DNA of 64,000 nucleotides from a virus, in the IMG/VR virus record IMGVR_UViG_3300044611_002008, positions 35,837-99,836 of that record; one strand, given 5' to 3'. Below the pieces are notes generated by a model. It did no database searches. It was not told the origin of the DNA and saw only the letters and a program-made list of their open reading frames with translations. Position numbers and translations under genes: made by a program. The stretch's first letter is position 1, and each line of letters starts with the position of its first letter. Shown in pieces: positions 1 to 64,000 of this stretch.

Positions 1-2
1 CG

Positions 3-443
3 ACCATAACCGTTAACGCCCAGGCCACTTCTGGAACAACAGGATTGACAGGACAAAGATATCTTCTTTTCCCAGCTCAGTCCGCAACAAACGGTGGAGC
101 AGGAATATCTCTTGGGACGAACGGCCTCAGTGTTTATGAGCATGGAAACGCTTATCTCGCCCCTTTATTATCTCATGCTGTAGCCATATCCAATACTATT
201 TTTACTAATATTGTCATTGTTTATACCAACAAACTGCCAAGTCTGTATATCAATAATGTTTTTATAAAAAATGGGTTTACGAGTCTGAGAGCAAGCGTTT
301 TTTATAATTCGGGAGAGTTTATCGCCGGTCAATACGGTCTTTTCTCGGGTGCTGTGAGTAGCGTTAAAATATATAACAAATCGCTTTCGGCAAGCGAGAT
401 ATCTCAAAACTTCAATGCTCTCCGAAACAGGTATGGTGTTTAA
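3..443 (+). CDS. LamG-type tail adhesin, C-terminal part (5' end outside window)
   Basis: The reading frame is open from the first bases, so the gene begins before the window and only about 146 residues are visible. The visible part looks like a concanavalin A-like (LamG/Laminin_G_3) jelly roll: alternating strands, a GLFSGAVSSVKIYNKSLS-type strand pair and the ending SEISQNFNALRNRYGV. This last stretch closely matches the end of the next gene (SEISSNFNQLRGRYGV), so the two are tandem paralogues. Such domains in phages usually sit in tail fibres or capsid decorations and bind carbohydrate. The stop overlaps the next start (TAATG). A TTG near base 45 is an internal codon and not a real start. 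The domain call is inferred from sequence pattern. Confidence 0.65.
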   Translation, partial: TITVNAQATSGTTGLTGQRYLLFPAQSATNGGAGISLGTNGLSVYEHGNAYLAPLLSHAVAISNTIFTNIVIVYTNKLPSLYINNVFIKNGFTSLRASVFYNSGEFIAGQYGLFSGAVSSVKIYNKSLSASEISQNFNALRNRYGV

Positions 444-1237
444 TGGGAAAAAGATTTGCAAATACAATAGGAAACGCAAACACTCCCACAGATTTACTAG
501 CTAGTGGAGTTTGGTCTTTAGATCAAGTAAGTTCATCTATTAGGAATAATCAATGGCCAAGTATCGTTGATGGACTAATACTATTTTTTGATGCAGCAAA
601 CCCAAACAGCTATCCTGGATCTGGCACTGTTGTAAACGATGTTAGTATAAATAGGAATTCAGGCACATTATTAAACGGCGTTGGATATTCTTCGCTAAAT
701 AGTGGCTATTTTACATTTGATGGGGTAAATGATTCAATAGTCATGAATAACACAATGTCATCGCTTACAGATTTTAGCATAGAAACTTGGTTTTTTTTGA
801 CGACAACGGATGCAAACTATAGAGAGTTGTTTACTTCTGGTCTTCTGGGAATTAGATTTGGTAATACTGGATTTGGAGACAGGCTTCAAGTAGGGGTTGA
901 TTTGAGCACGGTCAATGGTTGTTTTAATACAAGCTTAAATAAAGCGGGCGCGGTCAATACCTGGAGACATTTATGTTGGACTAGACAGTCAGGAGTTAAT
1001 AGAGTTTTTCTTGGTGGGGTTCAGCAAAATTTGGCGCAAGGCACTGGATTTACATATAATTTGACTTCTTTTACAAATGGCACCGGTGTCACTCTGGTTA
1101 GTACTTCTGCTGCTTGGGGTTCTGGCGGCGGTCGGTTTTTAGGACGACTGCCTGTTTTGAGAATTTATAACAGAGCTTTATCGCAATCAGAAATTTCTTC
1201 CAATTTCAATCAATTGAGAGGAAGATATGGTGTCTAA
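443..1237 (+). CDS. LamG / concanavalin A-like adhesin protein
   Basis: 264 residues. After a 45-residue lead comes the hallmark of phage and bacterial LamG modules: LILFFDAANPNSYPGSG, then the strand YFTFDGVNDSIVMNN, then FSIETWFFL, W-R-H-L-C-W-T-R (the usual W..v..t) and a closing strand LRIYNRALSQSEISSNF. The length fits a single jelly roll plus a short N-terminal attachment segment. The start overlaps the previous stop (TAATG), implying translational coupling. It is probably a receptor-binding or decoration protein of the virion. Function as a glycan binder is inferred from the family. The sigma70-like promoter downstream separates it from the next cassette. Confidence 0.7.
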   Translation: MGKRFANTIGNANTPTDLLASGVWSLDQVSSSIRNNQWPSIVDGLILFFDAANPNSYPGSGTVVNDVSINRNSGTLLNGVGYSSLNSGYFTFDGVNDSIVMNNTMSSLTDFSIETWFFLTTTDANYRELFTSGLLGIRFGNTGFGDRLQVGVDLSTVNGCFNTSLNKAGAVNTWRHLCWTRQSGVNRVFLGGVQQNLAQGTGFTYNLTSFTNGTGVTLVSTSAAWGSGGGRFLGRLPVLRIYNRALSQSEISSNFNQLRGRYGV

Positions 1238-1250
1238 TAAATTAATAGAT

Positions 1251-1281
1251 TTGACATTATTTAAGAACTCATTAGTATAAT
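1251..1281 (+). promoter_or_regulatory. Sigma70-like promoter
   Basis: A perfect TTGACA (1251-1256) is followed, after 19 bases, by a perfect TATAAT (1276-1281). The spacing is two bases longer than ideal. Transcription would begin about 14 bases before the ATG at 1302. It lies in the only gap before the propeller and methyltransferase pair, which suggests that this pair can be expressed separately from the late structural operon. Confidence 0.5.
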
Positions 1282-1301
1282 TTATACTCTAGAGAATTCT
1301 T

Positions 1302-2291
1302 ATGAAAAGCGAACTTTCAAATTTTGTCAAATATTGTGTAGACCAAGGAGGTGGCTTATATCCATTATTAGTATCTAGTAATGACATAATTGGACCATCA
1401 TTAACTAATCCTTCTATTATTAATCTAAATGGACAATTATTAGTTAATTTACGTAATGTTAATTATGTCCTATACCATGCTGAACACGGCATTAATGAAC
1501 ACGTATGGGGACCATTATGCTACTTACACACCGAACAACATCAAGTATTAGCAACCCATAATATACTTTGCGAATTAGATAGTAATCTAAATATAGTTTC
1601 TAATTCTATAGCGGACACTAAGAATCTAGACGCTAAGCCACTATGGGAGTTTATTGGACTAGAAGACTGCAGGCTGGTTCATTGGGATCAGAAATTATTT
1701 TTGAGCGGCGTGAGACGGGATACAACACCAAATGGTCAAGGAAGAATAGAACTATCGGAAATAGTTTCTGAACAAAATAGCTGGAAAGAAATTTCGAGAC
1801 AAAGACTACCGGCTCCATATCCAGATAATTCATATTGTGAAAAAAATTGGATGCCCATTATGGATAGGCCGTATCAGTATGTGAAATGGACAAACCCCAC
1901 AGAAGTCGTGGAATATAATCCAGAAACTAAAGAGACTAAAACGGTTATTTTAACAGAATATCAAAATTTGAACACTAGAGATTTAAGGGGCGGTTCTCAG
2001 GTTATCCCCTATAAAGATTATTACTTAGCTATTGTTCATGAAGTAGACTTATTTAAGAGTGAAGCGGGTCGCAAAAATGCCACATATAGACATAGGTTTA
2101 TTTTATGGGACAAGGACTTTAATCTACTTAGAGTATCTCCGTTGTTTGACTTTATGGGCGGAGAAATAGAATTCGCTTGCGGTATGACACGTTATAACAA
2201 TCAAATATTAATAACTTTTGGGTTTCAAGACAATGCCTCTTATTTACTAGCTGTTAATACTACTACTATAGACGAGATTATGGGATTATGA
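1302..2291 (+). CDS. Five-bladed beta-propeller protein, GH130/GH43-like
   Basis: 329 residues. The order SLTNPSIINLNGQLLVNLRNVNY, then WEFIGLEDCRLVHWDQKLFLSGVRRD near residues 116-140, then EKNWMP, then GGSQVIPYKDYYLAIVHEVD, and finally EFACGMTRYNNQILITFGFQD is the blade pattern of GH130/GH43-type propellers and of related proteins found beside glycosyltransferases. The GLEDCR element corresponds to the conserved G-x-E-D-x-R of these propellers. A catalytic role cannot be shown. It could be a glycosidase, a phosphorylase or only a sugar-binding propeller. The next gene starts inside its stop (ATGA), so it is cotranslated with the TPR-FkbM protein, which favours a glycan-modification role. 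There is no signal peptide. Confidence 0.55.
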   Translation: MKSELSNFVKYCVDQGGGLYPLLVSSNDIIGPSLTNPSIINLNGQLLVNLRNVNYVLYHAEHGINEHVWGPLCYLHTEQHQVLATHNILCELDSNLNIVSNSIADTKNLDAKPLWEFIGLEDCRLVHWDQKLFLSGVRRDTTPNGQGRIELSEIVSEQNSWKEISRQRLPAPYPDNSYCEKNWMPIMDRPYQYVKWTNPTEVVEYNPETKETKTVILTEYQNLNTRDLRGGSQVIPYKDYYLAIVHEVDLFKSEAGRKNATYRHRFILWDKDFNLLRVSPLFDFMGGEIEFACGMTRYNNQILITFGFQDNASYLLAVNTTTIDEIMGL

Positions 2292-3532
2292 GAGAGTTAT
2301 CAGATTATATAAAAGACCCCGACAATGATCTCAATAATTTTTATTTAGGTCTATTTTATGAGAATCAGAACCACCACGCTCCCGCATCAGGTTTTTATTT
2401 GAGGTGTGCAGAAAAAACTTCTAGTATTGACTTACGATATGAGTCTTTATTAAGGATGTATCTATGCTATAGAAATCTAGGAGGCAGAGACTATACATGT
2501 GAAACACTATTAAAACAAGCTATATCTTTGTGTCCACGCAAACCAGAAGCTTATTTTTTTCTCACTCAATATTACGAAGCTAAATCAGATTGGTCTAGCA
2601 TATATACCTATGCTAGTATATCTTTAGATATCTGCGAAGAGAAGTCGGTATTTTTTTCTACAATAGAATTTCCTGATTTATATGCTTTGTTATTCCAGAA
2701 AGCGGCCTCGGCGTGGTGGATAGGAAAACCCCTAGAGGCAAGGAAATTATTTAAGGAGCTGTTTAATAATTATATTGATAAGATGACAGATAAGTATAAA
2801 ACTTTATTAGAAAATAATTTATCTAGACTAGGTAGTGGCCCAGAGTCTCAGGCCATAAGACCATACAATAAAAATCTTAAAGATAACTTAAACTTTACTT
2901 TTAAAGGTATAGATTTAGTAGATCATAATTTTTCTCAAGTATATCAGGATATGTTTATACTGACTGCCCTAAATGGCAAGCGTAATGGGTCATACTTAGA
3001 AATAGGCTCGTCCGACGCTTTAAAAAACAGCAATACCGCACTACTAGAGACCAAGTTTGATTGGACAGGAATTGGTATAGAATTTAATCAGGACTTTGTT
3101 AACACCCATAAAAATCAAAGAAAAAACCCTGTATTATGTACGGATGCTCTGATCGTGAACTATGAGAAATTGTTAACTAAATATTTTCCAGGTCAAAACA
3201 ATATAGATTATTTACAACTAGATATAGAGCCGCCCAAAAACACATATGAGGCCTTATTAAGTATTCCTTTTGATAAATATAAATTTGCCGTAATAACATA
3301 TGAGCACGATGACTATATAGATATATCTCGTTCATATAAACAAAAATCTAGAGAGTATTTACAGTCTCTGGGTTATATTTTAGTGGTCAATGACGTATCT
3401 CCCGATCAAAATAGTTCTTTTGAGGATTGGTGGGCTCACCCAGATTTAGTAGACATTGATATAATAAAAGGGCTAAAATCTCAAATATCAGAAGATCTAA
3501 ACCAAGTAGAACGAGTCTTTTTGCATAAATAG
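2288..3532 (+). CDS. TPR protein with FkbM-family methyltransferase domain
   Basis: 414 residues in two parts. Residues 1-190 are helical pairs with TPR spacing (for example LYPRKPEAYFFLTQYYEAKSDW-type units with small residues at TPR positions). Residues 215-410 match the FkbM fold: SQVYQDMFIL, then the SAM-binding segment SYLEIGSSDA (about 234-243), WTGIGIEFN, IDYLQLDIEP and YILVVNDVS near the end. FkbM proteins are SAM-dependent O-methyltransferases, often acting on sugars. The gene is coupled by ATGA to the propeller gene, so both probably act on the same glycan. It may be a cargo (moron) pair within the structural operon. Substrate unknown. Confidence 0.75.
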   Translation: MRELSDYIKDPDNDLNNFYLGLFYENQNHHAPASGFYLRCAEKTSSIDLRYESLLRMYLCYRNLGGRDYTCETLLKQAISLCPRKPEAYFFLTQYYEAKSDWSSIYTYASISLDICEEKSVFFSTIEFPDLYALLFQKAASAWWIGKPLEARKLFKELFNNYIDKMTDKYKTLLENNLSRLGSGPESQAIRPYNKNLKDNLNFTFKGIDLVDHNFSQVYQDMFILTALNGKRNGSYLEIGSSDALKNSNTALLETKFDWTGIGIEFNQDFVNTHKNQRKNPVLCTDALIVNYEKLLTKYFPGQNNIDYLQLDIEPPKNTYEALLSIPFDKYKFAVITYEHDDYIDISRSYKQKSREYLQSLGYILVVNDVSPDQNSSFEDWWAHPDLVDIDIIKGLKSQISEDLNQVERVFLHK

Positions 3533-3608
3533 ACGCCGTTGATTATATGGTGTATTTTTTATTAGATGCTATCAAAACTTTGAACCCGTATATTTAAAAG
3601 GCTAATTT

Positions 3609-4130
3609 ATGAGCTGGCAAATAGAAATACCTATAATTGTTCGTACTCTGATTAATGATTTGGGAGATACGCCGGTTTATAGCGATGAAAGAATACAGCA
3701 GACTATAGCGGTCGCTGCTAAATACGTTCAATTCGACGTGGTATTAGACCATAAATATAATATTGACGTGGCTAATCCAAATATTAGCCCAGACCCAACT
3801 AGCGACCGAGATGAAATCTTTATTAGTTTGGTCAGTTTGAAGGCTGCTTGTATCATAGATCAAAGTGCTCTAAGAACCAAAGCCGCTTTGGAAGGCATAA
3901 GAGCCGCTCTTGGCCCTGCTAGCCTAAGTGTTGCGGGACAAAGCGCCGCGTGGAAAACAATAATAGAGCATGGCCCATGCGCTTTATACGAAGAGCTTAC
4001 TTCTCATTGGGATGTTAAAGAGGCCACAGCTATACGAGCTGTGCTTAGTCCGTTTGTGGGTAATAATTTTGATCCAAGAAATATTAATTTCCATAATAAC
4101 AGCGTTCGCAACAGAAACTTTTTTTCATAA
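3609..4130 (+). CDS. Probable head-tail connector / adaptor protein
   Basis: 173 residues, mostly helical. The N-terminal pattern (VRTLINDLGDTPVYSDERIQ, then TIAVAAKYV) is typical of small gp6/QLRG-type adaptors that sit under the portal: a short helix, D-x-x-x-x-Y-S/T-D-E-x-I, then a long helix. It stands at the head of the tail-completion genes. A good AAAAGG ribosome site precedes the ATG by 9 bases. The 76-base gap before it contains no clear promoter. The assignment rests on pattern and position only; a tail-completion role is an alternative. Confidence 0.45.
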   Translation: MSWQIEIPIIVRTLINDLGDTPVYSDERIQQTIAVAAKYVQFDVVLDHKYNIDVANPNISPDPTSDRDEIFISLVSLKAACIIDQSALRTKAALEGIRAALGPASLSVAGQSAAWKTIIEHGPCALYEELTSHWDVKEATAIRAVLSPFVGNNFDPRNINFHNNSVRNRNFFS

Positions 4131-4139
4131 GAATAAACT

Positions 4140-5057
4140 ATGGCAGCTATTACTTACGACTTCAATATAGAGCAAGGGTCTTATTACGAAATTACATTTG
4201 TCTATCAGGACCCTAATGGTAATCCTGTAGATATATCCGACTGGTGCGCCGTACTCCAGTGGACAGACTCGAATAATAATAGGACAGTATTTAGTAATAG
4301 AAATAAAAATTTAAATTATGACTTATCTACTTATTCGGATGGCAGGATAACATTTAGTCTACCGGCTACTACAACGAATACATACTCTTTTGATTTTGCT
4401 TTATACGATCTGGATCTTCAAGAACCCAATGAGCAATATCAGGGTAGCGGCTATAGAACTTTTAGATTGTCTACAGGAAGGGCGTTTATTATAAGAAGAT
4501 CTAACCCCCAAGAACTAATCACCAACTGTATAGATTTACCATCAACAGAATCTGTATGTCCAACAGAATGCTTATCAACAGATATTTATGCTGTTAAATA
4601 TTCTGGTGGAGGCATTAATATTCCAGATAATGGATCAGCCTCTTCGACTATACAAATAACAGACACCAGAACCATCGAGAATATAGAACTAGCAATCAAC
4701 GGGTTGGTGCATAAAAATCCACAAGATCTAGTCTTTGTTTTAGTTCCACCAACAGGGTCGTCTATTCTACTGTCGGCAAATCAAAAAATTAAAAATTATA
4801 GACCAGGATTCAATTATATTATTTCTGATTCCGCTCCTGCGGATGCCTACTTACATAATATAACTAATAATAGTAAATGTAGAATTTATGATAAGACACA
4901 GATTATCAATTCTGATTCCCCGTTGGTCCCCTCCTTTGTCCATCTGCAAAACCAGCTGGCTAATGGAACCTGGGAATTGTTAATTGAAGATACCGATCCA
5001 AGCGAGTCCGGCAGTATCGTTTCTTGGACCCTGATAGTCACATATCATTCAGAATAA
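4140..5057 (+). CDS. Virion structural protein with C-terminal proprotein-convertase P domain
   Basis: 305 residues. Residues 1-125 form a beta-rich module (YDFNIEQGSYYEITFVYQDP, then DISDWCAVLQW) of the kind seen in phage baseplate or neck proteins that begin with a gp-BppU-like sandwich. Residues about 150-305 match the P/Homo B domain (Pfam P_proprotein): IPDNGSASSTIQI, then IENIELAINGLVHKNPQDLVFVLV, then SPLVPSF, and the signature end NGTWELLIEDTDPSESGS followed by SWTL. P domains normally follow subtilisin-like proteases or stand alone in secreted bacterial proteins; no protease is fused here, so binding or stabilisation is inferred. It lies 9 bases after the adaptor gene. Confidence 0.65.
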   Translation: MAAITYDFNIEQGSYYEITFVYQDPNGNPVDISDWCAVLQWTDSNNNRTVFSNRNKNLNYDLSTYSDGRITFSLPATTTNTYSFDFALYDLDLQEPNEQYQGSGYRTFRLSTGRAFIIRRSNPQELITNCIDLPSTESVCPTECLSTDIYAVKYSGGGINIPDNGSASSTIQITDTRTIENIELAINGLVHKNPQDLVFVLVPPTGSSILLSANQKIKNYRPGFNYIISDSAPADAYLHNITNNSKCRIYDKTQIINSDSPLVPSFVHLQNQLANGTWELLIEDTDPSESGSIVSWTLIVTYHSE

Positions 5058-5060
5058 TCA

Positions 5061-5252
5061 ATGAATTATAACATAGCGCTATTTAAAAAATACGGATTAG
5101 TTGTTGTGAGTCAAAACTTGATACCGGTTCTGATTGACACCATAGCAAATAAGATAACTATACAACGCAATATAATATTAGAACCTAAATACGCAACAGA
5201 GGAGCGGATCTCTGTGATTAAGTCGGACAATACCATTCCTTTGAAGCAATAA
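5061..5252 (+). CDS. Small hypothetical protein
   Basis: 63 residues, not recognised. It starts 3 bases after the previous stop and is followed 19 bases later by the next gene, so it belongs to the structural operon. Composition is mixed, with a hydrophobic N-terminal half (LVVVSQNLIPVLIDTIANKI) and a more polar end. There are no cysteines and no predicted membrane span. The tight spacing and lack of a better overlapping frame support it being real. Confidence 0.5.
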   Translation: MNYNIALFKKYGLVVVSQNLIPVLIDTIANKITIQRNIILEPKYATEERISVIKSDNTIPLKQ

Positions 5253-5271
5253 TAAATAGAAAAGATTTATT

Positions 5272-6648
5272 ATGGTACAATTCATAAATACACCCGACAC
5301 CATTAGCTGTAACAGTATCTCTCTGTTTAGAAATTCTACTCCTAATACCTATACCTTTAACATGGATCTAGGATCGGGAGTTGGTCCTATAACCATTAAT
5401 TATCATGCTAATCCTCCATGTGCGAGCGGAGAACTAAATTGCGGAACCTCGTTCGGAGATCCAGAGCTGGCAGTACCCGACAAATTTACTGTGATATGGA
5501 ATGGACAGAGCGTTACTAGTGGGTATAGGGGAGGTAGCGCATTCAACACCTCTCTTACAAACAAGTTATTAGAGTTAGGCAGGCCGGTAGAAAATATATC
5601 CGGAAATGGTATTGGTTCGATCATACTAAACAAATCTTCTGCCGCACCCAATACCGCTACGTTAGTTGTAGATAGCCCTATTATATCTGTCAGATGGTCT
5701 GTGGAAGTTCTGTGTGCTGGTCCTACGCCTACACCAACCATTACTAGCTCTAACACTCCTACCCCAACACCGACCGTTACTCGTACCAGTACCGCTACCC
5801 CTACCCCTTCAATCACCAGTACGGCAACCAGTACCGCCACCCCCACCCCGTCCATAACCAGTACTGTTACTAGTACCGCTACTCCTACACCTTCTATAAC
5901 CGGTACGGTTACCAGTACGCCAACACCAACCGTTACCCATACCGGTACCGCTACTCCTACTCCTTCGATAACTAGTACTGTTACAGCTACGCCGACAGCG
6001 ACCCCTACTGTAACACCATCTCCTACCGTTACAGTTAGTCCTTCTAATAATGTAATTATACCGCCACATAGAAAATTACAAACACCAAAATTAAGCAGCG
6101 ATTTATCATGCGGGACCGGGATCTTTTCCGGTTTACTAGGAGATGAGTTTCAAAGTCTTTTTAATAACGCTATAGACTCCTTATTAAATATTAATGCGTT
6201 ATCTGTTCCTTGTATACTAAGATACGCCAACGCGTCTCAACAAAATAATTTATGTAATAATTGTATTTATAGCACAACAACCCGCTCGTCATCTGGCAAA
6301 TATTTGATAGGCGGTCCCGTACCATTTGCTGATGGGTCAGTATGTCCTATATGTGCTGGGAACGGTATTATTTCTAATTCCACTAGCGAAGAAATCGTTA
6401 ATATGATGGTTATTTTCGATAGCAAATATTTTATGAATTGGTCTAATAAAAATACTAATATAGTCGAAGGCATGGCTCAGTCCATATCATGTATTAGTCT
6501 ATTGCCTAAACTAAGAAATGCTAGCGAAGTTATTTTTGATAAAGATATTAGCGCATTAGGTCATTATCGTTACGAAAGATATTCTGATCCCCAACCGGCT
6601 GGATTAGGACACAATAAATACGTTTTTACGATGTGGAAAAGAAAATGA
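5272..6648 (+). CDS. Structural protein with Thr/Pro/Ser linker and four-Cys cluster
   Basis: 458 residues in three parts. Residues 1-150 are a beta-rich head (a two-Cys segment HANPPCASGELNCG, then ISVRWSVEVLC). Residues 153-260 are a low-complexity stalk of Thr, Pro, Ser, Ala and Val with a repeating TPTPSITSTVTSTA-like unit. Residues 265-458 form a globular end with C328-N-N-C331 and C358-P-I-C361, a probable zinc knuckle, and an EIVNMMVIFDSKYF strand. The whole suggests a spike with a stalk, or a neck fibre. The last domain resembles small phage head-tail joining proteins, so a fusion of a fibre to a joining protein is possible. The next gene overlaps by ATGA. Confidence 0.5.
   Translation: MVQFINTPDTISCNSISLFRNSTPNTYTFNMDLGSGVGPITINYHANPPCASGELNCGTSFGDPELAVPDKFTVIWNGQSVTSGYRGGSAFNTSLTNKLLELGRPVENISGNGIGSIILNKSSAAPNTATLVVDSPIISVRWSVEVLCAGPTPTPTITSSNTPTPTPTVTRTSTATPTPSITSTATSTATPTPSITSTVTSTATPTPSITGTVTSTPTPTVTHTGTATPTPSITSTVTATPTATPTVTPSPTVTVSPSNNVIIPPHRKLQTPKLSSDLSCGTGIFSGLLGDEFQSLFNNAIDSLLNINALSVPCILRYANASQQNNLCNNCIYSTTTRSSSGKYLIGGPVPFADGSVCPICAGNGIISNSTSEEIVNMMVIFDSKYFMNWSNKNTNIVEGMAQSISCISLLPKLRNASEVIFDKDISALGHYRYERYSDPQPAGLGHNKYVFTMWKRK
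5728..6050 (+). repeat. Thr/Pro/Ser stalk repeat inside structural gene
   Basis: About 107 residues of TPTPS, SITST and TVTST units repeat with a period of roughly 12-14 residues. Synonymous codons differ between copies, so selection appears to act on the peptide and the array is not a fresh slippage product. Such linkers are probably extended and O-glycosylation-prone. Confidence 0.75.
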
Positions 6649-7289
6649 AAATTTCTCTCGCCCTATTAGAAACAAATAGTGAAATTAATAAGTCTATATT
6701 ATCTGGCATAGCAGATCATATGAGAGAGACTATGGTTAAGTCTCAACCATCTATATTGGAAGATATTCGCGGTTTGATAAGAGATGCTTTGAAACAAGAA
6801 CCAGAATACTCATCCTTAACAAGCGGTAAGCTACGAGCAGAGTTAGGTATTCCAAATCCGTCGATAGTGGATTCTATTGTCAACAAAATAGCAGACACAG
6901 TTACTATATCTATGAATCCTGTTAGGGCTACAAATAGAGGCGTTTTAGGCGGATTCACATTAACTGCCATATCTTCTCTAGATATCGGGGGTTTGATAGG
7001 AGATCCCGACGCTTTTGTTCAGGATAGCTTAAATGGTTATTCTTTACCTTGGCTAGAATGGCTCATGCTAAGAGGTACTTCTGAGATAGTTAAAAATTAT
7101 ACCGTTGATATGACATCGAATCCTAATTCCAGAAGCGGTATGGCACTGATGGTTACAGATACTAATTCGTGGAGAGTCCCTTCTGAATTTGCGGGAGTCG
7201 CAGAGAATAATTGGTCTACTAGAGCAATAGAGCGCATTGAAAAAAATATACCCACCACTATTCAAACACATATTGAAAAGAATTTATGA
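6645..7289 (+). CDS. Tail-completion / neck protein candidate
   Basis: 214 residues from the ATG at 6645, which overlaps the previous stop as ATGA; a GTG at 6633 would add four residues but lies deeper in the upstream gene and has no better ribosome site. The N-terminal half is helical, followed by a beta part with PWLEWLMLRG, a charged VKNYTVDM strand, SRSGMALM and WRVPSEFAGVAENNW. This arrangement (a hydrophobic helix, then G/S-R-S-G-x-A-x-M, then a short C-terminal helix) is seen in small HK97 gp10-like or neck proteins of phages. It sits between the connector and the tail tube gene. Exact role is inferred from position. Confidence 0.45.
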   Translation: MKISLALLETNSEINKSILSGIADHMRETMVKSQPSILEDIRGLIRDALKQEPEYSSLTSGKLRAELGIPNPSIVDSIVNKIADTVTISMNPVRATNRGVLGGFTLTAISSLDIGGLIGDPDAFVQDSLNGYSLPWLEWLMLRGTSEIVKNYTVDMTSNPNSRSGMALMVTDTNSWRVPSEFAGVAENNWSTRAIERIEKNIPTTIQTHIEKNL

Positions 7290-8221
7290 CAAATCTATTT
7301 CATAATATTTCAGATATATCGTCTTCTCCTTCTATATCTACATTAGAAGAGAATATAAAACTATTTTTAGATTATGCCTTATTAGAAATTGGCGGATTTA
7401 TCAATATTAATAAGCCATCATCTGGCGCTCAAACTCAAGGTCTTCATATCTTAAACTATGTTAATGACCCAGCTATGCTAGGCAGGGTTTGGGAATCTAA
7501 TAAAAAAGATTGGGTATATGAAACCGAAGTGGCTTATAATGGCGTTTCCCCCAATAGTCCGTCCGGAATTTATATAAATGACACATTTGTTCCCATAACC
7601 GACACAGGTCCTTTCTCATATAAGATTAACTATCCTTTGGGTAGAGTTGTTTTTAATAGTCCCATGAGCACTAGTCTAAAGGTTGAAGCAAGCTATTCGT
7701 ATAGATATATTCAAACCTATATACCCGACAATGCCCCATGGTTTAAAGAAATACAAAAACAGTCTTTTGACAAATCTCAGTTTCAATTTTTTGGCGATAG
7801 TTTCATAACAGCAAATCATAGGGTTCAACTACCTTGCATAATTATAGAACTAGCCCCTAGAACTATTCTAGCTCCATATGAACTAGGAAATGTTAAAAAC
7901 TATATTACTCAAGACGTATTATTCCATATTCTAACAGAAAATACTAATAAGTCTAAAAATATAGCCGATTTATTGTTAATGCAAAAAGATAATACTTTCA
8001 ATCTACTAAATCTGAGAAAAATAGCTATTGATAACCTTTCTGATGTAGATTATATCGGCCAAAAAAATCCAAATAGACAGGCATATAGACTATTGTCTGA
8101 AAATATTAATTATATTACTAATAAATGCATTATAAAAAACTCTACTATAAATGGGTTTTCTTCGTTGACTAGTAATTTATATAGCACATTAGCAAGATGG
8201 ACCATAGAGATTTTCCCCTGA
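7286..8221 (+). CDS. Tail terminator / completion candidate, unrecognised
   Basis: 311 residues. It overlaps the previous stop by ATGA. Near residues 95-145 a beta-hairpin segment (GVSPNSPSGIYINDTFVP, then YPLGRVVFNSPM, then VEASYSYRYIQTYIPD) looks like a structural-protein sandwich. The middle (QLPCIIIELAPRTILAPYELGN, then ITQDVLFHILTEN) has the strand-helix layout expected of a tail terminator. No catalytic motif is visible. Because it directly precedes the tail tube gene, where siphophages usually keep the terminator gene, that role is the best guess. Fold prediction would decide. Confidence 0.4.
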   Translation: MTNLFHNISDISSSPSISTLEENIKLFLDYALLEIGGFININKPSSGAQTQGLHILNYVNDPAMLGRVWESNKKDWVYETEVAYNGVSPNSPSGIYINDTFVPITDTGPFSYKINYPLGRVVFNSPMSTSLKVEASYSYRYIQTYIPDNAPWFKEIQKQSFDKSQFQFFGDSFITANHRVQLPCIIIELAPRTILAPYELGNVKNYITQDVLFHILTENTNKSKNIADLLLMQKDNTFNLLNLRKIAIDNLSDVDYIGQKNPNRQAYRLLSENINYITNKCIIKNSTINGFSSLTSNLYSTLARWTIEIFP

Positions 8222-8281
8222 TTTGATTTTTTAGGTGTATTTGATTATTGACCAAGCCAAAATTAACATGGAGATATTCAA

Positions 8282-9280
8282 ATGAGTAATAAAAGAATTT
8301 TTTACGCTTGCCAGGCAATCGAAATTCAGCCAATAGCCGCAAATGGTACAACAAGTACAGCTGTTAAGCCCAAGGGTGTACAGAGCGTTGGAATGAACAC
8401 CAACTTCAATCTCGAAAAGATCTTCCAGCTTGGTCAAATCGATCTTTATGATAATATCGAGAACAATCCCGAAGTTGAAATCACAGTCAATAAAGTATTT
8501 GACGGAACCGTACCTGTTTATCTTTTAGCGATGGGTGGCGGTCAGGTAGAGGGCAATATAGGCGATTTTGCCAACAACAGAGCAAATGTTAAGCTTGGCA
8601 TCTATAGTGATACCGGCGCCCTAGCTAGTGGCACAGCACAGCACACAGTAACATGCACAGGCATGTATGTTTCCAGTGTTGGTTTTACCTTCCCAACCGA
8701 TGGTAATGCTACAGAAGATGTTACCTTAGTTGGCAACAGTAAGACTTGGAGCGCTGGTGGTCTCAGTGCTTTCGTACCAAGTTCCGGCCCATACACAGCC
8801 CCAGCCACAGCTCGCAGATGGAAGTTCAATAGAGCAGAGAGCGTATTTCCTACTGGCGCAGGTGGTATAGGTAGTACCGCTCCTATTCAAAGCGTATCAG
8901 TAAATGCTGACTTTGGTAGAGAGTCTATTTACGAACTTGGTTCGTATACTCCATATCATAGATACGTCAATTTCCCCGTTGAAGTCACTTCGGAAATTGA
9001 GGTTCTTGCTACTACTGGTGATTATTTAAACATCAGCGAAGCCACATATTCCTGCACCGGAACAGGAGAGGGTAGAGTACAAGATAAAGAAATTAAATTT
9101 GTTATTTGCGGTAGTGGCACAGGAGATAATCTAACTATCGATCTTGGCAAGAAAAACAAGATCACTTCTGTAAACTATCAAGGTGGAGATACTGGTGGTG
9201 GTAATGCTACAATTACTTATAGCTTTACTACAGATAACTACCTTAAGGTCACAGCAAACGGCACCTTCGAGTCTGTTTAA
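8282..9280 (+). CDS. Major tail tube protein
   Basis: 332 residues, rich in Gly, Thr, Ser and Val, starting with a GGAGA ribosome site 7-8 bases before the ATG. It contains a duplicated element: VQSVGMNTNFNLEKIFQLG (residues 37-55) and IQSVSVNADFGRESIYELG in the second half, each followed by a strand of the form EVEITVNKV or EVTSEIEV. This is the tube-protein pattern of phages whose tube subunit has two related sandwich halves. Codons (GGT, GGC, ACC, AAG) are richer in C and G at third positions than in neighbours, as expected of an abundant virion protein. Position before chaperones and tape measure agrees. No sheath gene is adjacent. Confidence 0.75.
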   Translation: MSNKRIFYACQAIEIQPIAANGTTSTAVKPKGVQSVGMNTNFNLEKIFQLGQIDLYDNIENNPEVEITVNKVFDGTVPVYLLAMGGGQVEGNIGDFANNRANVKLGIYSDTGALASGTAQHTVTCTGMYVSSVGFTFPTDGNATEDVTLVGNSKTWSAGGLSAFVPSSGPYTAPATARRWKFNRAESVFPTGAGGIGSTAPIQSVSVNADFGRESIYELGSYTPYHRYVNFPVEVTSEIEVLATTGDYLNISEATYSCTGTGEGRVQDKEIKFVICGSGTGDNLTIDLGKKNKITSVNYQGGDTGGGNATITYSFTTDNYLKVTANGTFESV

Positions 9281-9332
9281 TTTTTGGTTGATTCTAGTCG
9301 GTTATATAGGAATAAAAGGACGGACATTTATT

Positions 9333-9337
9333 AGGAG
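9333..9337 (+). promoter_or_regulatory. Ribosome binding site of a 47-residue gene
   Basis: AGGAG stands five bases before the ATG at 9343. It is one of the better Shine-Dalgarno matches in the window and is the main reason for accepting the very short gene that follows. Confidence 0.6.
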
Positions 9338-9342
9338 AATGT

Positions 9343-9486
9343 ATGGAAGAACTATTTCAGATTATAGGACGACTATATACCGATATGTATAATATGCAAA
9401 AGTATATGGAAGTATTACAGAATAAACTTAAAGAACAGGAACAGGAGCTTCTGGCGCTTAAAAATAAGGGCGCGCAAAACGACTAG
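9343..9486 (+). CDS. 47-residue coiled-coil protein
   Basis: The gene encodes 47 residues, beginning MEELFQIIGRLYTDMYNM and ending in QEQELLALKNKGAQND. The middle and end form one amphipathic helix with heptad-spaced Leu, Met and Ile, so a short coiled coil is likely. A strong AGGAG site precedes it, the stop is 4 bases before the next ATG, and the next gene has no ribosome site of its own, so translation of the next gene may depend on it. It lies in the place of small tail-assembly genes between tube and tape measure. Function unknown. Confidence 0.65.
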   Translation: MEELFQIIGRLYTDMYNMQKYMEVLQNKLKEQEQELLALKNKGAQND

Positions 9487-9490
9487 ATAA

Positions 9491-10528
9491 ATGATTGATC
9501 CGGATATTGCTTTATCTTTATATAGAATTTTTACTGGGGCCCTATTTTTTTATTATGGTGGAGAGCAGTACGAACTAAGGTCTCCATCCAAAGAGATAAG
9601 ATATAAAGCAGAGTTGTTATATAATAATATAATTAATGAAGAAAAATTTCATAATTGGATTAGAGAAGAGAATCTTATTCCGACTATGATATCGTTAGGC
9701 GTTTGGCATATGAATACAGATAATTTGATCAAACAGCTAGAGAATAAATTAGATGCGTTAAAAGTTGACCTATATACTGATAGATTAAAGACTAAAGAAA
9801 CCGAGAATAATAGAAAAAAAATTAAAACAACTCATAAAGAAATAAATAAAATAAGCAACACCAAACTAAATTTTCAGGCCAATACCCTAGAAGGATATGC
9901 CAGCTCTATAAAGAACGAATATATAATATGTTCAACTTTATATAAAAATAATAAAAGGGTTTTTTCTAATTCGCCCAAAGACTCAGCCTCGTATGTTCAT
10001 TTTAATAATATAGTAAACGAAATTAATTCCTATGTACTCTCTGTATCAGATTATAAGTCCATAGCCAGAAGCGCTTTATGGAAATCTTATTGGAATTGTG
10101 GGAATAAAACATCGATATTTTGTAAGTATACTATAGACTTGACAGATGAACAAAGGTCTTTATTAAATATTAGTAGAATGTATGACAGTATATATGAGCA
10201 TCCAGAATGTCCAGAAGATATTGTTATAGAAGATGACGATATGCTGGATGGATGGATGATTATCCAAAAGAAGAATAATGAACAGGCTAAAAAACAAAAA
10301 TTAGGAAACAAAAACGCTAAGATAGAGAATGCTTCTGAAGTTTTTTTAATGACGGACGAACAGGATATTGGAAAGGTATTAGATCTAAATACCGATCAAT
10401 CAAAATTTGTATTACAGGAAAAACTAGGATATATCAATAGCAATAAAGGATCGGAAGTAGAAGATTTTAATTTGCCGGATGTACAGAGAGACTTAATTAC
10501 AAAAGCACAAAGCATGCGTAAACAATAA
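9491..10528 (+). CDS. Tail-assembly region protein, unrecognised
   Basis: 345 residues, highly charged and mainly helical. Residues 75-120 are a Lys/Glu-rich coiled coil (a QLENKLDALKVDL-type heptad), followed by a helical middle, and an acidic stretch EDIVIEDDDMLDGWMIIQ near residue 250. The length is too great for a classical gpG chaperone, but the place between tube and tape measure is that of chaperones. The start lies 4 bases after the small coiled-coil gene with no Shine-Dalgarno sequence, which suggests reinitiation. It could be a tape-measure chaperone or a scaffold-like factor. No enzyme motif was found. Confidence 0.45.
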   Translation: MIDPDIALSLYRIFTGALFFYYGGEQYELRSPSKEIRYKAELLYNNIINEEKFHNWIREENLIPTMISLGVWHMNTDNLIKQLENKLDALKVDLYTDRLKTKETENNRKKIKTTHKEINKISNTKLNFQANTLEGYASSIKNEYIICSTLYKNNKRVFSNSPKDSASYVHFNNIVNEINSYVLSVSDYKSIARSALWKSYWNCGNKTSIFCKYTIDLTDEQRSLLNISRMYDSIYEHPECPEDIVIEDDDMLDGWMIIQKKNNEQAKKQKLGNKNAKIENASEVFLMTDEQDIGKVLDLNTDQSKFVLQEKLGYINSNKGSEVEDFNLPDVQRDLITKAQSMRKQ

Positions 10529-10540
10529 GAGAAAGTTTTT

Positions 10541-10855
10541 ATGAAAAATAAACAAGAGCTAATCAAATCTATAGAGAAAAGAATACAAACTACTATGATA
10601 GGGGCTTTGGCCAGATTCGAAGAGAATTTTGGTCATTTATGGAATACAGAAGAGGATTCTGATGAGGCCGAAAGATTTTGGACAATTTGGGAAAACACCA
10701 GAAATCAAGTTTTGAATAATGGTAATAATCAGTTGAGATCAGCTTTAGACGATTTGGGGAATTATTTGTATAGCTCTGGCAAGCAAGATAAACACAAACA
10801 TCCGTATCGATATAAATTCTATTTTAAAGATGGAGATAGCAGCAATGAAAACTAA
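10541..10855 (+). CDS. Small helical tail-assembly protein
   Basis: 104 residues: a basic N-terminal helix, then FGHLWNTEEDSDEAERFWTIWENT, then RNQVLNNGNNQLRSALDDL, ending in a His/Lys/Tyr-rich tail (KHKHPYRYKFYF). It is not recognised as a known family. It ends inside the start region of the next gene, so the two are coupled. An AGAGAAAG ribosome site precedes the ATG. In position it corresponds to the shorter of the two chaperone genes of many siphophages; whether it shares the fold is unknown. Confidence 0.5.
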   Translation: MKNKQELIKSIEKRIQTTMIGALARFEENFGHLWNTEEDSDEAERFWTIWENTRNQVLNNGNNQLRSALDDLGNYLYSSGKQDKHKHPYRYKFYFKDGDSSNEN

Positions 10856-11729
10856 AACTTTTAAGGTTAAGATCAACGATAGTGATAGAGAAGTACTGGT
10901 TCGTACCCCTTCTTTAAATGACCAGAGAGAAGCTCAAAAGGTTTATAACCAGGCCTTTACAGACGCTATAAAGAGCAAGAGCGTGGTTCGGGCCAAGCTC
11001 GATGACTTACTAGAAGATCAGGGACTATGGAATGCTGAAAAGCAAAAGAAGTTTAACGAGCTTCAAAAGGAGCTACTAGAGGGCGAAAAGAAACTAGCTA
11101 AGGGCGGATTTGGCCTAAATGAAGCTAAGGATCTTGCCATTCGCATGAAGGTTATTAGAGACGAAATCAGAGATTTAATAAGCGTACGAACCTCTTTAGA
11201 TAACCATAGTGCAGAAGGACAGGCAGATAATGCTAGATTTAATTATTTAGTATCATCATGCGTGGTGTATAATGATACCAAAGAGACTGTTTTTTCTAGC
11301 TTGGAAGACTATATGAATAGAGCCACAGAAGAGGTGGCAATATTGGCCGCCCAGAATTTGGCTAATATGTTATATGGTTTGGATAACGATTATGAATCTA
11401 ACTTGCCAGAAAATAAGTTCCTTAAAAAGTATAGATTTGTTGATGATAAATTAAGACTAGTGGACAAAAAAGGAAGACTGATAGACGCGGAAGGCAGGCT
11501 AGTCAATGAAGACGGTAGATTTATTGATGAAGAAGGCAATTTTGTAGATAAGTTCGGCAATAAGGTAGATAAAGATGGTGATTATGTTGTTGACCCTCAA
11601 CCGTTTTTAGATGAAAATGGAAATCCTGTCATTTTGGACGAAGCAAACAATGATAAACAAGAACCAAATACTGAATCTGACAAGACTACAGATCAGTCAT
11701 CAACAGAAAACACAGAGTCTACCACATAA
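10845..11729 (+). CDS. Tail assembly chaperone candidate with seven-residue repeats
   Basis: 294 residues from the ATG at 10845, chosen because GGAG (10832-10835) lies 9 bases upstream; an in-frame ATG at 10830 would add five residues. Residues 1-190 are typical of tail chaperones: a beta start (FKVKINDSDREVLVRTPS), then helices (QREAQKVYNQAF), coiled coil and a hydrophobic NLANMLYGL helix. Near residues 196-250 come seven or eight copies of a seven-residue unit of form R-h-h-D-x-x-G (RLIDAEG, RLVNEDG, RFIDEEG, NFVDKFG, NKVDKDG), followed by an acidic tail. No slippery site for the frameshift seen in other chaperone genes was identified. Confidence 0.5.
   Translation: MKTKTFKVKINDSDREVLVRTPSLNDQREAQKVYNQAFTDAIKSKSVVRAKLDDLLEDQGLWNAEKQKKFNELQKELLEGEKKLAKGGFGLNEAKDLAIRMKVIRDEIRDLISVRTSLDNHSAEGQADNARFNYLVSSCVVYNDTKETVFSSLEDYMNRATEEVAILAAQNLANMLYGLDNDYESNLPENKFLKKYRFVDDKLRLVDKKGRLIDAEGRLVNEDGRFIDEEGNFVDKFGNKVDKDGDYVVDPQPFLDENGNPVILDEANNDKQEPNTESDKTTDQSSTENTESTT
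11433..11593 (+). repeat. Seven-residue (21-base) R-h-h-D-x-x-G repeats
   Basis: In-frame repeats with a 21-base period encode short turns alternating with hydrophobic pairs. The peptide pattern is better kept than the DNA. A beta-roll or string of hairpins is possible. Confidence 0.65.
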
Positions 11730-11758
11730 TTCTTTGTTGCTATCAGATAGTTTTCATT

Positions 11759-11805
11759 CAGAATCCCTAGCGTCTTTTATTGATTCTAGGGATTTTGTTT
11801 TTTAT
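11759..11805 (+). terminator. Rho-independent terminator before tape measure gene
   Basis: A 12-base-pair stem (AATCCCTAG against CTAGGGATT, extended by G-T, A-T and C-G pairs) with a 15-base loop is followed directly by TTTTTT. It separates the tube and chaperone genes from the tape measure gene, which may lower transcription of the latter relative to the abundant tube protein. Confidence 0.75.
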
Positions 11806-11824
11806 TATCCTCCAATTGTATAAA
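11795..11824 (+). promoter_or_regulatory. Possible promoter giving a leaderless tape measure mRNA
   Basis: TTGTTT (11795-11800) and TATAAA (11819-11824) are separated by 18 bases. The predicted start point falls at or within two bases of the ATG at 11830, which has no ribosome site. The -35 match is weak and overlaps the terminator tail, so this is tentative. Confidence 0.3.
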
Positions 11825-11829
11825 ATATT

Positions 11830-14800
11830 ATGTCACAATCGTTTAATTTAACAGCCCAGCTAAATTTAAGAGGACCATCTAATGTTAGAAATATTGTATC
11901 TGATATTAGAAGACAATTGGGGTCAATTTCCGCAGATGTGAACTTACGATTGGACCAAAATGCCTCACGCAATGTTACTCAGCTCAATGCTGCTTTAAGA
12001 AATCTTAACAATACTTTTGGCACTACTCAGACAGCGGCCAGAAATGCTGCAAATGCTATTAGAGATTTTTCTCAGGCGGTCGGTAATGCCGGAGTGGCTA
12101 ATTTACCAAGACAGCTCAATAATGTCGTTACCGCTACACAAAGAGTCGGAGCTACTAGCACCACAGCGGCCAGACAGTTAAATGTTGCTAGAACAGAAAT
12201 GGAAGAGTTCGGAAGACAGTCGGCCTTAGCTATTAGAAGATTTGCTGCATTTAGCTTAGCCACCGGCGCCGTATTTTCTTTTACAGGAGCCATCAATAAA
12301 GGCATAGCCGCATTTATCGAGTTTGATAAAGAATTCGTTAAGCTGCAACAGGTTACAGGCGAATCTGCAGATGGTCTTAAGAGACTATCGAATACTATTA
12401 CGTCATTATCTGTTGATTTTGGAGTAGCATCAGGAGACCTTATCAAAGTATCATCAACATTAGCCCAGGCCGGTTTAAGCGCCAAAGATACCGAGAGAGC
12501 ATTAAAAGCATTGGCTCTTAGTGCTTTAGCTCCGTCTTTTGATGATATGAATAAAACGGTGGAAGGCTCTATTGCTTTGATGAGACAGTTCGGCATTGGA
12601 GCGTCTGATCTAGAAAAAGCGCTAGGCTCTGTTAACTCGGTTGCTGCCAGATTCGCAGTAGAAGCCAGCGATATTATAGCCGCTATTCAGCGTACTGGTG
12701 GAGTGTTCGCTTCTGCTAGTAATGGAGTTAGTCAGGGTACCGATGCTCTTAATGAGTTTATAGCGGTATTTACTAGTATACGAGCCACTACTCGTGAAAG
12801 CGCAGAAACTATTGCTACTGGTTTACGTACTATTTTTACTAGAGTTCAAAGAGGAGGAACTATAGAGGCTCTGAAAGAATTCGGGGTTAATCTAACCGAT
12901 GCAGAGGGCAAGTTCGTTGGAGCATATAAGGCTGTTGAGTTATTGTCTAGAGGATTAAATCAAATAGATCCGAGAGATTTAAAGTTTTCTCAGATTGTTG
13001 AGGAGCTTGGCGGCTTCCGTCAGATCGGTAAGGTTATTCCATTAATTCAGCAATTCGGAACAGCCCAGGAAGCTTTGAAGGTAGCACAGACTGGGCAGGG
13101 GTCTTTGGCGGCAGACGCGGCAACAGCCCAGTTGTCCCTGGCTAATCAGATAGCCAAAGTAAGAGAAGAATTTACTGCTCTTGTAAGAGATATTGGTGGC
13201 TCAGATACTTTTCAGACACTGGCAAAGGGAGCGCTGCAGCTCGCTAGTGGTTTGATTCAAGTAGCGGATAGCGTTAAAGGAGTTTTGCCTATTCTTGGAT
13301 TGATGATGGCCGTTAGAGGAGCTAGTGTAGCGACTCAATATGGTTCTGGTTTTATAGGAGGTCTTCGTAGAGGCAACGCTGGGGGAGCAGCTGCTCCTAG
13401 AAGAAATGCTTATGGGGGTTATATAAGTAGATATAAAAAAGGAGGACCAGTAGATGTTCCAGTTGCTTTGATGCCGGGAGAGGCCGTGGTATATCCTGAA
13501 GCGGTTAAAGAAGTAGGCGTATCTAAATTAAGAAAAATGAATTATGCAGACAGAAAACCTATGGCCAAAGGAGGTAAGGTTGGATTGGTTCCAGGATCTG
13601 GCAATACCGATAGTTTTTATACTACTCTTCCAGAAGGTAGTTTTGTTATAAGAAAAAAGGCTACGGAAGCACTCGGTGGACCAGAAGGTATTTTAGGGTC
13701 TTCGGGTTATCAATACGGCGGTTCTGTGCAAAGATTCCGCGGAGGATCTTCTTCCGGTCTCAAGGAGACGCAAAGAACTCACATAGGACCAAAAGTTCCT
13801 CTTAGTTATCGAGAGGCGATGGCAGCGAAAAAAAGAGGCACCGGTTCACTAAAGGTGGTGAGTGGTAAAACAGAAAGACAAATTAATTTTGAACCCAATA
13901 TATCTACGTTAATAAATCAGAGACTTAGAAGAAAGACAGGAAAAACTGGAGTTACTAAAAAAGAGTTAGTCGAAGACATCTCAAAAAGATCCCCCGAACA
14001 ACTTTTTGGCGATGGAGGCGTACCATCTGTTATATTCAAAGAGTTGCTTGCATCAAAAAAGCTTGAGGGTCTTAAGACGGCCTTGTTGAGAGGTGTTAAG
14101 TCTAGATCTGTACCTCAGACTCTAAGATCAGACTCAGAATTAGACTTTATTCTGGAAAAGAATATTAAACCATATTTATCTAAAATTAATACTCAGGTCG
14201 GTAGTTTGTGGGATGAATTAATGCAGTACCAGGCGCTCACCAATCCTAGAGAGGTTGGTGGTCGTACAACCCTCCCAGCTGTTAAAAAGGTTTTAGGAAA
14301 ATCTTTCGGCTCAACTTTTGCATCTGGAGGTCTTATACAAAAATTTGCCAGAGGTACCTCTAAGCCTTTGGAGGCCATGGGTAAGGCTGATTTACTTAAG
14401 GAAGCAGAAAGGCTAGGAGTCAATATTCCTATAGAGCTTAGACGTTTTCTAGATCCAAGAGCAAAGGGGTCTGAACAGACCAGAGCAAAGATCATTAAAG
14501 ATCTACAAGAAAAAAGAACTATCACCAAAACATCCGAAGAGAATATTGCCAATAGGGCTAAAAACAGAAAATTAGCCGTTGTTGGACTACGAGGCGATAC
14601 GTCCTCTTCTACCGTTACGACTCCGGGACTTAAAGATAAAACAGGAAGACAAAGATTACGAGGGGTCCCAGCGACCCTGCAAACCGGCAGTCTACCAAAT
14701 GATCTAGCGACACAAGTGGAAGATATTATACGTTCTCAATCAGAAAGCATAGTAGCTCAAATAGGTCAAGCTATTGCCAAAGCCGCCGGAACAACACCTA

Positions 14801-17800
14801 TTACGGACCAAAAAAGAATTAGTGAAATTTTAACTAAACAGTTACCCAATTTATCTGGATTGATGTTTGAGAGCGGATTGGCTGTTGCTGGGGCTCCATA
14901 TGATCCTAAATCAAAAGCTATTGATTTTAATATGGGATTAGGTAAAAAATTAGCAAACCTTTTTGGAGTAGATCCTAAAGCATTAACAGACGCCACAAAT
15001 GATGCAACAAAAGAACAGGCTAAAAGAAAACTTACAAAAGGACAATTTGATAGAGGTCGTAGAGATAAGTTAAGGACTAAAAGATTATCTAGAGCTCTTG
15101 GTGGTTTTATAGCTATGGCTAAAGGAGGCATGCCTTTAGTAGACGATCTCCCCAACGCTCCTGGATCTATGTTGCCGATGCCTGGTATGAAACCTGGTTC
15201 TCCATTATATGAAATAATACGTAATGGAGGAGGGGCTATTGATTATGATAGGACTTTGCAAAGAACCACTGGAGATGCAGCATATGCAAGCGCAAAAACT
15301 CCAGAACAAAAAGAAGCGGTTTTAACCAAATATTTCAGAGACCCCCAAGCAAGAATCAAAGATGCTCAAAGTGCTAGATTAACACAATTTGGCAAACAAT
15401 TACAAGAGCTAGTCAAAAAGGGCGTTATACAGCCGAAAAACTTATCTATAATTAGTAAATCTAGTAGAACTCCTGGATTAGCTGAGCATATTAATCAATT
15501 ATTCGGTATACCTGTTCAAAATATGGTATTTACCAGAGGAGGTAGCAAATTACCCGCTCTTGAAGCACTAAGAACTAAAGGGCCTAGAATAAATAGAGTA
15601 GCTAGGGCTTCTGGCGGAGAAGTCCCCATCATGGCTCAGGAAGGGGAATATGTTATTAATAGAAAATCCGCAAAAGCTATAGGATATGGCAATCTTCATA
15701 CATTAAATAAATATCATAGTGGTGGAATAGTACAAAGATTTGCTAGAGGTTCCGATTCTCCTCTTAAGATGGCTATGTCAGGGCAGGGTAGGGTTCAAAT
15801 AGCCAAACAATTGATGGATCAGGGCATGTCTGCTGCCAAAGCATTGGCCGAGGCAACTAAAGCTATTGAGTCTATGTCTCAGGCGGCTCAACAAACGGCT
15901 GCGAGTCTTAAAAAACAATCTCAGAGCGTTGGTTACAGAGGTATGAATGTGTTAGCCGGTAGAGGAGTGGATATTACTACCGGAGGCGTTCTTGATCAAG
16001 CAAAAGAAAAAGAATATAGAGACAATCAAAGAGCTAATAGGGTTGTAAGGAGAGCTTCTAGAACAAGATTAGCTGTTGATACTAATGCTTATGGTCCTTT
16101 GCTGCCTGGCCAAAAGGGTGTTGTTACCAGAACTCCTAGCGCTATAGATAATGCTAGAAACGAAGCCGTTCAATCGGTATTAGGCAGAGAACGAGCTGGC
16201 GGAGCGGGTTCAGTAAAACAAATGATGAGAACTCAATTATCGAATGATAGAAGCTCCCTCAGAGACAGAGTAGCAGCAAGATTCAAAGACAGATACGATG
16301 CCGCGTCCGATCCAGCAGAAAAACAAAAGGTTCAAGATAGAGCTAACAAAGTATTTGCTAGAGCTAATCAATCATTAACGGCAAATGCTCAACAAAATTA
16401 TGTACAGCAAATCAATGCTAAGATGCAGATTGCTCAACAAGCCGCTGCTGATGACGCTGCTGCTAGAATTCGTATTGCTAATTTTGCTAAACAAAGCGCC
16501 ACTGCGGCACAACAACAGCCAACGCTATTTCAAAAAATTACTCAGGGAATTAGTAAAATGGCGACGGCCGCACAAAAGTCTGCTGGTTTTGGCGGCGGAT
16601 CAGGAGGAGGACTAATACCTTCTGGCAGCAGAGGAGCAAATATGATGGCCCAGGCTAGAGATGCTAGGGCTCAAGGTTTACGAGGTCAGGCTTTTAGAGA
16701 TAGCATGGCAGGATCGGCTGGCGGAGGTATAGGTAGTAAAATAGGAAATGCGGCTATGGGGCTTTCCTTTGCCATACCAATGATCGCAGATCAGTTTACG
16801 ACAGCAGACCCAAAAACAGCAGAGCAGGCTAAGAACAATGCTATGATATCTGGTAGTAGCACAGCTATTGGTAGCGCAGCTATGCTTGCCTCTATGGGTC
16901 CTGTTGGCATAGCTGCTGGTATAGTAGCCGGAGCAGCAGGATTAGCTAAAGCATTTACAGACGCAGAAAATGCAGCAAATGATTTTAATAGAGGTTTAAA
17001 GGTAGATAAATTAGAGCAAACGCTTGAGGCAGCAGCCAAGTCCCTAGATAAATTCTCTAAAGACATAAAGAACAACGTATTTGCTACAGACGCCAAGAAA
17101 AATGTAGTAGAAGCCACTAAACAAGCCCAAGCTATCACAGACTCAGACTCACAAACAGTAAAAAGAGGACTATTTAATTTTTTTGACACTGCCGATAATG
17201 GTACGAGCTCAGAGAAACGAGCGGCAGCAGAAAGATCTCAAATATTGGATAAACAAGGGATAATGGCATATTTGCGTTCTACAGAGATGTTTGGTGGGGA
17301 AGACGCTAAATCCAACCGGGCGTTTTCAATGAGTCAAAATATACCAGAACTATCTAGAGAAAGAGCGAAGAATTTTACCGGAGCGGCTGATGCCTCCAGA
17401 CAATTTATAACAAGTAAAATCAGATCAGGATCTTCTATTGAAGGTCTCAAATCGGACAAAGATTTTGCTGGTTTCACTAAAAGCTTAGCTCTTGCAGACG
17501 CAGCGCTACAAGAACAAATTCTAACTATACAAAATAATACTTCGTTAGAAGAAAATAAAAAGAAAGCTCTCATAGATAGTACTATTGCGACAGTAGCAGA
17601 CGCTAAAGCCAGAGAAATTCAGTCTCAAACTCTAAAAGAGATGGATCTAGAAGCTCTTAGCAAGTCTACTATTGTTTTACAAAATAGCTTAGAGAGAATG
17701 TTTCAAAATATGGAACAGTCTATTATGGCGAATGCTTTTGCGCTAGATAAGCTTACCGCTAGTGCAGAGCTCACCACCTCAGCACTATCAGGATCTGCCA

Positions 17801-20800
17801 GGGTAGGATCTGTAAAGCTAGATAGTATAAACGTATTGCAAAATAGTAGAGCTTATGGGGCTAATGCGAATGCGGGAGCTGTAGACCAGGCAGCTTCTAT
17901 GTTCGGCAGCGAAGCTAAGTCAATGAAAGGGATATTACAGGTTTCTGGTAGACTTGAGGATACGTTATTATCTACAATCAATAGTACTTTAAAAAATAAT
18001 CCATCCGCAAGTAACGAGGCCGTTGGTATCAAATTAGACCAAGCTATATTTAAAGCTTTAAACGACTTAGAGCTGCCACCAGACCTATCAACTAAATTAT
18101 CTGGCGAGGTAAAGAGCGCCGTACAGGATATGAGGAAATCTGGGGATGATAAAATTGATTTTAGTCAATTGGTAGAAAAAATTCCACAACTCGGAAACGT
18201 TGTAGACAGTGCAAAGAGAGCTCAAGAAACTGCGATACGAGCTCTAGAAAACTGGCAGAATGCACTAAACGATTATGCCAATACAACTAATCAATTGATA
18301 GATCTACAAATTGATAGTAATCAAAAGCTAAGACGAGCTACTGATACCCTGGTTTCTGGGCAAAATGAGCTTAATAGAGTTTTAGGTAAAACAGTATCAT
18401 TACAAAGCGTAGTGGCTGACACTAGAGCTGCAACTGCGTCTCAGACCGGAGGCCCAACATCTGCTGTAGATATTAGAAGACAGATACAAGATTTAGAATT
18501 GACCAGACAATCTCAACAATCAAGATCCGACGCCGCCGCTCAAAAGGGTTTTTCTGGTAAAGACGAATTTATGATGATGCAGGGAAGGCTGAGGGAAACA
18601 AGTGTTGCGTTAAGAGAGTCATACGATGCGCTTAAAGGCCTTAGCGAAAACACTACTGTTGCTAGTGCAGCGTTAAATAAAATGTCGGAGATTCAACAGA
18701 AGCAACAAGCTGGAGTAGCCATCATTGAGAAATTGGTCACCAGCACCCCAGCAGAAATTAATAAATTTAATCAGGCCTTGGCTAGATTAGATAACAATAT
18801 GAAGGGTCGGGCTAATTTTGGGACCAATGCCGACCAGAGACGCGACAGCCTAGAAGCTTTTAACATGATCATGCCGTTTCTCGGAGATAAGCAGAGTGGT
18901 ATGAAGGCCAATGTTCTAGAATCTATGCTTAGAGAATCTGGCATAAACTCTTCGCCAATGATGCAGCAAGTGATAGATTCTTTAAGAAATCCAGAAGCCG
19001 ATCCACAAATGGCAGAAGCTATAGGTATATATAGAGAAGCGCTAGCTGAACAAGCATTTGCAAATGAACAGTTAGCTGCCTTGAATCAGCTTATTGCGGA
19101 GAATAATTCTGACACCGCCGCTGTTAAATTAGCTACAGCTATCGGAGGTGTCTCATTAAACTTTGAAAGCAGGCAACTGCAAGATATTAATGATAATATT
19201 AAAAATTTAATTACTGTTGTTAAAAATAATAGGGAGGATAAGAAGCCAGCAGCAGCTGAGGCAGAGATGCTCGCAAGAGGAGGTGTTGTATATGCTTCCG
19301 CGGGTCAGTTAATTAATTTTGCTCCAAAGGGGACGGATACAGTACCGGCTATGTTGACCCCAGGAGAATTTGTTGTCAATAGATCTGCTACTCAAAAAAA
19401 TCTACCTCTTTTAAAATCTATTAACAATGGATACTCGAATGGTGGAAGAGTACAGTACTATAATCAAGGAGGTTTAGTATTTGGCGGAGGTTGGGGATTG
19501 GATCAAAAGCAAGATGCGGAAAAGCAGGCCGGGATTCAACAACAAGAGACAGCGACACAATATCCAGACATATTATCTCTTAACGCTAATCCATATGACC
19601 ACATGACAAAGGCCGTCGCTCTGCCGGGGTATTTTTACGCCTCGAATCCGGCACCAGGAGATATTTCAGATTGGTTCAGTCCTAAAGTTGGACGGAAGCC
19701 TTTGGTGAGTATCGGCGCCAATGCGAGTTTAGGAGCATCTTATGATACTATTAGTATGACTACAGAGGATGATCGACCTACGATTGAGAAAAGAACTACT
19801 TTTACAGGTCCCATAGATGTGGGTTATGTGCCGCAATCAGATTTTTTTGATAATGTAATATCTGAGAGAGATATTCAAAGAAAAAAACATATCACAAAAA
19901 ATCAAATAGAGGACTATAAAAATAAATTAGAAACGCTGTTAAAACTTAAAAGATTTGTTGTGCAAAGTTCTGATGCCGGTACGTTTATGGGGTCTATTGA
20001 CACAGGTTCAAAAAAAATAGCCACAAAAGTAGACGCGGATAATAGACCTAAAATAGAGCCAACTATTGAAGTGGGTAAATATGTCAATAGAGGATTGTCT
20101 AGTGTGCCACTAGTAACACTGAGCGGTCTAACAAAAACCACTAACGGTCTTTATGGCCTATACTCAGTAGCAGATCTAGAAGGAGAAGGGTCTTCTGGTC
20201 AAAATACTAATGCTGGAAACCCTTATGGTTTTACAAATAGATCAACAGCCACTACTATCATTTCTCCGGACATGAAGGTGGTTGCCGGGTTATCCAATAT
20301 GAAGCATGATACTGTTGATCCGTCTATAGGCATGGCATTATCTAAATACGTCACTAATTATGACGGTATGGCTAAGGCTACTGGTCCGATAATGCAAAAC
20401 AATATCCAGTCATTATCAAGAGTATTTGATGCTTTGTCTCAAACTAAGATTCCAGAGATCGAGGCAGACGGTTCGATTTCTGAACCATTGAAAGAAACCG
20501 ATTCTTCCTTAAAGAATAAAACATATATTAACAAATTACAACAGCTATTATCTGGTGCAATATTTTCGGCTCAATTCGATGAGACAGAAATTAAGGGTAA
20601 AGACAATGTTAAACCACCAATAACATTATTTAATTTAACGGCCGATAAATGGAATAATTTAGCTAATTCTTTTAAAAATTATCAGCCTGCGCCGCCCACC
20701 AATAGCTATGCTGAAAACAGTAGTAATTTTATACCTATAAATCCAGCGCAAAAATCACTACCGTGGATAGCTGCTGGATTTAATCATGTAGATGCTATCA

Positions 20801-22938
20801 ATAACCTAAAGGGAGAATATCAAAAAAATAATACATCTAATATAAAAGTTACATCAGGTTCCGTCGAAGATGAGTTCATGAAATTTAACTACAAAACTAT
20901 TCAAGGAGGATTTGGCACCAATAAAACATTAGATCAGTCATTAGGAGCCATTAAATATGTTGTTGCTGATTTAGATGCCAACAGCAAAGAACAGCCGCTA
21001 AACCCATTCAAAGATTTAGACCCTGTTAATTTAATTGGTAGATCGATATATGCGGATAGTATCGAAACCTTAAAAGGGCGTATTCAACCAATAATTAATG
21101 CAGTGACAGGAGGTCTCAATACAGATAATTTGCCGCCAGTGCCTTACGCCACTGTGCAAAAAATAAATAGCACTGATCTTGGTGCGCTAGATTATTCCGA
21201 AGACACAAAAAATAATGCTTATATGCCAAAGACAGCTGTTCTTGGCGGTAACTTTAATGCTACTAATTACATTAATGAAATTAAAGGATTATTTAATAAA
21301 AAAGAACTAATAGCAGGAGCTGTGGCAGCTGAAACTACTGATAAACGCACTGATGCTGGTATAAAACAAGCAAATATAGAAAATCCGTTGGGTATAGCTA
21401 GGGGCATTATACAGAAAGTACTAGCTCCTATAAGCGGCGTTTTATCGGCATACAATATGAAGCTGATGCCCTTAACAAAAGCGACAGACATATTGCCATA
21501 CGGTAATCTTTTATTTGGTGGGCAAAAGTTTTTTGGACAAGCTGTTATGGAAAAAATGAAAGGGAGGACTCCGCCAGAGGCGTTGTATAATGTTTGGGGA
21601 GCAATAGGAGCTGCCGCACAAACATTTTTAAAACTAGGAGCAGGAGATTCTCAAGGATTGTCTTCGATGCTAGGCGTTAGCTTTGACGGTAAACCAGACG
21701 CTACAATACCAGACAAAGTTAATCAATACGCAAAGTTTTTAGCTAAGCAAGGAATGATGTCCCAGGGTCTGGGGGCAGATATCTTGGATAAAGAAATAAA
21801 TAAAGACAATCAAAAGGCAATCGAGGGGGCTTTTGGGGATAAAAACCAATCGATTTTTGAGGCTACTGGACTAGAGAAAACAACTTGGAATAAACAATCT
21901 GATAGAACTTCTCCCAAAACCATATTAGATTTGGGTAAAAAGATACTGAATCCATACTCTATGTTTCCTACGGAAACAAGAAATAATCTCTTTGGTATTT
22001 TAGAGAAAGAGCTTGCTAATCAAAAGGTTAACCAGGGCGTTATTGATACTATCAAGAAGGTTCGATCTTTCTACAATACTTTTTTGGATCCTTTTGTGAA
22101 TGGTGATGGTCAAGCCGGCAATGATAAATGGAGACGTGGTTTTGATAGCCTATACCCCGACGCCAATTCTGCTTTACAGCTATTAACGAATGGAGCATTT
22201 GGAAAATTACCAGATTATAATATGGCGTTACAGCTCCAAGCAAAGAGAAAAGCCTTAGCAGAGGAAGTCAAAAAGCCGCAGAAGAAAGCCAGAGGGGGCA
22301 TAATCTATGCTCAAACAGGCACTCTAGTTGATTATCAGCCCAGAGGCACCGATACCGTTCCAGCCATGTTGACCCCCGGAGAATTTGTGGTCAATAGAGC
22401 GGCCACTCAAAAACATCTACCTGTCTTAAAAGCTATTAATAGTGGCCAATATTCTACTGGTGGAATGGTTAATTATCTTAATCAAGGGGGTATTATTATA
22501 CCTCAATATCACTCTAATATCCCAAATGTATCGTCTACAAATAAGACTGTAGGTGTATCTAATTTACAGCTGGGCTTGGCCCCATCGGCTGTAAGTGCTT
22601 TGGAAAATTTTAATCGCGCTTTTGCTCAAAATGCAGCATTACTAAATATTAATTTAGATGATAAGAGTCAAAAGGCTATTGATAATTTTACAATTAGATT
22701 ACAGAATGTGGCTAATACTATCAGTGGTTTGGCTATTCCAGAAAATATTCAAATTACAGCACAACATAAAGTAGAGGTTATAATAAATGGCGGAGAGGCA
22801 CTAAAGGGAATGAGCGAAGGAATGAAAGAATATGTTGTTTCTTCGATCAATACTGCCGTCAGTAGGCTTAATGTTACTACAGAGAATGCTCTTGGGGAAC
22901 AATCTAATCAAATACTTAAAGGTAGTTCATCAGTATGA
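11830..22938 (+). CDS. Giant tail tape measure protein
   Basis: 3702 residues. Residues about 138-497 match the TP901-type tape measure core (FDKEFVKLQQVTGESADGLK, then IRATTRESAETIATGLRTIF, then GGFRQIGKVIPLIQQFGTAQ). A Gly-rich box with the core PGEF/AVVNR recurs near residues 545, 590, 1262, 2495 and 3500; in the last two copies GTDTVPAMLTPGEFVVNR is identical. Between boxes are segments that resemble enzyme folds: around 1000-1040 (F1013-E1014, G-A-P-Y-D, D1032) and 1138-1245 (D1138-x-D1140-x-T1142, S1209, K1240). A Gly/Ala hydrophobic segment lies near 1670-1713 and coiled coils follow to about 2400. The length would imply a tail of up to about 0.5 micrometre if mostly helical, but globular inserts reduce this. 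The next gene starts at its stop (ATGA). Confidence 0.9.
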   Translation: MSQSFNLTAQLNLRGPSNVRNIVSDIRRQLGSISADVNLRLDQNASRNVTQLNAALRNLNNTFGTTQTAARNAANAIRDFSQAVGNAGVANLPRQLNNVVTATQRVGATSTTAARQLNVARTEMEEFGRQSALAIRRFAAFSLATGAVFSFTGAINKGIAAFIEFDKEFVKLQQVTGESADGLKRLSNTITSLSVDFGVASGDLIKVSSTLAQAGLSAKDTERALKALALSALAPSFDDMNKTVEGSIALMRQFGIGASDLEKALGSVNSVAARFAVEASDIIAAIQRTGGVFASASNGVSQGTDALNEFIAVFTSIRATTRESAETIATGLRTIFTRVQRGGTIEALKEFGVNLTDAEGKFVGAYKAVELLSRGLNQIDPRDLKFSQIVEELGGFRQIGKVIPLIQQFGTAQEALKVAQTGQGSLAADAATAQLSLANQIAKVREEFTALVRDIGGSDTFQTLAKGALQLASGLIQVADSVKGVLPILGLMMAVRGASVATQYGSGFIGGLRRGNAGGAAAPRRNAYGGYISRYKKGGPVDVPVALMPGEAVVYPEAVKEVGVSKLRKMNYADRKPMAKGGKVGLVPGSGNTDSFYTTLPEGSFVIRKKATEALGGPEGILGSSGYQYGGSVQRFRGGSSSGLKETQRTHIGPKVPLSYREAMAAKKRGTGSLKVVSGKTERQINFEPNISTLINQRLRRKTGKTGVTKKELVEDISKRSPEQLFGDGGVPSVIFKELLASKKLEGLKTALLRGVKSRSVPQTLRSDSELDFILEKNIKPYLSKINTQVGSLWDELMQYQALTNPREVGGRTTLPAVKKVLGKSFGSTFASGGLIQKFARGTSKPLEAMGKADLLKEAERLGVNIPIELRRFLDPRAKGSEQTRAKIIKDLQEKRTITKTSEENIANRAKNRKLAVVGLRGDTSSSTVTTPGLKDKTGRQRLRGVPATLQTGSLPNDLATQVEDIIRSQSESIVAQIGQAIAKAAGTTPITDQKRISEILTKQLPNLSGLMFESGLAVAGAPYDPKSKAIDFNMGLGKKLANLFGVDPKALTDATNDATKEQAKRKLTKGQFDRGRRDKLRTKRLSRALGGFIAMAKGGMPLVDDLPNAPGSMLPMPGMKPGSPLYEIIRNGGGAIDYDRTLQRTTGDAAYASAKTPEQKEAVLTKYFRDPQARIKDAQSARLTQFGKQLQELVKKGVIQPKNLSIISKSSRTPGLAEHINQLFGIPVQNMVFTRGGSKLPALEALRTKGPRINRVARASGGEVPIMAQEGEYVINRKSAKAIGYGNLHTLNKYHSGGIVQRFARGSDSPLKMAMSGQGRVQIAKQLMDQGMSAAKALAEATKAIESMSQAAQQTAASLKKQSQSVGYRGMNVLAGRGVDITTGGVLDQAKEKEYRDNQRANRVVRRASRTRLAVDTNAYGPLLPGQKGVVTRTPSAIDNARNEAVQSVLGRERAGGAGSVKQMMRTQLSNDRSSLRDRVAARFKDRYDAASDPAEKQKVQDRANKVFARANQSLTANAQQNYVQQINAKMQIAQQAAADDAAARIRIANFAKQSATAAQQQPTLFQKITQGISKMATAAQKSAGFGGGSGGGLIPSGSRGANMMAQARDARAQGLRGQAFRDSMAGSAGGGIGSKIGNAAMGLSFAIPMIADQFTTADPKTAEQAKNNAMISGSSTAIGSAAMLASMGPVGIAAGIVAGAAGLAKAFTDAENAANDFNRGLKVDKLEQTLEAAAKSLDKFSKDIKNNVFATDAKKNVVEATKQAQAITDSDSQTVKRGLFNFFDTADNGTSSEKRAAAERSQILDKQGIMAYLRSTEMFGGEDAKSNRAFSMSQNIPELSRERAKNFTGAADASRQFITSKIRSGSSIEGLKSDKDFAGFTKSLALADAALQEQILTIQNNTSLEENKKKALIDSTIATVADAKAREIQSQTLKEMDLEALSKSTIVLQNSLERMFQNMEQSIMANAFALDKLTASAELTTSALSGSARVGSVKLDSINVLQNSRAYGANANAGAVDQAASMFGSEAKSMKGILQVSGRLEDTLLSTINSTLKNNPSASNEAVGIKLDQAIFKALNDLELPPDLSTKLSGEVKSAVQDMRKSGDDKIDFSQLVEKIPQLGNVVDSAKRAQETAIRALENWQNALNDYANTTNQLIDLQIDSNQKLRRATDTLVSGQNELNRVLGKTVSLQSVVADTRAATASQTGGPTSAVDIRRQIQDLELTRQSQQSRSDAAAQKGFSGKDEFMMMQGRLRETSVALRESYDALKGLSENTTVASAALNKMSEIQQKQQAGVAIIEKLVTSTPAEINKFNQALARLDNNMKGRANFGTNADQRRDSLEAFNMIMPFLGDKQSGMKANVLESMLRESGINSSPMMQQVIDSLRNPEADPQMAEAIGIYREALAEQAFANEQLAALNQLIAENNSDTAAVKLATAIGGVSLNFESRQLQDINDNIKNLITVVKNNREDKKPAAAEAEMLARGGVVYASAGQLINFAPKGTDTVPAMLTPGEFVVNRSATQKNLPLLKSINNGYSNGGRVQYYNQGGLVFGGGWGLDQKQDAEKQAGIQQQETATQYPDILSLNANPYDHMTKAVALPGYFYASNPAPGDISDWFSPKVGRKPLVSIGANASLGASYDTISMTTEDDRPTIEKRTTFTGPIDVGYVPQSDFFDNVISERDIQRKKHITKNQIEDYKNKLETLLKLKRFVVQSSDAGTFMGSIDTGSKKIATKVDADNRPKIEPTIEVGKYVNRGLSSVPLVTLSGLTKTTNGLYGLYSVADLEGEGSSGQNTNAGNPYGFTNRSTATTIISPDMKVVAGLSNMKHDTVDPSIGMALSKYVTNYDGMAKATGPIMQNNIQSLSRVFDALSQTKIPEIEADGSISEPLKETDSSLKNKTYINKLQQLLSGAIFSAQFDETEIKGKDNVKPPITLFNLTADKWNNLANSFKNYQPAPPTNSYAENSSNFIPINPAQKSLPWIAAGFNHVDAINNLKGEYQKNNTSNIKVTSGSVEDEFMKFNYKTIQGGFGTNKTLDQSLGAIKYVVADLDANSKEQPLNPFKDLDPVNLIGRSIYADSIETLKGRIQPIINAVTGGLNTDNLPPVPYATVQKINSTDLGALDYSEDTKNNAYMPKTAVLGGNFNATNYINEIKGLFNKKELIAGAVAAETTDKRTDAGIKQANIENPLGIARGIIQKVLAPISGVLSAYNMKLMPLTKATDILPYGNLLFGGQKFFGQAVMEKMKGRTPPEALYNVWGAIGAAAQTFLKLGAGDSQGLSSMLGVSFDGKPDATIPDKVNQYAKFLAKQGMMSQGLGADILDKEINKDNQKAIEGAFGDKNQSIFEATGLEKTTWNKQSDRTSPKTILDLGKKILNPYSMFPTETRNNLFGILEKELANQKVNQGVIDTIKKVRSFYNTFLDPFVNGDGQAGNDKWRRGFDSLYPDANSALQLLTNGAFGKLPDYNMALQLQAKRKALAEEVKKPQKKARGGIIYAQTGTLVDYQPRGTDTVPAMLTPGEFVVNRAATQKHLPVLKAINSGQYSTGGMVNYLNQGGIIIPQYHSNIPNVSSTNKTVGVSNLQLGLAPSAVSALENFNRAFAQNAALLNINLDDKSQKAIDNFTIRLQNVANTISGLAIPENIQITAQHKVEVIINGGEALKGMSEGMKEYVVSSINTAVSRLNVTTENALGEQSNQILKGSSSV
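13440..22490 (+). repeat. Five dispersed PGEFVVNR-type boxes in the tape measure gene
   Basis: Copies lie near 13440-13500, 13592-13670, 15607-15735, 19270-19475 and 22288-22490. The last two are the best preserved (about 65 residues, from ARGG to NQGG) and differ in many synonymous bases, so the duplication is old. Each carries Gly-rich flanks and a positively charged VNR/IRK end. Similar boxes occur in other phage tape measure proteins; their role is unknown. Confidence 0.8.
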
Positions 22939-25289
22939 TAAATTCATATATTAAAATTCCAGATAATGTTGGCGCATCTTTCGAAATAGTCAATGGAAGA
23001 TTTATTTTACAGGCACCAGAGCCGACGTTTGTTGGTCTCGACGCTTCTTTAATAGGTCATTTTATACCATATTTTGCCAAAAATCTTTTATCCACTGGTG
23101 CAACAGAATGGGAAGCCGGTATAGGCAAAGTAATATCTACCACTATAGTGGAAAGAGAAGAGGTTTCTGGTTCGTCTAACAATGATGAGTTAGTATTTTT
23201 TAGTTTCGGTGGGACAAAAACGTTTTTCGTATATCCTAATCAGTATTCTGTGGATCTTGGGTATAATAATTTAATTACCAGTACGGGCGTGTTCAATATT
23301 GGAGACGTAAGGTCTACATACGTTGTAGATCTATCTACCAATCATGCTTCTGGTACTCTGCCCGTAGCATCCGGTAATCGCGGTCTTATACTAGATTTTA
23401 AAGCATATAATAGAAATAATAAGGATTTACATATTATTGCTTCTAGTGGAGATTTAATAGATGGTTCAGCTTCTTTAACTATAGATTATGATAATGCCTA
23501 CACCTCTTTGGTATCGAATGGTTCTGGCTGGATAGAACTAAAAAATGAGGTTAATCTAAATATAGATCCGGATTTGATGGGTACTCCACAAGGACCAAAT
23601 GGCTCTATTCAATACAAAGTTAATTCTACCTCTTTTGGTGGCTCAAATATATATTATAGCAACGCTTCTAATAGCCTGCTATTTGGCGGTACGGGATCGG
23701 AACAATCCGCCGATACAGTCATATCAGGATCTGGTACAACCATTTTTAATAAAACATCCAAGAATACAGACTTTATTATTAATGGTAGTGGTAATAGAAA
23801 TTGTATTTTTGATGCTTCTGGAAAGATAGGTTTAAATTTGCCGTCGGGAGCAAAGCCCGCCACATTACTACACATCGTTGGACAGGGATGCGATAGTAAC
23901 ATAAGATTGGAGAATAGGAGTTCCTGCTCCACTCCTAAACTTGTACTTTATCATAAGCCCTCTACCACTCTTGATAGTGGGTCATTAGTTGGTAGCATAC
24001 ATCTAGCAGGCAAAAATTCTGTTGGATCAGAGATAGACTATTCTCAAATTCGCACAAGAGCCATTTCTTCTCAAGCCTCTAGTCCTAGTGGAGAACTTGT
24101 TGTATCAATAAATAATGGCGGTTCCTCATTAGATAGCTTAACCGTTAATTCAGATTCGGTTGCTATTAGAAATAAAAACAGACAATTACAAATATCTACA
24201 AGCGGTGTGATTGCTGATAAAATAGTCGTTTCGGATTCTTTACATTTATTGCCATTGTCTATTAGTGGTAGTATACTGAGCGTAGGACAATCTGGTATTT
24301 TAGAGAGCGCAGGATATACCAAGTCGGATCTAGCTTCGATTGGAACTAAAGCGTCCTTATCTGGCGCTATTTTTAGCGGTAATATTACTGCTCCCAGGAT
24401 TAATGCTCCAGCACTTTCTCAGTCGTCTGGATCTTACATAGATTTTTCTAGCTCTACTCTTATTGGTAATTGGAATATAGGAGCAGACACGATATTAGCA
24501 AAGGATACAAATAACACATCCGATCAAGGCTCTGTTTTAACGCATACTGGATCTGGAATAGCATGGTCAAAACCAAGCGCAGATAATTTTATATGGTCGG
24601 GCTTAGATATATCTTGGGAAAAATATCCTATAAGATCTTGCTTTATACAAAACGGGGGAGACGTTTTAGCTATTAGTGCTATCGGTTTAAGCAATGAGTT
24701 TAGTGTTGGAGATACGGTAAAAATTAGTGTTAATACCAATAATTATTTTAGAACAATTAATAGCATTACAGAAAGTAATGGCTATACAAATATCGTATTG
24801 AATCAGATTCTACCGATCTCTGGAACGGGTAATATTTTCTCCATAAATAAAGGAGGATATTTAAATCTTAGTGTAGAAAATTCCGGAGCACCAGCTATTT
24901 CGCCTCAGACAACAATTAGTTGCAGACCTCTTACCAATACTATTTTTAATCAAAATAAGCATTCTATAGACTTTCAGATTAATGGCGAATCAGTTGCTCC
25001 AGCAATTTATGTAAATGCTAAGCCGTCCAATAGATTAGAGGCCGTCTCCGCCACTGTTATTAATGGATCGTCACCTAAGATTGTTCAACAGTCCGGTAAT
25101 TTAAATAGATATGCATCTTTAAGCGTTAGTGGCTATATTTATACAGACAGTATTAGTATAGGTCAAACACCAGTGCCTTCTGGATATATTTTAACTTCTA
25201 CATCTGGTAATATTGCGCAATGGCAGTCTACAAATACTATTAGTGATCTAGACGGCGGCGTAATTGTATTTAGCGGAGTAAGTCTATGA
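22935..25289 (+). CDS. Tail fibre / distal tail protein
   Basis: 784 residues rich in Ser, Gly, Asn and Ile, with little helix. The N-terminal 200 residues form a possible attachment region. From about residue 215 the pattern GTPQGPNGSIQY, then NSLLFGGTGSE, then TLLHIVGQGCDSNIRLENRS is typical of long phage tail fibres of the kind that end in endosialidase-chaperone domains, although no S74 chaperone is seen here. The rest resembles beta-helix or repeated sandwich strands with periodic SGS and ISGS turns. ATGA links to the tape measure gene upstream and to the next gene downstream indicate one transcript. Probably the first fibre-like component of the tail tip. Confidence 0.55.
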   Translation: MINSYIKIPDNVGASFEIVNGRFILQAPEPTFVGLDASLIGHFIPYFAKNLLSTGATEWEAGIGKVISTTIVEREEVSGSSNNDELVFFSFGGTKTFFVYPNQYSVDLGYNNLITSTGVFNIGDVRSTYVVDLSTNHASGTLPVASGNRGLILDFKAYNRNNKDLHIIASSGDLIDGSASLTIDYDNAYTSLVSNGSGWIELKNEVNLNIDPDLMGTPQGPNGSIQYKVNSTSFGGSNIYYSNASNSLLFGGTGSEQSADTVISGSGTTIFNKTSKNTDFIINGSGNRNCIFDASGKIGLNLPSGAKPATLLHIVGQGCDSNIRLENRSSCSTPKLVLYHKPSTTLDSGSLVGSIHLAGKNSVGSEIDYSQIRTRAISSQASSPSGELVVSINNGGSSLDSLTVNSDSVAIRNKNRQLQISTSGVIADKIVVSDSLHLLPLSISGSILSVGQSGILESAGYTKSDLASIGTKASLSGAIFSGNITAPRINAPALSQSSGSYIDFSSSTLIGNWNIGADTILAKDTNNTSDQGSVLTHTGSGIAWSKPSADNFIWSGLDISWEKYPIRSCFIQNGGDVLAISAIGLSNEFSVGDTVKISVNTNNYFRTINSITESNGYTNIVLNQILPISGTGNIFSINKGGYLNLSVENSGAPAISPQTTISCRPLTNTIFNQNKHSIDFQINGESVAPAIYVNAKPSNRLEAVSATVINGSSPKIVQQSGNLNRYASLSVSGYIYTDSISIGQTPVPSGYILTSTSGNIAQWQSTNTISDLDGGVIVFSGVSL

Positions 25290-25804
25290 GCTTTAAATTT
25301 AAAAGAGATATTTCTACAACCCTGGCCCCAGCCTTAGATCAGGTTGACGTGGGAGAACTAGTACTAAATGTGCAGACCGGTACTCTCTATACAAAGAAAA
25401 GAGATTCAGAAGGCAATGAAAGTATAGTCAAGTTTATTTCTGTACCACTATCTTCTTCTGGAGATGGGTCTTGTAGCAATATGCTACCGGTTATATCTTT
25501 TGCTGATGTCACTAATTTTTGCTGCAATGGTTCGGTATTAGTGGCTACTATTAATAACCTCATGGCTAGCTCAATATACAAATATAGTGTACAAGATTTA
25601 ACCAGTAATTCTACTGTCATATTTTCTCAGAGTTCTGGGGACATCACTCCGCTTGGTAGATCCACTAGACAAGTTCCTATTTCTATTAACATCAACACTA
25701 ATCAGCCTAATGCTTTAATAAAGTTTAGTGTTTTAGACAATAACAACAATTTACAAAGCGAAGCTATAGTGGCCATTTGTTGCAAGAACTGTGCCGCAAC
25801 ATAA
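25286..25804 (+). CDS. Mtd_N-like anchor plus one Ig-like domain
   Basis: 172 residues. Residues 1-50 (ISTTLAPALDQVDVGELVLN, then TGTLYTKKRDSEGN) have the A-P-x-x-L, G-E-L and G-x-L-Y-x-K marks of the short beta module at the base of many phage fibres and of Mtd (Mtd_N-like). Residues 60-170 are the first copy of the Ig-like domain that recurs in the next genes: a CC pair, INNLMASSIYKYSV, SSGDITPLG and a closing EAIVAICCKNC. Start overlaps the previous stop (ATGA). It probably docks the Ig-like set to the tail tip. Domain naming is by pattern. Confidence 0.6.
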   Translation: MSFKFKRDISTTLAPALDQVDVGELVLNVQTGTLYTKKRDSEGNESIVKFISVPLSSSGDGSCSNMLPVISFADVTNFCCNGSVLVATINNLMASSIYKYSVQDLTSNSTVIFSQSSGDITPLGRSTRQVPISININTNQPNALIKFSVLDNNNNLQSEAIVAICCKNCAAT

Positions 25805-25813
25805 GGATAAAAC

Positions 25814-27037
25814 ATGATTCAAAAAAGACAGATTTCGCAAAACCTATGTTCTAGTGGCGTAGCTATCACCTTTAGTGGAATACCAGTAGATATAAGTAAT
25901 GATTATAGATTAAGCTTTTGGAAAGATAGTTGCATCCCTCAGCAGTCAGATATTATTATTAATCCAACAGGATATCAAATTAGACCAGCTTCTAACACAA
26001 TAGACGCTGTGGTATATGTATCCTCTAATACTGCTTATACCGTAGATAATTCTTCTTCATCCGTTATAGGGTTGAGCGTTGTAGATATTGCTTCTAGTGG
26101 CGAAGTATATAGAGATTACATACATATTTCATGTGGTAATTTATGCAGCGATGCGGGTAAGCCGTTGGACACCGCTGTTCCAACCCGTACTCCCACCCCT
26201 ACCCCAACCAACACTACCACACCAACCCCAACAACCACGATCACCCCAACAGTCACCAACTCGCCGTCTGTGACGCCAACAGTGACGCCGACAATATCGA
26301 TAACACCATCCAAAACACCAACTAGGACGCCTACTCCTACCAGAACAAATACTCCTACTGTGTCTATAACTCCTTCATTTACCCCATCGAGCACAGTAAC
26401 TCCAACCAATACTCCGACAAATACTCCTACTGCTTCGGTTACAGTTACTCCTTCGATTACCCCATCTAACACCACCACTCACACCCCTCCACCTACGCCT
26501 GGTCTTACAAGTACTCCAACCCCAACAGTTACTCCAACTATATCCTTAACTCCCACCCAAACTATCACCCCTAGTATTACTGCTACTAATACCGTTACGC
26601 CCACCCAGACGCCTACGTCATCGGTCACCCCTACTATTTCACAAACACCAGAACCAACACCAACGACCACCCCTACGCCAACACTCACTCCGACAATGAC
26701 TCCTTTATATACTAGGCCTAGTTTTGCGGTTACTTTTGATCAAATTAATTTTTCAGGTAAGTGCGATACCGGTATATTAATATCCGCTAATGTCTCTGGT
26801 GTACCAAATACCGTTTATAACTATAGCTTTAATGTAGAATCTATTGGTAATAATAACAATATTAATAATATTTTTATTGAGCCAAGAACCGGCCAATTTG
26901 CAATGTCCAATAACAATAATAAAATTTTTACTTACGTTTATACACTAGAAAAAATAGGCTCTTTTGTAGTTAGTTGTAGTGTTTCAGATAGCACAAGCAC
27001 AGCACAAAGTTTGACAACAATTGCTTGTCAAAGTTAA
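25814..27037 (+). CDS. Two Ig-like domains joined by a long Thr-Pro linker
   Basis: 407 residues. Residues 1-115 are an Ig-like domain ([13 protein letters not shown] to [10 protein letters not shown]). Residues 120-298 are a Thr-Pro linker with [15 protein letters not shown] and TPTPT units. Residues 300-407 are a second Ig-like domain ([20 protein letters not shown], then PNTVYNYSF, then [17 protein letters not shown]). An AAGGA site precedes the ATG. The linker would hold the two domains apart by tens of nanometres if extended. Function is inferred as adhesion. The opposite strand shows long open frames of Gly-Val repeats here, which are only the reverse of the linker. Confidence 0.65.
26170..26705 (+). 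repeat. Long Thr-Pro linker repeat
   Basis: About 178 residues of TPT, TPS and VTP units with varied codons. It is the longest of several such linkers in the tail-tip genes (others near 29866-30140, 29457-29503, 35047-35184 and 35326-35430). Confidence 0.8.
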
Positions 27038-27125
27038 TTCAAAAAGAAACTATATTGTGTATAATAGTTTAGAATCTTTTATTTTGAAGGAGATTTTGGT
27101 ATATTTATAATGATTTTAGGAATAT

Positions 27126-27941
27126 ATGGCTAATTTATTTATTAAATTCCCCAGCACACAACAAGAGCCCCCGATGCCAGAAACAGTAAATACCTCACCT
27201 TCGCTGTCTGTTAAGTTTGATTTTTCTCATTATGGTATAGAGGGAAATTCTAAAACTATTACTTTGCCAAATGCCCAATGTCTTAAGGGCTCCTTTATCG
27301 TTGTAGCGGAGGCTTCTAACTTAATACCGGGTAGACAATATACTATATTATTTGAATTATTGAACCCGTCATCTACTCGACAGGTGTTTGACCCGGCAGC
27401 TATAACGATCTTTGCTTCGACACCAACGCAAAAATTTACCACGGTAGCTAACGTAGATCCACAGTATAATTATATTTTAAAAGCAACCATTAATCAGACA
27501 GATACTGGTATAGCTGCCTCTGATATGGTAGCCGCTAGCTGTGCTTCTATTCCAGCGGTACCTACACCAACCCCAACCGCTAGGCCTGTCACTGCATCTA
27601 TGCCTCGTGTAAACTTTGATGCTGGTCCGGTCATGATGGTAAATCCTCCCAATAGGTGCAGAGAACAACTCAACATTATTTGCACCATATCAAATGCCCG
27701 TATCGGAACTACATATAAATACGACTTTGTTTGTCTTACTAGCGATGCGGCGCCACTATTGTCACCGGCTACCGGCTTTGTGACCGCAGGCTTCTCCGAA
27801 CAAAACATAAATACCGTAGTGACCGTTAATCCATCCAAAGGCAATATGGTTAGTTTACAGGTTAGAGTATTTGATGCTAAATATCCTGATATAATACTAG
27901 ATGAAGATATATTACTAATTCAATGCTATGGGTGCGAATAA
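27126..27941 (+). CDS. Protein with two Ig-like domains
   Basis: 271 residues. Domain 1, about residues 20-140, includes CLKGSFIVVAEASNLIPGRQ followed by YTILFEL, and a closing ASDMVAASC. A short PTPTPTARP linker follows. Domain 2, about 155-271, runs from MPRVNFDAGPVMMVN through TTYKYDFVCL and SPATGFVTAGFSEQNINTV to DEDILLIQCYGCE. These match the recurring pattern x-Px-Gxx-Y-x-Y...PxSG...D-x-I-x-x-x-C-x-x-C. AGGAA lies 5 bases before the ATG. The 88-base gap upstream holds no convincing promoter. Stop and next start overlap (TAATG). Likely part of a tail-tip fibre assembly. Confidence 0.65.
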   Translation: MANLFIKFPSTQQEPPMPETVNTSPSLSVKFDFSHYGIEGNSKTITLPNAQCLKGSFIVVAEASNLIPGRQYTILFELLNPSSTRQVFDPAAITIFASTPTQKFTTVANVDPQYNYILKATINQTDTGIAASDMVAASCASIPAVPTPTPTARPVTASMPRVNFDAGPVMMVNPPNRCREQLNIICTISNARIGTTYKYDFVCLTSDAAPLLSPATGFVTAGFSEQNINTVVTVNPSKGNMVSLQVRVFDAKYPDIILDEDILLIQCYGCE

Positions 27942-29506
27942 TGAGTAATTTAATTGTAAAATTTGCAGAAAAAAATATTTTAGTGAATAACGAAGGATGT
28001 TGTTCTACCGGAGTATCTAGCATAGTTACCGTATCGGGTATGATACCCGGACATAAATATTATTGCGAACTATCTTCTATATCTAGAGGCTCTATTGTTT
28101 TTGCTCAAAACAATTTCTATGTTATGACACAGTCTCTAAATCAGCCTATGAATATACCAATAGGATTTTCTTTAGAGGGGTCTAGATCTTATATTATTAA
28201 ATTCAAAATTACGGACCTTGATTATAGAAAAGACGCAAAGTATTGGCTGCCTAATCGCAATGAATGGTATAAGAGCGCTTATTATAATGCAGATACAGAA
28301 GAATATTCTCAATACGCAACTATGAGCAATAATAATCCTGTTGCAGTAACCAGTAATACTTCTGGCGACGGTTCTGCTGGGGCATCGGGCAATTTTGCGA
28401 ATTTTGGAAATACAGCCGATTGGAATGGTCAAGACGGCAATTTGACTACCGTTGGTACCAATGGCGGGCCGAGTTATTATGGTACCTATGATCAAAATGG
28501 AAATATTAATGAATGGCTTGATGATATATCGACCTCTCTTAAACCATATACTGGTGGTTCTTGGAATAGTCCGATCTCTGAACTTGGACAAATAGTTGAA
28601 AACAAACCGGTTTTTGAGTCTAGTTCTTTAGGACTTCGTATTGCTGCCGAGGTTAATCAAACCCTTAGTATTGATACATCTACTTTTTCCATGGTATCAG
28701 GATCTTTTCTAGGCATGAACGATGCGGATGATAATGGGATAGGCTCTGTTCCGCATTCTTTTTATATGAAAAAGCATCCGGTAACTAATAATGAATATAT
28801 GGTATTTTTAAATTCCGTCGCTGCGAAATCTGATAGATATGGCTTATACAATAGTAAAATGACCACAGACCCTAGAGGCGGCATTACTAGATCATCGAAT
28901 ACTAATCAAACATTTAGCTATACTTGTAAGCCCAATATGGAAAATAAGCCAGTGAATTTTGTGAGCTGGTTAGATGGAGCAAGATATTGCAACTGGTTAT
29001 ATAATACCTCTATTGATCCCAATAGTGTTGAGACGGAGAAGGGGTCGTATGAAATGCCCGCTGATGCTACTAATGTGCCGTATGTGGGCTTCAATTATGG
29101 TGAAGATATTCTTACGGTAGAGTGCGGCAGACCATCTGCGCCAGACGTTGAATTTGTTACGGATTCCAAAGAACTTATGAAGAGTTGTGGTCAGTATAAG
29201 AGTGTGGTTGCTTCGATTAAAAATGCTAAAATTGGTAGATCATATTCTTATCTATTTTCTACTCCTGATGATTATTTTGCTAATATATCGCCTAAAAGCG
29301 GAACGATAATAGCTGGTAATAATATTCAAAATATTAATACAGTATTTAGTTATAGTGGGTCTCTTAAGAAAATTAGCTTGAAGCTAGAGGTAACAGATTT
29401 ATTAGATAATATAAAAACAGATACAATCTTGTTTTTTGATTGCGATACGTGTTTTCCGACTCCTACGCCCACCCCGACCCCAACACCTACGCCAACTAAT
29501 ATATAA
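27941..29506 (+). CDS. Ig-like protein with inserted, permuted FGE/C-type-lectin domain
   Basis: 521 residues from the ATG at 27941; an in-frame ATG at 27923 lies inside the previous gene. Residues 1-95 start an Ig-like domain (GCCSTGVSSIVTV, then MIPGHKYYCELSS), whose last strand returns only at 382 (VGFNYGEDILTVECG). Between, residues 96-381 resemble an FGE-sulfatase domain in swapped order: the usual C-terminal half first (YWLPNRNEWYKSAYYN, then ADWNGQDGN, then GTYDQNGNINEWLD, then GGSW, ending GLRIAAE at 231-237), then the usual N-terminal half (FSMVSGSFLGMNDADDNG from 249, then FYMKKHPVTNNEYMVFLN, then KPVNFVSWLDGARYCNWLYN). A second Ig-like domain and a TP tail finish the protein. The catalytic Cys pair of FGE is not evident, so binding is inferred. 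Confidence 0.7.
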   Translation: MSNLIVKFAEKNILVNNEGCCSTGVSSIVTVSGMIPGHKYYCELSSISRGSIVFAQNNFYVMTQSLNQPMNIPIGFSLEGSRSYIIKFKITDLDYRKDAKYWLPNRNEWYKSAYYNADTEEYSQYATMSNNNPVAVTSNTSGDGSAGASGNFANFGNTADWNGQDGNLTTVGTNGGPSYYGTYDQNGNINEWLDDISTSLKPYTGGSWNSPISELGQIVENKPVFESSSLGLRIAAEVNQTLSIDTSTFSMVSGSFLGMNDADDNGIGSVPHSFYMKKHPVTNNEYMVFLNSVAAKSDRYGLYNSKMTTDPRGGITRSSNTNQTFSYTCKPNMENKPVNFVSWLDGARYCNWLYNTSIDPNSVETEKGSYEMPADATNVPYVGFNYGEDILTVECGRPSAPDVEFVTDSKELMKSCGQYKSVVASIKNAKIGRSYSYLFSTPDDYFANISPKSGTIIAGNNIQNINTVFSYSGSLKKISLKLEVTDLLDNIKTDTILFFDCDTCFPTPTPTPTPTPTPTNI

Positions 29507-29521
29507 GAAGAAGGTTTCGTA

Positions 29522-32500
29522 ATGAGTAGCGTTAAAATTAGTTTCGGTAATAAAATAGTACTTAAAGCTGATACTCCGAGCTGTTGCTCTGTAGGACTCT
29601 CTATACCTATTTTGCTTGAGAATCTAATTCCTTATGATACATACACAGTAGAATATAGCTCCATAGGTCCCGGCTCAGCCTCGTTCGCTAGTGCGTCAAC
29701 CGAGATAATAGCCTCCGCATCATCAGAATCTATAGACAATATAGTATATTTAGAAGGTTCCGAAAGCTTTGTTATCAAAGCCCGCGTAACTATTAACGAT
29801 AATGGTGTTATTAAGACCCTATCAGAAGATATATTGGGTATAGATTGTGGAGGACTACCACCAGCTAAGCCTTCTCCAACTCCAACCTCAACCGTAACCA
29901 AGACTCCAACGCAAACACCCACTAAGACCCCAACAAATACTCCAACTGGTACACAGGTTCCTAATACACCCACACCAACCCCTACCACAAGTGTTACAGC
30001 ATCAGTCACGCCAACAATTACTGTAACATCATCAAACACCCCTACTCCTACTCCTACAGCGTCTGTTACGCCCACTATTAGTGTTACTCCTTCTGTAACA
30101 CCCAGTATAACCCCAACACTTACTCCATCGCCAACCAGAGGCTTGCCCAAAATCAGCATTAGGCTCGGTAATGACTCTGAATCTTGCGGCTCGGATGATC
30201 TAGTTATATATACCACTATCAGTGGACTATTACCAAATACTACATATAAATATGCTTTAAATTTACCGGCTGGGCTAGAAGGGGTTCCTAATTTTGGCAC
30301 TATCAATAGCTCTTCATCAGGATTCGCCACCTGTAAGAATTATTTGATCTATCAGAGTCAATTATCTAATAAAGTATGTGGCTTAACAAATTATCCTTTA
30401 ATATATAGTGTTTATCTAACAGACAATACGCTGCTTAGAACATACGCTATTAATCTTACATGCGATTCCACAGATTGTCATTGTCCTAATTTCACAATCT
30501 CTGGCACCATACCGGTGATAGACGGACCCTCTGTAACACCCACGCCCACCAGAGAAGCCCTATCTATTCCAGGGGTAGGAGACTTGGGTTCTTTACCTAG
30601 ATTCCTGTGTCCATCTATAATTACTAAGAAAAAATTAAGCGGTAATAAATTCGTTGTGGATTTACTATCTACGAACAATTATGAGATTAATTTAACATAT
30701 AGTTTTTATGGATCCCCAGAAAAGCTGTCTCTCTATGATCTTGATGGTACAGAATTATACAATAGTGGATATATTGGTACTGTAGATAAAGACGATAATA
30801 ATGAGTATTTATTTTGTGCGGGTATAGATCGCAAAAATCATACCTATGGTACATATGACACTATTAAAATACCTAATAGGGGATCGAGATATATTGTTTG
30901 TATCTTGGAGTCTGCGTGTGACGAAAGCACAGAATGGAAGATTTCGTTCTCTTGTGCTCCGGTACCAACACCTACTCCCACCTCTACAGTAAAACCATGT
31001 CCACCTTGTCCATCGTCAACCCCAGCACCTACCACTACGCCCACTAGCGACACTGGCTGTTCATATAGATTTAATAATTTTGTTGATTCTGATGCCAGAA
31101 AAGAGAAGAAGTTTGCTGTAGCCTGTAGCGATGTAACAGATACGGATCTTACTAGTCCAATTTCTATAGATAAGCCAATTGATGCAGCTATAGTTGCTAA
31201 TACCTTATTATTAGCGGGATCGTCGATCTGTGTTGGTGTTCCGTATACCAATGTAGCAAGTAAAATATCTTTATCTAAGATTAAAAATAACGGTTTAGAT
31301 ATTTCGTTCGGAGTATCCGGGTCCACAACCCATTCCTTTAAAAACGATATCGGCGCTCAAGTTAGTGTGAACGCTAAGAAAATTCTACCTCAAGGCGGTA
31401 AGTTTCTGGTTGTTAGCTATACCAGTGGTAGCGCTGTGATATCAAGACATTTTGCTTCAACAGGTTCTATAGACACGACCTTTGGAAACAGAGGCTTTTT
31501 AGAGATATCTGCTATCGAAGACACAAAAATAGTAGGAATAGGGGACGCTTTAATAGTAAATAATAATATTATATTGTTCTTAGAAACTTATGATATAGTT
31601 AATAAAAAATATACATATAGCGCAGCTAGTATTTCTGGTGCTGGTCGAATCAATACTTCGTTTGGTACCGGAGGCATTGTGAACATAGACGCCGGATCGG
31701 TTTCTACTCAGTATCAGATTAAAAGGGCTGCTGTAATAGATCAAAAATTATTAGTTGTTGCACAAAATAAAAACGAAACAGGATCTTCGGTTGTTGTCGT
31801 GTCCCGCATAAATCTGAATGGTTCTGTTGATACTAGTTTCTATAATAATGGTACTCTTAAGATCCAACCCTCTGATCTGATTGTCGACCCCTTGATAAAA
31901 ACAGAGCCGATGCTCAAAACATGTCTCATAAATAATGAAGGCATATACTTAGCAATAACATATGCTGATAGTAATATGGTTGGAGTATGCAAATACAAAT
32001 ATCAAAATGGTAAAGACGGATCTTGGAAACTTGCGATACCACAGCCGTATAGCGGAGCAGTAACGGTTTTACCAGAATATGATGCGTCAATGTTTGTAGA
32101 AGATGGTCAATCATGGTATGTTGGTTATAATATAGCTTACAACGAATATACTATCTCAGACACGGAATTCAATAGCCCAATTCCGAGAAAGGGACCCGTT
32201 ACACTTAGAACCGTTGCTGATACTATTAGTCGTAATCAAATACCTTATAGTTTAGATCCAGAACCAATGCAGAGAGAAGTCCTACAAGATATATCGGATG
32301 TCACAGCATCATACGCCCGTAAATCTTATAGATTCGTTATAGCCAAATACAATTTATCATCTGGTAATACGACTCCTGTACTTTTGGGCGGTACAGAGAC
32401 CGATCTATTCGGAAACCAGAGAAAGAATAGGCTTAGTGCTCAAAATATACAGTCTGAGACCATTTCTGCGCTAGTAGTCTATAATAATAAGCTGTATATA

Positions 32501-33055
32501 GTTGGCTTTGGGGGTAACGACTATAACTATTCTTTCAGAGTCGCTAGAAGATCCAAAGACACGTCTGGAGAATTTACTGTTGCTGATACTACATTCGGTA
32601 ATAATGGTTATATAGAATCAGATTTTGATTATCTATGTAATTACGATATAGAAAACATAGAACCTCCCATGTTTGAGGATAATCCCTGTGAAATATTCCC
32701 AACACCAACACCAACCCAGTCGTCTATCCCCGCTTCTGTAACCGTCTCATCCACCGAGTATGGCTGTTCAGGGGGTGCTCCGAGAATTACACTGAATTGG
32801 TTAACTAATAAGGCCTCTTCTGTCGCTCAAGAATATATAGCAAGAATTATTGTACAAGGAACCTCGCCAATCACCACAGTATCTGCTTCTGCTTTAACGA
32901 TTCCGGCTCAGACATTATCTGGATCTATTAATATATCGTTAGCAAATGCCGCTAATTTTAATAATCAGATTTGTCAAATACAAATCTTAAAAACAGACTC
33001 TCTAGATATTTTATATAACAATGCTTTGGTCTTAAACATACCATCGTGTAATTAA
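29522..33055 (+). CDS. Multi-domain tail fibre: Ig-like, Thr-Pro linker and delta-60 propeller
   Basis: 1177 residues. Order: Ig-like domain (1-115, with [19 protein letters not shown] and SEDILGIDC); TP linker (115-207); second Ig-like domain (208-330); an unidentified beta-sandwich (about 360-480) with three Cys; a short TP linker; then about residues 520-1056 with delta-60-type propeller repeats. The propeller hallmark G-S-h-D-T-x-F-G-x-x-G is seen as [23 protein letters not shown] and [12 protein letters not shown] small C-terminal sandwich (1075-1177) closes it. Delta-60/DUF5122 propellers occur in large secreted bacterial proteins; in a phage fibre a host-surface-binding role is inferred. 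An AAGAAGG site precedes the start. Confidence 0.7.
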
Positions 33056-33068
33056 GGAATGATTAATA

Positions 33069-35207
33069 ATGGCTACACTTCAATTTCAACAAGATATATG
33101 GAACTTTTGTGATCTAGAGAGCTGTTTGGAAACATATACTCTCCCTATTATATGCACAGAGCTGGCTACTAATCAATACTATACGCTAAGCTATGAGGTT
33201 GTTGCTGTACAATATTTTGATAATGTCATAGGAGAGATACGTTTTCCAGAAGACGATAATAGATTCTTTAGCGCCTCGTCACAAAGTATTAGGCGCGAAC
33301 CCTCCGTGCTTTTAATAGGTGTAAAAACAGCTATTATTAAAGCTTATCTAAAAAACGATTCTGGACAAGCGTTAGCTCATAATACCACTTTGGTACGATG
33401 CACAAAATGTCATGACAAATATAGGTCAGATTTTAGTGTTAAATTAATATTAGACGATATCAATAAGTCGGGAGATAAGCTGCTACCAAACTGTGATCTC
33501 CCAATCAATCTTGTAGCGGTTGCAGAAAATTTAGTACCTGGCCGCAAATACAGATATTCTTTTAGTTCTGCGCCTAGTACTGGTGTTCATTTTTCAAACG
33601 CTTCGGGTGAACTATTCGCTAGTAGTGAAACTGAGCAAAATTTTAACACATTAGTATCCATAATTTCAGCCAATACGTCTCCTGTGTTTTATATTAGTTT
33701 TAATTTAACAGATTTATCCACCAACGTGTCTAAAAGAACGCCTCTATATGTATTTAGCTGTGGTAATACTTGTGGAGTTTTGCCAGAATCAATAGATATC
33801 AATTTAGATACAGAGACTGTAGATAATGCTTTATCAAGCTCTAGAGTATTTACTATATCATTCAAAGATATACAAAATAGTAACGATATAGATCTTTCGG
33901 ATGCGGCATTAACAATATCTAATGTCAGATACAACGGAGTATTGCAACAAAATCGTTTATTGAATATTCAAAAAATCAACAAATCTTCTGTTGGTATTAA
34001 TCTATTAGATAATTCACCTATCCTAAGTCATAATCATAATATTACTTTTTACCTAAAAGTTATTAAACCGGGCTTCATGCATACTGGACAAAATCTTGTA
34101 TTAGCAGACAAATCCAATAGAACCATCGAAATAAACCTATTAAACAATAGCGGTATGCCCACATCTGTGTCACACGCAACAGTTACGACTACCACTAACA
34201 ATATTGGAGAAATTACTAATTCAGTCGTACTAACTTGCGAGCCCACACAACTAAAACCGGAAACATGTGATATTATCGTACCAAGTGGAACTGTGTTGAG
34301 ATCAAAAACTGGTACGGTTTTGAACGGAGATATAACTTTTAGAGCTATTCACTTCGGAGTATCTGATGAAAAGGCTTTAAAAATATTTCCTGGCGGATTC
34401 AATGTGTCTAATTATTTAGATAATAATTATAACTTGGTATCAGATAATGCGGTATTTTATACTTATGCCCTTTTCTCTATAGAAGCCACGGATCAATTCG
34501 GTAATGTCGCTTATACTATGTCTAAGTCAGCTACCGTAACACTAGAGCTCAATAGTCAAATACAATCAAATACTATTCCGCTATGGTCTATGGACACAGA
34601 TATTGGTATATGGACACAAGAAAATCCAGTAACTTATGATAATGGTTTAGTAGATATGCCTATTAACAGATTATCTGTGTGGAATTTAGGCATTAAATCA
34701 ACAGATGTATGCACCACACTATCTTTACCATTTCCGTCCACAGTCTTAACTAATTATTTAGAAGAGATAGACGAGACTGGTCTATATATTAAGAAAACCC
34801 CTTTCTTAGCTGGAGATGGTAGTGGGGTTAATATAATAAAAAGTAATCCAGGACAAAGATCTATAAATATCGTTCGATTTGCTAAAAAATATGGAAATCT
34901 AACTAATTCTAGCACATTCTCTTTTTATCTAACAAGAGAAAATGCAATCGCAAATACTAATAGCATAGGATCCATAAGTTATACAAATTATACTTCCGGT
35001 ACTACCAAGTGCGAATGCGGAACCATGGATTGCACAGATAATACCGTAACTCCTACTCCAACACCGACAATAACAGTCACTAGTAGTATTACGCCCACGA
35101 TAACCAGAACCTCTACCCCCACTCCTACTAGTACTAGTACATCTACCCCGACTCCAACACCAACAATGACACAAACACCACTGCCTCTTGGGGTGTCATC
35201 TAACTAA
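33069..35207 (+). CDS. Ig-like domains plus FAM171-like module and Thr-Pro tail
   Basis: 712 residues. Two Ig-like domains lead (residues 1-120, and about 130-235 with NLVPGRKYRYSFSS and SGELFASSETEQNFNTLV). The middle (235-380) is beta-rich and unidentified. Residues about 380-560 resemble the secreted module of FAM171/ZU5-type bacterial surface proteins: VPSGTVLRSKTGTVL, then FPGGFNV, then FSIEATDQFGNVAYTMSKSA followed by TVTLEL, and IPLWSMDTDIGIWTQE. The last 50 residues are a TP linker that ends bluntly at residue 712, as if a further domain once followed. The next gene begins with half an Ig-like domain. Confidence 0.55.
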   Translation: MATLQFQQDIWNFCDLESCLETYTLPIICTELATNQYYTLSYEVVAVQYFDNVIGEIRFPEDDNRFFSASSQSIRREPSVLLIGVKTAIIKAYLKNDSGQALAHNTTLVRCTKCHDKYRSDFSVKLILDDINKSGDKLLPNCDLPINLVAVAENLVPGRKYRYSFSSAPSTGVHFSNASGELFASSETEQNFNTLVSIISANTSPVFYISFNLTDLSTNVSKRTPLYVFSCGNTCGVLPESIDINLDTETVDNALSSSRVFTISFKDIQNSNDIDLSDAALTISNVRYNGVLQQNRLLNIQKINKSSVGINLLDNSPILSHNHNITFYLKVIKPGFMHTGQNLVLADKSNRTIEINLLNNSGMPTSVSHATVTTTTNNIGEITNSVVLTCEPTQLKPETCDIIVPSGTVLRSKTGTVLNGDITFRAIHFGVSDEKALKIFPGGFNVSNYLDNNYNLVSDNAVFYTYALFSIEATDQFGNVAYTMSKSATVTLELNSQIQSNTIPLWSMDTDIGIWTQENPVTYDNGLVDMPINRLSVWNLGIKSTDVCTTLSLPFPSTVLTNYLEEIDETGLYIKKTPFLAGDGSGVNIIKSNPGQRSINIVRFAKKYGNLTNSSTFSFYLTRENAIANTNSIGSISYTNYTSGTTKCECGTMDCTDNTVTPTPTPTITVTSSITPTITRTSTPTPTSTSTSTPTPTPTMTQTPLPLGVSSN

Positions 35208-35227
35208 GATAATATAGGAAATTTAAT

Positions 35228-35755
35228 ATGTCTCAAAAAAATTACATGTTACTTAAAGCTATTTTAACAGATGGTAACTATACATCTGAGGATTTAATGA
35301 TGGTAGAGTGCCTAGAAAACCCTGCCACTCCTGGACCTACGCCTTCTGTGTCGAGATCTCCAACCCCGACCCCTACTCTTACTCCTAATATGACGCCTAA
35401 CCCCACTCCAACAGTAACTCCCTCTATGCAAGTGGATCCAGAGATAGTGCTCAATCTTGCAAATAATTGGACATATAGATACAACAATCTACTAATTATT
35501 AGAGTTATCCCTGCTAATTCATCATCTAATATATCCGTATTGGTACCCGTTTTACCTTCTGCTTTACTTCCTCAGCCCGGCCAGCCTGCGCCAATACCAT
35601 CTTCTGCTAGCCTCTTTGTTGGAGGAAATAAAGTTGGAGATTTATCTTTTATCGGGCCGTACTTTGGTAAAAGTATTAAATTAACACTAAATGGTTCACA
35701 ATATATTGGCACAATAAATATAGGTCAAATTATTTTAACTAATACCGGTGTATAA
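35228..35755 (+). CDS. Small tail-tip protein starting with half an Ig-like domain
   Basis: 175 residues. The first 28 residues (YMLLKAILTDGNYTSEDLMM, then VEC) match only the last two strands of the recurring Ig-like domain, compare LKATINQ...SDMVAASC. The first strands are absent, so this looks like the rest of a broken or fused domain. A TP linker (about 33-65) and a 105-residue beta-rich end follow, with VLVPVLPSALLPQPGQPAP and SLFVGGNKVGDLSF. A TAGGAAA site 9 bases before the ATG supports the start. The C-terminal domain is not recognised. Confidence 0.55.
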   Translation: MSQKNYMLLKAILTDGNYTSEDLMMVECLENPATPGPTPSVSRSPTPTPTLTPNMTPNPTPTVTPSMQVDPEIVLNLANNWTYRYNNLLIIRVIPANSSSNISVLVPVLPSALLPQPGQPAPIPSSASLFVGGNKVGDLSFIGPYFGKSIKLTLNGSQYIGTINIGQIILTNTGV

Positions 35756-35801
35756 CTAAATATATCGCATAGATACAAAGAGTAATAATAAGAGGCAAAA
35801 C

Positions 35802-36893
35802 ATGTTGATTACTAATGAGTTTATAATAGAAAGATATTTAGGTAGTGAACCTTTGCCACTATTATCAGCTCCCGCTGGATTAGAACCTAGTTTATTATTA
35901 CAATATAATAATTTTATTAGCAACATATATACAATATATGGTAGTCAAGAAGAGAATGGTATAATTCCAGTTTTTTTTAAAAATATAGACGGATCTCCTG
36001 GTTCCAGTAGTAGTTTAACCGAGCTTAAAAGCGGACAAGAGTACTATTTTATTTCTAAAAATTCCGCATCTTTTCCATATGTTATTCCAGCTATCGGCGG
36101 CACCATTTCTAATCCTTTGCCACCAGAAAAATGTGCCACATTATCTCCATGCTGTCCAACCGTTTCGTTCCCTAATAATTCTGTTTCTTTATCTGGTTCT
36201 GGAAATATCTATGCGGATATATCAGCTAATACAAGTGGGTTAATCCCCGGTAGACAATATTCATACTCTTATAGTTCATTAGCCTCCAATTGGCCCAGCA
36301 CAATCACTCCGTTATCTGGAACATTTATTCCATCGACTTCTGGAGATTCTATAACTAATATATTTAATTTTGCTCCAACTACTGGTAATTACTCTGGCTA
36401 TTTTCCTTATAAGTTGGATATCTATCCAGATAAAGATTTTAGTCAAAAAAATATATATTCTATATTAGAATTAAGGGTAACAGGTCCAGATAATCTGGGC
36501 TGTCCGGTTATGTCGGATACTATTATGGTAAAATGCAATCAATGCATACCTCCAAAATGCGCAGTTAAAAAACCAAAACCAGTTTTTGTTGGAGGTCCCA
36601 AGCTGTCTGTTGGGGGCAACTGCTGTGCAGTAGGTGTGCCATTAGCGGTGAATATTTCCGGAGCAGAGCCTGGGAGATCCTATAATTTTGGTTTTGAGAG
36701 TTGGCCATCGGATATCAGTGTATCGCCAGCTAGTGGAATTTCTGGATTTGGAGACGGTAATGGTAAGATAGCGTGTTTAGTAGATATGGCGGGACAAACA
36801 AAAGCTATAGTAAAGTGCGTTATAGAAGATCCAGAATCGAATGAGCATCTTGTGGACTTTATTTCTATACAGTGCTCCTACAATTGTCCGTAA
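35802..36893 (+). CDS. Tail-tip protein with two Ig-like domains
   Basis: 363 residues. The first 115 residues are unique and end in a strand-rich GQEYYFISKNSASFPYVIP. Ig-like domain 1 (about 118-245) shows CCPTVSFPNN, GLIPGRQYSYSYSSL, TPLSGTF and MSDTIMVKCNQC. Ig-like domain 2 (about 255-363) shows GGNCCAVGVPLAVNISGAEP, GRSYNFGFES, SPASGISG and VDFISIQCSYNC. The double-Cys start and C-x-x-C or C-x-x-x-C ends suggest disulfides or a metal site bracketing each domain. AGAGG lies upstream of the ATG. Same tail-tip set as its neighbours. Confidence 0.65.
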   Translation: MLITNEFIIERYLGSEPLPLLSAPAGLEPSLLLQYNNFISNIYTIYGSQEENGIIPVFFKNIDGSPGSSSSLTELKSGQEYYFISKNSASFPYVIPAIGGTISNPLPPEKCATLSPCCPTVSFPNNSVSLSGSGNIYADISANTSGLIPGRQYSYSYSSLASNWPSTITPLSGTFIPSTSGDSITNIFNFAPTTGNYSGYFPYKLDIYPDKDFSQKNIYSILELRVTGPDNLGCPVMSDTIMVKCNQCIPPKCAVKKPKPVFVGGPKLSVGGNCCAVGVPLAVNISGAEPGRSYNFGFESWPSDISVSPASGISGFGDGNGKIACLVDMAGQTKAIVKCVIEDPESNEHLVDFISIQCSYNCP

Positions 36894-36901
36894 TTATTCT
36901 G

Positions 36902-36973
36902 TATAATAAAAATCGCGCTCTTTAAGTTTAGCTATAAATAGCCGATTTACGCTTAAAAATAAATATCTATAAT
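36902..36973 (+). promoter_or_regulatory. Intergenic promoter-like and palindromic region
   Basis: The 133-base gap before the next gene holds TTTACG (36946-36951) and TATAAT (36968-36973) spaced by 16 bases, a fair sigma70-like promoter. It also has a perfect small palindrome GCTAT-AA-ATAGC (36931-36942), bracketed by TTTAAG and CTTAAA, which could be an operator or an RNA hairpin. No experiment is visible; this rests on matches only. Confidence 0.35.
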
Positions 36974-37026
36974 AGGTGTATTATCTTATTAGATACCTTA
37001 CACGAATCCATAGGAACTTAGTTTTT

Positions 37027-37671
37027 ATGTCAACTACCGAACCTGGGTCAGAACTTATTTCTCAACCCACTCCAACTCCAACAATTACTCCAACGGCTAC
37101 TAATAAGCCGTGTATCAAGCCACCCAGAATATCATTTGATAATGGTAGTAAAACATCATTGACTGGAACAGAATGCTGCTGCCCGGACAGCATCATATTG
37201 AAGTGCGAGCATCTTCATCCTGGGAAAAAATATACAGCTAAAATCGTTAGCATGGGTCCAGCAAAATCTAGAATATTTCCCAATTCCATATCCTTTGTAG
37301 CCTCACAAAGAACTCAGGAGTTAGAGTTTTTTAGTCAATTTGTATGCGATGATAATAACATCAGACCTCTTAAAAATGCTGCATATATTTTACAAATTAA
37401 TAATGCTAATAATTTAGATATGTCAAGACTCGATATCGGATTATTAGATGTTAAGTATGGAAATACCACTATCGGCAGTAATAAATATAATTTATTTATA
37501 GATACAAATAGTCGTAAGATATTTGTGGAATTTGATAATGCTTTAATTCCGTCATCCACAAACCCTATTACTTTTATGCTTTCTATAGATGGAGATGGTA
37601 TTGTTGTATTGCCTAGAAATATTATTTTGGACACTGTTGGTATAGTACAAGAGTCTATTGCTTTGTCTTAA
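37027..37671 (+). CDS. Tail-tip protein with one Ig-like domain
   Basis: 214 residues from the ATG at 37027; a GTG at 36976 would place the start within the promoter-like gap. The N-terminus has a short TP linker (QPTPTPTITPTATNKP). Then an Ig-like domain (about residues 30-130) with ECCCPDSIILKCEHLHPGKK and SFVASQRTQELEFF. The remainder is a beta-rich end without cysteines. The three-Cys cluster is unusual even for this domain set. It is the last member of the Ig-like run; the following 102 bases contain a short hairpin (37706-37722) and then a new ribosome site. Confidence 0.55.
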   Translation: MSTTEPGSELISQPTPTPTITPTATNKPCIKPPRISFDNGSKTSLTGTECCCPDSIILKCEHLHPGKKYTAKIVSMGPAKSRIFPNSISFVASQRTQELEFFSQFVCDDNNIRPLKNAAYILQINNANNLDMSRLDIGLLDVKYGNTTIGSNKYNLFIDTNSRKIFVEFDNALIPSSTNPITFMLSIDGDGIVVLPRNIILDTVGIVQESIALS

Positions 37672-37705
37672 CTATATCATATAATGATTAATAAAAAAAG
37701 AATAT

Positions 37706-37722
37706 GATACTACAGGAGTATC
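37706..37722 (+). terminator. Weak hairpin, possible terminator
   Basis: GATACT and AGTATC pair over a five-base loop and are followed by TTTAATT. The stem is short and the T-run poor, so it may only attenuate. Confidence 0.25.
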
Positions 37723-37773
37723 TTTAATTATATATAATTTGTAATATTGCAAATAATATAACAGGATAATAAT

Positions 37774-39675
37774 ATGCCGCCATTCTTCCCTCCTCCGCCC
37801 AATCCACCAGGAACATCGACTAAATCTTCTGTTGCTATACTATATAACGGCTCGGGACTACACAGTATAGTGGGACCAACGCCTTTTATGTCTATAGATA
37901 GAACTATTAATAGGGACAATGCTGGTGTGCCAACTAGCATGATTACTTCTATCAATCTCGATGGGAAAATCGTTAAAACCACAGGGTCTCAGTCTGGTAT
38001 ATCGGCTGTTTATAAAGCCATAAATGATCTTAAAGATCTTTTTACTAAATGCGAGCAAGGGGTTTTGGAGGTCCAGTGCAATGGTACGAACCTAGCTGAG
38101 TTTTCAGGGGTTAGAGTTTCAAATTTTAAGGCAGATAAATCAAGCGACAATTGGGTATTTACAGCAGATTATTCTATAGGCTTAGAAATAGTAGAATCTG
38201 CTATTAGCGGAGAGCCACCGGTATCGAACACTTCTGATAGTTGGTCTATAGAGCCTATAGAGGATTATATCTATATGACCTGGGATTCCGGAGTACAAAA
38301 GAAGCCAGAAGGATCCGAAAATACTAGGATAGGCTCTTTAGGCGGTAGTAATTTTAAATTTACTAATATGCCCCAGTATAGAGTTTCGCATAGGGTGTCC
38401 GCTGCTGGCCTACAATCGTCTGGTAATTCTTCAAGCAGCACTCCTGGTAACAATAATACTTCTTGTCCTGCTGGTAAAGCAGGTGAGATGAGTAAGGCCT
38501 ATTTGAATGCTAAAAAGTGGGTGGAACAAAGACTGGCCTGGCCTTTTCAAGGTAGCGGGGCCTATATTGCTGGCGGAGGCGCTGGTGGCGGGTCTACTAC
38601 ATTACCTTTTGGTTCTTCGATATCTCTCTTCAACCATGTTAGATCTATTAATTTTAGTCTCACAGAAGGTTCTTATGAGGTTAATGATAATTGGCTAGCT
38701 TTTAATAGTGGGGTGCGATATATAGAAGATTTTTCGATAGAGTCGTCTACTAGTGATAATTATACGACTACCGTTAGGGTTCAGGGTACAGTTAGGGGTC
38801 TAGAAACAGAAACCACTGGGATATTACGTACTGGCTTAGCTCCTGATAATAGTGGTTTAATAGGATTAGACTTCGCTAAGGAAACCGCTAATGGTCCACT
38901 AACGAGCTCAGGAGGATCAACTAGTTCTCCTTCGTCAGCTACTCCGCCCGCAACAACGGGAAATATAAAGGCATTCAAATACCAAAATGCCCTAGACGGA
39001 TGGCTTGATGATATTAAGCCAACTCTTTACACAAGGGCCTGCTCTATAGTCAACAGCAGAGAGAGAACACAGACTTATGTAAACCCTGCTGCCTCCAACC
39101 CTCCTGTGGCACCAATCAACCCCATTTTTGCTAAACAAACTTTGCTTAATGTTATTCCGGTATCCACCACAGAAGGACATAGTTTATTAAATGGTACCAT
39201 TTCTTACTCTTATGAGTTTAATAATAAGCAAAATGCTATCAGCGGGACTTTGTCGCAAAATATCTCTATTACCGATGATGGACCAGCTGATGTAATAGCA
39301 GAGACTTTCGTTGTTGGCAGACAATTAGGTCCAATCATACAGAAGATGGGGAAATCTTCTGCTAGAAAAAGCGTTAGTGTGGAAGTGGTGGTCGTACCAC
39401 CTTCTAGTATAAGTGAGTTTTTACAAGTTAACTCAAGTTGTCCCTTATATACTGGTGGCTATATATATCAGACTATCGATACTATTATAAGCGGTTTACA
39501 GCCTTTCGGGGCGCAGGTTACTCCCATATGGCCCCAAAGCAGAGGAGCAATACCGGGGAATGTTTTTTTGAATAGCGATAATAGAACTTGGAATCCTACA
39601 GAAGGAAGATATAGCAGGAGCGTTTCCTGGACATATCAAACGTGTCAAGCCACAGATAACTGGATGAATCATTAA
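37774..39675 (+). CDS. Baseplate / distal tail structural protein
   Basis: 633 residues. It begins with an extended MPPFFPPPPNPPG tail and continues in long beta-strand segments. Two related parts can be seen: NLAEFSGVRVSNFKADKSSD, then WVFTADYSIGLEI, and later FNHVRSINFSLTEGSYEVND, then DFSIESSTSDNYTTTVRVQG, suggesting an internal duplication. A Gly/Ser-rich break lies near 395-415. The last 170 residues (YSYEFNNKQNAISGTLSQNI, then DDGPADVIAETFVVGRQLG) may be a third related sandwich. AGGA precedes the ATG. It is directly followed by a hub-like giant, so it is probably a Dit-like or hub-adapter component. Exact identity is not established. Confidence 0.45.
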   Translation: MPPFFPPPPNPPGTSTKSSVAILYNGSGLHSIVGPTPFMSIDRTINRDNAGVPTSMITSINLDGKIVKTTGSQSGISAVYKAINDLKDLFTKCEQGVLEVQCNGTNLAEFSGVRVSNFKADKSSDNWVFTADYSIGLEIVESAISGEPPVSNTSDSWSIEPIEDYIYMTWDSGVQKKPEGSENTRIGSLGGSNFKFTNMPQYRVSHRVSAAGLQSSGNSSSSTPGNNNTSCPAGKAGEMSKAYLNAKKWVEQRLAWPFQGSGAYIAGGGAGGGSTTLPFGSSISLFNHVRSINFSLTEGSYEVNDNWLAFNSGVRYIEDFSIESSTSDNYTTTVRVQGTVRGLETETTGILRTGLAPDNSGLIGLDFAKETANGPLTSSGGSTSSPSSATPPATTGNIKAFKYQNALDGWLDDIKPTLYTRACSIVNSRERTQTYVNPAASNPPVAPINPIFAKQTLLNVIPVSTTEGHSLLNGTISYSYEFNNKQNAISGTLSQNISITDDGPADVIAETFVVGRQLGPIIQKMGKSSARKSVSVEVVVVPPSSISEFLQVNSSCPLYTGGYIYQTIDTIISGLQPFGAQVTPIWPQSRGAIPGNVFLNSDNRTWNPTEGRYSRSVSWTYQTCQATDNWMNH

Positions 39676-39680
39676 AAATT

Positions 39681-42600
39681 ATGCTATCAGTACCATGTTC
39701 AACAGAGGGTCCGCAGCCCAAGCCAATAGCTCAAACACTGTTTTTAGGAGCAAGTGTTAGTAGTTTTAATGCTAATATGGGTTGGGGCGGTCAGCCATCT
39801 ACGGTTTCGATTACTCTAGTGGAAGACAAGGGGTGTGAAGGAATACCTCAAATAACATCGACCACTAGTTACGAACCCAATCATTATTATACCTGCACCG
39901 GCGACAACTGCTATATTGATGAAAGAGGTAATGCTTTTAACGCTTATAGTACTCCAAAGCCAAAAGAAAAATTGATTCCTGGAAAAGTTTACTATAAATT
40001 CGACGAGCAGCATGGTTTTGCGTCGGAGTACCTTAGAACAGGAGATCCCGGTTTTTTTGGAACCGCTACCACTTTAGGGGCTGCTGGCGATCCGCCCGTA
40101 CCAGTTAGTTATGATATAATAGGTACGCCTGTTTATTTTAAGATGCAGGATTTTGCATTTGCGGGTCTGGTTCAATCATGGGAACGAGAGGTTAGTAGCG
40201 GAGGCGCGACTTATAGAGTGTCTATAGAAGGACCAGATAATATACTAAATAATAGTTGGATTATTATAGGAGATTATTCTGGTGCAGTATTTACAAAAGC
40301 TCAAAGCTCCACTGTTCTATACGGAGGACCAGTAAATTCATCAACTAATGATATGTCGGGCCTAGGTACTTTGAGCCAAGGGGCCATACCAAACGTTTTT
40401 AATGTGTACGGCTTTTTAGAATCTTGTGGAGTAGATAACTTCGGAGCTGCTAAAATTAATGATAATGGATTGAAAGCTAAAGATATCAAAGACGCTTTGT
40501 TGGTATTAACATCATCGTATCGCAGTGATGACGGGCTCGATCAACTGGATCAATTGAATAAAAATAGATTTTCTCCATTTGGCAGAATACTGGTGAAGTC
40601 GATACAAAAAGAATCTGATCTTTCAAGAATATCGACGATAAATAGTTACGGGGTTATACCTCCGTTCCCGGACCGTAATGGACAATTGAGATGTCAATGT
40701 GTTTTAGATTTAGATGAACTTCCAGATGTGCCAGATGATTTTAGGATTTCTGGATCGGTAATTAGTATTATGGATTTTGTTCGACAGATTACCGATGAGG
40801 CAGGATATGATTTTTATTGGGAAATGATTCCGATAATGGCATTTGATAATAGTACACAGGTTATTAGTGTTATTAAGCTGCATACAGTATCTAGAAGATT
40901 TCAGCCGGCGACACATATGATTAAAGATACCATAGCCGCCTATGAGGCCAATGGTATACCCATATCAACTGGTAGTCTCGGAAAAGAAAATAATCCCAGT
41001 AATATTAGAAGCTTATTATTTGGTCCACCGATACAAAGACTATATCAGACCAAGAGCTATAGATTAGCATACACACAATCTAATTATATATTCGATAGTG
41101 TGTTAAATCAGTTCGTTAACTATCATGCTTTACCAGGTAACCTTTTAGGTAAAATAAGATTTCCAACAGGATATTCTCAAAGAAATCCATATGTTTCTGA
41201 AACAATGAATGGCTCAGAAAATCATAGTTTATTAAATATGTCTGAGGAGATTAGGCCAACCGGTCAAAGATTTAATAGCGACGATACTGCATACGATGAC
41301 CCTTGGGGTAGTACAAATACTATTAAGCACGGTAATTATGGTCCAACAGAGAATATCAATCCGTCGCCAGCGGGATCGCAGACCAGACCGGCTAGATTCA
41401 TACCGCTATATGAAGATGTAATTTGTCCATTTTTTGGATATCAAAACGAAGAAAATATTGAGATGTCAACGGGATCGGATAGTAATGTATTTCGTAGAAT
41501 TAGGCCAGTATGGTTTGATACGTGGACCGGTCAGATTATTGTGGCTATGTATGTTTCCGAACTACCTATTACTAGTGTGCCTCTACGATCTTTGTTTACC
41601 GCAGGATCTTTTTTTTCCATAGGAGAATCAGAGATTCGCGCTGCTATGTCAGGACCCGAAGCTTATCTTATATACTGTTTAGAAAAAATCTTTAAACCAG
41701 ATTTATTCTTAATGCTCTTAGCGGCGTATAAAACAGCTGGTAGTCCTATTTCGGAAACTTTTGGATCATGGCAACAACAGGCTAATGCTGCTGGATCTAC
41801 TGGCATACCCGATGAACCTCGTCCTGATCAACCGGATTTAGCGGGCTCTAGCTTTGATGTATTTTTACATCCTAATTTTTTAAGAGATTTTGATATCTTG
41901 ACTAGTTTTGTAGCTAATCTTGGACAAAAATATTATGGTAAAAAATATATGGTTAGAATGCCGGGGGTCAGAGCTTATAAAGATCAGCAGTATTTTGATA
42001 TAACTGCTCCGGCCAACTCTTCCCCATTTTTTGTATACCAAGGTAGCGGCAAGATTTTCTATAATTACGAACCGTGTTCTGAAGCATGGGAAGAGCCTCA
42101 AAATTATATAGACGATACTATTGCGGTTGGTTCATCGGATTATTTTACTTTGGCTAATGATAATGCTTGTATTCCTCCTATTGTGGGGTATAATGCTTCT
42201 GACAATTTTGATAGAACACGATTCTTTTTGAGCACTTTACCGAATATCAATGCCTTCATAGGTGCTTTGGGTAGAAATGCCGGAGATAAGGACGGCAAAT
42301 TGCATCAGGATCTTTTGGTTCAGTGGCAGGCTGCCAAGGCAGGCGGAATAAATCGACCATTAAGCGACTTTACGCTTCCTAGTTTAGATATTTCCAGCCT
42401 GTCTGCTTCGGAATACATAGTGAAACCAGTGGCTGCTCATCCCGACGCGTTTGGCAATACGTTGCCAGAAGCAGTATGTAAAAAACTCTATGTTAAAACA
42501 ACCTCAGAAGAGGGTTTTGCGTTTTTATATCCTGAAACCATGAGAGGGCCGAGAGTAATAATAGACGCTCCTGGTATTCAGTTAGCATCTAGCAGCTTAT

Positions 42601-45600
42601 CTTATGAAACAGATCCATCGTCTACAATAATAGCAAATGTGTCAATTGAAGACCTAGGCATATATTACAAGGCGACACAAGAAAATGGTGGGACTATAGA
42701 CGTCCCCTTTGTAAAATATATGCTAAGTTATTGTGCCCCAATATTTAACGGAGCTTTTTTAAGAGGCAATCCTCATAATATATCATCTCTTTATCCTTCC
42801 TTACAGCCAAAGGCTGCTCATCCCTTTTTTGCGGCTATACCTGTTAAATCCAAGATTTTTTCCTATGGACCATGGACGAATTATCCTTATTTGATAAGAG
42901 AAGAAATTTTTCCAACACATAATGTGTCAGCCGCGTCCAATGGGGTAGAAAACCTAATCGGAGGAGTCAAAGTAGAATATGATCAGGATTTAGCGCCATG
43001 GAATTATGGCAATATGTCTTTGTTAGATAGGGTAGCTGTCAAAAAAATACAAGCCATGGCTAATTATCAGCCAGTAGGAGAAATGGGCAGTATACAAACT
43101 CCTGGTTTACCGATATTCGGTATTGGATCAAGGTTTATCAGCAGGACCGCTCAAACTTATGGTAGTCTTCCAACGAGCCAGACTATTCATAATAATGTTC
43201 TATATACTAGATCGTCTAGTAGTACCGCAGTATATACTGATGAAAAAGCATCAGGATCACCGTTACCGGAAATCGTATCTAGAATGTTTGGTGGTAATAT
43301 AGTAAATCCTCCAAATCCAACAACACAAACCTCCTTAACTTATAATTTATTGACTTTGACGGCGCCGGACGAACAATTAGCCCCCATCATCACTAGTATT
43401 AGTATTAGTTTTGGTAGAGACATCACCACAACATATGGATTTAGAACACATACTAGAAAACTGGCTCTTTTTAACAAAGCTGATACTGACAGAACCAAAG
43501 AGTTCGCTCTACAAAATATAAAAAGAAATAAACAAATAGCTAATACATATAATAGCTCATTAAAAACCATTAATGAACAAAAAGATAATATACGTAAAGG
43601 CATAGGGTCTGGTAAAGGATATGCTAATCAAGCTAATTTGTCTCAAAAGCGCAAAAAGTTTTATGATTGGAGTCCCAGCGTATTATTTATAGGAGGCAGC
43701 GTTCCTTTTATACATAATCAGTTTATACGAGAAATACAAGAATCATCTAATGAAACAGCATCCGATGCTAGGCAGAATGATGAGAATAAACCGGGTAAAC
43801 CAACGGTTCCAGAAAACGGTATCTCTTTGAGATACGGCGCTGATCCAGGTGACGATGCCACAAAAGCAGCTAAATTTAATGATGACGCAAAAACAATAGC
43901 CACTCTTTATGAAACACATAGACGTAAAACTTTTGTGGGAACATATACTCCCGCGGACGCCAAAACAGAGTTGGGCCATGAATATGCGTCCAAATCTGTG
44001 ATGAGCGTAGATGGTTTGTTTTCTCCAGTTTCTTTCTATCCTACTTGGGCCGGGTCAACATCCCATATGTCTGTTTACAATCCGGAACAGTGTCCTTTCT
44101 GTAACGGGGATCAAAAGTTAAATGTTAACATTTATAATTATAAAACCAGAGAATCCTCACAGGCCAATTTCAAATGCCAACATTGTGGCGTTCAGTCCGT
44201 ACCCAAAGGTAGCTCAAAAACACAGCTTAAAAAATCTGCGGAGTCTTTACCTCCGTATATTGTTGCTAGTGGAACAGATATTTCTTCGCTATTATCTTTG
44301 AATGAGTCCTCATCAACAACACAATCGTCTAGTGATAGCGATTCATCTAGCTCGTCAGGTTCGGAAGAGGGTGTGGAAATACCTATTAATCTTTTTAGCT
44401 TACAGCCTATTGTGGTTCCATACGGTCTTTTCCGTAATCCTAATGCTTCCGTAGAATCTAGATGTAGACACAGTATTCAGGTGGTGGGTAGAGGCGCTGA
44501 ACCACCCAAAAATGATATGGGTTTTAATATTAATAGTAATTTAGGAGACTATTATTTAACTAATGGAAATAAGCAAAAGCCGAACGAGCAGGGTCAGGGA
44601 CACAATATAGATTTTTATGAGTATGACATAGCTGGTAATCCCAACAGACTAATGAATCATAGATTTTTTGGTTTACGTGGACCTATAACTTTGCATGGCT
44701 GGGGATACGATACGGAAGGCTATCCGGTACCCAATGCTGCTGATGAGCCCGTTGAATTTGATTCTAATGGACGGCCCAAGAGATTCTTGGTCACAATTAC
44801 GAGAACCGCTAAAACTTATGCTCAGCTAGAAGAAGGTGATGTATTTGAGTTTCCGGTTGATAATACAGCAAATAAATATATAAAAAGATCTAAGCCTATA
44901 GTTGTTAATGATAATGGTGCTTTTAGAGAAATTACAGACGAAGATAATGTCACGCTATATGAAACAGAAAACGATCCCGATAATCCTGGATTATTTGAGG
45001 CCGGTGCCAATCAGACCCTGGGAGACATTATAGGCATCGGATGGTCTGTGGAAAACGGAAAATGGATCAAGAAAAAAAGCAACAAGTTTTATAAAGACTG
45101 GGCCGAAAGATCCGATCTATGGCCTGTTGGACCGATAGATTTGAGATGGGATGAAAATCGTAGAGTTTGGAGTGTTTCTACATCCGATGTGAGTACAACT
45201 TATAAATTTGTTTATGTTACTCTAGAAGAAGATCTAATAAAAGACGATTATACCGATACTACTTATGTGGCAAGAGCATTCTTAGACGATGTAGAATATT
45301 CCGCAGAGCCATTACAGCAAAACTATAGAAGATTAGTATTTGTTCAAGACAAAGCGGGTTATACCGCCCCAAGAGGAGCCAAGCTACTATGTCGTTATGA
45401 TTCCAATACGGGATTTTATGAGCCGATTACTAAGCCGTCTTATATTGTTTACGGTATTATTAATAGTGGAAATCAAGCCACCCTTGAAATGAGTTATGTA
45501 CAAGGAAAACGCAGAGGAGAAAATAATCCTACAATGTTGACCAATTTTGACAATCCATTTGGATTTAGAACAATTGTGGGCAATAAGGGTATGTTTAATT

Positions 45601-45644
45601 TTACGGCCGGAAGATGGATACTGAGCGCCACTAAGGAGTCTTAG
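39681..45644 (+). CDS. Giant baseplate-hub-like tail-tip protein with zinc ribbon
   Basis: 1987 residues. The first 350 residues carry hub-like marks: FLGASVSSFNANMGWGGQPS followed by TVSITLVEDKG, then YFKMQDFAFAGLVQSWEREV and YRVSIEGPDNILNNSWIIIG. These resemble the Tal/gp27-type module that forms the ring under the tape measure protein. The middle is long, mixed and unidentified. A charged coiled coil occupies about 1260-1335. A four-Cys ribbon follows, CPFC near 1471-1474 and CQHC near 1498-1501. A Ser/Asp-rich linker lies near 1545-1565, and the end is beta-rich. No peptidase or lysozyme motif was recognised. No ribosome site stands before the ATG, so translation may be coupled to the upstream gene. 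Confidence 0.5.
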   Translation: MLSVPCSTEGPQPKPIAQTLFLGASVSSFNANMGWGGQPSTVSITLVEDKGCEGIPQITSTTSYEPNHYYTCTGDNCYIDERGNAFNAYSTPKPKEKLIPGKVYYKFDEQHGFASEYLRTGDPGFFGTATTLGAAGDPPVPVSYDIIGTPVYFKMQDFAFAGLVQSWEREVSSGGATYRVSIEGPDNILNNSWIIIGDYSGAVFTKAQSSTVLYGGPVNSSTNDMSGLGTLSQGAIPNVFNVYGFLESCGVDNFGAAKINDNGLKAKDIKDALLVLTSSYRSDDGLDQLDQLNKNRFSPFGRILVKSIQKESDLSRISTINSYGVIPPFPDRNGQLRCQCVLDLDELPDVPDDFRISGSVISIMDFVRQITDEAGYDFYWEMIPIMAFDNSTQVISVIKLHTVSRRFQPATHMIKDTIAAYEANGIPISTGSLGKENNPSNIRSLLFGPPIQRLYQTKSYRLAYTQSNYIFDSVLNQFVNYHALPGNLLGKIRFPTGYSQRNPYVSETMNGSENHSLLNMSEEIRPTGQRFNSDDTAYDDPWGSTNTIKHGNYGPTENINPSPAGSQTRPARFIPLYEDVICPFFGYQNEENIEMSTGSDSNVFRRIRPVWFDTWTGQIIVAMYVSELPITSVPLRSLFTAGSFFSIGESEIRAAMSGPEAYLIYCLEKIFKPDLFLMLLAAYKTAGSPISETFGSWQQQANAAGSTGIPDEPRPDQPDLAGSSFDVFLHPNFLRDFDILTSFVANLGQKYYGKKYMVRMPGVRAYKDQQYFDITAPANSSPFFVYQGSGKIFYNYEPCSEAWEEPQNYIDDTIAVGSSDYFTLANDNACIPPIVGYNASDNFDRTRFFLSTLPNINAFIGALGRNAGDKDGKLHQDLLVQWQAAKAGGINRPLSDFTLPSLDISSLSASEYIVKPVAAHPDAFGNTLPEAVCKKLYVKTTSEEGFAFLYPETMRGPRVIIDAPGIQLASSSLSYETDPSSTIIANVSIEDLGIYYKATQENGGTIDVPFVKYMLSYCAPIFNGAFLRGNPHNISSLYPSLQPKAAHPFFAAIPVKSKIFSYGPWTNYPYLIREEIFPTHNVSAASNGVENLIGGVKVEYDQDLAPWNYGNMSLLDRVAVKKIQAMANYQPVGEMGSIQTPGLPIFGIGSRFISRTAQTYGSLPTSQTIHNNVLYTRSSSSTAVYTDEKASGSPLPEIVSRMFGGNIVNPPNPTTQTSLTYNLLTLTAPDEQLAPIITSISISFGRDITTTYGFRTHTRKLALFNKADTDRTKEFALQNIKRNKQIANTYNSSLKTINEQKDNIRKGIGSGKGYANQANLSQKRKKFYDWSPSVLFIGGSVPFIHNQFIREIQESSNETASDARQNDENKPGKPTVPENGISLRYGADPGDDATKAAKFNDDAKTIATLYETHRRKTFVGTYTPADAKTELGHEYASKSVMSVDGLFSPVSFYPTWAGSTSHMSVYNPEQCPFCNGDQKLNVNIYNYKTRESSQANFKCQHCGVQSVPKGSSKTQLKKSAESLPPYIVASGTDISSLLSLNESSSTTQSSSDSDSSSSSGSEEGVEIPINLFSLQPIVVPYGLFRNPNASVESRCRHSIQVVGRGAEPPKNDMGFNINSNLGDYYLTNGNKQKPNEQGQGHNIDFYEYDIAGNPNRLMNHRFFGLRGPITLHGWGYDTEGYPVPNAADEPVEFDSNGRPKRFLVTITRTAKTYAQLEEGDVFEFPVDNTANKYIKRSKPIVVNDNGAFREITDEDNVTLYETENDPDNPGLFEAGANQTLGDIIGIGWSVENGKWIKKKSNKFYKDWAERSDLWPVGPIDLRWDENRRVWSVSTSDVSTTYKFVYVTLEEDLIKDDYTDTTYVARAFLDDVEYSAEPLQQNYRRLVFVQDKAGYTAPRGAKLLCRYDSNTGFYEPITKPSYIVYGIINSGNQATLEMSYVQGKRRGENNPTMLTNFDNPFGFRTIVGNKGMFNFTAGRWILSATKES
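45633..45638 (+). promoter_or_regulatory. Ribosome binding site of the last tail gene
   Basis: AAGGAG, eight bases before the ATG at 45647. It lies within the end of the upstream giant gene. Confidence 0.6.
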
Positions 45645-45646
45645 TT

Positions 45647-48600
45647 ATGTATAAAGACGATAAAATTAATCAGTGTACCATATATAATAGCGCCTTTATA
45701 GACGATATATTACCATACACATTAGGCTTAAATAGTGACGATCAGCTATCTTTAAAGTTTAATAATAATGTAGTATCTAATGTAGATTTCAAAATTAATC
45801 AACTAAGAGAGCTAATTACTCAGAGCAAAAACTTATTGGGGGTATCGGATCCAGAATTATTAAAAGATGTCTGGATTCCTATTTTTATAACTAACGATAA
45901 TTACGTACAAAATAAAGAAATCAAAAGATATGGCACCAATAAAAAGAAAATTTTTGGTATAGAAGACTTTATTAGTTTTCGTGGAGAATATAAAAATTGG
46001 ATCATTAATAATGCTAATACTAAATTAAGTTCTGATTGGTACACCCACTCTAACGACATTTCATATAATATAGATTATAGTATAATGTGTTGGTATAGAT
46101 TAGAGTCTAATAATATTTATTCAACACATGTTTCTATTAAAAATATACCAAATGGATATCCTGTGGTTTGCAATCAGGCATTGTCTTATACGGATAATGG
46201 TCGCTCCGTAAACATATCCACAAATGACATCCTGATTAAAAAGAACGACTCCACCCTGCTCTTGCCGCATAAAGATAATAGTATTATTGGATCTAGTACA
46301 GAAATTAGTAGTAGTGCTAATATGACCTTTAATTCTGAACAATCTGTTTTTAATTTATCTAAAGTTGAAGACCTCGCAACTCTTAATCCCTTATTTAAAG
46401 TACATACTGAAACAATTATGGGTTTAACGACTGACGGCCAGAGGTCCAATGATAGATTATGGATAGCAGACGGAGAGGCTTACTCTTACTCTTTGAATAA
46501 AAGACGACAAAAAGAGGATTTTTCCTCTGGTATCTGCACCCACACTTATCTTAGCCCCTCATTGTTTTATAAGGCTAATAGCATATATCACAGATTAACA
46601 GCCGCCCAAATAAAACTAGCTAATGGAAGCTCATTACCTAAAGATAAAGCCAAGGCCTTGCGTAAATTATCTTATTTTTTGGCCACGGCACCAACAATTG
46701 ATCGAGTATCACTAGATCTTTTGTATCATCCAGAAATACAGCAGCTACTATCCACTTTTTTAAATACCGATATAGCCGCTAATTTAACCATGACAACAGT
46801 GGATATAAATAAAGAAATAACGCTATTTGCTAAATTACTGTATCAAATTATGGTAAGATATAAAAACCTTAGTAGTAACGCCACCTTTGTCGGTTCACTA
46901 TCTTCTTCATTAGTTACATCAAAAAAAGATTTATTCAAACGAATCATTAACAAGTATCCTGCTCATCTTAGGATAACCTCAGATACTAATGTTTCATATA
47001 AACATCTAATGCCAGATGGCCCCAATTTTAGTTGCAGAAGATTATGGAGGTCTTTTTGCGATAAAACTTTAAGACACAATAATTTTGAAGACCTAGGCCC
47101 AGATCAAACATGGAGACTTATTTTATATAATAATGAAAAAATAGAATGTCAAGGACTAGAACTAGAAACTAATTTTACAAGAAATACCAGTGAAATCTTA
47201 TTAGATAATACCGGATCTAATGCAGTAGATGCTCCGGAACAAGAACTAAATAATAAGTTATTACCTTTAGCAGATATTACCAGGTCTCCACTTGGCGCCG
47301 TATATAACGTAGGAGGACCTGGAGATTTTGGTACTTCTCCCGCACTTGACCTTGGACCCTCTATCAAAATAACATTATCAGATGATGATCTGCGTTGGGA
47401 CTTTACGCAGTCGCCCCCGGCTATAGTTACTGAAAAATCATTTTTCGTAGGGGGTGTTGATCAAACACAAAATTTTACTAATTATAGAAATAGAGCTTTT
47501 TGGGAACAGGTCGAAGGTCCTGATTGTTTAAGGTTTAGTAATTGTGCTATAGACCCTAATATTAAGGGAAAATGCGCATATACAATCAAACAAAAAACAA
47601 CAACAGACGAAATGCCGAAAATTTGGATTCGCAGCACAGGAAAATATGTTGTTAGAATGACCATGTTCTCTCCTTTCGATACGCAAACTGACACACTAAC
47701 TATTTATGTTGCTAATAGTGCTGGTGAGTACGAGCCAGGAAAAATTGTTCCCAGCGAAGCCATAGATATATCTAGCCGTATTGATGAATTTCCAGCCAAT
47801 CTTCCAGTAGGCGCAGATTCTGAAAACACTATTCCAAACGACATACTAAAAACAATGTGTTGTAACTTGAGTCAGTTTGCTCTTGGTAAACAAGGTTTGT
47901 TTTGGCCATTAAAATCAGATTCTTATGCTATAGTCCCATTAGCCCCTAACGTGATAGGTACCACAGGAGACTTTAGTGTGCCTGGTATGGTAAAGCTTCA
48001 AGATACTGGGCCTTATTTTGGGGTTAAAAAAAATAACTCCATAAATAATAAACCGTTAACGTTTACTATCAAACCTAACAATACCATAATATATATAGAC
48101 AATATGATATTAGAGCATATAAGAGACGGATCTGATAAATATACTAATTGTAATTCTTTGTTAATAGATCTTTTATATGCTTCTCCGACCAAATTAGGAA
48201 GTAGGCCTACAGGAACTTCCGGATACTATCGAAGACGAAGAGGGCTGGCTCGTACTTTGAATAGGTTTTTTGCTAGGCACGAAACCCCTACTGTGGCCCC
48301 ATCTGGAGATATTATTGTTAATTTTGATGATCCTCGCACCTCCATGAAGTTTGCGCCCCCAGTTAAGGCATATGGGGGATATGATCAAAAGGTCGTCAAT
48401 AGTCTGGGTATTACTATCCCGTATCATCCGGCTCCAAGCGGTACGATGCCGGTATTGCTAACTAAGCATAATTTTGAAACACCCGATAATATCTTATGTC
48501 ATAAAAAATATTTAAATATTAACAGCTCGGGAGATATTATTTTTAGTAAAGGAACTTTCCATCCTCGTTTAGGATGGATACCTTCACCGAATTCTCAGGA

Positions 48601-51600
48601 TACAGCCCTGTCGTCTTTGGCCAACGACAGTCTGTATCAGCAGCATAAAAATAAAAATTCTGTATTAAAATGGAAGATGGATAAAAAAAATACATTCGTT
48701 TTTAAAGGCCTAGGTATATATGGTTTAAAAGCTTCTTATTATCACGACAAGCAACTTGCTCCTAGTTATAAAAGATCAGCTATCTATATTACAAACAGAA
48801 GCGGGGTTCCTTATAGCGATTATACTGGTCATGATAATAATCTTGGATATAGAAGTTCGAGCGATGCTTACGAATATATGTCTGATGAGTACCATGTAGA
48901 TATTTTAAATGCTGGCTTAGCAGATATGACTTGTGATATTACTAATAACGCAGTGGTTTATGGGATCGATAGGCCGGATATAGATTCGTTAACGATTAGG
49001 GATATTGAAGTTAGAATTAATAACTTAAACTATCCAAATATTAAACATATGGTAGTTTGGCTAGAAGCTTCGAATGCCGCGTGGTCTGGAATCAATAATA
49101 CCACAGATATACTTGATAATCCAAATCAGATAGATATATCCACAGTAGGATCACAATTTGCCGATTTAGCAGCGTACAGGACGGCATTGATTAATATGAA
49201 CGCTAATCCTGATCCTAGTACCAGGCGACTATATTTATTAAACAGAGACTATATTGAAGACTATACTTATAATTATAGTATAACATTTTCGGATAATACT
49301 TCTTTGGATATGGGTGGTAATCCTAATAAAATCAACAGTGAAGTTTTATTTAAGAATAATCAAACATATACTCAAAACCACAAGATTAAGCCCACGCTCA
49401 CTCCTAATGGGTACGACGATGCTGCGTGTTCGATATATAGGTCTTCAATGGTTAAGAACGGACTTATTCCCAAAGAAGCCTGCCTGCATAAATTTAATGG
49501 CTTACCACTCAAAGACACAACGTTTGCGCTTTATGTAGGAATATGGGACTATGAAGACAATTTTATTGTAAGAGATATGAATCCATGGAATGCTACTTTG
49601 CTGGGTATGAAAGGGGTCACAGATAAAGTAAAACCAGGTATATTAAGCAATGCCTTGTGTTCTTGGGATCTCATAATACATACAGATAAGACTACTAGAT
49701 CAGAGCCAACTGATCCCATTGGTCTATTTGATCGTAAAAATCAAGACCCAACTTTTACCAACGGCAGCAGTTTTATAGCAAATTTCAAGGACCGCAAACA
49801 TCTTATTCCACAAGTAAATTTAAATGCTCCATATAATTATCTTGATAATTCGAATTTTTGTGCTTATAAAGAACCAGAATTAACCACGGCTACGAGATTT
49901 AATATGGTGGAATTCCCCACCTGGGCAATATTACAGATTATAACAGCCATGACGCCAGTCTATGGTGGTGGCGGTTCGGTTTTTACTGGAGATCCTAGTA
50001 CTGGGTATGGTGCTATTTATGATTTTTTTGCTCAAAATAGAGCCTCTAATCTTACAGAAATACAACAACGTAAAACACAAGTAGGAAGATATTCTAGACG
50101 ACCATTTGGGGCCTCAGACAAAGCGCTCGTGGCGATTAGTAACGACGGTAATGTTTGGTATAAAACAGAACTACCTATTTTTAGATACGACAACTGCCAT
50201 ACTCTGCAAAATAATCAGTATTCATATATTAAGCTCAAAAAAAATAATATACCTTTTTTATCTCATTTTGATTTTCAGTTCTTCGCAGAATCTGACGCAG
50301 AGTTTTTACCTAGCGCCTCCGACTGGGCCGACAGCCTATTCAAGCACAAGTATATTGTTGATAATGCGGTGGTTGGGTTTAGTGGAGGCTTTACCTCTAC
50401 AGATTTAATAGGGAATAAGTCTGTTATAAAGATCTATGGCCCAAGGGCGTATTATCTTTTTGACACTAATGATACCATTAGTATTTCTAGTCCCACGACA
50501 ACAGACGCAAACAGAATGGTTAATAGAACAATAGCTTCTAAAGCTTTAATATCTATTAACAATAAAGAATACACGGTATTTAAACTCAATACTAACATAA
50601 ATGATGCATCGTATTTTACTAAACCAGAAGACAATCAAGACACCTTGATCATTTTTAAAAATGACTATACTACGATAGGGGGTGCAACTCCTATCAATAT
50701 ATGGGGCTTAGAGAAATCTCAGACACCAAGAAAAACACCAGATAGACACTTTAGCGCATTTGGAGAGGGCTCATATGGTAGAGGAGTAGAGAATATTAGG
50801 GAAAATACTTTGTCTTATTTATTCGATCAGAATCATATAGAACCTATTTATGAAAATATTAATCATAAACATAAATTTTTATTTAGATTTGATTCTATAA
50901 AAGTCAATAATTTAGATATCAATTTAGAAAATATTGCGTCTCCTACACGCAATAACACTATAAGGGGCTTTCCTTGGTCAATAGATACTGAACAAAGAGG
51001 ATTACTTAAGCAGTATGTTTTACTGGGTAAACCGTCACCACAACTACTGCAACAGATAGATAACCTGAAAAAACAGAAAGAGACCGCTAGAAAAAACATT
51101 ACAGACGAAGACGCTTTAAAAGCAAGATTACACGCTATTGATGCTTCTATACCAGTGTCGCAAGTTGAAATAATGTTTATTCCAGATCTTAAAGCATATA
51201 TCTCTTTTCTAGAGCCAGATTTGGAAGATTGCGACCCGTGCTTAAAAGATAGTGCGGAAAAACTTTTAAAAATTAAAGAGGAGCAAATAGCTCCATTTTA
51301 CAAATTTAACACCTCTTATGCCTTTATAGATCTAAGACTAGATAGATTTAAAAGTAGTTCGGAAGTACCGGATACTGGAACCATATCTATAGCTAATGAT
51401 TTTATTTTTAATCAGCCTCAAAATAAGCTAGATGCGAATACAATTAATACTATAAATACTAGAATAGCTTTTTTAACAACTAAATCTCAAGCGTTTGAAA
51501 ATAGACTCAATATAGCAAAAGAGGAGGATTCTTTTCCTACAAATATAACACTAACCGAACTAAAAGCGCTATCTATTCCTGATTTGGGGTCATATCTGGC

Positions 51601-52681
51601 TTTATTGTCTAGTGAAGATGAGCCGACTAGTTGCTTGACCCCAAATTATGTAGAAGAAGATTGTCGTATAGGGTTTACTTCCAGACTAATACAAAAAAGA
51701 CACGAAGAGCTACAAACATTGACTAGGTTGAGAGATACCAATAATCTTTATACCGAGGGAATATTACCGGTAATACAAAGGTCTGTGACGACTGGTGCCG
51801 ATGGAGAATTAACCGAACAAATTTCTTATAATACAGATTATTTTTGGGTGCATATAGACCCAGATCAAAAGTGTTCACTAGCAACAGATATGACAACTAA
51901 AATTATGAAAGAAGTAAAATATAATTGTATACCTAATAGCGCAAATATTAATGGAGTAGGTATATTAGGAAAAGAAAATCAACAAGTATGCCCGGAAACC
52001 GCTTCTATAACTGGCGGGGACGAGGATGTAAGCTCTGAAGGCCCTGGTAAAACTATATACTCCTTAACTGGTGGCAGAAGCAGGGATTTGGCTGCGGCAC
52101 CAGGGGTATCAAGCTGGCAAGAGATACAAATTGGTAGCACGGATATTACATTTACAGAAAGATATATGTGGCTCAATGGCGGAGAGGGAGATTCCTCTCA
52201 TTTAGATACATTGGTTGCTATTTTCGAGAAATACGATATACCCAGCAACGCTAGAAAACCAAGAACAGAGGTTCGTCTTGGCGACGTTATAGACGTTAAT
52301 AATGCAGATAATATTAAAATTAGATTTATACGTATTCCTAGAAAATATAAAGAATATGATCAGCATTATGATAGATATCAGCCTAATTGGTTAGGACAAT
52401 TAGGTAAAACCACGCCCGGCAGAGGATTGGGAGGAGAAACGCAGTGGGGGTTTGATTGCTGGGTATGTTTAGATAAAAATACTGGTAGATATGTTAACCC
52501 ACCAGATGGATACAAAATGCAGAATGAAATGATTTATAGGGCATTTTTTGGTAGCGTAGACGGAGTAGAAAACAAGAATAGTATTATGACAGAAACCAAG
52601 GAGCCTTGGGAGTGGATTCCATATGAATATGATGCCACAGATCCTCCGCAGGCCCCGGCTTCGCCACCAGCAAATGGTTAA
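45647..52681 (+). CDS. Giant tail-tip structural protein with PKD-like segment
   Basis: 2344 residues, the last gene of the plus-strand operon. It is not assigned to a known family overall. Around residues 565-690 a PKD-like sandwich is visible: LRWDFTQSPPAIVTEKSFFVGG, shortened here to its start DDDLRWDFTQSPPAI, then AFWEQVEGPDCLRFSN and a closing STGKYVVRMTMFSP. The region 1785-1890 is a helical coiled coil with C-D-P-C. Near the end stand GINE-type loops and WEWIPYEYDATDPPQAPAS with a Pro/Ala tail. Two Trp-rich signatures (QPNWLGQLGKTTPGRG and QWGFDCWVCLD) lie near 2240-2280. AAGGAG precedes the start. Probably a tail-tip or central fibre protein. Confidence 0.5.
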   Translation: MYKDDKINQCTIYNSAFIDDILPYTLGLNSDDQLSLKFNNNVVSNVDFKINQLRELITQSKNLLGVSDPELLKDVWIPIFITNDNYVQNKEIKRYGTNKKKIFGIEDFISFRGEYKNWIINNANTKLSSDWYTHSNDISYNIDYSIMCWYRLESNNIYSTHVSIKNIPNGYPVVCNQALSYTDNGRSVNISTNDILIKKNDSTLLLPHKDNSIIGSSTEISSSANMTFNSEQSVFNLSKVEDLATLNPLFKVHTETIMGLTTDGQRSNDRLWIADGEAYSYSLNKRRQKEDFSSGICTHTYLSPSLFYKANSIYHRLTAAQIKLANGSSLPKDKAKALRKLSYFLATAPTIDRVSLDLLYHPEIQQLLSTFLNTDIAANLTMTTVDINKEITLFAKLLYQIMVRYKNLSSNATFVGSLSSSLVTSKKDLFKRIINKYPAHLRITSDTNVSYKHLMPDGPNFSCRRLWRSFCDKTLRHNNFEDLGPDQTWRLILYNNEKIECQGLELETNFTRNTSEILLDNTGSNAVDAPEQELNNKLLPLADITRSPLGAVYNVGGPGDFGTSPALDLGPSIKITLSDDDLRWDFTQSPPAIVTEKSFFVGGVDQTQNFTNYRNRAFWEQVEGPDCLRFSNCAIDPNIKGKCAYTIKQKTTTDEMPKIWIRSTGKYVVRMTMFSPFDTQTDTLTIYVANSAGEYEPGKIVPSEAIDISSRIDEFPANLPVGADSENTIPNDILKTMCCNLSQFALGKQGLFWPLKSDSYAIVPLAPNVIGTTGDFSVPGMVKLQDTGPYFGVKKNNSINNKPLTFTIKPNNTIIYIDNMILEHIRDGSDKYTNCNSLLIDLLYASPTKLGSRPTGTSGYYRRRRGLARTLNRFFARHETPTVAPSGDIIVNFDDPRTSMKFAPPVKAYGGYDQKVVNSLGITIPYHPAPSGTMPVLLTKHNFETPDNILCHKKYLNINSSGDIIFSKGTFHPRLGWIPSPNSQDTALSSLANDSLYQQHKNKNSVLKWKMDKKNTFVFKGLGIYGLKASYYHDKQLAPSYKRSAIYITNRSGVPYSDYTGHDNNLGYRSSSDAYEYMSDEYHVDILNAGLADMTCDITNNAVVYGIDRPDIDSLTIRDIEVRINNLNYPNIKHMVVWLEASNAAWSGINNTTDILDNPNQIDISTVGSQFADLAAYRTALINMNANPDPSTRRLYLLNRDYIEDYTYNYSITFSDNTSLDMGGNPNKINSEVLFKNNQTYTQNHKIKPTLTPNGYDDAACSIYRSSMVKNGLIPKEACLHKFNGLPLKDTTFALYVGIWDYEDNFIVRDMNPWNATLLGMKGVTDKVKPGILSNALCSWDLIIHTDKTTRSEPTDPIGLFDRKNQDPTFTNGSSFIANFKDRKHLIPQVNLNAPYNYLDNSNFCAYKEPELTTATRFNMVEFPTWAILQIITAMTPVYGGGGSVFTGDPSTGYGAIYDFFAQNRASNLTEIQQRKTQVGRYSRRPFGASDKALVAISNDGNVWYKTELPIFRYDNCHTLQNNQYSYIKLKKNNIPFLSHFDFQFFAESDAEFLPSASDWADSLFKHKYIVDNAVVGFSGGFTSTDLIGNKSVIKIYGPRAYYLFDTNDTISISSPTTTDANRMVNRTIASKALISINNKEYTVFKLNTNINDASYFTKPEDNQDTLIIFKNDYTTIGGATPINIWGLEKSQTPRKTPDRHFSAFGEGSYGRGVENIRENTLSYLFDQNHIEPIYENINHKHKFLFRFDSIKVNNLDINLENIASPTRNNTIRGFPWSIDTEQRGLLKQYVLLGKPSPQLLQQIDNLKKQKETARKNITDEDALKARLHAIDASIPVSQVEIMFIPDLKAYISFLEPDLEDCDPCLKDSAEKLLKIKEEQIAPFYKFNTSYAFIDLRLDRFKSSSEVPDTGTISIANDFIFNQPQNKLDANTINTINTRIAFLTTKSQAFENRLNIAKEEDSFPTNITLTELKALSIPDLGSYLALLSSEDEPTSCLTPNYVEEDCRIGFTSRLIQKRHEELQTLTRLRDTNNLYTEGILPVIQRSVTTGADGELTEQISYNTDYFWVHIDPDQKCSLATDMTTKIMKEVKYNCIPNSANINGVGILGKENQQVCPETASITGGDEDVSSEGPGKTIYSLTGGRSRDLAAAPGVSSWQEIQIGSTDITFTERYMWLNGGEGDSSHLDTLVAIFEKYDIPSNARKPRTEVRLGDVIDVNNADNIKIRFIRIPRKYKEYDQHYDRYQPNWLGQLGKTTPGRGLGGETQWGFDCWVCLDKNTGRYVNPPDGYKMQNEMIYRAFFGSVDGVENKNSIMTETKEPWEWIPYEYDATDPPQAPASPPANG

Positions 52682-52689
52682 ATTTCAAT

Positions 52690-52711
52690 AAAACTATTTT
52701 TTAGTTTTTTG
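52690..52711. terminator. Bidirectional terminator between convergent operons
   Basis: AAAACTA and TAGTTTT pair around a T5 loop. On the plus strand the stem is followed by further T residues; on the minus strand the complementary stem overlaps the last codons of the zinc-ribbon gene. Being all A/T but one pair, the stem is weak, yet its place between converging genes supports the call. Confidence 0.5.
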
Positions 52712-53032
52712 AGACTCTTCTTTTTGGTATTTGTGCCACCCCTTATTTGGCAACCAATTGCCGTCATCATCTTTTCTTTTGGGAAATAGGGTGCCTCCCT
52801 TTTTGTGCTGTCCGAATGCTAGAATTGCTCCACAATCAGCACATCTTAATTCATAGTAATCGTTGCCTTCCACAGAACGTACTATGAATCTTAGGTTGGT
52901 GCTTTGACACAAGCCGCACTTCTCTTCCGAAAAGATTTCTTGTATCAGTGCTAGCTCTTTGAAGATTTCTTTTTGTCCCGCTCCCTCAAGCTCGAACTGT
53001 AGTTTATCGCTTGCTTTATATATAACTTTCAT
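52694..53032 (-). CDS. Zinc-ribbon protein, possible DNA-binding factor
   Basis: 112 residues from the ATG at 53032. A longer start eight codons upstream would overlap the neighbour; GGAAAG lies six bases before the chosen ATG. A beta-rich front is followed by C39-x-x-C42 and C64-x-x-C67, then GAILAFGQHKKGGTLFPKRK, DGNWLPNKGWHKY and a Lys-rich tail. Small phage proteins of this pattern, with the FGQHKKGGTLFPKRKD-type strand pair, are common next to recombination or SSB-like genes. The zinc ribbon is clear; nucleic-acid binding is inferred. One base separates it from the upstream gene's stop. Confidence 0.65.
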   Translation of the reverse strand: MKVIYKASDKLQFELEGAGQKEIFKELALIQEIFSEEKCGLCQSTNLRFIVRSVEGNDYYELRCADCGAILAFGQHKKGGTLFPKRKDDDGNWLPNKGWHKYQKEESQKTKK

Positions 53033-53033
53033 A

Positions 53034-53774
53034 TTATTCTTTCCATGTTGTAGCATAGCCGAATAGGTCTTGTGTGATCAAGGATATATCCTGCTGATAC
53101 TTTGATAACATTCTAATTAATTTAACAGCATCTTCGTGAGGCATATCATAGACATTATCGTATTTTATGCCATTTGACTCTAATACTTTTGATACGTTTA
53201 TATTAAGCCTTTGGGCCATAACGTCAACAAAATTAATTTGATTATTTGTTATTTTTGAAACAGTATTACTATCGGGATGATCCTCTATTTCTTGAGCTAA
53301 TTCTTCAGCTGCTACCACCTTTCTTAATCTTAGGGCTCTTCTAAGCGCCCTACCTTCTGCCCTGGTTTCGGCTACGGCCACAGGATGATTACGGTAGATC
53401 TTGTCGCAATTGCCCCAATAAACGTCTGCGGCGCCGTCTACACAGACAGTATTTAAATCTGGCTTGTCCTGGTGGCCAGGATTTAAAACGTATGTTAGAG
53501 AGTGTACCACGGTAGCCCTTTTCTCATTGTCTGGACTCGGGGATTGTACCACCTGTGTATTAGAAGATATTATTTTACAGCTCATCGCTTCTTCAAATAC
53601 TCTACGTAATCCGTCGGTGGTAGGGTTGCCGCTTATTTTTTCATCATCAGACAAAAGGCCTAATACATATTCGGTCCATTCCAGATCTCCTATGGATGGT
53701 TTTTTGACCACATTTTCTTGGACAGCGGTTTTTTCTTCTGTATGAACAGAGTCGTTTTTTTTATTCTTACTCAT
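53034..53774 (-). CDS. Putative Rad52-type ssDNA annealing protein
   Basis: 246 residues. A charged lead is followed by DGLRRVFEEAM (54-64), a beta region HSLTYVLNPG and VDGAADVYWGNC, and the compact motif AETRAEGRALRRALRLR (135-151). This order (GLRR helix, three to four strands, then an E-x-R-A-x-x-R-A-L-R helix) is seen in phage Rad52-like annealing proteins. The C-terminal 70 residues (INFVDVMAQRLNINVSKVLE and EDAVKLIRMLSKYQ) form a helical module often found at the end of phage and bacterial recombination proteins. Neighbours include an SSB and a zinc-ribbon protein. Another nucleic-acid role is possible. The start overlaps the homing endonuclease by 8 bases. Confidence 0.5.
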   Translation of the reverse strand: MSKNKKNDSVHTEEKTAVQENVVKKPSIGDLEWTEYVLGLLSDDEKISGNPTTDGLRRVFEEAMSCKIISSNTQVVQSPSPDNEKRATVVHSLTYVLNPGHQDKPDLNTVCVDGAADVYWGNCDKIYRNHPVAVAETRAEGRALRRALRLRKVVAAEELAQEIEDHPDSNTVSKITNNQINFVDVMAQRLNINVSKVLESNGIKYDNVYDMPHEDAVKLIRMLSKYQQDISLITQDLFGYATTWKE

Positions 53775-54579
53775 GAGTGTCCTTTATTGCTATAATTCTA
53801 TCTTCTATACTTGGAAATTTGTTATCAATACTTTTTAAGATTTTTTCTAAAGCCTCGCACACAAGATTGGCTCTAGTTTTTGAAAAATCTTTGGTTTGCT
53901 TTATCCTAATTAATACGTATCCTTTTCCTATTAGGAGTCCTTCTTTTTTTTGATCGTATTTTATATTTTTAGCCAAAGTTTCTTCGCCCCAAACCGGTTG
54001 AAAATGAGAAGGGCCGTCAACCTCTATTGCTGTGTTCATAGTAGGTAGAAAAAGATCGATCTGCAACTTTGTGTTTGACAAAACTTGTTCTTTGTGAAAA
54101 TCAACACGCCAGCCTTTACCAATAAGATATTCTAAAATATGGTTTTCTAATTTGGAACCCCTCTTACTAGACAACCTAACTGCCTCATTAGCTTTTTTAA
54201 TCATATTGCTTTTTTTGTCATCAGATAAGTTTTCCCACTGGTCTTTTTTTTGTTTGATAATTTTTTGTTTAGATATATCGTCCATTCCTTCCCAAGACTT
54301 TATTAGACCCATTCCTATTTTTGACTTAGTTGTTTCTGATCTAGATGTTCCTAGGGTTGGGTGTTTATGCTTACCTGTCTGTAATGCGTTTTGTTGAGCG
54401 GCAGATTTATCTCTAATTTTAATACCTAGTTTTTTTGCATCTCTACGCACCTTATTTGCGTATGTACCTAATTGTTCCGCAACATCAGCAAAGCTTTTTT
54501 GTTTTTTGATATATAAATCAGTTATTAGCTTTTTTTTATCGCTGTCCGATAAAGAACTATAAGATTTTGCATAACTCAT
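53767..54579 (-). CDS. Free-standing homing endonuclease, Vsr-like (EDxHD type)
   Basis: 270 residues. An HTH-like region (FADVAEQLGTYANKVRRDAK, residues 30-49) is followed by a NUMOD3-like stretch at about 69-96 (GKHKHPTLGTSRSETTKSKI). The C-terminal 125 residues are a PD-(D/E)xK/Vsr-like nuclease: E145 in KLENHI, D175 in IDLF, E186-V-D188-G-P-S-H192 and D209 in IKYDQKKE, then YVLIRIK. E145, D175, H192 and D209 can form the set used by EDxHD homing nucleases. It is placed between a recombination gene and the glycosyl cassette and overlaps both (8 and 23 bases), so its insertion did not break either. It likely cleaves a homologous site in related phages. Confidence 0.7.
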   Translation of the reverse strand: MSYAKSYSSLSDSDKKKLITDLYIKKQKSFADVAEQLGTYANKVRRDAKKLGIKIRDKSAAQQNALQTGKHKHPTLGTSRSETTKSKIGMGLIKSWEGMDDISKQKIIKQKKDQWENLSDDKKSNMIKKANEAVRLSSKRGSKLENHILEYLIGKGWRVDFHKEQVLSNTKLQIDLFLPTMNTAIEVDGPSHFQPVWGEETLAKNIKYDQKKEGLLIGKGYVLIRIKQTKDFSKTRANLVCEALEKILKSIDNKFPSIEDRIIAIKDTHE

Positions 54580-55012
54580 TTGGATTAAGATCTCCTAATA
54601 CTGCGGTTGGATTTTTCCATATATTACTATATATAGTAGCTATGTCCGGGGTTTGTGCTATAATTTTTACCCTATCATTTTCTAGTAGTTCAGACCAAAA
54701 ACTAAATTTTGTAGAGGTATCGGTCATCCACGGAATATTTTGCGCATAATAATATATATTTTTAGCGCAATATGAGGACACTGATATCATTAAACCTACT
54801 ATGTCAAAAACAAATAAATCTCCTCGAAAAAATTTCGCTTGATTTATATGTAATACTGGAATATTTTTTGTGTCTATATTATTATAGCTATTAAATATTA
54901 GAATATTTAAATCTGGTCGCACGTTCATAAGATGACGCAATGATTCTATTATTTCCTCGGATTGACGACCATCTAAATGTAATAATACAAAACCTATTAT
55001 ATTTTTATTCAT
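54557..55012 (-). CDS. Hypothetical protein of the glycan cassette
   Basis: 151 residues. A short beta-alpha start (IIGFVLLHLDGRQSEEIIES) and LNILIFNSYNNI look like a degenerate Rossmann/GT-like half fold. No donor-binding motif is seen. It overlaps the preceding cassette gene by four bases (ATGA) and the homing endonuclease by 23. It may be a remnant or accessory subunit of a glycosyltransferase. Function unknown. Confidence 0.4.
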   Translation of the reverse strand: MNKNIIGFVLLHLDGRQSEEIIESLRHLMNVRPDLNILIFNSYNNIDTKNIPVLHINQAKFFRGDLFVFDIVGLMISVSSYCAKNIYYYAQNIPWMTDTSTKFSFWSELLENDRVKIIAQTPDIATIYSNIWKNPTAVLGDLNPNELCKIL

Positions 55013-55725
55013 AGTAAAAACTCTATAAATTTAGAGATATCGGCACCACCTTTATATAGATTTTTATCAATAGGTTGCATATTTTTATGGTCTAAGACCG
55101 TAATTCCACATGCAATCGCCTCATATATATAACTGTCATTTATATTAAGAAAATACTTATAAGTTTGTAATATATTAGCTTTTTCATGTTCTGATATTAT
55201 TCCAACATTATATGTATTTGCTATATCGGGGTTATCAAATAGTCTAATCATGGTTTCTTTTTTAGAGTCAGAAAGCATAAGATATTTTGTTAGATTAAAC
55301 GGAATCTCTGATACTTCCCCAAGAAAACCGGCCATGATATTGCTTCTAGGAGTATTGGATGATCTATCAAAGAATATGTGGTTATTTATATATTTTTGAA
55401 TATTCACGCATCCAGGATTATCTGTCTCCTGATTCAATAGATGGGTGACCTTATTATTGATTTGCTCTACTAATACGAGGTCTGCATTATGATGGTATAG
55501 AAAAATTTTTATCTTGTCAGATTCAGCGTACTCCTCTATAAACATCATAACAGTGTCGTCTATAGTTTTTGTGTCTATAATATAGTTTGGAATACCACTA
55601 TAAGGATATTTAAAAATATTGTCATTGCTTATCGCAAAATGCGATTCAATCTTACAAAGCTTAAGATTCTCTATAAATCTATACTTTAATTGCGAACTAT
55701 CTATACAAAAATAACATTTTTTCAT
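55009..55725 (-). CDS. Glycosyltransferase-like protein
   Basis: 238 residues. The last 80 residues (YKYFLNINDSYIYEAIACGI followed by TVLDHKNMQP) resemble the C-terminal half of a GT-B (GT4-like) fold, where an E/A-x-x-A-C-G-x-x-V/P motif binds the sugar nucleotide. The N-terminal half is a short beta-alpha region with HHNADLVLVEQ. The protein is smaller than usual GT4 enzymes (about 350), so it may be a reduced or partial transferase. It overlaps both neighbours by four bases. The substrate is unknown. Confidence 0.4.
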   Translation of the reverse strand: MKKCYFCIDSSQLKYRFIENLKLCKIESHFAISNDNIFKYPYSGIPNYIIDTKTIDDTVMMFIEEYAESDKIKIFLYHHNADLVLVEQINNKVTHLLNQETDNPGCVNIQKYINNHIFFDRSSNTPRSNIMAGFLGEVSEIPFNLTKYLMLSDSKKETMIRLFDNPDIANTYNVGIISEHEKANILQTYKYFLNINDSYIYEAIACGITVLDHKNMQPIDKNLYKGGADISKFIEFLL

Positions 55726-56402
55726 ATTGAGGAAAATCTTTTTGCCTTAAGAATGTCTTTATGTGACCCTACTTTAAATATATTTTTTTTGTCTATTACA
55801 TTAGTGGAAAACTCTATATTTTGATCTATTAGTTTGTTGATAAGTTCAAAAAGATACAGTTGCCCAAAAACATTTTTATTTAAAAGCCGCATATTGTCGA
55901 TACTCTTTTCATCTAAGAATACGCATTCTGACCAAGTGTGTGGTAGGTCATAGAAGATATATTTGGCCGCTTGTGTACCAAGACTTCCTAAACTAAAGTT
56001 TTCTTTTTGATTATTCAGATAATATAAGGTTGATTTATCACTGGTTTTTATTTTTGGATACTCTTTAAAAAGTATGCCGCTACCAACAATAAATAAGTTT
56101 TTAATGTCTGATAAATACTGTATTGCTGTTAATATAGCATGAGTTTGATTAGATTTAGCATAGTATGGGTCAACGATAGAAGTGACGGATTTATGTTTAT
56201 TATTTAGATATTTTCTTACCTTTTCGTTTTCGAACCCTGTTAATACGCTAATTCTAGCGTGCTTAAATTGTGACTTAGCTTTGGATAGCTGATAGTCTAG
56301 CACAGACATATTGTTATTCAGTGATAGCAGACATTTTGGCCCTATAGATTTCATACCCTTAGTAATCTCAGAAGCTAAAAATAAAATATTTACATCACTC
56401 AT
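55722..56402 (-). CDS. Sugar-nucleotidyltransferase-like (GT-A fold) protein
   Basis: 226 residues. The first 60 residues (NILFLASEITKGMKSIGPKC followed by LLSLNN) follow the plan of NTP_transferase enzymes, whose loop is L-A-A-G-x-G-x-R-M...P-K-x-L-L. Here GPKCLL is kept but the Gly-rich loop is altered (ASEITKG), so activity may differ. A SVLTGFENEKV strand-helix unit and LFIVGSGILF in place of the metal-binding D-G-D follow. It may make an activated sugar or be a GT-A transferase for the cassette. Overlaps both neighbours. Confidence 0.5.
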   Translation of the reverse strand: MSDVNILFLASEITKGMKSIGPKCLLSLNNNMSVLDYQLSKAKSQFKHARISVLTGFENEKVRKYLNNKHKSVTSIVDPYYAKSNQTHAILTAIQYLSDIKNLFIVGSGILFKEYPKIKTSDKSTLYYLNNQKENFSLGSLGTQAAKYIFYDLPHTWSECVFLDEKSIDNMRLLNKNVFGQLYLFELINKLIDQNIEFSTNVIDKKNIFKVGSHKDILKAKRFSSI

Positions 56403-57150
56403 AATATACTACTCTGGGATTTTCATACTTATTGACAGCTTTTTCTAAAGAAGCATATCCATCTTTTATAAAAACATAGTATTCAAAAGGTAAGAATAGT
56501 CCATAAATATCTTTTATAGTCATTGAGTTATGGGTAATAAAATCGCAATCTGGTTGGTAAATATGTAGAATCTCTTTAATAGAAGATATAGACTTATTAA
56601 GATCTGGTATATTGTCTATTTTCCAAATCCAAAAATATTGGGTATTATTCCTTCTCATATTTGTATCTAATATCATATTGAGCACTTGGCCTATTTCGCC
56701 CTTCTCAAATATGCAGTGTATCTTATATCCATATTTTCTATTGGCATCGGATTCTATAAGGTCTATATACTTCTTAGCATCTTCATCATTATCGACAATA
56801 ATAGATAGGTATCCAGGACAGCCATCTTCTGTGTTTATTTTATTAATAAGAGAGTTATCGAAAGAGACTCCTCTAGCGTCAACAACCAGATAATATCGTA
56901 ATTTAAGTCTCTCTAGTAGTTTATTTTTAAGGTCCATACCCTTGATATGTTCTTGATTGCTGTCATAAGCAGATTTAGAGAAACCATATCGACACAAATA
57001 GTTATTTATTTTGTAATACCCGTGTTCTATGCTAATGTCTTTTTCTTTTATGTTTTTTATCTTATCCACAATACCGAATTCGCATTTTGGCTCGTGGTCT
57101 TGTGCAGCGGGCGACGAAAAAATACAGTTTTTGCAGTTGGTGTCTTTCAT
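56395..57150 (-). CDS. Cys-rich protein of the glycan cassette, possible GT-A fold
   Basis: 251 residues. The N-terminus has a cysteine cluster (C5, C8, C23 and C53: TNCKNCIF, EPKCEFG and YLCRYGF) that could bind metal. The remaining 170 residues alternate strands and helices (YYLVVDARGVSFDNSLINKI, then GYLSIIVDND, then YFWIWKIDNIPD), reminiscent of a GT-A fold with a D-x-D-like element I-D-N. The name is tentative. It overlaps the next gene by eight bases and is one base from the previous one. Confidence 0.4.
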   Translation of the reverse strand: MKDTNCKNCIFSSPAAQDHEPKCEFGIVDKIKNIKEKDISIEHGYYKINNYLCRYGFSKSAYDSNQEHIKGMDLKNKLLERLKLRYYLVVDARGVSFDNSLINKINTEDGCPGYLSIIVDNDEDAKKYIDLIESDANRKYGYKIHCIFEKGEIGQVLNMILDTNMRRNNTQYFWIWKIDNIPDLNKSISSIKEILHIYQPDCDFITHNSMTIKDIYGLFLPFEYYVFIKDGYASLEKAVNKYENPRVVYYE

Positions 57151-57151
57151 G

Positions 57152-57565
57152 TTAAACGGCTATTCTTTCTATAGTTATGTTTAATATAAATTGTTCTTTG
57201 TTGATATTTTTAAGCGTAATATCTGTATTGCTTTTTAATACTGATATAAAATATGAGATATCAAAGCTGAATCCTTTATTATCCTCTATGATATTAAGGA
57301 ATTCTGTTTCCTCTACAGCCCCAGATAAATAGTGTTTAGCCAAATCTTTCATATCTAATATGTTAAAAGACAGTACTCCATTTAAACAAAGCTTTTTGGA
57401 TAGTTTTAGTATAGTTTCGTATACGGACTCATCGATATTCATGAGAACGCCTGGAGATTGTATTTCTATCTCTTGAGCATAATAATTGGGTATCTGCGCG
57501 CTTTGCTCTATGGTTATGGAGTTGGTATCGTTTGGTACGTGTGATATTATAAATGATTTGATCAT
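57152..57565 (-). CDS. Small cassette protein, methyltransferase-like remnant
   Basis: 137 residues. The segment LNGVLSFNILDMKDLAKHYL resembles the post-SAM region of small phage methyltransferases, but no Gly-rich SAM-binding motif is seen at the start. It lies within the glycan cassette with an overlap of four bases to the upstream gene. Not recognised with confidence. Confidence 0.35.
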   Translation of the reverse strand: MIKSFIISHVPNDTNSITIEQSAQIPNYYAQEIEIQSPGVLMNIDESVYETILKLSKKLCLNGVLSFNILDMKDLAKHYLSGAVEETEFLNIIEDNKGFSFDISYFISVLKSNTDITLKNINKEQFILNITIERIAV

Positions 57566-58335
57566 AAAATGAATGGTGTTGATACGACGTGATTAATATG
57601 AGACATTAAGCGATCCACAAACTTATCAAAATTATACAAGTTATCGAATTCATTCATGTTGTCTTCGCGAGCATGCTCTGAATAAATAAGATCATGTATT
57701 TTATTGTCTTCTATAAGTCTGAGATATTTGTTTTTAGCGAACTGATTCTTGAAGGTTATTGGTAGGCAGCCGGCTCGATAGCCCGCTAAAAGATCTATCT
57801 TATTGGTGTTATTTAATAAGACCTTATACTGACTTAAGAAACCATATATCTCTTGTATATCTCTATTATAAAAGATTTTTGGGTCTATAGCATCATATTT
57901 AATATTCTGAGAATCCAAGAACCTAATTATCATTTCTGTGTGATAAGGATCCTTATCTCTGATGTATAATAATGTTTTATTTTGAATAGACAATGGCTTT
58001 ATTGGTTTTGGTAGACCATAAGAGTCATCCGCTAAATTAAATTGGTATACATGCTCACAATTTTCTGATTCGTCTTCGATTTCTGAGATACGTAGATTAA
58101 CAATATTAGTATGAAAATATTTAGCGATTTCATTTTCTTTTCCACTATATGCGTTATCGTACAACAGTACGCATGAAGCCCCGCACGTAATGTCTGATTC
58201 ATATAGAGTTAGAGTCATGCCCGGTATTGAGCCGAGTATGCTGTCCATTACAGAGCCATGGGGATAGTATACTATCCTATGATTTTTTGTGCCTTTGATG
58301 GCGGTTCTTGCTATATTAGATAGTTTATAGTTCAT
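57562..58335 (-). CDS. Glycosyltransferase-like protein of the cassette
   Basis: 257 residues. A beta-alpha start (IVYYPHGSVMDSILGSIPGM) and a C-terminal half with LLAGYRAGCLPITFKNQ resemble a GT-B fold in which the G-Y-R-A-G-C loop takes the place of the E-x-x-A-x-G nucleotide-binding loop. Family size and sequence are unusual. It overlaps both neighbours by four bases. Probably a glycan-modifying enzyme or its partner; not proven. Confidence 0.4.
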   Translation of the reverse strand: MNYKLSNIARTAIKGTKNHRIVYYPHGSVMDSILGSIPGMTLTLYESDITCGASCVLLYDNAYSGKENEIAKYFHTNIVNLRISEIEDESENCEHVYQFNLADDSYGLPKPIKPLSIQNKTLLYIRDKDPYHTEMIIRFLDSQNIKYDAIDPKIFYNRDIQEIYGFLSQYKVLLNNTNKIDLLAGYRAGCLPITFKNQFAKNKYLRLIEDNKIHDLIYSEHAREDNMNEFDNLYNFDKFVDRLMSHINHVVSTPFIL

Positions 58336-59312
58336 ATAATAGCACTCTTAATCAATTTAGATAAATTTATGATAGATATACTTCGTCTTTTCATTTGATA
58401 TGAATATGAAGCCAATTCGGTTTTCATAGGAACCGCTATATCTGAGTAATCATCAAGACTTATAACTGTATTTCCGCATAGTCTAGCATAAGTTTCTTGC
58501 AAGTATAGAGTATTTTTTTCATTTAGAGATAAATATATATCACAAGATTTATGTGCTGCTATTATTTCTGATTCTGTAAATTGTTTAAAAATAAAAATTT
58601 CTTTTCCATATTCTGTTGGAAGGCCAAATTCTGAACGCATATTTTTAATATTGTTTTCTAATAGCTCTATATTAGGAGCATTATAATAATCTAAAAAGAA
58701 TACGCAAACAGCTCCAAACGGACGTTCAGATATGCTAGAGTATAAAGAAAAAATTATTTTTTTGATAATGCCCTCATCTTCATCAAAATTACCTATAAAA
58801 TACAGTTTCTTTGTATGATGATAGTTATCGAAAACGTACTTATTATTAGTATAATTAATCAAATTATTCTTATCTACCCCTGTGTCTAATATAGATATTT
58901 TATCGGCTAGATCGGGACAATAAGTTGTTATGGTGGAAGCCTCTTTTTTTGATTGGACCACTATATTATCAAAGAAACGTAAAATATCTAGAGAACTGGA
59001 TGATATTCCAAAATCTTCTATATTTTCTATTATTGGAAATACATGATGTTGAGAAGCTACGTCAGGCATATATTGTATGTGTTCTAACGGCAGATGCTGT
59101 ACACATATATCGTATTGATTTTGTGCTATACTTGTTTTTTCAGTAATAAATTCTATTTTTTTCGGTAAAATTCTGTGCAATGATGATAGATATACTGGTC
59201 TAGATACCACATCCTCAGTACCATATCGCTTAGCCAACTGGCTAATATACAATCTAGATACCTGTCCCAGAGTATCGGTATTTCTATAAGGACCTATAAA
59301 TAAAATACTCAT
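58332..59312 (-). CDS. GT4-like glycosyltransferase
   Basis: 326 residues with a GT-B layout. N-terminal domain: ILFIGPYRNTDTLGQVSRLY; middle: ILDTGVDKNNLINY (the D-T-G-V-D element that precedes the C-terminal domain in GT4 enzymes), then KLYFIGNFDEDEGI. C-terminal domain: KEIFIFKQFTESEIIAAHKS, then CDIYLSLNEKN and YLQETYARLCGNTVISLDD. The usual E-x7-E appears relaxed. Together with the larger neighbour (ATGA overlap) it probably adds sugars in sequence. Donor and acceptor unknown. Confidence 0.6.
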   Translation of the reverse strand: MSILFIGPYRNTDTLGQVSRLYISQLAKRYGTEDVVSRPVYLSSLHRILPKKIEFITEKTSIAQNQYDICVQHLPLEHIQYMPDVASQHHVFPIIENIEDFGISSSSLDILRFFDNIVVQSKKEASTITTYCPDLADKISILDTGVDKNNLINYTNNKYVFDNYHHTKKLYFIGNFDEDEGIIKKIIFSLYSSISERPFGAVCVFFLDYYNAPNIELLENNIKNMRSEFGLPTEYGKEIFIFKQFTESEIIAAHKSCDIYLSLNEKNTLYLQETYARLCGNTVISLDDYSDIAVPMKTELASYSYQMKRRSISIINLSKLIKSAII

Positions 59313-60982
59313 GGATTATTTGCGCCTACTATAAAGTCTTCATTTATTGGTGAGTTCTGTGCTCTTGCTCGCTCAGCCATATTGTGGTTATTTATTTTGT
59401 TTTGTATAGCGGCCAGTGCATTTGTAATAGAGTATTTCTCAAGCGTAATGCCTTGCTGAGTAAAGCCATAATCAGCATAGAATAACATATCTAGGGTGTT
59501 CATATTACATAAAAACTTTAAGTCTTTTAGATATTTAGAGCACACCAGAGTTAAAGTATTTAAGTTATGAGACTTATCAATATTTTGCTCCATAATATTC
59601 TGAGGTATTGGCTCTAAATACAGTGGTGGACTATCCCATTGTTTTTTGGCACAATTATCTGGATTTAGTGAACTAAGATAGTGTTCCCATTTTTTGTATA
59701 TATCATCCCAATCGAAATGTTTTTCTACTAACTCCCTAGTTCTCCTCCTAATTTGTATCATCTCGTTGTCTGTATAGTTCAAATACTTATGAATAATCTG
59801 TAGCAGCTGCGCGTTGTCTGGATATACCCTAAAGGCTTTAGTCTCCAACTCTTTAAATTTTTTACGCACTCTAATCGGGTCTGCTTCAAGCTTCTTGACA
59901 ATATCCTTCATAGCACTATAGTCAACAGTAGCAATCGGCGTACCGCATGCGGCCCCTTCTACTTGAGGCATTCCAAAACCTTCGCAAATAGCATATTGTA
60001 TATACAAATCAAAAAGATTATAAATTTCTGAAAGTTTCGCGCTAGTTGGTGCGTCTGTAACTGATGGCATAGACATAGAACGACTGGAGCATTTTGGACA
60101 TTTAATAGTTGCCCCAGAAAATACAGAAGCCTTGACATGATGACATTGTTTACAGAAGTATGAGAATAATATCTTGGAAAAAATATTATTTTCTTTTAGC
60201 AGCGAGGGGATGTCCCACCCGGCATCAGGATAACTGGTATGTAGCCATAAAAAACACTTATCTTTTTTTGCGTGATTACTTATATTAAGTTCGTTAATCA
60301 GTTTTTTAAACGATACTATTAGTTCCGGAATAAGTTTGCGCTTTTGATTACGCATGACTGATCCAATTAAAAACGTATCAGATAAACCGTACTCTGTTTT
60401 AAGCTGCTGTCTTTTAGTATCGTCAAAACTTTGAAATAGATTTATATCTACTCCAGGAGACACGGTATTTATATAATTGATATGATTGTTGCTTTGATAG
60501 GCGAGTACTTTGGCGCCCCAATCGGAATAGGTGAATACGGCATCAGCAGAAGCGTATGTTTCGATCCATGGCTCTTGCTGAGGATAAGAATCAACAGTTG
60601 GCATTACGACCCAATGGTAAAAATCCCTTAAAGGACTAATAGACTGATAATAATTCATCCAATAGTCACGTACATCTATCACCACATTTGGACGAAAATC
60701 CAGAAGCACCTTTTCAAATCGCCACCTGCCGAATTGGTTTTCCGTTGTCTTATTGTACTCTGTGTATCTAGGATCATTTGAACTAACGGCGTTTGCATAG
60801 TATTTCCATTTTATACTACCTCTTCTTGGATCATCCGTTAGTCCATAAGAAGCAAATTCTGCAATCTCAAATTTATTTGAGTCATACAGTCTTTGCAGTA
60901 GTTCTTTGGTATAGTTTGCAAACCCGGTATTTAAAAAACTCGCTTCTGAACAAACTAGGATTTTGAGTTTTGTATTAGTCAT
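59309..60982 (-). CDS. GT4 glycosyltransferase with inserted zinc ribbon
   Basis: 557 residues from the ATG at 60982. A longer start at 61012 would translate the terminator hairpin of the ssb gene and is rejected. GT-B fold: KILVCSEASFLNTGFANYTK at the start, VSPGVDINLF (175-184), then GSVMRNQKRKLIPELI (207-222). A four-Cys ribbon (C277-x-x-C280, C295-x-x-C298) is inserted before the donor site. E334-G-F-G-M-P-Q-V-E342 is the E-x7-E motif of GT4, followed by ACGTPIATVDYS. A 200-residue helical tail follows. First gene of the seven-gene cassette; it probably transfers a hexose, but acceptor unknown. Confidence 0.8.
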   Translation of the reverse strand: MTNTKLKILVCSEASFLNTGFANYTKELLQRLYDSNKFEIAEFASYGLTDDPRRGSIKWKYYANAVSSNDPRYTEYNKTTENQFGRWRFEKVLLDFRPNVVIDVRDYWMNYYQSISPLRDFYHWVVMPTVDSYPQQEPWIETYASADAVFTYSDWGAKVLAYQSNNHINYINTVSPGVDINLFQSFDDTKRQQLKTEYGLSDTFLIGSVMRNQKRKLIPELIVSFKKLINELNISNHAKKDKCFLWLHTSYPDAGWDIPSLLKENNIFSKILFSYFCKQCHHVKASVFSGATIKCPKCSSRSMSMPSVTDAPTSAKLSEIYNLFDLYIQYAICEGFGMPQVEGAACGTPIATVDYSAMKDIVKKLEADPIRVRKKFKELETKAFRVYPDNAQLLQIIHKYLNYTDNEMIQIRRRTRELVEKHFDWDDIYKKWEHYLSSLNPDNCAKKQWDSPPLYLEPIPQNIMEQNIDKSHNLNTLTLVCSKYLKDLKFLCNMNTLDMLFYADYGFTQQGITLEKYSITNALAAIQNKINNHNMAERARAQNSPINEDFIVGANNP

Positions 60983-60984
60983 AA

Positions 60985-61010
60985 TAAACTTAGAGGGGCT
61001 TTCGCCCCTC
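60985..61010 (-). terminator. Terminator hairpin after ssb
   Basis: On the minus strand GAGGGGC-GAAA-GCCCCTC forms a seven-pair stem with a GNRA-type loop (60993-61010), followed by TAAGTTTATT. The T-run is imperfect, so partial readthrough into the glycan cassette is possible. Confidence 0.65.
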
Positions 61011-61045
61011 ATAGTTCTCTAGTTCCGCTAATGATTGTTCTGTCC

Positions 61046-61423
61046 TTAGAAAGCAACAACTTCTTCTGTTGACTGATCCTTTGAAGCGGATCTAGATAGC
61101 TTTGTGATTTTTGAAAAATTATTGACTCTTACCTTCAGAGTGCTATGCTTAACGCCATCCTTTTCCCAAGAATCATTTCTTAGAGATCCTTCGATCATTA
61201 CCAGATCACCCTTCTTGAAAGAAGTTCCGATAATCTCTGCGCCAGAGTCCCAAGCTTCACAATTGATAAAAGAAGTAATCTTGTCCTTTGTGCCGTTTGC
61301 CTTTGTGTATTCGCGTGATACCGCAACGGTAAAATTAACGACAGAAGTTTGCTTGTCGCCCGAACCAACCATGCGCACCTCTGGATCACGAGCTAGATTA
61401 CCCTTAAGAATCGTAATATTCAT
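61046..61423 (-). CDS. ssb: Single-stranded DNA-binding protein
   Basis: 125 residues with the standard SSB plan: MNITILKGNLARDPEVRMVG at the N-terminus, then FTVAVSREY, SFINCEAWDSGAEIIGTSFK, GDLVMIEGSLRNDSWE and the last strand TLKVRVNNFSKI. The C-terminus STEEVVAF is a short acidic-hydrophobic tip like those that bind partner proteins. The OB-fold part is about the usual 110 residues, with a very short linker. AAGGAG (61431-61436) is seven bases before the start. A promoter with palindrome lies just upstream, so it can be expressed alone. It covers ssDNA during phage replication and recombination. Confidence 0.9.
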   Translation of the reverse strand: MNITILKGNLARDPEVRMVGSGDKQTSVVNFTVAVSREYTKANGTKDKITSFINCEAWDSGAEIIGTSFKKGDLVMIEGSLRNDSWEKDGVKHSTLKVRVNNFSKITKLSRSASKDQSTEEVVAF

Positions 61424-61430
61424 TTAAGTT

Positions 61431-61436
61431 CTCCTT
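61431..61436 (-). promoter_or_regulatory. ssb ribosome binding site
   Basis: AAGGAG on the minus strand, seven bases before the start codon. Confidence 0.7.
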
Positions 61437-61453
61437 GTTTATTTAAACCAATC

Positions 61454-61470
61454 GTGAGCCAACCGCTCAC
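61454..61470. promoter_or_regulatory. Palindrome between ssb promoter and start codon
   Basis: GTGAGC and GCTCAC flank a five-base centre. It starts four bases after the predicted -10 element of the ssb promoter, a place where a repressor dimer or the SSB mRNA structure could act. Confidence 0.4.
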
Positions 61471-61476
61471 AACACT

Positions 61477-61504
61477 ATAGTAGGGAAGACCCCGGCGATG
61501 TCAA
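61477..61504 (-). promoter_or_regulatory. Sigma70-like ssb promoter
   Basis: On the minus strand TTGACA (complement of 61499-61504) and TACTAT (complement of 61477-61482) are 16 bases apart; an alternative -10 TATAGT would be 19 bases away. The -35 element overlaps the stop codon of the upstream polymerase gene. Confidence 0.55.
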
Positions 61505-63132
61505 GACGACGGCATAAAACATTTCTCTACGATCAAGCCGTCCATCTCTTTGTTTTTAGAGCCTATAAATATTAGTATATTATTAACAAATAGATGGTGT
61601 TTGTATTCTAGATATTTTTCTGGAAAAAATATAATAGAGTCTATGGAGCCATATTGATCCGATATGCTTATAAAAGCCATTTCTTGTCCTGGGTTCTTAC
61701 CTTTTTTTGTTTTGACTATATGGATATTATCTATTTCTCCAGCAATGATAATATTTTTGGTTAAGCCTTTATTATTATGGAAATCCTTACAGTCTGTATT
61801 AGTCATAGCCATATCATATGAATCTAGTTTGGAACAGCTTATAGCCGTGCCTAGTAGTGTTTCTTCGGTGTCAGATAACCATTCTATTTTATCTATCAAA
61901 GAATATGGAGGATGGTCTAAAGTTTCCAGAATATTATTAATTACTTCTTTTCTTTTTTGTGTGAGTTTAGGCTTTTGTAGTAGTTGCAGGACGGACTTAT
62001 TCAGAGACAAATTTTTCGACCCATCGACTGAGCTTATCAAAAAATCGATCTCTTTTTGTGTAAGTCTTGAGATAAGTTCATATTGTAAAATCATCTCTGT
62101 TCTGTTGATCTTAAGATAATCAAAAGCCCCTGATGATATCATATTTTTAGCTGCCAAAGAATTGATATTAGGGAGTACCTGTAATAGGATATATGCCCAG
62201 GACATAGACCCTAGATCTTTTCCGTGACATAGGGCGGTAATCTTTTCATATACCGAATCTCCAAGGCCCTTTATATTTGTTAAACCAAAATAGATAACTT
62301 TATTCTTGAGATAGAATAGTTTAGACATATCTCTAAAGTCCGGTACTCTAATATCTATATTCATTTGATTGGCATTTTTTACCAATTCTTTGATTTCTTG
62401 TTTCGGATCAACTTTGTCTTTTGCATATCTGAGATAAGAAGCAAAAAATATTCTAGGAAAATGAGCCTTGGCAAAAGCCGATAAGTAAGCATTTATAGCG
62501 TAACTAACGCTATGAGACTTATTAAAAGAGTATCTTTGGCTTTTTTCGATCCATCCGAAAATTTCTTCGGCTTCTGATTCTGTCACTATTTTTTTAGTCT
62601 TACATCCTTCTATGAACTTGGTTTTCAGTTTAGCCATTTCCTCTGGCTTTTTCTTTCCAATGGCTTTTCTGAGAACGTCAGCTTCCTGCAAATCGAACCC
62701 AGCTATCTCTTGAGATATTTGCATCGCCTGTTCTTGATATATCATCTCCCCATAGGTTTCTTTGAGTATATGCTCTAAACTAGGATGAAAATAATCTATA
62801 GATTCTGATCCATTTTTCTTGTCTATATAGTGATTACTAACGCTCTTGCCATCTCTTAAGGCTTCCAGACAACCAGGGCGCAATATCGCTATCAAAGCAG
62901 ATAGCTGTTCAATATTATTGGGTTTCAATTTTTTTGCCATAGATTGGCCAAGCCTAGACTCTAACTGAAAGCATCCTTTTGTATTGCCAGAGCCTATTAA
63001 TTCCCAAGTTCTATTACAAGCAAGATCTATGTTATCAATATATGGAGAAAAATTAATACGAGGTATTGACTCCCCATCGTGTTTATCCAATGGAAATTTA
63101 CATCCACAATCAAACGTATAGTATTCTGACAT
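61501..63132 (-). CDS. C-terminal half of DNA polymerase III alpha subunit
   Basis: 543 residues. From residue 46 on it follows DnaE/PolIII alpha: GNTKGCFQLESRLGQSMAKK (FQLES 55-59), then ALIAILRPGCLEALRDG, then YGEMIYQEQAMQISQEIAGF, VLRKAIGKKKPEEMAKLK and SQRYSFNKSHSVSYAINAYL. A helix-hairpin-helix (FGLTNIKGLGDSVYEKI, about 280-297) and an OB-like domain (about 455-510) follow. The PHP domain and the palm part that would carry all three catalytic aspartates (PDxD and KFDFLG motifs) are absent; the first 30 residues begin FDCGCKF. So a partner polypeptide is needed, presumably encoded outside the window. No split-intein motif is seen at the start. Confidence 0.75.
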   Translation of the reverse strand: MSEYYTFDCGCKFPLDKHDGESIPRINFSPYIDNIDLACNRTWELIGSGNTKGCFQLESRLGQSMAKKLKPNNIEQLSALIAILRPGCLEALRDGKSVSNHYIDKKNGSESIDYFHPSLEHILKETYGEMIYQEQAMQISQEIAGFDLQEADVLRKAIGKKKPEEMAKLKTKFIEGCKTKKIVTESEAEEIFGWIEKSQRYSFNKSHSVSYAINAYLSAFAKAHFPRIFFASYLRYAKDKVDPKQEIKELVKNANQMNIDIRVPDFRDMSKLFYLKNKVIYFGLTNIKGLGDSVYEKITALCHGKDLGSMSWAYILLQVLPNINSLAAKNMISSGAFDYLKINRTEMILQYELISRLTQKEIDFLISSVDGSKNLSLNKSVLQLLQKPKLTQKRKEVINNILETLDHPPYSLIDKIEWLSDTEETLLGTAISCSKLDSYDMAMTNTDCKDFHNNKGLTKNIIIAGEIDNIHIVKTKKGKNPGQEMAFISISDQYGSIDSIIFFPEKYLEYKHHLFVNNILIFIGSKNKEMDGLIVEKCFMPSS

Positions 63133-63154
63133 ATAACCTATTTATGATTAGTCC

Positions 63155-63853
63155 TTACTCGGAGATCGCAAAAGAGTCTCTGAATTTGATTTTCCTAGCA
63201 AGATTTCTATGTAGCTTCAAAAACCTTAAAAGCAGTTCTGCTGTATCCATAACGTCTTTTAGAGCATCGTGGGCGCCTTCTTTTGGGATTCCAAAATAAT
63301 CTCTTACAGAATCTAGGGTATAGTTTTTAAGATCTCCATTATTTTCAAACCATAAAAACATCATATGCATCAAGTCTATAGTATCTCTAGGATAGAATAG
63401 GCTTGTGGTTCCTTCCTTGGTTACATTCTTATACTTTTTACTTAATCTATCTACGATCTTTAAATCGAATCTATGTATATTATATCCACATGCAATTGGA
63501 GCGCTGAAAAAAGATTTTCTTTCAGATCTGCTGTGATACATATCTAGATAGGACACAAACATTTGCCACCCAGATTCTTGCTTTTGATAAGCATGCCATT
63601 CTTTTAAGATTTGCTCCTTAGAAGAACTCTTAACCTTAGCATGAAAATCTAAAACATCAGAATCCGCATAGGAATACGTCGGGTTCTCTTCTATTGCTTC
63701 TGGCTTTAATGTACAATTAAATTGAGAGTCTTTAATAATCTCTAACTTAATCGGATCTATCATTACGGCTGCAATCTGAACAGGGCTGCATCGCGATGGA
63801 TCAGCCCCGTCAGTTTCCATATCAAACACGCATAATTTTTGAAAATTAACCAT
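63155..63853 (-). CDS. DnaQ-type 3'-5' exonuclease (DEDDh)
   Basis: 232 residues. Exo I is FDMETDG (D11, E13), Exo II is CGYNIHRFDLKIVDRL (N125, D130) and Exo III is GAHDALKDVMDT (H195, D200). These are the metal ligands and general base of DEDDh nucleases. It lies next to the polymerase alpha fragment, with 22 bases between, and its start overlaps the stop of the upstream unnamed gene. It probably proofreads the split polymerase. The extra loop at about 75-115 is longer than in short proofreading subunits. No polymerase-binding motif was identified. Confidence 0.8.
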   Translation of the reverse strand: MVNFQKLCVFDMETDGADPSRCSPVQIAAVMIDPIKLEIIKDSQFNCTLKPEAIEENPTYSYADSDVLDFHAKVKSSSKEQILKEWHAYQKQESGWQMFVSYLDMYHSRSERKSFFSAPIACGYNIHRFDLKIVDRLSKKYKNVTKEGTTSLFYPRDTIDLMHMMFLWFENNGDLKNYTLDSVRDYFGIPKEGAHDALKDVMDTAELLLRFLKLHRNLARKIKFRDSFAISE

Positions 63854-64000
63854 TTAACTCTTCTACAGTGGTATTAGGTGGTACAAACTGATTTGACCCA
63901 TCGGCCAAATTGACGCAGTTTACCACTCGACAGCAACTTACTCTAACGTCCTCAATTCTCCTATATTCTGTACCATTGACAGAAAATTTGACACCAACAG
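63846..64000 (-). CDS. Unidentified gene, C-terminal part (5' end outside window)
   Basis: The last 50 residues are visible, from VGVKFSVNGTEYRRIEDVRV through SCCRVVNCVNLADGSNQFVP to VEELNG. It has a beta-rich look with three cysteines. The stop at 63846-63848 overlaps the exonuclease start. No family was recognised; the visible part is too short. Confidence 0.5.
   Translation of the reverse strand, partial: VGVKFSVNGTEYRRIEDVRVSCCRVVNCVNLADGSNQFVPPNTTVEELNG

Follow-up and report, generated by a model that had tools for sequence, protein, structure and literature searches.

We found that P0001, a protein of 521 residues encoded downstream of the tape-measure gene of a virus, carries an FGE-type CLec domain whose segments stand in permuted order and which interrupts an Ig-like repeat. 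Taken as a whole, the evidence makes it very likely that P0001 is an adhesin-like tail protein with a complete, non-catalytic permuted CLec domain at the F–G turn of an Ig-like sandwich, and that this domain is one of a phage-borne set that arose via tandem duplication; the packing of the domain, the duplication and the binding role are inferred. The window, i.e., the whole stretch of 64,000 nt analyzed here, covers bases 35837–99836 of a 99.8-kb virus record. P0001 follows the tape-measure gene, and genes around it encode Ig-like repeats and PT-rich linkers, a setting from which we infer (but have not shown) that it is probably a product of the tail-tip/adhesin region, whether tail-tip or fibre-associated. 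The natural domain is named A-B-C here, where A starts with the N-terminal strand and ends at TE.GAY, B is the xPxxxEWYKAAY part up to YATQS, and C extends from ADWNGQDGN through GNVxEW to GFRxA. The features discussed below are as follows (window positions, with residues of P0001 where applicable).

11830..22938, + strand: tape-measure gene, 3702 aa, upstream of P0001 (PhageMin_Tail PF10145, E = 2.3e-21)
27941..29503, + strand: P0001, 521 aa, which holds the permuted domain (open frame; stop codon at 29504-29506)
27941..28222, + strand: interrupted Ig-like repeat, N-terminal part, residues 1-94 (Ig-repeat profile match)
28223..29083, + strand: permuted FGE-type CLec insert in the order B-C-A, residues 95-381 (natural-order profile; AlphaFold)
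28232..28330, + strand: segment B (WLPNRNEWYK ... YATMSN), residues 98-130 (B profile match)
28391..28648, + strand: segment C (ADWNGQDGN ... GNINEW ... GLRIA), the natural C-terminal part, residues 151-236 (C profile match; aligned to the C-halves of solved FGE-type structures)
28649..28714, + strand: joint from the natural C-end to the natural N-end, residues 237-258, including the first A strand, MVSGSF (gap between the C and A profile matches; model strands)
28715..29056, + strand: segment A (HPVTNNEYMVFLN ... ARYCNWLYN ... TEKGSY), the natural N-terminal part, residues 259-372 (A profile match)
29084..29128, + strand: the interrupted Ig-like repeat resumes with its final strand EDILTVEC, residues 382-396 (score gain at best when joined to the N-terminal flank)
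29180..29443, + strand: second, uninterrupted Ig-like repeat of P0001, residues 414-501 (Ig-repeat profile, 92 bits)
29456..29503, + strand: C-terminal PT-repeat linker of P0001 (sequence)
29522..29857, + strand: uninterrupted paralogous Ig-like repeat in the next gene, used as the empty-site comparison (AlphaFold; structural matches)

Within P0001, the B and C motifs WLP (102-104), GNINEW (187-192) and GLRIA (231-235) precede the A motifs MVSGSF (251-256) and HPVTNNEYM (279-287), and EDILTVEC follows at 388-395. The Pfam family FGE-sulfatase (PF03781) was the sole family found in the protein, at 47.8 bits against a cut-off of 23.3, and it matched in two stretches, with profile positions 112–208 lying upstream of positions 34–109 in a six-frame search of the record. 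A natural-order profile of 276 positions, built from 100 bacterial domains, matched residues 95–235 with its positions 134–276 (100 bits, E = 5e-28) and residues 260–377 with its positions 9–128 (120 bits, E = 4e-34). The two halves thus tile the profile once without overlap, leaving unmatched only 5 positions between them and 8 at the start, and when the domain was rearranged in silico the order A-B-C scored 211 bits, compared with 120 and 145 bits for the other rotations. By profile, P0001 therefore carries one essentially complete FGE-type CLec domain in the order B-C-A. Chance is not a serious source of this order and is all but excluded by the E-values of both parts together with the existence of a second B-C-A protein, in locus L070 (see below). 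The linker from C to A extends over ~14–16 residues by profile extrapolation (about residues 236–251), and this extrapolation and the model strands described below show that the natural ends are joined by a short linker. The plain sequence of the domain reached a single solved chain, 5aoh_A, and aligned its residues 78–143 to chain residues 195–265 and, at merely 1.8 bits, its residues 233–270 to chain residues 74–115; a C-A-B profile of 16 relatives crossed in the same comparison, with positions 184–272 on 76–165 and 34–97 on 198–262 (18.7 and 18.8 bits). Domain annotation that depends on segment order breaks such proteins into two partial matches. A 'kinase' label for P0001 (PHROGs, via phrog_18508) was given no weight.

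AlphaFold modelling of residues 1–400, based on an alignment of 46 rows of which none covered the Ig part, yielded a mean pLDDT of 75 and a pTM of 0.71. The pLDDT averaged ~90 over residues 101–370, where 10-residue blocks mostly fell between 84 and 97 (the lower ones being 76, 81, 71 and 78), while the Ig part, lacking alignment rows, was modelled poorly (mostly <55). Short strands at 235–237 and 249–252 flank the new C-to-A joint. In a solved relative, the natural CLec ends are the adjacent antiparallel strands β1 and β5 (PMC6328139), and the joint of P0001 lies where β5 and β1 would meet.

A Foldseek search of the PDB returned TvpA as the top match and the only one below 0.001 (E = 7.5e-4); the 12 best matches were TvpA, CarF, PorN, EgtB and FGE chains, followed from rank 13 onward by kinases and other unrelated rows at a probability of ≤0.2, except for one OvsA chain at rank 19. 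Sequential coverage of the model was poor, as expected for a permuted chain. A search of the BFVD gave no match at E ≤0.001. VIA-align matched the model to TvpA, CalU17, FGE, EgtB, CarF, PvdO, Mtd and TaqVP (families absent from its listing are not thereby excluded), with Z >4 in 46 of the 47 rows printed, which we take, by name, to be FGE-, EgtB- or DGR-type proteins or PorN. Specifically, model residues 94–238 aligned to TvpA 150–329 (Z 8.6, rmsd 2.2, 119 residues aligned) and model residues from about 98 to 246 to human FGE 220–374 (Z 6.8–7.0), showing, for model against structures, that the B-C half superposes on the C-terminal halves of TvpA and human FGE. Some bacterial FGE and TaqVP rows start near the chain N terminus and span almost the whole chain (e.g., 9..302). 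The VIA-align output gives only the first and last residue, a Z below 8 can reflect a common arrangement, and the structural aligners are sequential, with nearly all aligned residues in the B-C half. That both halves pack into one CLec domain is thus an inference from a confident model; the packing itself is unmeasured, with neither coordinates nor PAE at hand.

The window contains several uninterrupted Ig-like repeats. In the first repeat of P0001, the Ig-repeat profile matches with positions 1–80 of 91 at residues 15–96 and then stops. Against a profile built from eight other repeat copies only, residues 1–93 alone scored 37.0 bits, and 20 joins of the N-terminal flank to the stretch after the insert scored from 35.0 to 48.5 bits, the best being residues 1–95 with 383–400. 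This gain is modest (up to 11.5 bits, the top of 20 joins tried). The 2,000 control segments of 20 residues from the same seven proteins, placed on residues 1–95, had a median of 38.6 bits; 31 of them reached 48.5 bits, and the 12 best cover final strands of Ig repeats that went into the profile. The paralogous repeat at 29522–29857 folds as a sandwich (AlphaFold pLDDT 86.8) that matches Ig-like sandwiches (complement C3 and C4, and PapD-type chaperones) with Z of ~10 over ~100 residues; its last two strands lie at 82–93 and 96–108, and the alignment places the end of the P0001 N-terminal flank in the turn that separates these strands. Uninterrupted paralogues run across the insertion point, and the flanks of P0001 together complete the repeat. 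In sequence, then, the CLec domain interrupts an Ig-like sandwich at its F–G turn, and the last strand of the sandwich follows at 388–395. Because the Ig part of P0001 is poorly modelled, the nesting rests on the paralogues and the modest gain in score. A scan that used the neighbouring protein as its one query sequence, and so reached close relatives only, returned just the two contigs identical to the window and no uninterrupted orthologue in another phage.

These results bear on most of what the initial annotation had read from the sequence alone. Its swapped order of the FGE halves held under profile tiling, AlphaFold and structural alignment, as did its nesting of a permuted lectin domain in an Ig-like domain (sandwich fold of the paralogue, insert at the F–G turn) and its insert at residues 96–381, which we place at ~95–381. 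Two details held in part: the final strand, said to resume with EDILTVEC at 382, has that motif starting only at 388, and the joint, given as about 11 residues (237 to 249), comes to the slightly longer span extrapolated above. As to the checks that it proposed, prediction of residues 1–400 was confident over 101–370 with the Ig part mostly below 55, comparison with FGE and DGR targets placed the B-C half on C-terminal halves, and the A-B-C rearrangement scored 211 bits with the natural-order profile.

Next, we consider how widely such domains occur. Scanning IMG/VR with P0001 returned 8 loci, namely two identical contigs and relatives at 41–47% identity in the order C-A-B. A viral scan with seven C-A-B domains supplied the best 80 of 236 relatives (76 loci), and the same seven-domain query against 84,980 species genomes supplied the best 80 of at least 548 relatives (80 loci). 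Because a C-A-B query would bias the order, two order-neutral viral scans used segment A alone, drawing the best of 214 and 144 relatives and keeping 78 and 79 loci. A B-C-A scan gave 15 loci and no new B-C-A domain. Searched by tblastn with P0001 and a C-A-B domain, 50,697 GenBank phage records gave no match.

Segment profiles were tallied over 338 loci, of which 258 are viral (two from the window's own record) and 80 bacterial. The distinct single units in viral loci comprised 101 C-A-B, 19 A-B-C and 2 B-C-A, in addition to arrays, partial matches and odd strings, while the 80 bacterial loci held 87 single A-B-C units, 7 tandem A-B-C arrays and 15 partial matches, with no permuted unit detected among them by the segment profiles. 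After removal of partial and odd units, 222 complete domains were kept (100 viral C-A-B, 20 viral A-B-C, 2 viral B-C-A and 100 bacterial A-B-C), and all 222, including the 100 that built the profile, scored highest when rearranged as A-B-C. The order-neutral scans yielded 90 distinct A segments: 69 in C-A-B, 13 in A-B-C, 2 in B-C-A, 3 in compound units and 3 without a neighbour. As these tallies come from the best 80 matches each, they are not population frequencies, and short viral A-B-C contigs could be bacterial. Among viral matches, the permuted domains thus form a large phage-borne set, mostly cut at another loop than that of P0001; the permuted form is the commonest there and is absent from the bacterial matches examined. 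BCAABCA-like strings in L331-L336 were not counted as B-C-A and were taken as divergent natural A-B-C arrays, their A segments being weak and split (first A piece, 218-247); this array reading is itself untested.

The second B-C-A protein (L070, IMGVR_UViG_3300016467_000949) is cut in the same A/B loop and is 49% identical to the P0001 domain, with profile positions 135–276 followed by 2–138 of 276. Its domain is flanked by a short N-terminal stretch and by the start of a PT-rich linker, in which the contig ends; no Ig flank was seen there. In the loci inspected, C-A-B domains are edged by PT-, SSS- or TTT-rich linkers. One C-A-B domain lies on a contig of 243,821 bases (L048); no FGS domains were found in the jumbo phages of PMC7824862. 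Neither permuted CLec/FGE domains nor such phage FGE domains are reported in the open-access literature that we searched (titles and the starts of abstracts; most subscription papers and preprints fell outside). The CLec fold is well known as a scaffold on which binding proteins of phages and bacteria vary massively in sequence, and three chain orders of one fold offer material on the origin of permutation, on stability and on the re-orientation of a binding face.

The most likely origin of the permuted domains, and a probable one, is tandem duplication followed by loss of the ends, which is inferred. In this scheme, duplication would give an A-B-C-A-B-C array in which the C-to-A joint is already present, and loss of outer segments from the array would leave C-A-B or B-C-A. 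In P0001, a short linker joins the natural ends, which are neighbours in this fold, and the new ends fall in the natural A/B loop, where the chain enters and leaves via the Ig-like domain. The C-to-A junction of bacterial tandem A-B-C arrays measures 5–11 residues in 6 of 8 cases and 49 and 55 in the others (uncorrected), and these short junctions imply that the fused ends of a permuted domain pre-exist between copies. Profile-corrected gaps between C and A have a median of 8 in the 100 C-A-B domains; for the B-C-A pair the values are 8 and 14. On a quick tree of 169 rearranged domains, segment order needs at least 3 changes, the simplest path being one step from A-B-C to C-A-B and two from C-A-B to B-C-A, and both B-C-A rows fall among C-A-B rows. 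Support for the deep branches of this tree is weak (68 of its 166 inner branches are open) and its root was not inferred; a single origin of the two B-C-A proteins was not rejected (AU test, p = 0.32).

Several other explanations deserve weighing. P0001 could hold two separate incomplete FGE domains, truncated remnants of a tandem array (...B-C + A...) that do not form one domain. Tandem A-B-C arrays do exist in bacteria, the duplication route passes through that very stage, and the packing of the halves is unmeasured; nevertheless, we regard this view as unlikely, since the halves are complementary (profile positions 134–276 and 9–128 of 276), B-C-A recurs in L070 and the other rotation in 101 distinct sequences, C-A-B units are edged by PT- or TTT-rich linkers in the loci inspected, the model is confident over 101–370, and no stop codon breaks the frame across the Ig flanks. 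Alternatively, the A half of one chain might complete the B-C half of its neighbour in an oligomeric fibre. Phage adhesins are often oligomeric, and within the C-type lectin-like superfamily collagen IV NC1 is reported to swap segments (PMC3779223). However, closure inside a single chain is favoured by the short joint (8 residues at the median in C-A-B, 8 and 14 in B-C-A) and by the natural CLec ends, which form neighbouring antiparallel strands (PMC6328139), so that domain swapping appears improbable without being excluded. An assembly join or frameshift is all but excluded. In its favour, the three identical contigs may share reads, and the raw reads are unexamined; against it, the P0001 frame is open, P0001 is identical in two more contigs, the same B-C-A cut occurs in another contig (L070), and a different rotation occurs in many contigs. 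Stretches of 18,213 and 16,657 bases in the IMG/VR contigs of L003 and L004 match the window without a difference. As these contigs may share reads with it, they are weak evidence alone; L070 and the C-A-B set make the better case against an artefact.

It is also conceivable that P0001 is a DGR target like Mtd or TvpA in which the permutation is incidental. The structural matches include TvpA, Mtd and TaqVP, and in 4 of 12 related pairs changes were faster in segment C than in A (39/91 versus 22/124 positions in one of them). Yet RVT_1 was found in neither the window's record (0/1) nor the related records (0/45; some are near-copies, and the records are fragments), and the 12 pairs pooled showed no concentration of changes in C (146/1107, against 189/1563 in A and 25/404 in B), although adenine bias and template repeats were outside the scope of this count. 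Moreover, the variable region is C-terminal in the solved proteins of this subtype (PMC6328139) and would be internal here, with the natural C-end of P0001 at residue about 235 of 521. We therefore consider this explanation very unlikely, and a single permuted CLec domain closed within its own chain remains the preferred reading of P0001.

That reading also bears on several further claims of the initial annotation. Two separate incomplete domains, named there as what would refute it, failed to appear in the sequence, where the halves are complementary (their packing being unmeasured), and a frameshift or assembly join at the joint is not supported, given the open frame, L070 and the C-A-B set. 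Its picture of a single case was incomplete, P0001 being one of a large permuted set, mostly with the other cut. The display of a binding face on a fibre remains an inference without binding data.

The known systems closest to P0001 help to define what is new in it. By profile and fold, P0001 belongs to the family of SUMF1/FGE, SUMF2, EgtB, PvdO and CarF (PF03781), solved members of which match the C-A-B relatives by sequence profile, but its domain is permuted and interrupts an Ig-like repeat of a phage tail-region protein. FGE has a catalytic, copper-binding Cys pair in its C-terminal part, and PDB titles among the VIA-align matches name C336S and C341S mutants. In contrast, P0001 has no Cys at residues 43–328, which include all of segments B and C, and hence lacks the FGE catalytic pair, from which we infer that its CLec domain is non-catalytic. 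TvpA, Mtd and TaqVP, whose structures the model matches, differ in having the natural order, a C-terminal variable region and a DGR reverse transcriptase, whereas P0001 has its natural C-end inside the chain and no RT turned up in the 46 records searched. Among the cellular sequences covered by the scans, the nearest to the phage domains are A-B-C relatives from bacteria (Planctomycetota, Verrucomicrobiota and others), but all 100 of the complete domains kept from them are A-B-C. The permuted adenine methylases of jumbo phages (PMC7824862) are likewise a known fold in permuted order, though of another fold, while the CLec set comprises two rotations of one fold together with nesting.

As to function, the role that we consider most likely, and likely overall, is that of a static binding module on a tail-associated protein; this is inferred, as is the binding of a host-surface ligand, which is suggested by the fold and the position after the tape-measure gene. 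There are no binding data for either. Once permuted, the domain would be held by another loop, and the edge with its natural ends would be closed, again by inference. On a bolder reading, the FGE-type CLec of phages is a ring with exchangeable ends, selected since permutation closes the β5–β1 edge and alters which loops are anchored and which exposed. The basis for this reading is that phages hold three rotations, with C-A-B the commonest among the viral matches, and that the fold both nests and takes domains into its loops; we lean slightly against it. If it were true, phages could re-orient a binding face without changing the face.

Compound units were also observed elsewhere. C-A-B arrays occur, and C-A-B is followed by A-B-C in one frame in L006/L031. 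In L073:1396-10584 (residues 836–1399), a natural A-B-C copy (residues 1015–1293) lies inside segment A of a C-A-B copy, between A profile positions 1–67 (936–1001) and 57–124 (1283–1350). RCC1 repeats (L238:1370-6448) and a laminin-G domain (L253:2747-7813) follow the first half of a C segment and precede the next A; in neither locus did the profile recover the rest of C. About 273 residues separate segments C and A in L183 (ORF 1-3537) and L185 (ORF 1-3612), and FGE-sulfatase is the sole Pfam match of the L185 protein at E 0.01. Among related pairs, L007 and L013 differ in segment C at 39/91 positions and L015 and L013 at 26/95, both pairs differing mostly in C, and other pairs differ mostly in A; module exchange is a possible cause of this C-rich versus A-rich divergence.

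Elsewhere in the window, runs of PT repeats occur in Ig-like-repeat proteins at 25814–27037, 29522–33055 and 33069–35207, and the protein at 29522 shows a weak match, under the cut-off, to a DUF5122 propeller. A proprotein convertase P-domain (PF01483, E = 3.3e-8) is encoded at 4140–5054, upstream of the tail genes. Capsid and portal families of the T4 type matched nothing, but neither did the controls, so this absence carries no weight. On the minus strand, at 61504–63132, a DNA polymerase match is limited to profile positions 622–1053 of 1190 (phrog_405), and this polymerase may be split between genes.
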